Shown: one piece after another, positions 1-32,646 of the stretch | How the letters are laid out: every line of letters begins with the position of its first letter | Numbering within the stretch: the first letter of the stretch is position 1 | Source of the DNA: Nitrospirota bacterium | Lineage (GTDB): Bacteria; Nitrospirota; Nitrospiria; JACQBW01 | Assembly: GCA_016178585.1 (NCBI GenBank) | Contig: JACOTA010000028.1 | Span: 1-32,646 of the forward strand | Direction: 5' to 3' | DNA length: 32,646 bases | The notes under the pieces: model-generated | Databases searched by the model: none | Seen by the model: only the letters and a program-made list of their open reading frames with translations | Told to the model about the DNA's origin: nothing | Made by a program: the position numbers and the translations under genes

Positions 1-80
1 ACCGCAATCGTAACCAGGGTTGCCAGATAGGTAAACCCCTGTTTTGTAAAAAGGATTTTGAACGTGTTATTTGAATTCAT
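1..80 (-). CDS. Pseudopilin-like protein, N-terminal fragment (cut by window start)
   Basis: The minus-strand ATG at 80-78 opens a frame of 26 complete codons that runs off the left edge with no stop. The sequence shows a short basic leader ending K-Q-G, followed by the hydrophobic run FTYLATLVTIA. This is a class III (type IV prepilin) signal, with predicted cleavage between Gly15 and Phe16. Position +5 of the mature form is Ala rather than the usual Glu, as in the FTYL-type pseudopilins of type II secretion-like systems. An AAGG sits about 5 bases upstream of the ATG on that strand. The gene is divergent from the sensor lipoprotein at 236. Its product would be inserted in the inner membrane and processed by a prepilin peptidase. 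The fragment is short, so the assignment rests on the leader peptide alone. Confidence 0.6.
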   Translation of the reverse strand, partial: MNSNNTFKILFTKQGFTYLATLVTIA

Positions 81-170
81 TTTGACCTTATCCTAAATCA
101 ACTCAAGAAAAGACTCAAGTTTATTCATTGAACCTTTCATTCTTGAATCAATTCGTATCGATAATAAAGA

Positions 171-200
171 TTGACTTATTTTTCATAAAAAATGTAAAAT
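171..200 (+). promoter_or_regulatory. Sigma-70-type promoter candidate for the sensor lipoprotein gene
   Basis: TTGACT (171-176) is followed after 18 bp by TAAAAT (195-200), five of six matches in each box. Transcription would start near 207 and leave a leader of about 30 bases before the GTG at 236. The region is AT-rich, which raises the chance of a random match. Confidence 0.5.
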
Positions 201-235
201 TTCCCAACGATTTTTTTTAATGGCAAAGGGAAAAA

Positions 236-1327
236 GTGAAGCGCGCATCTTCTTTATTACTTGTTTCGATCATATTTCATTTTTTTCTTTCCTGTTCGTC
301 CTCCTCTCCAAACCCGTCTTCAAATTTAAACCGTAAAAATTCAGTAAAACCTGTCTGGACCAATTATCAAATTAACGCCGGCGTTCACGCCATTGCCTTC
401 GAAGACCATTATATTTGGGTGGGAACTGAACAGGGGGTTCTCCTCTATGACATCCAGCAGGAGAAAATCGTCAAAAAGATTAACAACCAAAACGGATTGC
501 TCTCAAATGATGTAACCTCCATTGATATTGACCCGGAAGGAAACAAATGGATCGGTACCCATGGCGGAGGATTGGTCTTAATAGGCGGGGGCGTTAAAGG
601 GAGGATAAAAAAAATTTATAATGCGCCGACCTTAGCCGATCCTTTTGTTTATAAAACGGTCTTTGATGCGCAAGGGCGTTTGTGGGTAGCGACGTGGAAA
701 GGGGTTAGTTTATTTGACGGGAAAGTCTGGAAAAAGTTCACCAAAGAAGATGGTTTAATAGACAATTGGGTCTATTCCCTGGGAATTGATCAAACCGGAA
801 CCCTTTGGTTCGGAACCGAAGGCGGCGTTAACTCCTTCGACGGGAAAACCTGGCAGACGTTTACGCATAAAGAAGGTCTGGGAGCCGAATTAAAGGATAT
901 TCCCGAGTTTGAGAAAATTGTGAACGCGAGCCGCCATCATGCCTCAACCCCCGGTAAAGAAGCCGAAGGGTATAACCCCAATTATGTTCTCTCCCTGGCG
1001 ATAGACCATGAGGGAACAAAGTGGTTTGGAACCTGGGGCGCCGGTTTATCACGGTTTGACGGCAAAGTTTGGAAAAACTTCACGGCAAAAGACGGGCTTC
1101 CGGGAAATTTTGTGGCCGATATTTTCGTCGATTCAGATGACGGAATTTGGATCGGCACTGAAGGGGGAGTGGGATATTTCAATGGGAAAGAATGGAATAA
1201 ATATACCCGGAATGACGGTTTAGTTGATGACTCCGTTTTCACGATTACCCGGGATAAAAGAGGGTCTAAGTGGTTTGGAACCATGGATGGGCTGAGTAAA
1301 TTAGAGGGTTTTGTTCCTAATTTATAG
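236..1327 (+). CDS. Two-component-regulator-propeller lipoprotein (sensor-like, no kinase)
   Basis: This is a 363-residue protein starting at GTG 236, with AAAGGG five bases upstream. It has a signal peptide ending in a lipobox (F-L-S-C20), so it is probably a periplasm-facing or surface lipoprotein. The rest is a series of roughly 40-residue blades with the hallmark W(I/V/F)GT..GG(V/L)..F(D/N)GK.W..(F/Y)T..DGL. This matches the ligand-binding beta-propeller of hybrid two-component sensors (Reg_prop family). No transmembrane helix, Y_Y_Y domain, histidine kinase or GGDEF domain follows. It is therefore a stand-alone propeller that would bind an extracellular ligand or protein partner. It lies just upstream of the cytochrome cluster, separated from it by 164 bp that contain a sigma-54-like promoter. 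Family assignment is firm; ligand and partner are unknown. Confidence 0.8.
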   Translation: MKRASSLLLVSIIFHFFLSCSSSSPNPSSNLNRKNSVKPVWTNYQINAGVHAIAFEDHYIWVGTEQGVLLYDIQQEKIVKKINNQNGLLSNDVTSIDIDPEGNKWIGTHGGGLVLIGGGVKGRIKKIYNAPTLADPFVYKTVFDAQGRLWVATWKGVSLFDGKVWKKFTKEDGLIDNWVYSLGIDQTGTLWFGTEGGVNSFDGKTWQTFTHKEGLGAELKDIPEFEKIVNASRHHASTPGKEAEGYNPNYVLSLAIDHEGTKWFGTWGAGLSRFDGKVWKNFTAKDGLPGNFVADIFVDSDDGIWIGTEGGVGYFNGKEWNKYTRNDGLVDDSVFTITRDKRGSKWFGTMDGLSKLEGFVPNL

Positions 1328-1442
1328 GTCTTTTTCTCCATAATAGTGGAAAACAAATGGCTTCTAAAGGGATAATCTAATTTTTAAAGGGTTTCTTATT
1401 CATATCTAGCTGATATTAAAGGAAAAAATACAGAAATATCGC

Positions 1443-1458
1443 TGGTATTTTTTTTGCA
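1443..1458 (+). promoter_or_regulatory. Sigma-54 (RpoN) -24/-12 promoter candidate
   Basis: TGGTATTTTTTTTGCA matches the RpoN consensus TGGCAC-N5-TTGCW: GG at 1444-1445 and GC at 1456-1457 are separated by exactly 10 bases, with the TTGCA end intact. Transcription would start near 1469, about 23 bases before the ATG at 1492. No obvious Shine-Dalgarno lies in that short leader. It would make expression of the cytochrome cluster dependent on an enhancer-binding activator; no such gene lies in the window. Confidence 0.6.
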
Positions 1459-1491
1459 TAAAATTTAGGCATTATCAACTTTTATCGTGCT

Positions 1492-2313
1492 ATGGATCGA
1501 TTCTCTATTCAAATAGTGCTAGGACTTTTTTTAATGGTTTTTGTTACTTCTCAGGCCGTTAAAGATGTAAAAGGGGGGACCATTATCAGATCCCGCCATG
1601 ATTTAAACGCACTCAACCAAAGGGGATATAATACGGTTACAGGTCCAATGACTGGCGGTTCTTTTAACGAATATGGTGAAACCTGTATTTATTGTCATAC
1701 GCCCCATAACAGCAATCCCGTTGCTCCGTTATGGAATCGCGATCTTCCCAATCCGTCGGGATATCAGATGTACTCCAGCCCGAATTTTGATTCTAAAGTG
1801 GCCGCTCCTGACGGGATCTCTCTGGCCTGTCTTTCTTGCCACGACGGAAGTGTCGCAGTCGACTCCGTTGTCAATAAACCCAAATATCATAGCTGGCTCG
1901 ATGCGATGGTCCACTACAAAATGAGTCCTGAAGGGGGTATTGGTTCAGATAGCTGCGGCAAATGCCATAACCGGTTGGAAGGGGCCTACGGAGGTGTGGG
2001 CGCGACGGGTATCGGTGCCGCGCATGACGCTACAATCCGGTATTTGACCCGCGATTTAAGGGATGATCATCCTATTTCAATGACCTTTCCTAATCGGGAT
2101 ATTGATCCAGGGTTCAATCAACCTACGCTGATTAAAAAGGATGGCGGAATGATGTTCCCAAACGGTGTTCAGACCTTTGAAGATAATAAGGTGCAGTGCG
2201 CGAGTTGCCACGATCCCCATAATCCCGATGAAAAAAACCTGGAAGGAAGGGACCCCTTCTTGAGAACGAGTAATAAGAATAGCGCGTTGTGTCTAACCTG
2301 CCATGTTAAATAG
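1492..2313 (+). CDS. Pentaheme c-type cytochrome, OmcE/OmcS-like (doubled CXXCH family)
   Basis: This is a 273-residue secreted protein. The signal peptide covers about residues 1-22 (cleavage after S-Q-A). Five CXXCH heme sites lie at residues 65-69, 113-117, 155-159, 236-240 and 267-271. Seven further His residues (36, 72, 133, 141, 178, 193, 243) could supply the distal ligands for bis-His hemes. The order of motifs is RHDLN, CIYCHTPH, PLWNR, CLSCHDG, DDHPIS, CASCHDPH and a C-terminal CLTCH three residues from the end. From memory, this is the layout of the small multiheme cytochromes that polymerise into extracellular filaments (OmcE, OmcS). The CGKCH site at 155 is extra compared with the tetraheme form. 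The gene follows a sigma-54-like promoter and heads the cluster. Polymerisation is inferred from family resemblance only. Confidence 0.85.
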   Translation: MDRFSIQIVLGLFLMVFVTSQAVKDVKGGTIIRSRHDLNALNQRGYNTVTGPMTGGSFNEYGETCIYCHTPHNSNPVAPLWNRDLPNPSGYQMYSSPNFDSKVAAPDGISLACLSCHDGSVAVDSVVNKPKYHSWLDAMVHYKMSPEGGIGSDSCGKCHNRLEGAYGGVGATGIGAAHDATIRYLTRDLRDDHPISMTFPNRDIDPGFNQPTLIKKDGGMMFPNGVQTFEDNKVQCASCHDPHNPDEKNLEGRDPFLRTSNKNSALCLTCHVK

Positions 2314-2437
2314 CAGGCTGTTGAAAAAGCCTCATTTGCTGCGTTCTCGTTGGTCGGCAATCCTCACGTACTGACCGTGTACGCTCCGGGTTGCCTCCCT
2401 CCTGCGGCCTGGCAACTGAAGCTTTTTGAACAGCCTG
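2314..2437. repeat. Terminal-inverted-repeat element, short copy (124 bp)
   Basis: The left end CAGGCTGTTGAAAAAGC and the right end GCTTTTTGAACAGCCTG are inverted repeats with one mismatch. The interior is also palindromic: GGCAA (2356-2360) with TTGCC (2391-2395), and CGTAC (2367-2371) with GTACG (2379-2383). Each terminus alone can fold as AGGCT...AGCCT. The element begins at the base after the cytochrome stop codon (TAG 2311-2313) and has no coding capacity. A 208-bp relative lies at 25920-26127. It resembles a non-autonomous MITE-like or REP-like element, and as RNA it could form a long stem that attenuates read-through. Confidence 0.85.
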
Positions 2438-2446
2438 AAATAGTAG

Positions 2447-2468
2447 GGGCAGGTCCCTGTGCCTGCCC
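2447..2468. repeat. Short hairpin repeat GGGCAGG/CCTGCCC
   Basis: GGGCAGG (2447-2453) and CCTGCCC (2462-2468) form a perfect 7-bp stem around the 8-base loop TCCCTGTG, in the leader of the NHL gene. There is no U-run after it, so it is not a standard terminator. It looks like a dispersed palindromic repeat; no second copy was found in this window. Confidence 0.6.
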
Positions 2469-2491
2469 TGTAAAATGTTAAAAGGATTGAA

Positions 2492-3538
2492 GTGTTGATT
2501 AAAAATTATTGCCAGATTGGATCAGTTATAACGATCCTCCTGTTTGTGGGGTGCGCGACAGCGCCTGTTCAAAAAACAGAAATTATTTGGCCGTTACCTC
2601 CCGACCCGCCACGGATCAAATTTGTTAAAACGATTGAATCGGCTAAAGAGGTGGAGAAGGAAAGTTTTGGAAAGTCGGTCATGCAATTCCTGGTCGGCAA
2701 AGATCCGACGGTCCATCTTCAAAAACCCTATGCGGTCCATGCAGACCGGAAGCAGAGAGTTTATGTGGCCGATTCAGCCTGGCGGAAAATTCTGGTTATG
2801 GATTACGCGAAGAAAGAGTTTATGTTCCTCGGGTTAGACGGGCCGGGGATTTTAAGCAGGCCGATGGGGGTCACCACCGATTTCACAGGAAATATTTATG
2901 TTTCCGATACGGTTGGAAAACGAGTCGTCGTTTATGATCCGAATGGAAAATACCTCCTGGCCATGGGTGGAAAAGAAATTTTTGAAGAACCGGTTGGCAT
3001 TGCGGTAAATGACAAATTACGGCGGGTTTATGTTGTCGATACCCGGAAACATAACGTCGACATCTTTGATTTTGAAGGAAGGTTCCTCTCCGATTTTGGC
3101 GGGAGAGGCGTAAACGATGGTCAGTTTAATTTTCCGACCAACCTGGCCGTCGATCCGGATGGAAAAGTTTACGTCATGGATACCTTTAATTTTAGAGTCC
3201 AGATTTTTGATTCCGACGGCCGGTTTTTATCTAAATTTGGGAGTGTGGGCACAGGATTAGGCCAGTTTTCAAAACCGAAAGGAATTGGGGTAGACAGTGA
3301 AGGCCATATTTACGTCGTCGATGCGGCATTTAATAATGTTCAAATCTTTGATCAGGAGGGCCGCCTTCTCCTCTTTTTTGGCGATCTCGGAGCACGAGAC
3401 GGCCAGATGTATCTGCCGGCGGGTCTCTGGATTGATGAGAATGATCAGATTTATGTAGCGGATCAATACAACAAACGAATTGATGTTTACCAATATTTAG
3501 GAGAGAGGTGGAAAACTCGGCAACAGACGCCTAAATAA
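2492..3538 (+). CDS. Six-bladed NHL-repeat lipoprotein, first copy
   Basis: This is a 348-residue protein starting at GTG 2492, with AAAGG about six bases upstream. The lipobox is F-V-G-C21, so it is a predicted lipoprotein. A Pro-rich linker (WPLPPDPPRIKFVKTI, residues 33-48) leads into six NHL repeats (about residues 75-340). Each has the pattern P.G(I/V)..D..G.(I/V)YV.D....R(V)QIFD..G.FL..FG, enough for one closed six-bladed propeller. NHL propellers bind proteins, polysaccharide or other surface ligands; no enzymatic residues are evident. It lies between the 5-heme and 4-heme cytochrome genes and is clearly paralogous to the protein at 7351-8412, including the Pro-rich linker. That placement suggests a periplasmic or surface assembly partner of the cytochromes. 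The role is inferred. Confidence 0.8.
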   Translation: MLIKNYCQIGSVITILLFVGCATAPVQKTEIIWPLPPDPPRIKFVKTIESAKEVEKESFGKSVMQFLVGKDPTVHLQKPYAVHADRKQRVYVADSAWRKILVMDYAKKEFMFLGLDGPGILSRPMGVTTDFTGNIYVSDTVGKRVVVYDPNGKYLLAMGGKEIFEEPVGIAVNDKLRRVYVVDTRKHNVDIFDFEGRFLSDFGGRGVNDGQFNFPTNLAVDPDGKVYVMDTFNFRVQIFDSDGRFLSKFGSVGTGLGQFSKPKGIGVDSEGHIYVVDAAFNNVQIFDQEGRLLLFFGDLGARDGQMYLPAGLWIDENDQIYVADQYNKRIDVYQYLGERWKTRQQTPK

Positions 3539-3578
3539 TCTCTGAATTTAGCTTATAAAATTACGGAAAGGATGAACC

Positions 3579-4616
3579 ATGATGAGCGACTTGAGGTTTT
3601 TCAAAAGTTTTTTTATTTTAATTTTTGTTTTGTTTTCTGTTAATGGAGTTGATGCTTCTGAAGATATTGCTCATACCAAACATAATTTGGCGGCAAATCC
3701 TGATATTCTGGCATCATCTAATGGCACTATTAATTTAAATGGCGATATCTGTGTCTTCTGCCATACCCCCCATGGTGGGCGAACCGATGTGGCGGGTGGA
3801 GGAGCTCCCTTATGGAACAGAAGACTTCCTGTAGCAGGGGCTTATACGCCTTATACGAGTCCAAATTTCGATGCCGCCGGGTCTAATCCGGGACAGCCAA
3901 AAGGGGTCTCTCTGGCGTGTCTTTCCTGCCATGATGGTACAATTGCTTTTGATTCCCTGATCAATGCCCCAGGATCCGGAGGATTTTTTACTTCGAATAA
4001 AACCGCAACCGGGCCAGGAGGGAGTATCGGATTAAACTTTACCCTTAATGGGGGGGTGGACCCGACCAATAAAACTTTTAAATCCGGCAATCGAACAGAT
4101 AGCACCATTGGAGGATTTGCCTTTTATGATTCGGCAGGTGTGAGCAATGGAAACGCGGGAGGAGCGGCTCCTTTTCCCAATCTAACCACCGATTTGTCGG
4201 ATGACCATCCGGTCGGCATGGTGATCCCGGCCACCGATCCCCAATTTAATGAAATCCGAACCAATTTAACCAACATTGCCGTTCAGGGGACGGATGGTCA
4301 TCTGGCGGGATCTAACAAAGTGTTTTGGATTACCCGTGATGCCGCAAGTTTGCAGACGGATAAACGGGACCGTTTAAGGGCTTATCCCTCCACTTTTCCC
4401 ACAAATCCTGATGATGCCTATATTGAATGCGCTTCGTGTCATAATCCGCATGAAGCCAGCCGGCCGGGGGGGCAACCCGCGTCAACGGCCCCTATTAATG
4501 TGACAACCGTCAACAATTCCCGTTTCTTAAGAGCGCCCACGCCTTCTCAACCAGGGATCGACATGAATGATCGAAATGCAAGCAGTGCCTTATGTCTAAG
4601 CTGTCATCAAAAATAG
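3579..4616 (+). CDS. Tetraheme c-type cytochrome, OmcE-like
   Basis: This is a 345-residue secreted protein with an AAGGA site ahead of ATG 3579. The signal peptide ends near D-A26. Four CXXCH sites lie at residues 58-62, 114-118, 284-288 and 339-343. Six other His residues (32, 35, 65, 210, 241, 291) cover four bis-His hemes. Conserved blocks are AHTKHNL, CVFCHTPHGG, PLWNR, CLSCHDGT, DDHPVG, CASCHNPH and a terminal CLSCHQK. The heme number and order match what I recall of OmcE, but the chain is longer. A Gly/Asn/Thr-rich insertion (about residues 130-205), lacking hemes, separates hemes 2 and 3 and may decorate a filament surface. The 3' end, coding the last heme motif, overlaps the start of the prolyl isomerase gene by 25 bp. 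Filament formation is inferred. Confidence 0.85.
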   Translation: MMSDLRFFKSFFILIFVLFSVNGVDASEDIAHTKHNLAANPDILASSNGTINLNGDICVFCHTPHGGRTDVAGGGAPLWNRRLPVAGAYTPYTSPNFDAAGSNPGQPKGVSLACLSCHDGTIAFDSLINAPGSGGFFTSNKTATGPGGSIGLNFTLNGGVDPTNKTFKSGNRTDSTIGGFAFYDSAGVSNGNAGGAAPFPNLTTDLSDDHPVGMVIPATDPQFNEIRTNLTNIAVQGTDGHLAGSNKVFWITRDAASLQTDKRDRLRAYPSTFPTNPDDAYIECASCHNPHEASRPGGQPASTAPINVTTVNNSRFLRAPTPSQPGIDMNDRNASSALCLSCHQK

Positions 4617-5467
4617 TTATTTATTTTTTTCTGGGTTTCTTTTTTTGGCAGGCGGGTCTTTCGTTTTCGCGGGGGGATGAGAATAAAGATGAAAAAAAGG
4701 GGAATTCCACCGAACAAAACAGGGAAAAGGTCATCGCGGAGGTCAACGGGGTTCCGATTTTAGAAGTGACTTTAAAGCAGGAGATGCGGAACTCCTTAAT
4801 TAACCTGGGGCATGGCGAACTTCCGCCTCAACGAATGGAAGAGATCAGGAGGGAGGTTTTGGACACCTTAATTGCCCGGGAGCTTGTCACGCAAAAGGCA
4901 AAAAAAGAGGGGGTCGATCCCAATGACCTGGTTAAAAAGGAAGTTTATGACAAGGCTCTGGTTCAGGAAGAGGAGATTAAAGCTTATTTCGAGAAGCATC
5001 AGGAAGAGTTTATGAAACCGGAAGGGGTCCGTCTCCGGCATCTTCTGGTGAGTGTCGACCCTTCAAGCTTTAACGAGGGGTGGAAGAGGGGATATGAGAA
5101 GGCGCTGGAACTTTCCGAGCGGGTAAAAAATGGGGAAGATTTTGAAAGTCTGGTTCAGAAATATTCCGACCCCGAGTCAAAATATTTTGGGGGAGATTTA
5201 AGAATTCAATATAAAGGGAAAATGGCGATGGCGGAATTTGACCAGGTGGCGTTTACCTTGAAAGAAAAAGAGGTGAGCGGTCCGATTCAAACCCTGTATG
5301 GATTTTCACTCATTCAGGTGGCGGAAAAGATACCGCCCGAACCTTTTCCATTTAGGGAAATCAATCAAGAGAAAATCAAGAAAAAGTTAGTTCAGGAAAA
5401 GGTAGATAAAAGAACAAGAGAATGGATAGGTGATTTAAAGAGTCCAGCCGTCATCAAAATTTATTAA
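4592..5467 (+). CDS. Parvulin-type peptidyl-prolyl cis-trans isomerase (PpiC/SurA/PrsA-like)
   Basis: This is a 291-residue secreted chaperone with an N-terminal hydrophobic segment at residues 8-25. A SurA_N-like helical part (about 47-125) carries AEVNGVPILEVTL and the helix DTLIARELVTQKAKKEGV. The PpiC rotamase domain spans about 145-248 and holds RLRHLLVS, FESLVQKYSDP, FGGDL, FDQVAFTLKEKEVSGPIQT and YGFSLIQV. It would catalyse proline isomerisation and aid folding of secreted or outer-membrane proteins in the periplasm. ATG 4592 is the only plausible start; it lies inside the upstream cytochrome gene and overlaps its last eight codons, so translation is probably coupled. The barrel gene follows after 45 bp, making the flanking cytochromes and barrel its likely clients. 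Family call is firm; clients are inferred. Confidence 0.9.
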   Translation: MSKLSSKIVIYFFLGFFFWQAGLSFSRGDENKDEKKGNSTEQNREKVIAEVNGVPILEVTLKQEMRNSLINLGHGELPPQRMEEIRREVLDTLIARELVTQKAKKEGVDPNDLVKKEVYDKALVQEEEIKAYFEKHQEEFMKPEGVRLRHLLVSVDPSSFNEGWKRGYEKALELSERVKNGEDFESLVQKYSDPESKYFGGDLRIQYKGKMAMAEFDQVAFTLKEKEVSGPIQTLYGFSLIQVAEKIPPEPFPFREINQEKIKKKLVQEKVDKRTREWIGDLKSPAVIKIY

Positions 5468-5512
5468 AATTAGAAAATAGTACGTTCTGAAATTTGAAGA
5501 TTCCAAGAGCCC

Positions 5513-7345
5513 ATGACGCAATCGTATGGCCGACAATTTAAAAAAATAATTCCTTGGAGGTTTCTTTTCAGAATTTTCCTGGTGATCGTCGTAATGAAGT
5601 TAATGGAAAGAGAAGCCGCCTTTGCGGCAATGAATGGGGCATTATCAGGTTCCATCGAAGGGGCCTATTTATATTCGGATATTGATAGTAATGGGACCAA
5701 AAGCTCAACTCGTGGAATTGAACAGAGGTACAATTTGCGGTATTCCCAAAATTTAATAGACTCCCGGCTCGGTTATTTCTCCGGCGCGGTCGGGTGGGCA
5801 GACGATCAAACCACACAATCAGGACCCAAAGAGGAATCGCGCCGGTATACCCTGAAAGATTATAATTTAAATCTGTCGCTTTTTCCGCGGTTTTCTCCCT
5901 TGGCCCTTTTTGCCCAGAAATCGGAGCGGGAAAACCAGTTTGACTTGACCACACACGACACGATCACGACCTATGGATTTGCCTGGCTTTTTACCCCTAT
6001 TTATCTGCCGCGCATAGCGGTTAATGGAACGCATACGACTTATACCAGTGATCGTTCCGGTCTTTTTCCGACCAGTGAAACCGATGTTTTATCGATCGAT
6101 TCAGGCGGGAGGTGGCGGAGTTTTAATGTGAATGCCCGCTATCTTTATAATCAGAGCAAAGACGAAAATGGAGAGACCAACTGGGGGCATGGAATTAATC
6201 TTAATCTTAACGGCGCGGTGACCCGGGCGTTAACGTTAGGGGCTTATGCCAATTACACCAATCGAGGGGGCACGGTACAGGGATTTAATTTTTATCAGGA
6301 AAACGCGCTGGGTTTAAATTTATTTTATTTGCCAAATCGGTTTTGGGATGGAAATCTCCGTTTTGACTTCATCGAATCGCCCGGCAGTTTGGATTTCAAA
6401 CGGTATCTGGTCAGCGGCGGGTTGAACCTTCACCCCACTTCAAAGCTGGATCTATTTAACAGCGCCCAGTATACAAGATTTGACACGGGAAACAGCCGGA
6501 CCGACTCAATTTTCGCGAATACAGGCCTCAATTACCGTCCTTTTTTTGGGTTGACGTTAACCGGCGGATTGGGAGCGGGAGCGACTAAACTTACGGGAGG
6601 CGGGGTGTCGTCGAAAAACTATTTTGGCCAGGCGAACTGGTCCGCCAACTATTTTAAAGTCCTTCCTCTCTTAAGGGTCAACGCCGGGTACGGAGGAAGC
6701 ATCAGTCAAAATCATAATGACACGGTGGGGGATTCGAGGGACCTTACGAATACCCTATCAGCCGGGATTGATAACACCCAAACCGAAATCATTCATGTCG
6801 GGGTAAATGGCACTTTAACGAAGATTCATCGGACCGTTCCTTCCCGGTCGGATGACCAGAACGAATTACGTCTGACGGCGCTGGCCGATAAACAGATCAG
6901 AAACATGATATTTTATAACGATTTCTTGATTTTGAATGGAAATTTAACCTACATAGATGTGTCAGGTTTTGGGGTCGATGGGAAAACCCTTTCGGAAGAA
7001 CTACATGGGAGTTACCAGTTTTTAACGGTGTTTACCCTTTTAGGAGACCTCTCGCATACCGAATACCCGTCGGGGCTTTATGGAAACAGCCTGACTGCGG
7101 CATCGGTTGACTTTTTAGGGAACATTAGACCCTGGATCAATGGCCTGTGGACCTTTAGCGTAAAAGAGTCGGTTAATGATTGGAAAAGCGCTCCGGCCCA
7201 AAAAACTTTTGAAGGGCAGACCCGGTTAAGTCATCAACTAGGGCGTCTGACGTTAAGTACCGATTATCAATATCTGCGAAATGATATCGGATCCATTAAC
7301 TCGGTCAGCCAGCAATTTTTAGTGAGGGCGATAAGGTCTTTTTAA
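5513..7345 (+). CDS. Outer-membrane beta-barrel protein (putative conduit or export barrel)
   Basis: This is a 610-residue protein. Residues 9-38 look like an N-terminal basic and hydrophobic export signal ending A-F-A, though the segment is interrupted by charged residues. The remainder is a succession of amphipathic strands with alternating aromatic and polar residues (for example LRYSQNLIDSRLGYFSGAV and GLNLFYLPNRFWDGNLRFDF). The chain ends ...VRAIRSF, a C-terminal Phe typical of BAM-inserted barrels. No heme motif, TonB box or POTRA domain is seen. The strand-rich length would suit a large barrel of about 20-26 strands. It sits between the prolyl isomerase and the second NHL gene, among three multiheme cytochrome genes. 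It could be the porin of an electron conduit or the export channel for the filament subunits; the sequence does not decide between these. It is not close to any named porin I recognise. Confidence 0.7.
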   Translation: MTQSYGRQFKKIIPWRFLFRIFLVIVVMKLMEREAAFAAMNGALSGSIEGAYLYSDIDSNGTKSSTRGIEQRYNLRYSQNLIDSRLGYFSGAVGWADDQTTQSGPKEESRRYTLKDYNLNLSLFPRFSPLALFAQKSERENQFDLTTHDTITTYGFAWLFTPIYLPRIAVNGTHTTYTSDRSGLFPTSETDVLSIDSGGRWRSFNVNARYLYNQSKDENGETNWGHGINLNLNGAVTRALTLGAYANYTNRGGTVQGFNFYQENALGLNLFYLPNRFWDGNLRFDFIESPGSLDFKRYLVSGGLNLHPTSKLDLFNSAQYTRFDTGNSRTDSIFANTGLNYRPFFGLTLTGGLGAGATKLTGGGVSSKNYFGQANWSANYFKVLPLLRVNAGYGGSISQNHNDTVGDSRDLTNTLSAGIDNTQTEIIHVGVNGTLTKIHRTVPSRSDDQNELRLTALADKQIRNMIFYNDFLILNGNLTYIDVSGFGVDGKTLSEELHGSYQFLTVFTLLGDLSHTEYPSGLYGNSLTAASVDFLGNIRPWINGLWTFSVKESVNDWKSAPAQKTFEGQTRLSHQLGRLTLSTDYQYLRNDIGSINSVSQQFLVRAIRSF

Positions 7346-7350
7346 CAGGA

Positions 7351-8412
7351 ATGAAGATGGTATTACTTTCAAGTCTGACTTTTTTAATTGTTTTAGGTCT
7401 GGTGGGATGCGCAACAGAAAAATCCGTCCAGAAGGGGGAGGAGATTAATTTAACCTGGCCGCTTCCTCCTGATCCGCCCAGAATAAAGTACGTGAAAACA
7501 ATTCAAGACGCCAGGGAAGTTTTACCTAAAAAGGGTTTTTTTAAAAAAGCGGTCGCTTTTATCTTCGGAGAAGAAGAAACCCCTCGCTTGATTCATCCTT
7601 ATGGAGTTTTTGCCAGTCCGTCGGGAAAAATTTATGTCTCAGACTCTGATCTGCAGGTGGTTCACCTGTTTGATTTTTCCGGAAAAGTATACCGGCAGGT
7701 TTTTAAAATACCCGGCGGCATATTGAGGAGTCCGATCGGTCTCACCCTGGACAACCAGGGGAATCTTTATGTGGCCGATTCCGAACTCGGCCGAATTTTT
7801 AAGTTTAATCCGGAGGGAAAATTTCTTAAGACGCTGGGCGGCACGATGAAGAGGCCGACTGGGATCGGTCTGGATCCGAAAAGGTCGGTACTCTACGCGG
7901 TCGATACCGCGGAACACCATATTTTGGCCCTTAATTTGTCCGGAGAAAAGCTTTTTGAAATCGGTAAAAGGGGGATTGGAGAGGGAGAGTTTAATTTTCC
8001 GACCCATATTGCCGTCCACCCTGTCAGCGGCGATATTTTTGTTTCAGACTCTATGAATTTCCGGATTCAACAATTTTCACCTGAAGGAAAATTTATCAGG
8101 CAAATCGGTTCAGTTGGTTCCCAGATTGGAAACTTTTCCAAACTTAAGGGGATTGCCGTCGATTCGAACGGGATTCTTTTCGCCGTGGATGGGTTATATG
8201 ATACGGTTCAGATGTTTAATAGTAAAGGGGAGTTCTTGATGAATTTTGGCAAAGCTGGAAACCGTGAGGGGGAGTTCTGGCTTCCTGCCGGGATTGCCGT
8301 GCAAGAAGGAGTGGAGGGAGAAAAGATTTATGTCGCGGACTCTTATAACAAAAGAGTTCAGGTCTTTCAACTCTTGGGACCGGTTCCTTCGTTTAACGGA
8401 GGTTCGAAATAA
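7351..8412 (+). CDS. Six-bladed NHL-repeat lipoprotein, second copy
   Basis: This is a 353-residue predicted lipoprotein (lipobox L-V-G-C20). The linker WPLPPDPPRIKYVKTI is nearly identical to that of the protein at 2492-3538. Six NHL repeats follow (about residues 75-345), with blades such as P.GI..D..G...V.D.....VQMFN.KG.FL. The blade order, the GEFNFPTHIAVHP blade and the C-terminal IYVADSYNKRVQVFQLLG correspond one-to-one with the first copy, so the two arose by duplication. The gene begins five bases after the barrel gene. Its stop shares one base with the ATG of the 11-heme cytochrome (TAATG at 8410-8414), which indicates translational coupling. A periplasmic or surface scaffold for cytochrome assembly is the most economical reading; no direct evidence of function exists in the sequence. 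Confidence 0.8.
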   Translation: MKMVLLSSLTFLIVLGLVGCATEKSVQKGEEINLTWPLPPDPPRIKYVKTIQDAREVLPKKGFFKKAVAFIFGEEETPRLIHPYGVFASPSGKIYVSDSDLQVVHLFDFSGKVYRQVFKIPGGILRSPIGLTLDNQGNLYVADSELGRIFKFNPEGKFLKTLGGTMKRPTGIGLDPKRSVLYAVDTAEHHILALNLSGEKLFEIGKRGIGEGEFNFPTHIAVHPVSGDIFVSDSMNFRIQQFSPEGKFIRQIGSVGSQIGNFSKLKGIAVDSNGILFAVDGLYDTVQMFNSKGEFLMNFGKAGNREGEFWLPAGIAVQEGVEGEKIYVADSYNKRVQVFQLLGPVPSFNGGSK

Positions 8413-11282
8413 TGGGCCGGAAAAGAGATCTCTTTTTAATCATCGTTATCCTTCTCATTGTTCCGGTGATGGGCCAGATCGCTCCTCCGCCGGGAGCTCC
8501 ACCGACCAAACATGAGGATATTACCAATACCCGTCACAATCTTTCGGCCAATCCTCCTGACGTCACCAAACATCCTGAGATTTTTCCTAAAGGGACGGCG
8601 GGAGCCGATCCAAGGCGTGTTTTTACGCCTCAAACCAATGAAATCTGTGTCTTCTGTCATACCCCGCATGGGGCGAACCTTGCCGCGGCAACTTCAATTC
8701 AAGCGCCGATTTGGAACCGGCAACTCTCCTCTGCCTCATACACGTTGTATGATCAGGTCTGGAGTAAGTCGTTCGAAGGGAAATTGAATCGAGGAGCCCC
8801 CACCGGTTATTCGAGACTTTGTCTTTCCTGTCATGACGGGACCGTCGCCCTGGGAGGCGTGCTCAATAAACCAGGTTCAGGCGGCTTTATGGATACACCG
8901 TATACCATGCAGTATAAACAGGGGGATGTCTATTCCACTGATTCTTCCCAAATTCCACCGATTCCTGATACGATGCCTCTTGGGAGCGGAGTAGACACCG
9001 GAGATACCCGTCGGTTAGGGACGAATTTGACCAATACCCATCCTATTTCGTTTTTATTTGATTCTGCCCTGGCGGCAACCGATACGGAACTGGTTGATCC
9101 GGGGGCGCCGCTGCAAAAAGGTCCGGGGATCACCGTAACGGATCACACTCCGATCTCTCCGGCGGCGAGATATCCAGGGGATAACATTAACGTTTACGAT
9201 TCGGTTCAATGTACCTCGTGCCATAACCCGCATCAGGTCGACTATCCCAAGTTTTTGCGGGCCAGTATTTTTCAGAATGATGCCAATCATCCCGGGGAGC
9301 AGATTATCTGCCTCTATTGCCATGCGAAACCGGGTTGGGTCGGGAGCACTCATCAAGTGAGCCAGGCCCTTCACAACCCCTACCCCGATTCGAGCAACCC
9401 TTATGACTTTGACGGCACCCATACCATCGAACAGTTTGCCTGCCGGAACTGCCACGATCCGCATACCGTTCGGGGAGCCAAAAGAATTCACCGGGAAGGA
9501 GTCGATGCGACCGGACAGGATGCGACGGAAAAAACCTGTTTTCTTTGTCATTCGCCAAATACCAAACCGGCTGTTTCGGGCCAAGTCAATAGCTACAATA
9601 GTTATCCCTTAAGCACGCTGGTAGCCGGAGATCCGACCAGCACAGGCAATCCTCGTTTTCAGACTTCCACGGTGGCACCCGATATTAACAGCCAGTTTTC
9701 GAAGGATATTAATCCAACGAGTAACATCAACTGTTATACTTCCTGGAACCCTCAGGCGAATTTAATCGGCGCCGGAAATTTTCCAGAATGCGGAAGCGCC
9801 ATGAATCTAACCCTTGGACATGGGGGAAAGCATGAGCCTGAATTTGTGGCAAGACCCCAGGAAGGGGTGGAATTAGGGAGTCCGGCGCCGCCGGCAAACA
9901 ACGAATTTACGCCGGGGTCTCTGGGTCCGGACAAAATTCCCCATGTCACATGTACCGATTGCCATAATCCCCATCAGGTGGAACCCGGAAACCGGCTCAA
10001 AGGGATGAAGGGGATCGACCTCAATGGTCTTGTGGTAGGACATGGCGTTCCGGGAAATGACCGGGAGCCTTATGTTTATGAGGTCTGTTTCCGGTGCCAT
10101 GGAAACAGCTACACCAATATTTTTAATGGAGACCGTTTTCCCGATGATACGTTCATGCGGTCTGACCCAAGGGATTTCAGGCCCGCAAACGCTGATTTCA
10201 GTTTAAGAGGGTTCAGCAACAAACGAAAAGAATTTAATCCCAACACCCCGGATACGGCTCCGGACCATTCCCAACAGTTTGTGAATGCCTCTTTTCATCC
10301 CGTTGGCGCGGCAGGAAGAAACGGGACATCTCAAATCTGTAAACAGCTCACAGAAGCCTTTCATTTAAATTGTGCCAATCCGGTCACTGCGTTAAAAAAT
10401 GTGACGATTCAATGCACCGATTGCCATAACAGCGAAAAAACCAGTCTTGTTAAGGGACCCGTGACCGAGTCAAATTTAAGAGCAACGGATACCCTGTCCA
10501 ACTTTTTAGCCATCAAGCCGACATTAAGTCCATATGAACCGGTTGGCCCCCATGGTTCGACCTTCATTCGGATATTGCGCAACCGGTACAATACCGATAT
10601 TCAAAATCCAACCCGATGTTTTGAAGGAAGCCCGCCGAATGGAAACGGACCCAGTGGTGGAATTGGCTGTACCACCAGCGACGGGAACGGCGCTGTCAAT
10701 GCGGATTTGGCGACCCGGTCGTATTTTGACAACTTTTTGCTTTGTTTCCAATGCCATGACCGGCGGGCGTTTGACCCCTCCGAACCGGGAGCCAATCACA
10801 CGGACTCTTCCTGGACTAATTTTTTTGGGGATGTCTTCCAGGGGGGAGATACGCATTGGAACGGAAATCTTCACATGTATCACCTCCAATGGACCGGCGC
10901 CATGTGCCATGAGTGTCACTATAATGTCCATAGTAACGTAGAAGCGCAAAATACCCAATATGGAGATGGCCGGGGCCATATCGCGGATGTCGATGTCGCC
11001 CTTTGTAACGGAGTTGCTTCAGGAACGACCTATCCCTGTTTACCTCCCGATGGAGAGGATGGCCTCGTTGACGGAATAGTTGACACTCATTTAATTAATT
11101 TCGGTCCTCAAGCAGAGGGAACCGTGGCTTCTAAACCCCGCTGGGCCTATGATGCGGTTAACAAACAATTCCAATGTTTTTTACGATGTCACAATGAAAT
11201 TATGAATACCTGCCACTACGGACGAAACACAGCCGGAGGAGGCGGGCAGGCCTGGTGCGCGGGCGGGCCAAAAGCTGGATAG
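8412..11282 (+). CDS. Large multiheme c-type cytochrome (11 CXXCH plus one CX3CH)
   Basis: This is a 956-residue secreted protein with a signal peptide at about residues 1-21 and no lipobox. Canonical CXXCH sites lie at residues 79, 137, 267, 300, 344, 376, 514, 559, 668, 778 and 832 (first Cys of each). A CX3CH (C-F-L-R-C-H, 922-927) lies near the C terminus and may be a twelfth, non-canonical heme site. The first part repeats the architecture of the small cytochromes (TRHNL, CVFCHTPHG, CLSCHDGT, THPISF, CTSCHNPH), so this looks like an enlarged doubled-CXXCH family member. Long heme-poor stretches (381-513, 564-667, 673-777) separate groups of hemes. It is probably periplasmic or outer-surface, passing electrons between the periplasm and the smaller cytochromes. 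The exact position in the chain is inferred from context. Confidence 0.85.
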   Translation: MGRKRDLFLIIVILLIVPVMGQIAPPPGAPPTKHEDITNTRHNLSANPPDVTKHPEIFPKGTAGADPRRVFTPQTNEICVFCHTPHGANLAAATSIQAPIWNRQLSSASYTLYDQVWSKSFEGKLNRGAPTGYSRLCLSCHDGTVALGGVLNKPGSGGFMDTPYTMQYKQGDVYSTDSSQIPPIPDTMPLGSGVDTGDTRRLGTNLTNTHPISFLFDSALAATDTELVDPGAPLQKGPGITVTDHTPISPAARYPGDNINVYDSVQCTSCHNPHQVDYPKFLRASIFQNDANHPGEQIICLYCHAKPGWVGSTHQVSQALHNPYPDSSNPYDFDGTHTIEQFACRNCHDPHTVRGAKRIHREGVDATGQDATEKTCFLCHSPNTKPAVSGQVNSYNSYPLSTLVAGDPTSTGNPRFQTSTVAPDINSQFSKDINPTSNINCYTSWNPQANLIGAGNFPECGSAMNLTLGHGGKHEPEFVARPQEGVELGSPAPPANNEFTPGSLGPDKIPHVTCTDCHNPHQVEPGNRLKGMKGIDLNGLVVGHGVPGNDREPYVYEVCFRCHGNSYTNIFNGDRFPDDTFMRSDPRDFRPANADFSLRGFSNKRKEFNPNTPDTAPDHSQQFVNASFHPVGAAGRNGTSQICKQLTEAFHLNCANPVTALKNVTIQCTDCHNSEKTSLVKGPVTESNLRATDTLSNFLAIKPTLSPYEPVGPHGSTFIRILRNRYNTDIQNPTRCFEGSPPNGNGPSGGIGCTTSDGNGAVNADLATRSYFDNFLLCFQCHDRRAFDPSEPGANHTDSSWTNFFGDVFQGGDTHWNGNLHMYHLQWTGAMCHECHYNVHSNVEAQNTQYGDGRGHIADVDVALCNGVASGTTYPCLPPDGEDGLVDGIVDTHLINFGPQAEGTVASKPRWAYDAVNKQFQCFLRCHNEIMNTCHYGRNTAGGGGQAWCAGGPKAG

Positions 11283-11293
11283 AACCAAAAAAT

Positions 11294-14200
11294 ATGAAAA
11301 AAATCCAAAAACAAAATCGTTCAGTAAGTCAGAATTTGAATAAAATATTTATCTATGGAGTCGCCTGGATTTTGTTGACCGGGCTCATAAATCCGGATGA
11401 GGTTGCCGCGGCTCTTCAGGCTGTCAGTCTAAATCCTTCCAGCGTGGGAAAGGGCGCCGTTGGTAAAAATATCGCGATCTACGGATCGGGGTTTCAGTGT
11501 GGAGTCAAAGTGACTTTCTCGGATCCCTCTGTAACCTCTCCGAATGATCCCGCACGGAGTCCGTTTCAAAATTTATGTCCTTCCGGGGTTATTCCGTCCA
11601 ATGTTCAATTTGTGTCGACGAGTTCAACGACTTTTACCAGCTCTAACGTATTTATCTATGTGAACGTTCAGGCTGGATCTACGACACCTTCGCAGGTGGT
11701 TCTGACTTTTACCAATCCCCTGCCTCCCAATGGAGACGGAAGCAGCGCGACAAAAACGCTTATCATTAATCCCTCTCCCGTGATGACTTTACCTTTAGTG
11801 ACTAATCCATTAACCGTGACGCAAGGGATGACGTTTGATTTAACAATCAATGGATCGGGGATTCAAAACGGAGCCAATCTTTCATTTTCTGTCCCCGGTC
11901 TGACGGTCAATGCTTTTACGGTCAATGGACCTGGAACAGAGGCAATCGCGAACATCATTGTCTCTCAAAATGTAATGCCGTCTCGAGTGGGCGTGACGCT
12001 GACGAATCCGGATGGCGGAGTCTCTACGGTCGCGTCCGGCTTTTCAATTCAACCTTTTTTTGGATCAAAAACCCCCGCCATCACCGTCTATGAGGATCCC
12101 CGGGCCGGCATCGGAAACAGAGTTCCTTATAACTTGTTCTGGAACGGGATATGGTCACAAGAGGGCAACCTGGTTCAAAACTCTCAAAGTTATTATATGC
12201 CCCAGGCGCTGGTTCTTAAATCGCATCCTTTTCAATTACAACAAATGGCCGCGCACCTGATTTATCCCTATATAGAATTTCAAGTCCTGGACCAGGGGAC
12301 GTGGAGCCATCCGTTGCTCATTACCGATTTTTCCAGTTCAATTTCGAGTAAAAATTTTGATGTGGCCTTTGAATCACAATCGGGGAACGGACTCATCGTC
12401 TATGGAACGTATCTTGGGGTTTATGGTCGTCGATTTTTTCAGAGCGTTGCTGTCACGCCGTGTGACCCTTCGGTCAATGGAAATTCTTCCCCCCCCTGCT
12501 GGGGAAACCCGATTACCCTTTTGACTGCCATCAATCCGACGGATTCGAATAATTCCACATTTCTTGCCAGAGCAAAATTGCTGTCCAATCCGGATAGCAC
12601 CAAAAATGAGATTCTCCTTGCTTATCAGGATGATAAGGGAAACCTTTATCTGCGGTCTTGGAACGGTAGCGCGAATGGAAATACGGGCGCCTTTTCTCCC
12701 GAATATCAGGTATCGACAGCAACCCGCGCCGATTCAACCCCGTTTGATCTTGCCTATAGCCAGATCGGCAAGCAGGGGATGCTCGCCTGGTTAGAAGTCA
12801 ATAATGGAACACCCAAATCGTGCCTCTGGAGTGGAACGACCTCGACCTGTGTTTTGACAGTTCCGAATCCGGCTCCAACAGGAAGTACTGCCACGACGAA
12901 TTTATTCTCCATCAAGTTGGTTTCCGATCCTGCTTCCAATAAGATCGCACTGGCCACATTAGAGAATGGTTCTACCGGTATCTTGAAGGTTCAAATATGG
13001 GATGGAACAACCTGGCCGCCTCCTAATTCTTATCCCGGTAATTTAATGGGGGTAATATTGTTGAGTAATCGCTTAAATGCTCTTTTCCCCGGCTTTGATC
13101 AGACCAATTTTGATTTAATCTGGAAAACAGCGCCGGCAAACAGGCTGTTTGCCGTTTATGCCGATTTCTATGATGGTGTGACCGGTTTTGGAGGCCTTCG
13201 TTATCAGTCCTGGGTGCCGGCGTCAGGGTGGGATTCGACCGACACCTTCATCACCGCCGTTCCTGCCGATGCTTCAGGAACTAATTATCCTCTATTTGGT
13301 TCCCTTCAATTTGATTCTGATCCAAGAACGGGGGATATTTTGGGGGCAATGAAAACAACGGACAGCCCCTATAATAATCATTTTTCAGATCAACTTTTTA
13401 CTATTCGCTGGGATGGAAACACTTCTTCCTGGACAGAGTTTACAAACCAGACGGCGGGCGCATTTTTTTCTCTGGTTACTCCTGTGGGTATCAATTATTT
13501 TAAAAGTTTTCCTACGATTTCCGCCACGACTTCCGCATTCACTTTCACGCAGGGGAGCGCTGTCAACTTATCCGTTTCGGGGACATTCATCCAAAACGGC
13601 GCGGTCGTTACATTCCCTGGTTTTACCGGCTCCACGACCGTTGCGCATTTGGGTGGAGTGGACACCGTAACCGCGACAGGATCCATAAGTTTAAACGCCA
13701 TTCCGGGCGTTTACGATTTGACGATCACCAATTCCGACAGGTCCAATGTCATTGGCAAAGGAATGGTCACGATCAATGCCAGTCTTTCGAATTCTCCGAC
13801 GATTTATTCCGTGATTCCAAACAGCAGGGGGCAGGGGGCGGCCAATCAGACTTTAGTTCTATCCGGATATCGATTCCCGGCCAGTTTTGCGGTCTCATTT
13901 TCCGGAAATAGTTCCGATATCAATGTGACGAGTCAAACCATGCTCTCTCCGGATCAGGTGTCCATTCAAGTTGACGTCTCCCCGAACGCGGTTGTGGGAA
14001 CCAGAGGAGTCGTTATTACCGATTTAGTTTCAGGGGGGCAGAGTTATATTTCTCCCGGTCTTTTTACGGTTAATTATGGCCCCACGATTTTGAGCGTGAC
14101 ACCGGGAGGGCTTATCCAGGGGTCGAAAGAGGTTCCCATTCTGCTATCTGGAAATGATTTTAAACCCGGAGCCGCCATTATTCTGACCGATGGGTCAAAC

Positions 14201-17200
14201 ACCCTTGGTTCGCAATCATCCGGAACTATTTCTTCTTCGCTTTACCAGAACAAGATGACCGGGAATCGTTTTTACATTTCAGCGGAAACTTCACCCGCGG
14301 TTGTTTTAAGCCGAATTGAAATAGGAGTTTCTCTGGTCGATTCGACCCAGGGTAAAAAAAGCGGCCAGGTTGCGATCTACACAGATAACGGAGGGGTACC
14401 CGGCACCTTGTTAGCTTCCAGAGAAATCCTCGAATTAACCCCATCGCCCCTGCCCGATGGCAGTCCCCCGAATTTTTTCGATTTTAATTTAAGCGCGCCG
14501 GTTATTTTACCCGCTCCTGCCAGTTATTGGGTATTGTTTAATGTCAACGGAGTGCAGACTCTTATCGTGAGTGAACAAAATGTGGCAAATTGTACGATTG
14601 ATGGATTTTCTCTAATTCCCGCGACGCCCTGCGCGGGAATTTCCAAAGACCAGACTTATGGGTCGTGGCCGGCGACAGGAGGTCTTCTAACAACATGGAG
14701 ACAGCGTCCAGGGATCCGGTACGGAATTTACCTTTCCTATTACCCGGTGGTTGGGAGTGCCCAGACAGGAACAAATAGTTCCGGAATTTATCAGGATGAG
14801 GCGACAGGGAGCGATAGTCTCACCGTAGGTGTGAATACTCAAATTCGTTATCTTTATGCCTATGTTAAAACGGTTGACCCTCTTTTACCGTCAGCCACTA
14901 TGGCCATTTATGACAATTCCGGAGCAGGCGGAACACCGGGAAATTCGAAGATAGGCGCCCTCAACATCTCCAATACCAGTCTGATTCCTAACAGCTTTAA
15001 TCGATTTCAGGTTGGAAATTTTGGGGTAGCCCTTTCCGCTGGAACCTACTGGATCATGGCAAATGCCAAGGGTGCGGGAACGACCTTTGCTTATGATTCC
15101 GGGGGAGGGGTTGTGGCCAACAGCGTTCAGTCGCCCCTGACCTATACATCAGCATGGCCGGCTATGTTTCTTCCGGCGACGACTTTAATTCCGCAAACTC
15201 GCTATTCTTTTTTTGGTGTGACCAATCTAAGACCATTAGGGCAATCCTCCTGTTTTGCGCCGGCTCCCTGTAATACCGATGGTCCTGACTCCAATCAATT
15301 CACCGGAACACAATTCATAACGACCGCGATCTCTCATATGATCGGAATTTCCTTCTTTGTCAACACGGTCGATTCAGGTAGTCCGTTTGGGCAGGCGGCC
15401 ATCTATGACGACAATAATGGAACGCCGGGAAACCGGGTTTTAACAACATCCTCTCAGACGCTTCTCCCGGGTTCTTTTAACACGATTTCGATCCCGCCAA
15501 CCCAGCTTCCAGCCGGAAAATATTGGATCCTTGTCAATGTCAGCGGGCCTCTAACGACGTTAACCTATGACGAAGGAACGACAGAAACAAGCGCCAAACG
15601 ATATCCAGCGCCATTTTCCAATCCATGGCCGGCAACCGGCGGTACTGGATGGACAACCTTTCCTGGAAGAAGATACGCGTTCCATGTGGTTCCTGATATA
15701 TCCGTGAGCAGCAGTAGTTTTTTAACAAACAATAGTCTTGGAGCAAATATCTCAATTGATCCTACTGCCGGGCTTGGATTAAGAGAAATCTGTGTCTTAA
15801 ATCCTGACGGGGGGAAAGGATGTTTCACTGTTGTTGATTTTGTCAAATTCGGGACCATAACCAATCCCGCGTTGACGGTATACGGCACAACGCTTTCTCC
15901 TTTTTCTTTCTATCGAAAATGGAATGGATATTCGCCCTGGGCTACTGAAAATTCGACATCCGCAACTCCCGCCAGTCCCGTATTATGGGAAGTGATCCGG
16001 CCTAGTCCAAAATCAGGAACCCCTGAAAAAATTTCAGGGTCGATCAGTAATGTTTCTTTGACTCTGCAAGTCTGGAACGGGACTTCCTGGGGATCTTCTC
16101 CTCCCAATGTGACCCCTTCGGCAGCTTTTTCACGTTCCTTTGACATCGCATACGAAAGTTTGTCTGGAAAAGGCCTGGCGGTGTATGGCATGTCAGGAAA
16201 TTCAGCGCCACAATATCAAATCTGGAATGGTCTAACCTGGACGTCAGGAACGGTTCCGGGAAGTCCGACGGGAACTCCTTTGTGGGTACGTCTTGAACCC
16301 AATCCTAAAAGTAACGAAATTGTCCTGGTTTACCTGACCGGAAATGTTAATCCGGATAGCTCTGTTACAAATGGTGTGATACATGCGTTGATCTGGAACG
16401 GAACCTCTTTCGGTAATGAGCAGGTCGTCATCCTTCCGGCCTCCAATATCAATCTCTGTTCAACCTGTACTCCCCCAGTTATAGGACAGTCTTTTGATAT
16501 TGCTTATGAAAATCGCTCCGGACGAGCGTTCTTGGCGTGGGGATCTGTCGGTAATCCAACCCCATCCTACATGATATGGAATGGGGTTCAATGGTCGGCG
16601 CAGGCAACGGCTAACCAGGCCGCCGCCGATTCCCTGACGGGGTTGATTTATTTTAAATTGTCGGGGGATTCTAATTCTAACCAGATCGCAATGGGAACCG
16701 GAACCCTCGATGGCCAATATTACATTCAGATATGGAATGGCGCAAGTTGGGGGTCTCCTGTTTCCAGGATGGATACGGCATCTCCTTCCTTTAGTTTAAC
16801 AGGTGAATGGAGTGCCAGTTCAACCGTTCCGCCCGGTTCGGTGGTAACCGAAAAAGTCTCCCAGGTGGTTTCTGATTTTGGAGAATTGACTTTCTCAGGG
16901 ACAGAAATCAATATCATCGGGCAGAAGAATAAAGGTCTTGGAATCGCGGACATTTACTTGGATAACCAGATTAAGGGGAGTATTGATTTCTATTCTTTAA
17001 GCCCGGTTCGGAGAAGAATTCTTTTTTCCTTAAGCAATTTGACGAATTCAACCCATCAATTAAGAATAGAACCCAGCGGGTCAAAGAATAGTCCATCGTT
17101 TCCCGGGGCCGCGATTACCGATTCATTCAGCACTTCAAATAGAGTGACAGGTTCCCTTTTCAAGGTTAAAAACAATACGACTATTAAAGCTTTGTCGGTT

Positions 17201-20200
17201 TTTTTAAAAACCTGTGATCCTGTTTCAACCCGCCGAAATTTTCAAATCGCGCTTTATTCGGATAATGGCGGCGTTCCCGGAAATTTGTTGGGACCCATGG
17301 CGCCTGTGACAGGAACCTGTTTCCCGGGATCGACGGATAATACGTGGATTAATCAAATCACTGTTCCCGGCATTCTATTGACAAAAGGAAACAGTTACTG
17401 GATCATGGTCAACACCAACGGGAATGGAAATGCTTTGACCTATACCGATAGTTCGGTTTCCGGCACTCAGGCCAAGTCGGTGCAGATGAACCTTTCTTAT
17501 GGGACATGGCCCTCCTCTTTTGCCGCGGCCGCGCCATGGACGCAAACCCCTTCCAGATTTTATGGACTTTATGGCGCGGAACAATTCGGGCCGATTACCA
17601 TAGGAATGGCTCCCCCCGTCCCGATCGATGCCTTTGAGGTTAAAAGTCAGATCGATTCTCCTGCCGTTGGGAGTATTGATCTTCTTTATCAATCCGATCA
17701 AAAGGATAACTTTTTTAATGTGGGAAGAACGTTTGATCTTGCCTGGGAAAAAGACTCGGGCCAGTTATTAACTGTTTTTGGTTCTCCCAGGTCGGTCAAC
17801 GTCTGTAATTATTTTAGCGCCTCTTCGGCGGCGACTAAATTTTATTACGGAACCCGTTTTCGGAAATGGAATTCAACCGACGGGTGGTTGGTGGATCAGC
17901 AGGTTCCCCTGGTGGGGAGTGATCTGGTTCCCCGGTGGATCCAGTTATCTTCCGATTCCTCCTCAAATGACCTTTTTCTTGGCGTGATCGGACATCCCAT
18001 AGACCAATTTGTTCCGTCGAGCGCGAATGCCACGGAATGTGTGGTTGCTTTTTCTCCCCTCAGTACCGTTCAAAACCCTGTGAGCGACCTGAGCATACTC
18101 CACAATCACCAGTACGGGTGGCATCATGAAGCCTGGACCGATAAGGAAGTTCTTAGCACCGCCTCTTCAGGTTCGCTTCAATCGACGATTGGTTTTCAAA
18201 CATATACCTCATTCGGAGAATCTTTAATGACGGCTTTTGATCCGGACGCCACGCCTCCTTCTCCCATTTCAACCTTAACCTATACGGGGGTTTCAAGCTC
18301 TTCTGTGTCTCTGCAATGGCTGGCTTCAGGGGATGATGGGGACCTGGGCCGTGCGGCAACTTATACCGTCGCTTATTCCACCAGCCCGATCAATACGGAG
18401 TTGAACTACGCGGCCATTCCTCTGGCGCAAAAAATAACCATTTCTGCGACTCCGTTTGCGGTCGGAACTTCGCTGACCTTTACGGAGACTTTTACCGTCA
18501 CCAATTTAAACCCTTCGACAACCTATTATTTTGCGGTTAAAGCAACAGACAGAGCCGGAAATATTTCTTCTCTTTCACCCGCGAATCCTTCCGTTTTTAT
18601 TGCAACCTCCGCTTCGGGGACCGTGGGAACAGGGATAACCGCACCCGGACCGATATCCGATCTGACGGTAGTTTCCGGTTCGCTGACGAATAATAATGTT
18701 CAACTCACCTGGACAGCTCCTGGAAACACAGGTTCAATCGGTACAGCGGCGGCCTACGATCTTCGGTGGTCCGGCGCCCCGATTACCAATGACAGTTCAT
18801 TTAATACGGCAACCCCTGTTCTTGCGACAGATGGCACCGGACGGAATGGCCTTTCCGTTCCTCATGCGGCAGGGACACGTGAATTTTTTGATTTTGTGGG
18901 ACTCCCTCAAGGAACTCTGACTTATTTTGCCATTAAAGCGTGTGGAACGCAGGCCATGGACATCATCACGTTTCGGTGCGCGGGAAACCCGGCAAATATT
19001 TCTCCGATTAATTCAAACAGCCCTGTATTGGTCAATAATGGCGGCGTGGTTAATTTAACACCGCCCGCCGCTATTTCAGATATGGTCGTCTCAAACACTA
19101 CCTCTAATGCGCTGACTCTTCATTGGACCGCGCCCGGGAACAACGGACAAATCGGCGCCGCGATGCGGTATGATCTAAGAATTTCAGCCAACCCGATTAC
19201 CTCGGTCAACTTTGATACCGCGTTTCAGGTGTTAAATCTCTTATCCCCGGCATCTGCCGGAAGTGTTCAGTCGTTTACGGTTGGCAATCTTCTTTCAAAC
19301 AATACCACAGGTCAGATCTACTATTTCGCGATAAAGGCCGTTAATTCGTCCGGAATCGTTTCGGCCATTTCAAATATTGTCTCCGGCACGACCCTGCCTC
19401 TGACTGACACCTCGCCTCCTGCCGCAATTTCTGATCTTTTCGTCGTTACCAGCGGGATTAACTCAACCTCGGTGACCCTCTCCTGGACGGCGACCGGTGA
19501 CAATGGAACAGCAGGAACAGCCTATCAATATGACATCCGGTATTCTGAACTTCCAATTGTTGAAGATGGAGCCGCCTTTGTTCAAGATCGGCAGATTGAA
19601 TTTAAAAATGCCGGTCAGGTTACCCAGCCACCCCTGCCGGGTCCTTCCGGGCATCATGAACTGTTTACCCTTGCGGGTTTAAACTCAAATACGATTTACT
19701 ATTTTGCCGTCAAGGCCGTTGATAAGGCTAGCAACAGGTCTTTCTTATCAACCTGTGTCAACTGCCCGGGACATACGGCCTTACGATCAGGGTACAATTT
19801 AGTCAGCGTTCCTTACCGGTTAAATGGAACGAATGATCCCGCGTCTGTTTTTGGAAATGATGTGTCAAAACCGGTTACGGTTTATCAATGGAATAATGGC
19901 TTTTATTCTATTCCTGCCATGGTATCCGGAGGGAACGGTTATTTTCTTTATTCTCCCGGTAACAATAGCATTCTGAAGGCCTCGGACACGCTGGGAAATT
20001 CTTTAGGGACTCCTGAAAACTCTCCTAATGTGATGATTCCTTTGCAAACAGGATGGAACATGATCGGGAATCCTTATCTTCATCCTATCTTCTTAAAGGA
20101 TACCTGTATCAAGAAGGGAACATCGGCCTCTGTTCCTTTTATGGATGCTGTGAGCGGCGGGTGGGTCGACGCGTCAATTTATTCCTTCGACGGAACTCAA

Positions 20201-20347
20201 TATAGCGCAGAGAGATACGTTGATATATTAAATCCGCCGGCTAATCCGCCGGCTGACCTTGATCCATGGAATGGGTACTGGTTTCAGGTTCTTTTAAATG
20301 ATGCGGCCTATACTTTGGTTTATGTCGATAGCGGAGGATGTCCATGA
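11294..20347 (+). CDS. Giant secreted mosaic protein (IPT/TIG-like, propeller-like, DNGGxPG and FN3 modules)
   Basis: This protein has about 3,017 residues if ATG 11294 is used. That start gives a Lys-rich n-region, a hydrophobic core (IFIYGVAWILLTGLI) and an A-A-A cleavage zone. An in-frame GTG at 11255, inside the cytochrome gene, would add 13 residues. IPT/TIG-like domains lie at about nt 11430-12045 and 13510-14190. Propeller-like stretches carry repeated WNG.W and FD(I/V/L)A(Y/W)E..SG...(V/A)(Y/F)G (nt 12060-13500, 15850-16790, 17600-18000). Four modules have AIYxDNGGxPG...YWI..N at about 14240-14755, 14780-15220, 15290-15690 and 17110-17575. Four FN3 domains span 18250-19745. A C-terminal segment has paired GYNLVSVPY and GWNMIGNPY motifs. 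No catalytic motif or membrane anchor is seen. An adhesin or surface scaffold in the same operon as the cytochromes is likely; its binding target is unknown. Confidence 0.8.
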   Translation: MKKIQKQNRSVSQNLNKIFIYGVAWILLTGLINPDEVAAALQAVSLNPSSVGKGAVGKNIAIYGSGFQCGVKVTFSDPSVTSPNDPARSPFQNLCPSGVIPSNVQFVSTSSTTFTSSNVFIYVNVQAGSTTPSQVVLTFTNPLPPNGDGSSATKTLIINPSPVMTLPLVTNPLTVTQGMTFDLTINGSGIQNGANLSFSVPGLTVNAFTVNGPGTEAIANIIVSQNVMPSRVGVTLTNPDGGVSTVASGFSIQPFFGSKTPAITVYEDPRAGIGNRVPYNLFWNGIWSQEGNLVQNSQSYYMPQALVLKSHPFQLQQMAAHLIYPYIEFQVLDQGTWSHPLLITDFSSSISSKNFDVAFESQSGNGLIVYGTYLGVYGRRFFQSVAVTPCDPSVNGNSSPPCWGNPITLLTAINPTDSNNSTFLARAKLLSNPDSTKNEILLAYQDDKGNLYLRSWNGSANGNTGAFSPEYQVSTATRADSTPFDLAYSQIGKQGMLAWLEVNNGTPKSCLWSGTTSTCVLTVPNPAPTGSTATTNLFSIKLVSDPASNKIALATLENGSTGILKVQIWDGTTWPPPNSYPGNLMGVILLSNRLNALFPGFDQTNFDLIWKTAPANRLFAVYADFYDGVTGFGGLRYQSWVPASGWDSTDTFITAVPADASGTNYPLFGSLQFDSDPRTGDILGAMKTTDSPYNNHFSDQLFTIRWDGNTSSWTEFTNQTAGAFFSLVTPVGINYFKSFPTISATTSAFTFTQGSAVNLSVSGTFIQNGAVVTFPGFTGSTTVAHLGGVDTVTATGSISLNAIPGVYDLTITNSDRSNVIGKGMVTINASLSNSPTIYSVIPNSRGQGAANQTLVLSGYRFPASFAVSFSGNSSDINVTSQTMLSPDQVSIQVDVSPNAVVGTRGVVITDLVSGGQSYISPGLFTVNYGPTILSVTPGGLIQGSKEVPILLSGNDFKPGAAIILTDGSNTLGSQSSGTISSSLYQNKMTGNRFYISAETSPAVVLSRIEIGVSLVDSTQGKKSGQVAIYTDNGGVPGTLLASREILELTPSPLPDGSPPNFFDFNLSAPVILPAPASYWVLFNVNGVQTLIVSEQNVANCTIDGFSLIPATPCAGISKDQTYGSWPATGGLLTTWRQRPGIRYGIYLSYYPVVGSAQTGTNSSGIYQDEATGSDSLTVGVNTQIRYLYAYVKTVDPLLPSATMAIYDNSGAGGTPGNSKIGALNISNTSLIPNSFNRFQVGNFGVALSAGTYWIMANAKGAGTTFAYDSGGGVVANSVQSPLTYTSAWPAMFLPATTLIPQTRYSFFGVTNLRPLGQSSCFAPAPCNTDGPDSNQFTGTQFITTAISHMIGISFFVNTVDSGSPFGQAAIYDDNNGTPGNRVLTTSSQTLLPGSFNTISIPPTQLPAGKYWILVNVSGPLTTLTYDEGTTETSAKRYPAPFSNPWPATGGTGWTTFPGRRYAFHVVPDISVSSSSFLTNNSLGANISIDPTAGLGLREICVLNPDGGKGCFTVVDFVKFGTITNPALTVYGTTLSPFSFYRKWNGYSPWATENSTSATPASPVLWEVIRPSPKSGTPEKISGSISNVSLTLQVWNGTSWGSSPPNVTPSAAFSRSFDIAYESLSGKGLAVYGMSGNSAPQYQIWNGLTWTSGTVPGSPTGTPLWVRLEPNPKSNEIVLVYLTGNVNPDSSVTNGVIHALIWNGTSFGNEQVVILPASNINLCSTCTPPVIGQSFDIAYENRSGRAFLAWGSVGNPTPSYMIWNGVQWSAQATANQAAADSLTGLIYFKLSGDSNSNQIAMGTGTLDGQYYIQIWNGASWGSPVSRMDTASPSFSLTGEWSASSTVPPGSVVTEKVSQVVSDFGELTFSGTEINIIGQKNKGLGIADIYLDNQIKGSIDFYSLSPVRRRILFSLSNLTNSTHQLRIEPSGSKNSPSFPGAAITDSFSTSNRVTGSLFKVKNNTTIKALSVFLKTCDPVSTRRNFQIALYSDNGGVPGNLLGPMAPVTGTCFPGSTDNTWINQITVPGILLTKGNSYWIMVNTNGNGNALTYTDSSVSGTQAKSVQMNLSYGTWPSSFAAAAPWTQTPSRFYGLYGAEQFGPITIGMAPPVPIDAFEVKSQIDSPAVGSIDLLYQSDQKDNFFNVGRTFDLAWEKDSGQLLTVFGSPRSVNVCNYFSASSAATKFYYGTRFRKWNSTDGWLVDQQVPLVGSDLVPRWIQLSSDSSSNDLFLGVIGHPIDQFVPSSANATECVVAFSPLSTVQNPVSDLSILHNHQYGWHHEAWTDKEVLSTASSGSLQSTIGFQTYTSFGESLMTAFDPDATPPSPISTLTYTGVSSSSVSLQWLASGDDGDLGRAATYTVAYSTSPINTELNYAAIPLAQKITISATPFAVGTSLTFTETFTVTNLNPSTTYYFAVKATDRAGNISSLSPANPSVFIATSASGTVGTGITAPGPISDLTVVSGSLTNNNVQLTWTAPGNTGSIGTAAAYDLRWSGAPITNDSSFNTATPVLATDGTGRNGLSVPHAAGTREFFDFVGLPQGTLTYFAIKACGTQAMDIITFRCAGNPANISPINSNSPVLVNNGGVVNLTPPAAISDMVVSNTTSNALTLHWTAPGNNGQIGAAMRYDLRISANPITSVNFDTAFQVLNLLSPASAGSVQSFTVGNLLSNNTTGQIYYFAIKAVNSSGIVSAISNIVSGTTLPLTDTSPPAAISDLFVVTSGINSTSVTLSWTATGDNGTAGTAYQYDIRYSELPIVEDGAAFVQDRQIEFKNAGQVTQPPLPGPSGHHELFTLAGLNSNTIYYFAVKAVDKASNRSFLSTCVNCPGHTALRSGYNLVSVPYRLNGTNDPASVFGNDVSKPVTVYQWNNGFYSIPAMVSGGNGYFLYSPGNNSILKASDTLGNSLGTPENSPNVMIPLQTGWNMIGNPYLHPIFLKDTCIKKGTSASVPFMDAVSGGWVDASIYSFDGTQYSAERYVDILNPPANPPADLDPWNGYWFQVLLNDAAYTLVYVDSGGCP
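20333..20337 (+). promoter_or_regulatory. Shine-Dalgarno GGAGG that fixes the start at 20344
   Basis: GGAGG lies six bases before ATG 20344 but abuts the alternative ATG 20338. The spacing and the ATGA overlap with the giant gene's stop favour 20344. Confidence 0.7.
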
Positions 20348-20838
20348 AAGGCTTCTTTTTTTTCTGTTTAGTGATATTGACCTTGATTTTCCCTGATGAC
20401 GTTTGGAGTGGAGATACAACCCTTTTGTTCACGGTGAAAACAGAGGTTGATCATGTCCTTCTTAAAAAAGATCTTCGGATCGGTTTGTGGAAAGAGGGTC
20501 AAGATGGGATGGATCCCATGGATACGCAGGCGATGTTAAACGGTTTGTTTGACGCCTATTTTGATAATCAAATTGAAAAGACCCCTCCTCTCTGGTGGGA
20601 TATTCGATCTTTAAGACCTGTCCAGGAGTGGAATTTGATCGTTAAGGCCCCTGAAGGTAAAAAAGTGGTTCTGGAATGGAAACAGGTTCCATTTGCGTCG
20701 GGAATGAACCAGGCCTCATTGATACTCATTGATTCTGATACCGGCCAGGAGACGCCGGTGGATGGGACAGGAGCAATTGAATATTCAAGCACGCGTTCGT
20801 TAAAAAAGTTTTTAATAAAATCGGTTCAGAAGTTTTAA
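20344..20838 (+). CDS. Small secreted beta-sandwich-like protein, unknown function
   Basis: This is a 164-residue protein with a clear signal peptide (MKGFFFFCLVILTLIFP...). The mature part contains LRIGLWKEGQDGMDPMD, a DAYF block, a W-W-D-I-R segment, WNLIVKAPEGKKVVLEWK and LILIDSDTG. From memory, the order LRIG...DG(F/M)D...DAYF...W.L.V..P.GK.V.L.W resembles a small beta-rich module commonly found near the C-terminal ends of large multidomain surface proteins that also carry FN3 domains. Here it is a separate gene. It overlaps the giant gene's stop by four bases (ATGA) and ends directly against the next ATG, so it is translationally coupled on both sides. It may be a detached domain or accessory subunit of the giant protein. 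No named family is claimed. Confidence 0.65.
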   Translation: MKGFFFFCLVILTLIFPDDVWSGDTTLLFTVKTEVDHVLLKKDLRIGLWKEGQDGMDPMDTQAMLNGLFDAYFDNQIEKTPPLWWDIRSLRPVQEWNLIVKAPEGKKVVLEWKQVPFASGMNQASLILIDSDTGQETPVDGTGAIEYSSTRSLKKFLIKSVQKF

Positions 20839-21669
20839 ATGAACCGCCATTTTAAAAAACAGGTCTGGATTGTTTTATTTTTTCTTCTGGGGAGTTTTTT
20901 GACATTCGAATATTTTTTTGACAGGAAAATCGGAATGGGTGCGGGAGAAGAAGAGAAAATGGTTAAAATTCCCGCGGGCCCATTTATCATGGGGAGCGAT
21001 GAGCGGGATGGTATTGTCGGCATAGATGTGGGGGTAGATGAAGTCCCAAGGCATCAGGTGGTTCTTCCCGATTATTACATTGATCGTTTTGAAGTGACCA
21101 TTCAACAATATGAAGGGTTTATCCAGGCGACAAAGCATCGGGTCCCTTCAGAGCCCCGTTTTCCTGACTACTATCAGTGGCAAAAAGGACATCCCCCGGA
21201 AGGCCAGGAAAATTATCCCGTCAGTTACGTCGATTTTGAAGACGCTTCCGCTTACTGCGCCTGGCGCGGAAAAAGGCTCCCAACCGAAGAAGAGTGGGAA
21301 AAGGCAGCACGTGGAACCGACGGGCGAAAATGGCCCTGGGGGAATGTTTTTGATCCAAAGAAATGTAACACAGATGAAAGTCAGTTAAATTGGACAACGA
21401 CCGTTGGAAGTTTTTCGGGCGGCGCTTCTCCCTACGGCGTCATGGATATGTGCGGCAATCTTGCCGAATGGACCTCATCTTGGTATAAACCTTATCCCGG
21501 TAATGATTTGCAAAGAACGGCTTTCGGAGAAAAATTTAAAGTGATCAGAGGCGGTGGATGGACGCTTCCAGCTCATCCCTTTAGCAGGACCAGTCATCGA
21601 AGTTATGCCGTCAGGGCGGAAAAAAGACACCGGTCTATCGGATTTAGATGCGTGAAGGAGGCCTCATGA
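20839..21669 (+). CDS. SUMF1-domain (formylglycine-generating-enzyme-like) protein, first copy
   Basis: This is a 276-residue protein starting at the base after the upstream stop. An N-terminal hydrophobic helix (residues 8-27) suggests a signal anchor or signal peptide. The SUMF1/C-type-lectin-like fold fills about residues 33-274: KIPAGPFIMGSDE, PRHQV, YYIDRFEVTIQQYEGFI, PVSYVDFEDASAYCAW, GKRLPTEEEWEKAARG, WPWGN, SPYGVMDMCGNLAEWTSS, VIRGGGW and IGFRC. The closely spaced Cys pair that catalyses formylglycine formation after the RGG(S/G)W motif in true FGE is absent, and there is no sulfatase gene in the window. It is therefore more likely a SUMF1-fold accessory, as in many surface systems, than a sulfatase-maturing enzyme. 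It is paralogous to the next gene, which overlaps its stop by four bases. Confidence 0.85.
   Translation: MNRHFKKQVWIVLFFLLGSFLTFEYFFDRKIGMGAGEEEKMVKIPAGPFIMGSDERDGIVGIDVGVDEVPRHQVVLPDYYIDRFEVTIQQYEGFIQATKHRVPSEPRFPDYYQWQKGHPPEGQENYPVSYVDFEDASAYCAWRGKRLPTEEEWEKAARGTDGRKWPWGNVFDPKKCNTDESQLNWTTTVGSFSGGASPYGVMDMCGNLAEWTSSWYKPYPGNDLQRTAFGEKFKVIRGGGWTLPAHPFSRTSHRSYAVRAEKRHRSIGFRCVKEAS
21657..21661 (+). promoter_or_regulatory. Shine-Dalgarno GGAGG that fixes the start at 21666
   Basis: GGAGG is four bases before ATG 21666, which overlaps the previous stop as ATGA. An upstream in-frame ATG at 21648 precedes this site and would put six extra residues ahead of a normal signal peptide, so 21666 is preferred. 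Confidence 0.7.
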
Positions 21670-22439
21670 AAATAGGAATGTTTTTCCTGGTTTTACTGCT
21701 CGTTTGTTGGGGAAATTTTTTGAAGCATGTCAAGGCGGATTTTCCGGCTGGAATGGTTTTAATTCCTTCAGGGTCTTTTACTCTGGGAGCCTCCTCTGAA
21801 GATGGAATTGAAGGAATCGATGTGGGGGTGGATCAAATTCCAAGACATCGGATATCCCTTAAAAGCTTCTATATTGATCAGAATGAAGTGACAGTGGGTG
21901 AGTACCGTCAATTTGTACAACAAACCCGTCACCAGGAACCTTGTATCTGGACTGATCCGGGTTTTTCAAAACCCCCGGATCAAGAAACGCTGAGCGATGT
22001 CTCCTATTTCGATGCCGAAGCTTATTGCGAATGGAAGGGGAAGAGATTGCCAACAGAAGAAGAATGGGAAAAAGCCGCTCGTGGCGCTGATGGGAGAAGA
22101 TGGCCATGGGGAAACGATTTTTACAAAGAAAGAACCAATACCCTGGAATCAGGTTTAAAAAAAGTGGTTCCCCCTGAGACTTTCCAGGGCGATGTGTCGC
22201 CCTATGGGGTGCATGATATGGCTGGAAATGTGATGGAATGGACCTCTTCCTGGTACGAACCTTATCCGGGCAATACGCTGAAAAGAACGGCTTTTGGGAA
22301 AAAATTTAAAATCCTGCGCGGGGGAACCTGGAGTGAATCCGCGACTCCGTTCGCCCGTACAACACACCGCTTCCCTGTTTTACCCAGTATTGCCCAACCT
22401 GATTTCGGGATTCGATGCGCAAAGGATGTTTTCCCATGA
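21666..22439 (+). CDS. SUMF1-domain protein, second (tandem) copy
   Basis: This is a 257-residue protein with a signal peptide (MKIGMFFLVLLLVCWGNFL, cleavage near V-K-A). Its SUMF1 domain shares most landmarks with the preceding gene: VLIPSGSFTLGASSEDG, GIDVGVDQIPRH, FYIDQNEVTVGEYRQFV, GKRLPTEEEWEKAARGADG, WPWGN, SPYGVHDMAGNVMEWTSSW, RTAFGKKFKILRGGTW and FGIRC. The two are an evident tandem duplication that has diverged mainly at the loops and N termini. As in its neighbour, the catalytic Cys pair of genuine formylglycine-generating enzymes is not present after RGGTW. The gene closes the long co-directional run begun at 1492 and is followed by repeat-rich non-coding DNA. A secreted accessory role, possibly acting on the giant surface protein, is a guess from position. 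Confidence 0.85.
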   Translation: MKIGMFFLVLLLVCWGNFLKHVKADFPAGMVLIPSGSFTLGASSEDGIEGIDVGVDQIPRHRISLKSFYIDQNEVTVGEYRQFVQQTRHQEPCIWTDPGFSKPPDQETLSDVSYFDAEAYCEWKGKRLPTEEEWEKAARGADGRRWPWGNDFYKERTNTLESGLKKVVPPETFQGDVSPYGVHDMAGNVMEWTSSWYEPYPGNTLKRTAFGKKFKILRGGTWSESATPFARTTHRFPVLPSIAQPDFGIRCAKDVFP

Positions 22440-22484
22440 TGAACCCAGGAACAGCGATAGACATGCTAACCGCTTAATTTACTT

Positions 22485-22563
22485 GTCATTGCGAGCGCCC
22501 AAAGGGTGCCGTGGCAATCGTCGTACAACAGAGCGGGATTGCCTTCGCTTCGCTTGCAATGAC
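22485..22563. repeat. GTCATTGCGAG palindromic repeat, unit 1
   Basis: This 79-bp unit begins GTCATTGCGAGCG and ends CGCTTGCAATGAC, an inverted terminal pair. An inner GGCAATCG...GGATTGCC is also palindromic. It belongs to a dispersed CATTGCGAG repeat type that I recall from many bacterial genomes. Confidence 0.75.
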
Positions 22564-22615
22564 ACCTTCTATCGCCGTTCCGGGGGAATCTACCCAAGAA
22601 CAGAGTTAGAAAGCT

Positions 22616-22691
22616 GTCATTGCGAACAAAGTGAAGCAATCTCAAGATTTTACGATAAGATTGCCACGCACCCTTCGGTGCTCGCAATGAC
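22616..22691. repeat. GTCATTGCGAG palindromic repeat, unit 2
   Basis: This 76-bp unit begins GTCATTGCGAAC and ends GCTCGCAATGAC. An inner GCAATCTC...AGATTGCC arm mirrors unit 1. Confidence 0.75.
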
Positions 22692-22732
22692 ATGATTAAT
22701 AAGTGGGTGCGAAGTCTATCGCTGGTCTTGGG

Positions 22733-22752
22733 TTCGCTTCGCTCGCAATGAC
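22733..22752. repeat. GTCATTGCGAG repeat, right half only
   Basis: TTCGCTTCGCTCGCAATGAC is the right arm of the same repeat, with no left arm nearby. It is a truncated third unit. Confidence 0.65.
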
Positions 22753-22788
22753 AACTTTCTATCGCTGTTCTAGGGTGGGATCTAACCC

Positions 22789-22816
22789 TTGATTATATTA
22801 AGGATTTTAGTATAAT
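22789..22816 (+). promoter_or_regulatory. Sigma-70 promoter candidate for xseB-ispA-dxs
   Basis: TTGATT (22789-22794), a 16-bp spacer and a perfect TATAAT (22811-22816) lie 27 bp before the xseB ATG. Its position at the start of a tight gene run supports it. Confidence 0.65.
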
Positions 22817-22843
22817 AAACTTCAGTCTTAAAATGGGAAAGAA

Positions 22844-23080
22844 ATGAGTGAATTGAAATTTGAAGAAGCGATGGCCCGTTTGGAAGAGATCGTGAAAAGC
22901 CTCGAAAAAGGGGATCTTTCTCTGGATCAGGCGATGTCTTCTTTCGAAGAAGGGGTTGCTTTGTCTAAAATCGGTCTTAAACATCTGGAAGACGCGGACC
23001 GAAAAGTTGAAATTCTCATTCAAAGCTATAACGGACAAAAGAAAATTGAGCCGTTTAATACTCCAGACCTCCAGGAATAA
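22844..23080 (+). CDS. xseB: Exodeoxyribonuclease VII small subunit
   Basis: This 78-residue protein is the usual length for XseB. The N-terminal half carries the family pattern LKFEEAMARLEEIVKSLEKG, followed by LSLDQAMSSFEEGVALSK. It consists of amphipathic helices that pack several XseB chains onto one XseA. The holoenzyme degrades single-stranded DNA from either end in the cytoplasm. The large-subunit gene xseA, often directly upstream, is not in this window; repeat-rich DNA occupies that place. xseB starts from its own promoter candidate and is followed after 17 bp by ispA, a linkage seen in many bacteria. Confidence 0.95.
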   Translation: MSELKFEEAMARLEEIVKSLEKGDLSLDQAMSSFEEGVALSKIGLKHLEDADRKVEILIQSYNGQKKIEPFNTPDLQE

Positions 23081-23097
23081 TTGTCCCCCAAGTTGAA

Positions 23098-23988
23098 ATG
23101 AACTTTAAAGAATATTTTGAAGACCATCAGAAGCAAATCGATAATACCTTAAGGAAAATTCTTCCCCCTGTTAATACTTTTCCAGAACAACTTCATGAAG
23201 TCATTCATTACTCTCTTTTCGCTGGGGGAAAACGGCTCCGGCCTGTCTTGGTGTTGGCCTCCTGCGAAGCTGTGGGAGGCGTGAGCGAAAAATGCCTGCC
23301 GTTCGCGGGCGCGGTGGAATTGATCCACACCTATTCCCTGATCCATGACGACCTTCCCTCCATGGACAATGATGACTATCGAAGAGGCTGCCTGACTGCC
23401 CATAAAAAATTCGGAGAGGCAAACGCGATTCTTGCGGGGGACGCCTTGCTGACCGAGGCTTTTTACATTCTCTCCTCGTTTTGCAAATCCGAAAAAGAAA
23501 AAGCATTGGGGTGCCAGATCATTCAGGATTTAAGTTTTGCCGCCGGGAGCCGGGGAATGGTGGGAGGCCAGGTGCTTGACCTTGCTCTTCAGGGCAGGAA
23601 AGAAGTGACTCCGGAAATGCTGCAGAGGCTTCATCAGCATAAAACCGGCGCTTTAATTTCGGTGTCCGTCCGCATTGGAGCTCTCATTGGAGAGGCGACA
23701 GATCAACAGCTTAAGGCTTTAGAGGCCTACGGCCAGAGGGTGGGGCTTGCTTTTCAAATTACGGATGATATTCTGGATATCGAAGGGACTCAGGCAGAGC
23801 TTGGCAAAAGTGTCGGTAAAGACAAAACAGCCCATAAAACAACGTTTCCTGATGTGATCGGCCTTGACGGGTCTAAAAAGCTTCAGAAAGAATTGGTCGG
23901 CCAGGCGCTGGATGCTTTAGCGATTTTCGACCGCCAGGCGGATCCTCTCCGTGCCATTGGCCGGTATAGTATCGAAAGGAAGAAATAA
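23098..23988 (+). CDS. ispA: Polyprenyl (farnesyl/geranylgeranyl) diphosphate synthase
   Basis: This is a 296-residue trans-prenyltransferase that condenses isopentenyl diphosphate with allylic diphosphates to give C15 or C20 products in the cytoplasm. Visible motifs are GGKRLRP (IPP binding), the first Asp-rich motif with its bacterial two-residue insertion (DDLPSMDNDDYRRG), MVGGQVLDL, the HKTGALI helix, and the second Asp-rich motif DDILDIEG. The sequence before the first Asp-rich motif (HTYSLIHDD) closely resembles E. coli IspA, which favours farnesyl diphosphate, though a C20 product cannot be excluded. The Shine-Dalgarno is weak, suggesting coupling to xseB. dxs follows after two bases. 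Confidence 0.93.
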   Translation: MNFKEYFEDHQKQIDNTLRKILPPVNTFPEQLHEVIHYSLFAGGKRLRPVLVLASCEAVGGVSEKCLPFAGAVELIHTYSLIHDDLPSMDNDDYRRGCLTAHKKFGEANAILAGDALLTEAFYILSSFCKSEKEKALGCQIIQDLSFAAGSRGMVGGQVLDLALQGRKEVTPEMLQRLHQHKTGALISVSVRIGALIGEATDQQLKALEAYGQRVGLAFQITDDILDIEGTQAELGKSVGKDKTAHKTTFPDVIGLDGSKKLQKELVGQALDALAIFDRQADPLRAIGRYSIERKK

Positions 23989-23990
23989 AT

Positions 23991-25919
23991 ATGAAACTAT
24001 TGGATCAGATTTTATTTCCTTCCGATTTAAGAAAATTATCCCGGGAACAGCTCCCGTTGGTCGCCCGGGAGATTCGGGAAAGGATCATAGAGGTCGTCTC
24101 TGTGAATGGCGGGCATTTGGGGGCAGGCCTTGGGGCTGTGGAAATTACCCTGGCGCTTCATTATCTTTTTAATACTCCGGAAGACCGGATCGTTTGGGAT
24201 GTCGGCCACCAGGCTTACCCTCATAAGATTTTGACCGGCCGAAATGGTCTTTTTAATACGATTCGTCAATTTAACGGGATCAGCGGGTTTCCTAAACGCG
24301 GTGAAAGCATCTATGATACCTTTGGCGTTGGACATGCGGGCACCGCTATTTCTGCCGCTCTGGGGATGGTTGAAGCCAGAGACCAGAAGGGTTTAAAACA
24401 TAAGGTGATCGCCGTCGTCGGCGACGGAGCGCTGACCTCGGGTCTTGCCCTCGAGGGTTTAAATCATGCCGGCGCCCTGAGAAAAGATATGATCGTCATT
24501 TTAAATGATAATGAAATGTCGATCTCAAAAAATGTGGGAGCGATTTCTGCCTATCTCAACAGGCTTTTGACGGGAAAAATGTTTACCGCCTTGAAAAAAG
24601 AAACGGAGTATATTTTAAAAAATATTCCGAAAATCGGCGAGCCGATGTTCAAGGTAGCCAAGATGGCGGAAGAGGGGATGAAGGGCCTGATCGGGCCCGG
24701 TATTATTTTTGAAGAACTTGGATTCCATTACATCGGTCCTATAGATGGACACCGCCTGGATCATATTTTATTGACCCTGGAAAATATCAAGCAGCTTTCC
24801 GGTCCATTTCTTCTGCATCTTGTTACCAAAAAAGGGAAGGGGTATCCTCCTGCTGAAAAAGAGCAGGCGGCGTTCCATGGAACTTCCGCGTTTCATATCG
24901 AAACCGGAGAGCCTAAAAAGAAATCGACGATGCCGACCTATACCAGAATCTTTGCTGAAACGGTTGTTTGCCTGGCCCAAACCGATTCGCGTATCGTTGC
25001 CATTACCGCGGCCATGCCGGAAGGGACAGGTTTAACGCGGTTTCAAAAGGATTTCCCCGAACGGTTTTATGATGTCGGGATTGCGGAACAGCATGCGGTG
25101 ACCTTTGCGGGAGGGTTAGCGGCCGAAGGGATGCGTCCCGTCGTGGCGATTTACTCGACTTTTCTTCAGCGGGCCGTCGATCAGATTATCCATGATATCT
25201 GCATCCAGAACCTCCCGGTTTTATTCTGCCTGGATCGGGCCGGACTGGTGGGAGAGGACGGGGCAACCCATCACGGCGTATTTGATATGGCTTTTCTTTC
25301 AGCGGTTCCACAGATGGTGGTCATGGCGCCCAAGGATGAAAATGAGTTCCGGCGGATGATCAAGACGGGAATAGAATGGGAAGGCCCTTCTGCGATTCGT
25401 TATCCCCGTGGAGAAGTGGTCGGGGTGAATTTAGATGATGAAATTGTTTCTTTACCGGTCGGAAAGGGGGAGGTCCTTCTGGAAGGTTCCGACCTTTTTA
25501 TTCTGGCCATTGGGTCAATGGTACAGGAGGCCTTGCGGGCAGCGGAAATGCTGGCCAAGAAAGGGATTTCAGCCGGGGTTTTCAATGCCCGATTCGCAAA
25601 ACCATTGGATCGGGAAAAGATTCTTGGAATCGTTCGTAAAACACCCTGGCTGGCGACTTTGGAAGAACATGCTTTAGCCGGAGGCTTTGGCTCAAAGGTC
25701 CTGGAACTTTTACAGGAAGAAGGCTGTTCCCCAAAAATTCTTCGAATCGGAATTCCCGACCATTTTGTTGAACAGGGCAGTCAAAAAATACTCAGGGAAA
25801 ATGCCGGTTTAGATGCCCAAAAAATCGCTTTAAAAATTGAGAAGTTTTTCAAAAGAAATGAGTTTTGCGAGGTACAAATTGCTGAGGGGAACCCTCAGGG
25901 TTCTGGAATTCATCCGTAA
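23991..25919 (+). CDS. dxs: 1-deoxy-D-xylulose-5-phosphate synthase
   Basis: This is a 642-residue, full-length thiamine-diphosphate enzyme of the MEP pathway. It joins pyruvate and glyceraldehyde 3-phosphate to form DXP with loss of CO2. N-terminal landmarks include VNGGHLGAGLGAVE, WDVGHQAYPHKILTGR and the ThDP/Mg motif GDGALTSG...NDNEMSIS. The central pyrimidine domain has FYDVGIAEQHAVTFAGG and DRAGLVGEDGATHHG. The C-terminal transketolase domain spans about residues 490-625. The last 20 or so residues (CEVQIAEGNPQGSGIHP) extend past the usual end. dxs lies two bases after ispA, placing two isoprenoid steps in one transcript. A terminal-inverted-repeat element starts at the base after its TAA. 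Confidence 0.96.
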   Translation: MKLLDQILFPSDLRKLSREQLPLVAREIRERIIEVVSVNGGHLGAGLGAVEITLALHYLFNTPEDRIVWDVGHQAYPHKILTGRNGLFNTIRQFNGISGFPKRGESIYDTFGVGHAGTAISAALGMVEARDQKGLKHKVIAVVGDGALTSGLALEGLNHAGALRKDMIVILNDNEMSISKNVGAISAYLNRLLTGKMFTALKKETEYILKNIPKIGEPMFKVAKMAEEGMKGLIGPGIIFEELGFHYIGPIDGHRLDHILLTLENIKQLSGPFLLHLVTKKGKGYPPAEKEQAAFHGTSAFHIETGEPKKKSTMPTYTRIFAETVVCLAQTDSRIVAITAAMPEGTGLTRFQKDFPERFYDVGIAEQHAVTFAGGLAAEGMRPVVAIYSTFLQRAVDQIIHDICIQNLPVLFCLDRAGLVGEDGATHHGVFDMAFLSAVPQMVVMAPKDENEFRRMIKTGIEWEGPSAIRYPRGEVVGVNLDDEIVSLPVGKGEVLLEGSDLFILAIGSMVQEALRAAEMLAKKGISAGVFNARFAKPLDREKILGIVRKTPWLATLEEHALAGGFGSKVLELLQEEGCSPKILRIGIPDHFVEQGSQKILRENAGLDAQKIALKIEKFFKRNEFCEVQIAEGNPQGSGIHP

Positions 25920-26127
25920 CAGGCTGTTGAAAAAGCCTCATTTGCTGCGTTCTCGTTGCTCGGCAATCCTCACAGAAGAGGATAAAAGCATAGCTTCGCT
26001 GCGGGAACGCTCGCGAGCAAGCTTTGTGGCTCCGGGTTGCCTCGCTCCTGCGGCTTGCGACCCACCCGCAAAAGCTTGCATGCAGGAAGTCCCCGAAGGG
26101 GGCAACTGAGGCTTTTTGAACAGCCTG
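25920..26127. repeat. Terminal-inverted-repeat element, long copy (208 bp)
   Basis: The ends are CAGGCTGTTGAAAAAGCC and GGCTTTTTGAACAGCCTG, inverted with one mismatch across about 21 bases. The left 50 bp match the copy at 2314-2437 almost base for base, as does the GCTCCGGGTTGCCTC core. The extra 84 bp lie in two interior blocks that are themselves palindromic or GC-rich. The element begins directly after the dxs stop codon, as the other copy does after a cytochrome stop. It contains no transposase, so it is non-autonomous. Confidence 0.85.
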
Positions 26128-26146
26128 AAGAAAGTGAAGTTTTCTC

Positions 26147-26905
26147 ATGAAGACGTCAGCTTTACCTAAAAAGAAAAGGCTGGATCAACTTCTTGTTGAA
26201 AATCATTTGGTTCCCAGCCGGGAAAAGGCTCGTCAGCTCATCATGGCAGGCGCTGTTTATATTAAAGGATCCCGCGTGGATAAACCGGGCACCCTGATTT
26301 TTCCTTCTGAAATTGAAATCAGGGGAAAAGTCATTCCTTATGTCAGCCGCGGGGGCGTAAAACTTGAACAGGCGTTAACCGCCTTTAATGTATCTCCTCA
26401 GAAAAAGACGGTTTTGGATGCCGGGGCGTCTACTGGAGGATTTACCGATTGTCTCCTTCAGAAAGGGGCCGTTAAGGTTTATGCGGTTGATGTCGGTTAC
26501 GGTCAGCTTGCCTGGAAATTGCAAAAAGACCCGAGGGTCGTGCGAATAGAAAGAGTGAATGTCAGGTATTTAGAGCGGGAAAAAATTGGTGAAAAAGTCG
26601 ATCTGGTGGTGATCGATCTCTCATTTATTTCATTAACTTTAGTTTTAGAGCATCTATCGAAATTCTTAAAGCCGGATGGCGAGATGATTGCCCTCATCAA
26701 ACCTCAGTTTGAAGTTGGAAAAGGGGAAGTGGGGAAGGGGGGCATTGTCAGAGATGAGAAATTGCGTCAAAAAGCGGTCCAGAAAATTGAAAAGTTTAGC
26801 GCTGACCTGGGGTTTCAATCGGCCGGCGTTGTGGAATCTCCGATATTAGGACAAAAAGGAAACAAGGAATTCTTAATCCATTTAAAACGCTCATCAAATC
26901 AATAG
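26147..26905 (+). CDS. tlyA: TlyA-family rRNA (cytidine-2'-O)-methyltransferase / S4-domain protein
   Basis: This is a 252-residue protein. An N-terminal S4 RNA-binding domain (about residues 6-65; RLDQLLVENHLVPSREKAR, GAVYIKGSRVDKPG) precedes a Rossmann-fold methyltransferase. The latter has VSRGGVKLEQAL, the SAM motif VLDAGASTGGFTDCLL, VYAVDVGYGQL, VIDLSFISL, LIKPQFEVGKGEVGKGGIV and the C-terminal GNKEFLIHL. The family methylates ribose 2'-OH of cytidines in 16S and/or 23S rRNA; older annotations call it hemolysin A. It often lies beside dxs, as here, with the repeat element between them. Which rRNA positions it modifies cannot be read from the sequence. Confidence 0.9.
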   Translation: MKTSALPKKKRLDQLLVENHLVPSREKARQLIMAGAVYIKGSRVDKPGTLIFPSEIEIRGKVIPYVSRGGVKLEQALTAFNVSPQKKTVLDAGASTGGFTDCLLQKGAVKVYAVDVGYGQLAWKLQKDPRVVRIERVNVRYLEREKIGEKVDLVVIDLSFISLTLVLEHLSKFLKPDGEMIALIKPQFEVGKGEVGKGGIVRDEKLRQKAVQKIEKFSADLGFQSAGVVESPILGQKGNKEFLIHLKRSSNQ

Positions 26906-27130
26906 AAAAGGGCGCACGACGTAACGATTCAGTCACGGTTTGTCAAGTGCCTGGAATGCCATTCCCTCCGACGCCGACGAAGTTATCCGTATCTCTGGAT
27001 TTTACATTAGGGTGGGATAAACGAACTTCGCCGAAGTCTCCGTTAACGGCACACCAGGCGCTTTCGCGTGTATCGCCCCGTTTTACTGAAGGGTTACTGC
27101 ATGACAAAACGATCTCACAATTTTGTCGAG
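26906..27130. other. Intergenic stretch after tlyA with no gene recognised
   Basis: This is 225 bp between the tlyA stop and the leader repeat of the epimerase gene. No tRNA, terminator with U-run or convincing coding frame is seen. A small palindrome (GAACTTCGCCGAAGTC, near 27023) is present. It may be decayed repeat DNA. Confidence 0.5.
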
Positions 27131-27279
27131 TAAGCGAAGCATCCGGCTATGCCGGTGTGTGGCGCGGGGTTCAGGGGCATTTGGAGGCTCCAAGCTTGCT
27201 TTGGGAGCGAGTCTACAGCGGACATATGGTTTTAATCATTTCTCCGGACAGGCCCCTGAATAGTAATATCAGAAAGGGG
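27131..27279 (+). repeat. Leader repeat, copy A (upstream of the epimerase gene)
   Basis: It begins TAAGCGAAGCA and ends near the AAAGGGG just before the GTG start at 27291. It contains hairpin 1 (CCGGC 27143-27147 with GCCGG 27151-27155) and hairpin 2 (GCTCC 27187-27191 with GGAGC 27204-27208). A perfect 9-bp closing stem pairs TTCAGGGGC (27170-27178) with GCCCCTGAA (27252-27260). It aligns with copy B at 28221-28378. Confidence 0.7.
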
Positions 27280-27290
27280 TTTTTAGAAAA

Positions 27291-28223
27291 GTGAAAGTTT
27301 TGGTTACCGGTGGCGCTGGTTTTATAGGTTCTCATATTGTCGATCGTCTTATTTTTGAAGGTCATGAGGTCGTCGTGGTCGATAATCTGTCGACCGGGAA
27401 GAAGAGGAATATCAACAAAGAGGCAAAATTTTACAAACTGGATATCCTTCATTCCAAACTGGAAAAGATTTTTAAAAAAGAAAAACCGGAAATGATCAGC
27501 CATCATGCCGCGCAAATTGACGTCCGAAGGTCTACGGATGATCCCCTGTTTGATGCCCAGGTAAACATATTGGGGCTAATTCATTTGCTCGAATGCGGGG
27601 TGAAATATGGCAGCAAGCAGGTTATTTTCGCTTCTTCAGGCGGTGCGATCTATGGAGAACAATATCAGTTTCCCGCGTCGGAAACCCATTCGACCTGCCC
27701 GGTAAGTCCTTATGGAATCAGCAAGCTGGCCGGAGAAAAATATCTCTATTACTATAAACAAAATAGAGGCCTCGAATATGCCTGTCTTCGATACGCCAAT
27801 GTGTATGGGCCCCGGCAGGATCCCTTTGGAGAGGCCGGGGTGGTCGCTATTTTCACCCAGAAATTGCTGAGGAAAGAACAGGCGATCATCAACGGCAACG
27901 GGATGCAGACGCGGGATTATGTTTACGTCGATGATGTCGTAGAGGCCAATATGGCCGCCATGCAGGCCAGGCCTCTTCATACGGATACCTTTAACGTTGG
28001 AAACGGCGTGGAGACCTCGGTGAATCAACTCTATAAAATGCTTCAGGAATTAACAGAAAGCACGACTAAAGAGATTCATGGACCTGAAAAAAGAGGGGAG
28101 CAGATACGGAGCTGCCTCGCCTCTTCTAAAATTCAAAAATTGCTGGAATGGGAGCCAAAGATCCCCCTTAAAACAGGACTTCAAAAAACCGTCGAATACT
28201 TCCGTGCGTTATTAAAGAAATAA
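27291..28223 (+). CDS. NAD-dependent epimerase/dehydratase (UDP-glucose 4-epimerase-like)
   Basis: This is a 310-residue extended short-chain dehydrogenase/reductase starting at GTG 27291. It has an N-terminal NAD-binding motif (VTGGAGFIGSHIVDRL), the DNLSTGKKRN loop, an ASSGGAIYGE active-site strand and the catalytic Tyr-x3-Lys (SPYGISKLAGEKY). RYANVYGPRQDP and TRDYVYVDDVVEANM are typical of GalE- and WbpP-type nucleotide-sugar epimerases. It would interconvert UDP-hexoses or UDP-N-acetylhexosamines for surface polysaccharide in the cytoplasm; the exact sugar is not evident. It is isolated from other sugar genes here, with leader repeats on both sides. Its stop codon is the first three bases of repeat copy B. 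Confidence 0.88.
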   Translation: MKVLVTGGAGFIGSHIVDRLIFEGHEVVVVDNLSTGKKRNINKEAKFYKLDILHSKLEKIFKKEKPEMISHHAAQIDVRRSTDDPLFDAQVNILGLIHLLECGVKYGSKQVIFASSGGAIYGEQYQFPASETHSTCPVSPYGISKLAGEKYLYYYKQNRGLEYACLRYANVYGPRQDPFGEAGVVAIFTQKLLRKEQAIINGNGMQTRDYVYVDDVVEANMAAMQARPLHTDTFNVGNGVETSVNQLYKMLQELTESTTKEIHGPEKRGEQIRSCLASSKIQKLLEWEPKIPLKTGLQKTVEYFRALLKK

Positions 28224-28378
28224 GCGAAGCAACTGGCTTTGCCAGTGACGGACTTGGGAATGGTCGTAGTTAGACCGAGCGGAGCCTCCGAGCTTGCTTT
28301 GGGAGCGGTTTAGCAGCGTACATAAGGGGTTAAGTTACAGGCATCGTACGGGCCCCTGAATATAAATAAAACGAAAGG
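28221..28378 (+). repeat. Leader repeat, copy B (upstream of the secretin gene)
   Basis: It aligns with copy A along its length: TAAGCGAAGCA, a short hairpin (ACTGGC 28232-28237, loop TTT, GCCAGT 28241-28246), CTCCGAGCTTGCTTTGGGAG, AGCAGCGTACATA, GGGCCCCTGAATA (28350-28362) and a final GAAAGG that serves as the Shine-Dalgarno for ATG 28384. The hairpin stem differs from copy A by a paired C-G to T-A change. The first three bases are the stop of the epimerase gene. Confidence 0.7.
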
Positions 28379-28383
28379 CTAAT

Positions 28384-30741
28384 ATGAAAAAAACTTTGCT
28401 TATTTGTCTGGTCGCGTTTTTCTTCCTGACCTCCTGCTTTCCTTCCAAAGAAATGAAGAGCGCGGACCAACGGGCTCAGGAGGAAAATTGGGACGAGGCC
28501 TTTGAATTGTACAAGGAAGAACTTCGCGGGCATCCCGACGATCAAAAACTTCAAGGCAAGCTTAATGAGGTGAAATTAAAAGCAGGCCGCGTTCATTTTT
28601 TGAAGGGAAAGGAACTCCTTAAATCAAAGAAATTAGACGAGGCTATTCAAGATTTCAAGAAGGCGGTGGCTTTTAATCCCGAAAAAATAGAATATCAAAC
28701 GGGCCTGATCGAAGCGGTACGTTTTAAGGAATCTGAAGACCATTTTCAGGCAGGGTTGAAACTCTTGAAAGCGTCTCATTTGGATCAGGCGGAAGAGGAA
28801 CTGGATAAGGCCCTTTCCTTGAATCCCGAGAATGAACCGGCTAAAGAAACGCTGATCAAGGTCAGTGTTGCCAAAGAAACGCTTAAGGATGAAGGGGGTG
28901 AACTTTCGTTAAAATCAAGTCAGCCGATCACCTTAAAATTTCATAACGCCAGATTAAAAGAAGTTTTTGAACTCCTTTCAAAAACCGCTGGAATCAACAT
29001 CCTGTTTGATAAAGACGTCAGGGATGATAATGTGACCATTTTTGTAAAGGACGCGACCTTTAAAGAAACTCTGAGCTTGATTTTAGCGACAAATAGTCTT
29101 TTTATGAAACGAATCAGCGACGATACCATCCTGATTATTCCAAAAACTAAACAGAAGGTGGATCAATATCAGGACTTGATGATCCGCACCTTTTATCTTT
29201 CTAACGCGAAAGCGAAGGATGTTGTAAATTTATTAAGAACGATGCTTGAAATCAGGCGCATCCATGTCAATGACGATTTAAATTCCATTACCCTTCGGGA
29301 AACACCGGACAAAATAAAACTTGCCGAAAAGATTATTGAGTCCAATGACCGGAAGGGGGCGGAGGTCATGCTGGAATTAGAGGTTCTGGAGGTTCAAGAG
29401 TCGGGAAAACTGAAGTATGGTTTTAATTTTCCAAAAAATAACATTTCCATGCAAATGGGAGGCAATACCGCTACAGGAAATACGACCCAGTTTACGCCCG
29501 GGACGATTGATTTAGGGACCCTTAAGAACCTTAATGATCAAGTTTTTCAGTTTATCATTCCGAGTGTGAATGTCGATTTTCTGAAAACAGAGTCGAACGC
29601 AAAGACGCTGGCAAATCCAAAGATCCGCGTTTTAGACGGGAAATCCGCAAAAATTAATATCGGCGATCGCGTGCCGATTTTGCTGAGTTCCACGACCGCA
29701 CCCGCCGCTGCGGGCTCAAATGTGCAATCGACGACTTCAACCTCCACCGAATTTAAAGACGTCGGTATAAAATTATCGGCCGAACCGACCGTTCATCTTA
29801 ATAATGAGGTCACGATAAAACTCAACCTTGAAGTCTCTTCGCTTGGAGAAAAAGTTCAGTTGGCCACGGGAGTAGAACAATTTCAGTTTGGGCAAAGGGT
29901 GGTGGAGACCTTTTTAAATTTAAGGGATGGAGAAACCGCTGTTATCGGGGGTCTCATGAGGGATGATAATCGAAAATCGGCGAGTAAAATTCCTATTTTG
30001 GGCGATATCCCGATCCTTGGCGTCTTTTTTTCGGGGGTGGAAAAAGCGAAGTCAAGAAGCGATATCGTGTTAACCATTACACCTCATATTCTTCATGGAG
30101 TTGAAACACCGCCGAAAGACCTTCAGGTCTTTTGGTCCGGAACCGAGGAAAGTTATTCAACCAAACCTTTGTTTTCGGATTTTCCTTTAGTTGGAGATGT
30201 CAAAAGGGAAACCGGAGAAGGGGCTATAAGGCCGGAATTATCGGGGACACCGCCCCTTCCTCCGACTCCATTCACTTCGAAAGGAGGGGATGAAATCACC
30301 GCGCAAACCCCGGCCGAAAACAGGGCCGTCGCGACTTTGCAGGTAACCCCGCCATCAGGCCAGGTTTTTGAAGGTCAGGAAACCAATCTGGATTTGGTCG
30401 TCAACGGCGTAAAGGATTTATCGGAAACCGATATTACGCTAAATTATAATCCGTCAGTTCTTGACTTAAAAAAAGCGGTGGAAGGAATTTTTATGAAAAG
30501 TGATGGAAAGCAAACCTCTTTTGTCACGTCGGTCAATGTGCCAATGGGCACCATTAACATTCATCTCCTTCGGGTGGGAGATGTTGAAGGAAAAACCGGC
30601 GGCGGCACTATAGCGACCCTGACTTTTCTTGGGAAAAGAAAAGGCGAGAGCCTTATCCAGTTAAAAGATGTTCGTCTTCTCAATTCTGGAAAAGGCGTCC
30701 TCCAGGTCAAATCAAACAGCGGTGTCATAAAAGTGCAATAA
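28384..30741 (+). CDS. Secretin (GspD/PilQ family) lipoprotein with TPR and cohesin domains
   Basis: This is a 785-residue protein with a lipobox (L-T-S-C18). It has TPR-like helical repeats (about residues 22-150), a secretin N-terminal/STN domain (about 172-255; LKFHNARLKEVFELLS...) and an N-domain with FYLSNAKAKDVVNLLRTML. The secretin pore domain (about 340-575) contains VPILLSS, KDVGIKLSAEPTV, RDGETAVIGGLM and IPILGDIPILGVFF. After a Pro-rich linker comes a cohesin-like beta domain (about 640-785). The family forms a gated outer-membrane ring for type II secretion or type IV pili. The TPR part may act as built-in pilotin-like anchoring. It overlaps the pseudopilin gene by one base. No ATPase or platform gene is present in the window, so the system type is open. 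The AAAGG Shine-Dalgarno lies in the leader repeat. Confidence 0.9.
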   Translation: MKKTLLICLVAFFFLTSCFPSKEMKSADQRAQEENWDEAFELYKEELRGHPDDQKLQGKLNEVKLKAGRVHFLKGKELLKSKKLDEAIQDFKKAVAFNPEKIEYQTGLIEAVRFKESEDHFQAGLKLLKASHLDQAEEELDKALSLNPENEPAKETLIKVSVAKETLKDEGGELSLKSSQPITLKFHNARLKEVFELLSKTAGINILFDKDVRDDNVTIFVKDATFKETLSLILATNSLFMKRISDDTILIIPKTKQKVDQYQDLMIRTFYLSNAKAKDVVNLLRTMLEIRRIHVNDDLNSITLRETPDKIKLAEKIIESNDRKGAEVMLELEVLEVQESGKLKYGFNFPKNNISMQMGGNTATGNTTQFTPGTIDLGTLKNLNDQVFQFIIPSVNVDFLKTESNAKTLANPKIRVLDGKSAKINIGDRVPILLSSTTAPAAAGSNVQSTTSTSTEFKDVGIKLSAEPTVHLNNEVTIKLNLEVSSLGEKVQLATGVEQFQFGQRVVETFLNLRDGETAVIGGLMRDDNRKSASKIPILGDIPILGVFFSGVEKAKSRSDIVLTITPHILHGVETPPKDLQVFWSGTEESYSTKPLFSDFPLVGDVKRETGEGAIRPELSGTPPLPPTPFTSKGGDEITAQTPAENRAVATLQVTPPSGQVFEGQETNLDLVVNGVKDLSETDITLNYNPSVLDLKKAVEGIFMKSDGKQTSFVTSVNVPMGTINIHLLRVGDVEGKTGGGTIATLTFLGKRKGESLIQLKDVRLLNSGKGVLQVKSNSGVIKVQ

Positions 30742-31238
30742 TGCGGAGCGAGGGTCGGTTTGATCAGTCATCAAAAGGTTTGACGTTGCTGGAACTCATG
30801 ATTACCTTGACGATCATCATGATCCTGGCCTCCATTGTTTTACCTTTTTCAAAGATGGCCGCGCGCAGGGCGAAAGAATTTGAACTGCATCAAACCCTTC
30901 GCTTAATGAGAGAGGCCATTGATGAATTCCATCAGGATTATTTGACTGTTCCTTACAAAGGAACCGTGATGGCCAACGATGTCGCCGGGGAGTCCGGGTA
31001 TCCAAAGTCGCTGGAGATTCTCGTAAAAGGAGTTAAAAACCCAAAATCATCAAAAGAAACAGTTAAACGTTATCTGAGAAAAATCCCCGTCGACCCGATG
31101 ACCCAATCGACAGACTGGGGATTCCGCTGCAATTCCGATGAACCGAATTCTGAAGAATGGTGTAAGGACGACGTGTACGACGTTTACACAAAAAGTGATG
31201 GAGTGGCGATGGATAAAACCAAGTACCGGGACTGGTAA
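30741..31238 (+). CDS. GspG-like type II secretion pseudopilin
   Basis: This is a 165-residue protein with a prepilin leader ending S-K-G13, then LTLLELMITLTIIMILASIVLP. The first mature residue is Leu instead of Phe and the Glu at +5 is kept. After the N-terminal helix, the pattern AARRAKEFELHQTLRLMREAIDEFHQDY and the small C-terminal domain with P-V-D-P and W-G-F fit the GspG type of major pseudopilin, slightly longer than usual. It would be cleaved by a prepilin peptidase and form the periplasmic pseudopilus. Its ATG shares one base with the secretin stop (TAATG), so both are made together. Another pseudopilin-type leader lies at the opposite end of the window on the other strand. Confidence 0.87.
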   Translation: MRSEGRFDQSSKGLTLLELMITLTIIMILASIVLPFSKMAARRAKEFELHQTLRLMREAIDEFHQDYLTVPYKGTVMANDVAGESGYPKSLEILVKGVKNPKSSKETVKRYLRKIPVDPMTQSTDWGFRCNSDEPNSEEWCKDDVYDVYTKSDGVAMDKTKYRDW

Positions 31239-31375
31239 CCTATCACGTCATTCTGTGATTAAATTCCTAAAATATCAGGGGTTTTACAAAAAATTCCATT
31301 CATCATTCCCGAATGTTTTTATCGGACTTTGACGTTACCCTGACTCACCCCTACTGCAGGATAAAACAAATGAGG

Positions 31376-31381
31376 TATAAT
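31376..31381 (+). promoter_or_regulatory. Possible -10 box for the small Lys-rich gene
   Basis: A perfect TATAAT lies 22 bases before ATG 31403. There is no good -35 at 16-18 bp (CTGCAG region), so this is tentative. Confidence 0.35.
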
Positions 31382-31402
31382 TAATAATAAAAGGAGACCC
31401 AA

Positions 31403-31657
31403 ATGGCAAAAAGTGAAGCTGTGGACAAAAAAGTGGCAAGATTGAAGAAAAAATTAAACTCGGTCATCCAATCCGTCGAGGGAAAAGAGGGTTCAAGGGA
31501 AACGGTCCGTCTCTGGCATAAGAGGTTAAAAAGATCCCAAAGGAAGAAAAAATCCGTCGAAATGAATATCCTTCATATGAAGAATAAAAAGACAAAAAAG
31601 AAAACGGGAGAAGAAGCCAAAGAAGCTCCAAAAGCAGCAGAGGACTCAGCGGCCTAA
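31403..31657 (+). CDS. Small Lys-rich basic protein, unknown function
   Basis: This is an 84-residue protein with a strong Shine-Dalgarno (AAGGAGA 31391-31397, five bases from the ATG). It is very rich in Lys and Arg (AKSEAVDKKVARLKKKL, KRLKRSQRKKKS) and then turns to Ala, Glu and Lys (EEAKEAPKAAEDSAA). No signal peptide, membrane helix or metal site is seen. The first 60 residues are probably helical and the tail disordered. It could bind nucleic acid or the ribosome on charge grounds alone. It stands alone between the pseudopilin and patatin genes. The good ribosome site and promoter-like TATAAT argue that it is a real gene. Confidence 0.65.
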   Translation: MAKSEAVDKKVARLKKKLNSVIQSVEGKEGSRETVRLWHKRLKRSQRKKKSVEMNILHMKNKKTKKKTGEEAKEAPKAAEDSAA

Positions 31658-31663
31658 TTGGGG

Positions 31664-31703
31664 TTCGGGGGCATTGAGGGTGAATTTCTCGAAGGTCCCT
31701 GAA
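31664..31703 (+). repeat. Leader repeat, degenerate copy C (upstream of the patatin gene)
   Basis: TTCGGGGGC (31664-31672) can pair with GTCCCTGAA (31695-31703) as nine pairs including two G-U wobbles. It corresponds to the closing stem of copy A, and the CCCTGAATAG flank is shared. The interior is shortened from about 73 to 22 bases. It ends 10 bases before ATG 31714. Confidence 0.5.
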
Positions 31704-31713
31704 TAGGGTGAGC

Positions 31714-32646
31714 ATGGAAAATAATAAATCTTTTAAAATAGGCGTTGTTTTAGGGGGGGGTGGAACCAGGGGTTTTGCCCACCTCGGCGTCCTAAAAGTT
31801 CTGGAGGAAGAGAAAATCCCGATTGACCTCATTGCAGGCACCAGCTTTGGCTCTTTAGTCGGAGGGCTTTATGCCATCGAGCCCGATTCCGGCCTCATTA
31901 AAGAAAAAATTTTAAATTTCCTGAAGACGCCTTTATTCAAACATGCTCGTTTGGAGTTTTTAAAAGAAAACTTCACTCAGGTCAAAAACACCACCTTTAT
32001 TAACCAGATCAAGTCCTATTTCAAAAGGGGCATTTTTTACGGCATCTCCTTAAATCGGGGATTTTTTATCAGCGCCAACGAACTTCAAAAGACCTTGAGC
32101 GGATTGATCGTGGATATCCGAATCGAAGAAACCAAAATTCCATTTATCTGCGTCGCGGCCGATATTCTGACAGGAAGGGAAGTGGTCTTTTCGAAAGGAC
32201 CGATGAGAGAGGCGGTTGCCGCCAGTTGTGCCATCCCCGGAATTTTCCCTCCCGTGAAGATCGGAAATATGGAACTGATAGACGGAGGATGGGTTAACCG
32301 TGTTCCGATTGACCCGGCTTTAAGAAACGGGGCGACTTTTACCATCGCGATAGAGCCTTCGAATAACCTGGAACCTTCTGACCTCAACCGTGGCATTGAG
32401 ATCGTGCTGCGTTCAAGCGATATGACACGGAATGTTCTAAGCGAAATTCAGCTCAGGCAGGCCGATGTTGTGATTCGTCCTGAAATAGGACATATTCATT
32501 GGGCGGAGTTTCATAGGGGGCTTGAATGCTACCTGGCTGGAGAAACGGCGGCAAAAAAAATGGTCGAAACGATAAAACGGGAAATCAGAAATAAACGGTT
32601 AAGGCAGTTCCTGTTGGGGAAACCCCAACCCTCAAACCTTTCAAAA
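31714..32646 (+). CDS. Patatin-like phospholipase (RssA-like), cut by window end
   Basis: The frame is open from ATG 31714 to the last base (311 codons, no stop). The N terminus has the oxyanion loop LGGGGTRGFAHLGVLKVLEE. The nucleophile elbow is A-G-T-S-F-G (G-x-S-x-G), the catalytic Asp lies in LIDGGWVNRVP, and AASCAIPGIFPPV is the usual segment before it. These fix a Ser-Asp dyad lipid acyl hydrolase of the bacterial patatin family. An insert of about 60 residues (FLKTPLFKHARLEF... to NRGFFISANEL) separates the elbow from the rest. No signal peptide is seen, so it is cytoplasmic or on the inner face of the membrane. It would hydrolyse phospholipid or acyl esters; the substrate is unknown. 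The end near KRLRQFLLGKPQP is probably close to the true C terminus. Confidence 0.88.
   Translation, partial: MENNKSFKIGVVLGGGGTRGFAHLGVLKVLEEEKIPIDLIAGTSFGSLVGGLYAIEPDSGLIKEKILNFLKTPLFKHARLEFLKENFTQVKNTTFINQIKSYFKRGIFYGISLNRGFFISANELQKTLSGLIVDIRIEETKIPFICVAADILTGREVVFSKGPMREAVAASCAIPGIFPPVKIGNMELIDGGWVNRVPIDPALRNGATFTIAIEPSNNLEPSDLNRGIEIVLRSSDMTRNVLSEIQLRQADVVIRPEIGHIHWAEFHRGLECYLAGETAAKKMVETIKREIRNKRLRQFLLGKPQPSNLSK

Follow-up and report, generated by a model that had tools for sequence, protein, structure and literature searches.

Does the cluster of multiheme cytochrome genes in this Nitrospirota genome (2.45 Mb, 96 % complete) build extracellular wires that carry electrons, and if so, which of its products might connect such a wire to the cell or to its surroundings? 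Filaments of the cytochrome OmcE are experimentally established (PMC9473688; reviewed in PMC12307469 and PMC12954529), and a 2025 review treats nanowire anchoring, as well as the points at which electrons enter and leave, as speculative or open (PMC12307469). The genome carries an OmcE-type cytochrome cassette on the plus strand of the stretch of DNA analysed here, which is referred to as the window (32,646 nt). At a probability of roughly 0.7, we take the locus to encode a conduit that carries electrons outside the cell and is of the OmcE nanowire type. Such a conduit would give several deep-branching Nitrospirota families, probably including Manganitrophus, a wire-type extracellular electron route. 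Moreover, one product of the cassette, the probable 12-heme protein CytC, which has a head resembling a wire subunit, is encoded within wire clusters and has homologues in 12 phyla or candidate phyla, represents a concrete and testable candidate for an end-piece.

Gene order and distribution of the cassette

A check of the first-pass annotation against the open reading frames and coordinates of the window found all eight genes on the plus strand, with every position correct (Table 1). From NHL1 through the FGE-like genes, neighbouring genes overlap or lie less than 50 nt apart, so that one operon is likely; the end of cytA is 178 nt from NHL1. A 166-aa protein, also encoded on the plus strand, is listed between the 3030-aa fn3-containing protein and the FGE-like pair. 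The two NHL lipoproteins said to be interleaved with the cytochromes are borne out by their repeat matches and by lipoprotein-type signal peptides, the latter judged by eye, and the prolyl isomerase is likewise confirmed by its PpiC/SurA-like domain. The protein encoded between the isomerase and NHL2 gave no confident match in Pfam, NCBIfam or PDB, including profile searches against PDB and Pfam; its make-up, together with an invariant C-terminal R-x-F, leads to its prediction as an outer-membrane beta-barrel.

Table 1. Features of the window, with positions counted from its first nucleotide
Feature	Position	Strand	Evidence or remark
Reg_prop beta-propeller, lipoprotein-like	236..1327	+	PF07494, E 4e-25; upstream neighbour
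CytA, secreted pentaheme OmcE-family cytochrome, 273 aa	1492..2313	+	5 CxxCH
CytA His36 of N-terminal RHDL motif	1597..1599	+	alignment of 69 OmcE-like proteins
CytA extra (third) heme site, CGKCH	1954..1968	+	absent from OmcE
NHL1, NHL-repeat beta-propeller lipoprotein	2492..3538	+	NHL repeats, E 2e-28
CytB, secreted tetraheme OmcE-family cytochrome, 345 aa	3579..4616	+	4 CxxCH
PpiC/SurA-like peptidyl-prolyl isomerase	4592..5467	+	domain search, E 2e-17
Predicted outer-membrane beta-barrel	5513..7345	+	make-up and invariant C-terminal R-x-F
NHL2, NHL-repeat beta-propeller lipoprotein	7351..8412	+	NHL repeats, E 8e-24
CytC, 956 aa, OmcE-like head fused to 8-heme tail	8412..11282	+	11 CxxCH and 1 CxxxCH
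CytC OmcE-like head	8535..9336	+	H42, four CxxCH, four OmcE distal His
CytC C-terminal CFLRCH, probable twelfth heme site	11175..11192	+	
fn3-containing surface-type protein, 3030 aa	11255..20347	+	overlaps end of cytC; outside conserved core
Two FGE/SUMF1-like proteins	20839..21669 and 21648..22439	+	

Twenty stretches of DNA, drawn from 19 class-mates, repeat the order CytA - NHL1 - CytB (one to three tandem copies) - PpiC - barrel - NHL2 - CytC. Wherever the contig extends as far as the cytC position, which is the case for 16 class-mate loci, CytC is encoded; in one class-mate genome, two large ORFs lie between NHL2 and CytC. Downstream of cytC, one to three FGE-like genes are found in the class-mates where the sequence continues. 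The upstream Reg_prop gene is co-oriented in some class-mates, and inverted and further upstream in others. When class-mates are compared with the window, CytA is the best-conserved protein of the cassette (64-80 % identity); CytB shows 38-73 % identity, and the lowest values belong to PpiC and the barrel.

The cassette is conserved across many Nitrospirota families, and CytA was found at E <1e-40 in 37 of the 296 Nitrospirota genomes sampled; two families lack it. The cassette is probably also present in the cultured, Mn(II)-oxidising Manganitrophus; OmcE, OmcS and nanowire are all absent from the text of a comparative paper on the Manganitrophaceae. A scan of genome contigs with the CytA sequence alone returned no matches, whereas a search of 84,980 species genomes with an alignment-based profile did find relatives, of which at least 570 were confirmed. 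The neighbourhood rates given here come from, and are valid only for, the best 80 of these (at least 570) loci, picked by similarity to CytA. Within that sample, a stand-alone OmcE-like gene is present at 55 loci, accompanied by an NHL gene in 43 of them, by CytC in 16 and by PpiC in 16. Where more than 7 kb is available on both sides (23 loci of the same sample), NHL occurs in 20 and CytC in nine, and since CytC thus accompanies only nine of 23 well-covered OmcE-like loci outside the class, it is not obligatory there.

CytA and CytB as relatives of OmcE

The two small secreted cytochromes had been described as carrying five and four CxxCH sites in a shared order of motifs, and both the counts and the order held up. 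When all PDB chains were searched with phmmer, CytA and CytB had two relatives only, namely OmcE (7tfs; E 5e-20 for CytA and 7.5e-13 for CytB) and the entry 9yuq (E 1e-18 and 6e-11, respectively). A template-free AlphaFold2 model of CytA, based on an alignment of 69 sequences, reached a mean pLDDT of 87 and a pTM of 0.81, and its sole significant PDB match in Foldseek was the OmcE nanowire 7tfs (E 3.3e-9, probability 1.00). Superposition of the two gave TM scores of 0.51 on CytA and 0.67 on OmcE, with an rmsd of 5.7 Å over 257 columns. OmcE E-values of 1e-13 to 1e-20, together with a gene order that recurs in every class-mate locus not cut short by a contig end, indicate that the resemblance of the cassette is not due to chance. 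The annotation had spoken of an OmcE/OmcS type, and only the first half of that label can be retained. Membership of the OmcE type is well supported for CytA and CytB by sequence, ligand pattern and, in the case of CytA, predicted fold; membership of the OmcS type is rejected, 6ef8 and 6nef being matched neither by CytA and CytB in phmmer nor by the CytA model in Foldseek. The four hemes that characterize the OmcE type are found in CytB and in the head of CytC; CytA has five, and is a variant OmcE relative, not a plain OmcE.

The histidines had been judged sufficient for bis-His hemes, and the alignments agree, in that the OmcE ligand set, including the N-terminal His, is invariant or nearly so across 69 OmcE-like proteins and 36 CytC heads. 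Among the 69, which come from many phyla, CytA H36, H193 and H243 are invariant and H72 is kept in 61; these four residues correspond to the four distal histidines of OmcE and of CytB. One review describes heme 2 of OmcE as ligated by a histidine of the adjacent subunit (PMC12203936). By analogy with other wires, we suspect that the N-terminal His is this ligand. At the opposite end of the protein, 74 of 76 OmcE-like proteins that stand alone stop exactly two residues past the last CxxCH, suggesting a constrained position for the C-terminus, e.g. at an interface.

These observations bear on whether CytA and CytB form long wires at all, or are instead OmcE-fold monomers or short surface complexes that act as a terminal reductase, an oxidase or a shuttle. 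The latter would sit comfortably with the literature consulted, in which OmcE (7tfs) is the sole close family member with experimentally documented filaments, and with the strong conservation of CytA, as against the fast-evolving outer-surface cytochromes of Geobacter (PMC12977616). However, it is unlikely in view of the retention of the complete OmcE distal His set, the match between the predicted CytA fold and a filament structure, the fixing of the C-terminus at the last heme, and the resemblance of the folding and propeller partner genes to those of the osc operon.

The conduit reading leaves room for a division of labour between the two subunits. In a sample of 44 pentaheme proteins, the extra CxxCH follows heme 2 and precedes the DHP motif in 41, and five hemes are present in every complete CytA orthologue of the class. 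On a tree that was quickly built and has weak deep resolution, the pentaheme state requires seven changes, and a CytA clade (26 rows) is accompanied by a second pentaheme clade, in Pseudomonadota, that lies closer to the CytB lineage; by this placement, CytA and CytB are separate lineages and not recent duplicates. Their class-wide co-occurrence fits two roles better than it does a recent duplicate. The two proteins might form two different wires, or one might make up the wire while the other joins it to CytC, a sub-case of the conduit reading that we hold at somewhat less than even odds. The retention of separate lineages together throughout the class speaks for it, as does the contrast between a duplicated, variable CytB and a single, conserved CytA, although the two may instead share a mixed wire. 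As a weaker reading, drawn by analogy with OmcZ, the fifth heme of CytA might be a side branch that opens an otherwise insulated wire to its surroundings.

CytC, an OmcE-like head with an eight-heme tail

CytC had been annotated as an 11-heme cytochrome. Its 11 CxxCH sites are indeed there, but the total does not stand, for a conserved C-terminal CxxxCH brings the number of sites to 12, making CytC probably a dodecaheme protein rather than an 11-heme one. The CxxxCH is present in 46 of 50 CytC homologues with 11 CxxCH, and one of the four exceptions is cut by a contig end. Also overlooked had been the OmcE-like order of motifs in the head, i.e. H-N-L, CVFCHTPH, CLSCHDG, HP, CTSCHxPH and CxxCH. 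The first 309 residues of CytC align with 7tfs (E 2.4e-15) in two stretches that span the module, the head being homologous to 9yuq as well, and the four distal histidines of the head are invariant in all 36 aligned CytC homologues, whose heads make up one side of a branch (SH-aLRT 94) in the quick tree with its weak deep resolution. The tail consists of seven CxxCH followed by the C-terminal CxxxCH, and contains eight or nine well-conserved histidines that are candidate ligands. It had no PDB match under E 0.05 (the best being at E 0.058), and the AlphaFold model of CytC was too poor to be usable (pLDDT 44). Homologues with exactly 11 CxxCH occur in Nitrospirota, Pseudomonadota, Myxococcota, Gemmatimonadota, Planctomycetota, Chlorobiota, Ignavibacteriota, Bacteroidota, Calditrichota, Poribacteria, Schekmaniibacteriota and KSB1. 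No description of an OmcE-headed 12-heme protein was found in the literature searched, beyond which lay Baquero 2023, Wang 2022 and Shen 2025, and the protein is provisionally regarded as new to the literature.

Given that the head keeps the ligands of a subunit, that free subunits stop after their last heme and that CytC adds eight more hemes, we tentatively propose, at somewhat less than even odds, that CytC represents a widespread kind of end-piece for OmcE-type wires, which would join the wire on one side only and use its eight-heme tail for coupling to the envelope or to a target. The end-piece may be an anchor or a cap, and may sit at either end of the wire. The sharing of an operon by a predicted barrel and a probable 12-heme cytochrome also raises the thought of an MtrCAB/PCC-like porin-cytochrome conduit, in which the barrel would surround the CytC tail. 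That arrangement is very unlikely, as neither the barrel nor anything else in the genome matches PF11854 (MtrB_PioB), on which ground membership of the MtrCAB/porin-cytochrome class is rejected, and as the tail itself resembles no PDB entry below the threshold given above.

A putative conduit and its known counterparts

For polymerisation, the secretion route, the end-piece role, the direction of electron flow and function, we infer the following arrangement as the likeliest one. Tetraheme CytB and pentaheme CytA would be secreted as OmcE-fold subunits and polymerise head to tail, a histidine of the neighbouring subunit serving as ligand to one heme of each, as is reported of OmcE. Folding of the subunits in the periplasm would fall to the PpiC isomerase, and their export or retention at the outer membrane to the barrel, while the NHL lipoproteins with their propellers would aid assembly or surface attachment. 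The CytC head would dock on the wire through the same subunit interface, and its eight-heme tail would extend the heme chain either to the electron carriers of the cell, as an anchor, or to an acceptor or donor, as a cap. Electrons might be taken up from Mn(II) or Fe(II), or equally be delivered to minerals. What cytochrome filaments do physiologically is itself disputed (PMC11077965).

Among known systems, the OmcE nanowire of Geobacter sulfurreducens (GSU0618, 7tfs) is alike in homology, in its four CxxCH with four distal His, in a C-terminus two residues past the last heme and in the predicted fold of CytA, and is unlike the present locus with regard to the fifth heme of CytA, the longer inserts of CytB, the two subunits per locus and the Nitrospirota host. 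The entry 9yuq (a 'putative multiheme cytochrome c' with 16 identical chains of 218 aa), for which no associated publication was found, is homologous and has the ligand set of CytB and OmcE, but is tetraheme only. Another counterpart is the osc (omcS-companion) operon of G. sulfurreducens, of which Shen et al. in 2025 reportedly described OscH as a prolyl isomerase and OscD as propeller-like. By annotation only, that operon and the present locus have in common a prolyl isomerase, a beta-propeller, channel-like proteins and several related cytochromes; unlike there, the cytochrome here is of the OmcE type and not the OmcS type. PMC13194489 proposes folding as the role of OscH, secretion as that of OscE-G and morphology as that of OscD. 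The cassette has PpiC and NHL genes beside the putative filament gene in a conserved neighbourhood; with regard to channel proteins such as OscE-G, it contains a conserved predicted barrel without a match to a known family. In Geoalkalibacter ferrihydriticus (Ga0056053_02426-02431), an OmcE homologue adjoins two NHL proteins, as it does here; that locus is unlike ours in its MtoA-like cytochromes, and an OmcE-headed 12-heme protein is not described there (PMC12016550). The set of partners that the first-pass annotation had named for Geobacter agrees with what these sources report for Geobacter and its kin, both for the osc operon (PMC13194489) and for an OmcE homologue accompanied by two NHL proteins (PMC12016550).

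Genes upstream of and within the cassette

In many class-mates within the Nitrospirota, a divergent pair of 3-heme proteins, often accompanied by a propeller gene, is encoded upstream of the pentaheme cytochrome CytA; this pair is absent from the window. The point at which very large ORFs (1519-3030 aa) are inserted into the cassette differs between families.

Features of the window and of class-mate DNA stretches carrying the cassette (L numbers)
Feature	Location	Details
Divergent 3-heme protein pair	5' of CytA in L035, L039, L044, L047, L049-L052	about 123-147 and 223-246 aa
Very large ORF	window 11255-20347	fn3 repeats
Very large ORF	L045 746-5305	
Very large ORF	L046 8371-15999	
Two FGE/SUMF1-domain proteins	window 20839-22439	
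Repeat cluster	window 22441-22776	imperfect inverted and direct repeats; cores TCATTGCGA/TCGCAATGA
Inverted repeat pair	window 25920-26127	33 nt, 85% complementary, spacing 142 nt
Secretin	window 28384-30741	N-terminal TPR; cohesin-like domain at C-terminal side
Pilin-like gene	window 30741-31238	

Repeats and the secretin region

The repeat cluster probably represents a mobile or REP-like element of small size. The 33-nt pair is flanked by dxs and an FtsJ-like gene. Next after the secretin comes the pilin-like gene.

The operon end

The FGE/SUMF1-domain proteins are encoded by the last genes of the operon, and such genes are found again 3' of cytC in class-mates; the window's two proteins are matched weakly, below cut-off, by the GldK/PorK and EgtB models.

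What the first reader, a model, noticed from the sequence alone, without database searches (positions are those of the whole stretch)
11294..20347. Giant modular surface protein inside an electron-transfer operon
About 3,000 residues combine IPT/TIG-like domains, at least five FD.A.E..SG propeller signatures, some ten WNG motifs, four AIYxDNGGxPG modules and four FN3 domains. It has no anchor and no catalytic motif. It takes over a quarter of the window and directly follows the largest cytochrome. It may tether cells or filaments to a mineral or partner cell, a role not described for nanowire operons as far as I know.
Basis: partly seen in the sequence, partly recalled or inferred. Interest (0 to 1): 0.65.

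Follow-up and report, generated by a model that had tools for sequence, protein, structure and literature searches.

The report
Lectin-like giant tether beside nanowire genes
Next to genes for electron-conducting cytochromes, this groundwater-type Nitrospirota bacterium encodes a huge secreted protein built from lectin-like propellers and a conserved tail that seems to pair with a small partner protein, which suggests (but does not prove) a surface tether for electron-exchanging cells.

Summary
The 3,017-residue ORF is real and starts 11 bases after an 11-heme cytochrome in an OmcE-type operon. It has a leader peptide, two copies of a propeller (one modelled: seven-bladed type, closest to PLL-family lectins), four DNGGxPG modules, four FN3 domains and a 194-residue C-terminal domain (CTD) that matches no Pfam or NCBIfam family. 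In 98 genomes of the class, CTD occurs in 16 and the P domain in 17, including all 16; 15 of the 16 also have the 11-heme cytochrome. In Nitrospirota the CTD ends a protein and P usually begins the next; in Armatimonadota both lie in one chain. Of 24 genomes with CTD and cytochrome, 14 have them within about 10 kb, 6 apart, 4 undetermined, inside and outside the class. Families with the cytochrome but no CTD show that the giant is accessory. Best reading: a modular lectin-type surface tether docked through CTD:P. Adhesion, ligand and docking are inferred. An FN3-type adhesion idea for an electron-transfer cluster is already in print (OetF).

The parts
11294..20347 (+). giant secreted modular protein, 3,017 aa
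   Evidence: orthologues at about 45% identity in both other genomes of the family searched
11294..11416 (+). Sec-type leader peptide (residues 1-41, read by eye)
   Evidence: sequence; the two orthologues also start with hydrophobic leaders
11417..11959 (+). two Ig/IPT-like repeats (residues 42-222)
   Evidence: self-comparison; not a Pfam TIG match
11960..13498 (+). propeller A region (residues 223-735)
   Evidence: profile match of the propeller B alignment, 1.6e-38
13499..14248 (+). Ig/IPT-like repeats (residues 736-985)
14249..15733 (+). three DNGGxPG modules (residues 986-1480)
15734..16783 (+). propeller B (residues 1481-1830), seven-bladed-type fold, PLL-lectin-like
16784..17128 (+). 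beta-rich insert (residues 1831-1945), absent in orthologue G002
   Evidence: fold not established
17129..17623 (+). fourth DNGGxPG module (residues 1946-2110), almost absent in G002
17624..18223 (+). region with one FDLAWEKDSG motif (residues 2111-2310), fold unknown
18224..19762 (+). four FN3 domains (residues 2311-2823)
19763..20344 (+). conserved C-terminal domain, CTD (residues 2824-3017)
   Evidence: alignment A1
20338..20838 (+). P166, small secreted partner protein (P domain)
8412..11282 (+). 11-heme cytochrome, N-terminal part OmcE-like
1492..2313 (+). 5-heme OmcE-like cytochrome
   Evidence: PDB 7tfs 5.3e-20
3579..4616 (+). 4-heme OmcE-like cytochrome
   Evidence: PDB 7tfs 7.5e-13
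2492..3538 (+). NHL propeller protein, lipobox-like cysteine
4592..5467 (+). PpiC-type prolyl isomerase
5513..7345 (+). putative outer-membrane barrel/porin (by position and conservation; no clear Pfam match)
7351..8412 (+). second NHL protein, lipobox-like cysteine
20839..22439 (+). two FGE-sulfatase-like proteins
   Evidence: conserved near the 11-heme cytochrome

Best explanation
The protein is an accessory, secreted, modular surface tether of an OmcE-type extracellular electron transfer operon. Shown: it lies in one gene string with the 11-heme cytochrome and P166; most of its length is fast-changing binding-type modules, including lectin-like seven-bladed-type propellers; its FN3+CTD end is the constant part shared by otherwise different giants. 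Inferred: it is exported by Sec and an unknown outer-membrane route, docks through its CTD to P166 (or another P-domain protein) at the cell surface or on the cytochrome layer, and uses the propellers to bind glycans of the matrix, a partner cell or a coated mineral, so that cytochromes and target stay in contact.
For: OmcE-like cytochromes. Gene string with an 11-base gap and an overlapping stop/start. Orthologues in both other family genomes searched, next to the same cytochrome. CTD in 16 of 98 class genomes, one protein each; 15 of 16 with the cytochrome; Fisher p 1.3e-9 by genome, 0.016 by family (5 of 5 CTD families have the cytochrome, 7 of 13 families overall). P domain (E<1e-40) in 17 of 98: all 16 CTD genomes plus one 72%-complete genome. 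CTD ends the protein and P is next downstream in 30 of 37 examined Nitrospirota CTD genes. 16 of 18 CTD ORFs in 7 Armatimonadota-type loci carry P in the same chain right after CTD. Recurrence by the same cytochrome in f16 and f23, outside the class. Propeller model: Z 19.2, 3.8 A over 266 residues to PLL4. The G019 giant has FN3 and a CTD match but four LamG domains.
Against: Ligand binding, location, expression and CTD:P contact are untested. Propeller model pLDDT is 61.6 overall (70-94 in most of the propeller), and non-lectin propellers score nearly as high (Z about 17). No sequence match to any solved structure. 12 class genomes have the cytochrome and no CTD; in 6 of 24 genomes with both, the genes are apart. 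Outside the class 16 of 25 CTD genomes lack a strong (E<1e-50) 11-heme match, so the CTD/P module itself is not tied to cytochromes. Relatedness of genomes inflates the genome-level p.
Confidence: 0.5

Rival explanations
1. A general surface/matrix adhesin with no functional tie to electron transfer: the CTD/P module is a widespread surface part that happens to sit in the operon in some lineages.
For: CTD/P pairs occur with no such cytochrome found in the fetched stretch (G330, G105, G129, and second loci in G113, G121, G157); f9 giants lie about 240-260 kb from the operon in G036 and G050.
Against: Linkage to the same 11-heme cytochrome in 14 of 24 genomes with both, in several gene orders and families, and in the class CTD almost only in cytochrome-bearing genomes.
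Confidence: 0.27
2. CTD plus P is a sorting/anchoring signal pair for an undescribed outer-membrane export route; the giant is a passenger.
For: CTD at the very end of the protein (0-14 residues left in the 37 Nitrospirota CTD ORFs with intact ends); in the Armatimonadota relative a FlgD_ig domain follows CTD-P, and its NCBIfam matches include T9SS proteins, all below cut-off.
Against: In the class only one CTD protein per genome, unlike a general sorting tag; P proteins carry their own leader-like N-termini; no T9SS tail on the window protein.
Confidence: 0.3
3. Glycan capture or sensing for nutrition rather than attachment.
For: Lectin- and sialidase-like propeller hits.
Against: No catalytic domain, and no transporter or glycosidase family among the operon's proteins.
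Confidence: 0.06

Closest known systems
OetF and adhesins of the OetI electron-transfer cluster in syntrophic sulfate reducers (Murali 2023, PMC10553843)
   Same: Adhesion-type FN3 domain encoded in a cytochrome/porin cluster, proposed to bind matrix or partner
   Different: There the FN3 domain is in a cytochrome; here it is a 3,017-aa protein without heme motifs, with propellers, CTD and P partner. OetF itself was not compared here
PLL-family seven-bladed propeller lectins (PLL, PHL, BP39L)
   Same: Closest solved folds of propeller B (Z 18-19)
   Different: 7-13% identity in the alignments, no family match by sequence, sugar-site residues not examined
OmcE cytochrome filament (PDB 7tfs)
   Same: All three cytochromes of the operon match it by sequence
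   Different: The giant itself is not a cytochrome; filament formation here is unknown
Armatimonadota CTD-P-FlgD_ig proteins (L093-L097, L102, L110)
   Same: CTD and P domains homologous to the giant's tail and P166
   Different: Domains are in one chain, followed by a FlgD_ig-like end (tested by Pfam for L096 only); their gene neighbourhood was not examined

Membership tests
PLL-type seven-bladed propeller lectin | seven-bladed propeller fold | tested here: met
   best rows PLL4/PLL2/PHL, Z 18-19, rmsd 3.6-4.2, 256-285 aligned; non-lectin propellers Z about 17, so a propeller fold is supported and the lectin class is not decided
PLL-type seven-bladed propeller lectin | recognisable sequence relation to the family | tested here: not met
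   no lectin family in Pfam at E<=1, no solved-structure sequence match at E<=0.01
PLL-type seven-bladed propeller lectin | sugar-binding residues and binding | not tested
   needs a solved structure or glycan array
OmcE-type cytochrome operon (neighbours) | cytochromes homologous to OmcE | tested here: met
   7tfs at 6.2e-14, 5.3e-20, 7.5e-13
OmcE-type cytochrome operon (neighbours) | cytochromes polymerise into extracellular filaments | not testable with these tools
   needs cryo-EM
FN3 domain (PF00041) | score over Pfam cut-off | tested here: met
   80.4 bits against 25
IPT/TIG domain | Pfam TIG match | tested here: not met
   absent at E<=1
T9SS cargo | type A sorting tail (TIGR04183) or FlgD_ig end | tested here: not met
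   no such match for P0001

The most novel reading that the evidence does not exclude
CTD and P are a new docking pair, and electron-transfer operons of Nitrospirota encode a multi-subunit tether built with it: in f23 the gene order is giant-CTD | P-Ig-FN3-CTD | P | 11-heme cytochrome, so each protein's CTD would plug into the P domain that begins the next one, ending at a P subunit encoded next to the cytochrome. The window would hold the two-subunit version (giant-CTD | P166). Exchangeable lectin-type heads on a constant dock would set what the wired cell holds on to.
Probability: 0.3. Interest if true: 0.72.

Novelty: new variant of a known kind. Interest (0 to 1): 0.52.

Why it matters
How cells with cytochrome filaments hold on to minerals, matrix or partner cells is poorly known. 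A conserved surface module encoded beside the cytochromes, with a constant dock and changing lectin-like heads, makes attachment in electron exchange directly testable, and the CTD/P pair offers a new candidate protein-protein dock in uncultured bacteria.

Tried and rejected
Tried without result: the first scan of named genomes with the whole giant found no relative; sequence search of solved structures found nothing for the giant or the porin; Foldseek/VIA on the CTD+P model of the Armatimonadota relative (pLDDT 82.3) matched in VIA only its FlgD_ig part (residues about 357-456) to Ig-type domains, so CTD and P folds stay unassigned, which is no evidence that they are new. Promoter and terminator scans gave no excess over shuffles (19 against 18.3; 21 against 20.6).

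Rejected: misassembly or frameshift as the source of the CTD|P split (separate leader-like N-termini, repeated in many genomes). A cytochrome or enzyme function for the giant (no heme motif, no catalytic family). 'P everywhere': the P alignment A5 hits 98 of 98 genomes, but the listed weak hits fall mostly on its FN3 half; only hits at E<1e-40 covering the P domain were counted (17 of 98). G015 was dropped from the cytochrome count because it matches only at 4.4e-19, to small cytochromes. One P gene (G016) is missed by the ORF table because a longer reverse ORF hides it; it was counted. L122 (CTD cut by the contig end) was left out of the 37. The f23/f16 cytochrome loci were fetched because a CTD match and a cytochrome match were near each other, so they are not a random sample for linkage. 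G022, G025, G028 and G123 are undetermined for linkage because genes lie at contig ends or on fragments.

The seven of 37 CTD genes without P directly downstream: G006 (P directly upstream), G019 (P two genes upstream), G022 and G025 (P on another contig), G264, G107, G115 (none found nearby).

Papers: PMC10553843 passages and section 9; passages of PMC9040806, PMC12246660, PMC13194489, PMC13264449; PMC12954529 searched, no matching term; PLL papers seen only as a listing. Baquero 2023 is not held and was not read. Searches listed no paper that I recognised from title or abstract start as describing a large surface protein in an OmcE-type operon; most of the listed papers were not opened.

Full report
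What is there. The window is contig C28 of a 2.45 Mb, 96%-complete genome. The ORF 11294-20347 is intact, 3,017 aa.

Surroundings. Upstream, in order: a regulator-type propeller, 5-heme cytochrome, NHL protein, 4-heme cytochrome, PpiC, porin-like barrel, NHL protein, 11-heme cytochrome. All three cytochromes match OmcE (7tfs) by sequence. The giant starts 11 bases after the last cytochrome; P166 starts inside the end of the giant; two FGE-like genes follow with a 0-base and an overlapping junction. The same core order recurs in f3, f5, f6 and f8; in f9 the one operon read (G036) shows it in part. In f8 (G035, G013) and in G011 and G006 the FGE-like genes follow the cytochrome without a giant in between, and G022 has two small other ORFs there, so the core does not need the giant at that place.

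Anatomy. Self-comparison, profiles and a model give: leader; Ig-like repeats; propeller A; Ig-like repeats; three DNGGxPG modules; propeller B; a beta-rich insert; a fourth module; an unassigned stretch; four FN3; CTD. Propeller B was modelled with ten rows (pLDDT 61.6 overall, most of the propeller 70-94). VIA-align ranks PLL-family lectins first (Z 19.2, 3.8 A, 266 aligned), but WD40-type and enzyme propellers reach Z about 17; the fold is supported, sugar binding is not shown.

Turnover. Between the three genomes of the family, the giant is about 45% identical, the 11-heme cytochrome 77-78%, the CTD 63%. G002 lacks the insert and nearly all of module four. The propeller profile A2 hits only f1, f3 and f6 (7 of 98 genomes), while the CTD is also in f5 and f9, whose giants that I scanned keep an FN3 domain; the G019 giant has four LamG lectin-type domains. 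So the protein has a constant end and exchangeable heads.

Partner. P166 has relatives next to the giants of f1, f3, f6 and f9 and near those of G006 and G019 in f5. P-domain matches at E<1e-40 occur in 17 of 98 genomes: the 16 CTD genomes and G046 (72% complete). Among 37 Nitrospirota CTD genes with an intact end, P is the next gene downstream in 30. In 16 of 18 CTD ORFs of seven Armatimonadota-type loci, P follows CTD in the same chain; over all 37 CTD ORFs in loci L090-L112 it is 16 of 37. Domains fused in one lineage and split into neighbouring genes in another are commonly taken as a sign of interaction; that step is inference.

Link to cytochromes. In the class: CTD and strong 11-heme cytochrome together in 15, CTD alone 1 (G016, 65% complete), cytochrome alone 12, neither 70, of 98. 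In a second search of 395 genomes of the phylum, CTD is in 34 and any match of the 11-heme query in 129, many of them small cytochromes only. Outside the class, 25 genomes have CTD; 9 of these have a strong (E<1e-50) cytochrome match; f17 (3 genomes) has the strong match without CTD. Of the 24 genomes with both (15 + 9), CTD gene and cytochrome lie within about 10 kb in 14 (G000, G001, G002, G004, G012, G019, G098, G107, G113, G115, G121, G135, G149, G157), apart in 6 (G006, G007, G020, G036, G042, G050), undetermined in 4 (G022, G025, G028, G123). For G001 the link is the last 73 residues of the cytochrome at the contig start; for G115 it is a piece of the cytochrome at the contig end. In f23 the order giant-CTD | P...CTD | P | cytochrome | FGE recurs in five genomes.

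How it may work. Shown: gene string, leader-like N-termini, constant end, changing heads, CTD/P coupling in genomes. Inferred: surface location, docking, binding, and service to electron transfer. The lectin-like heads make a glycan or matrix target more likely than bare mineral, in my judgement.

Against known systems. The nearest published idea I saw is OetF, a cytochrome with FN3 domains in an electron-transfer cluster, proposed to touch the matrix or to serve partner recognition (PMC10553843). A Manganitrophaceae paper describes PCC_1 and Cyc2; the passages I read do not mention this cluster (PMC9040806). CTD and P matched no Pfam family at the thresholds used and no NCBIfam family. I rate it a new variant of modular surface adhesins, with a possible new dock as the bold reading.

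Noticed in passing
window 22593-22735: Interspersed palindrome-like repeat of about 140 bases; about 40 near-full-length matches (94-100%, this copy included) across the genome are listed, and only 40 of 182 candidates were scored.
   Followed up: partly
window 20839-22439: One to three FGE-sulfatase-like genes follow the 11-heme cytochrome in most lineages read, also where the giant is absent. The catalytic cysteine pair that I recall for formylglycine-generating enzymes is not evident in the RGG-W region of the window copies.
   Followed up: partly
window 28384-31238: Secretin with TPR and a C-terminal cohesin-type domain, followed by a pseudopilin-like gene; kept in order in G002. A possible export route, untested; T2SSF-type genes are elsewhere in the genome.
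   Followed up: partly
window 22846-23080: Small ORF read by eye as exodeoxyribonuclease VII small subunit, ahead of polyprenyl synthetase and DXS genes.
   Followed up: no
L151, L153, L155, L156: Giants of about 4,200 aa (one cut at 3,700 by the fetched stretch) in family f16, beside or near the cytochrome and FGE genes where contigs allow, with only a weak CTD match (2e-5 to 4e-10).
   Followed up: partly
L022:4081-10978: Between the cytochrome operon and the giant of G004: BNR/sortilin-type propeller, a 4-heme TPR protein and an FG-GAP/ASPIC protein.
   Followed up: no
window 1492-2313 and 3579-4616: Both small cytochromes also match PDB 9yuq (a 16-chain 'putative multiheme cytochrome c') nearly as well as OmcE.
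   Followed up: no
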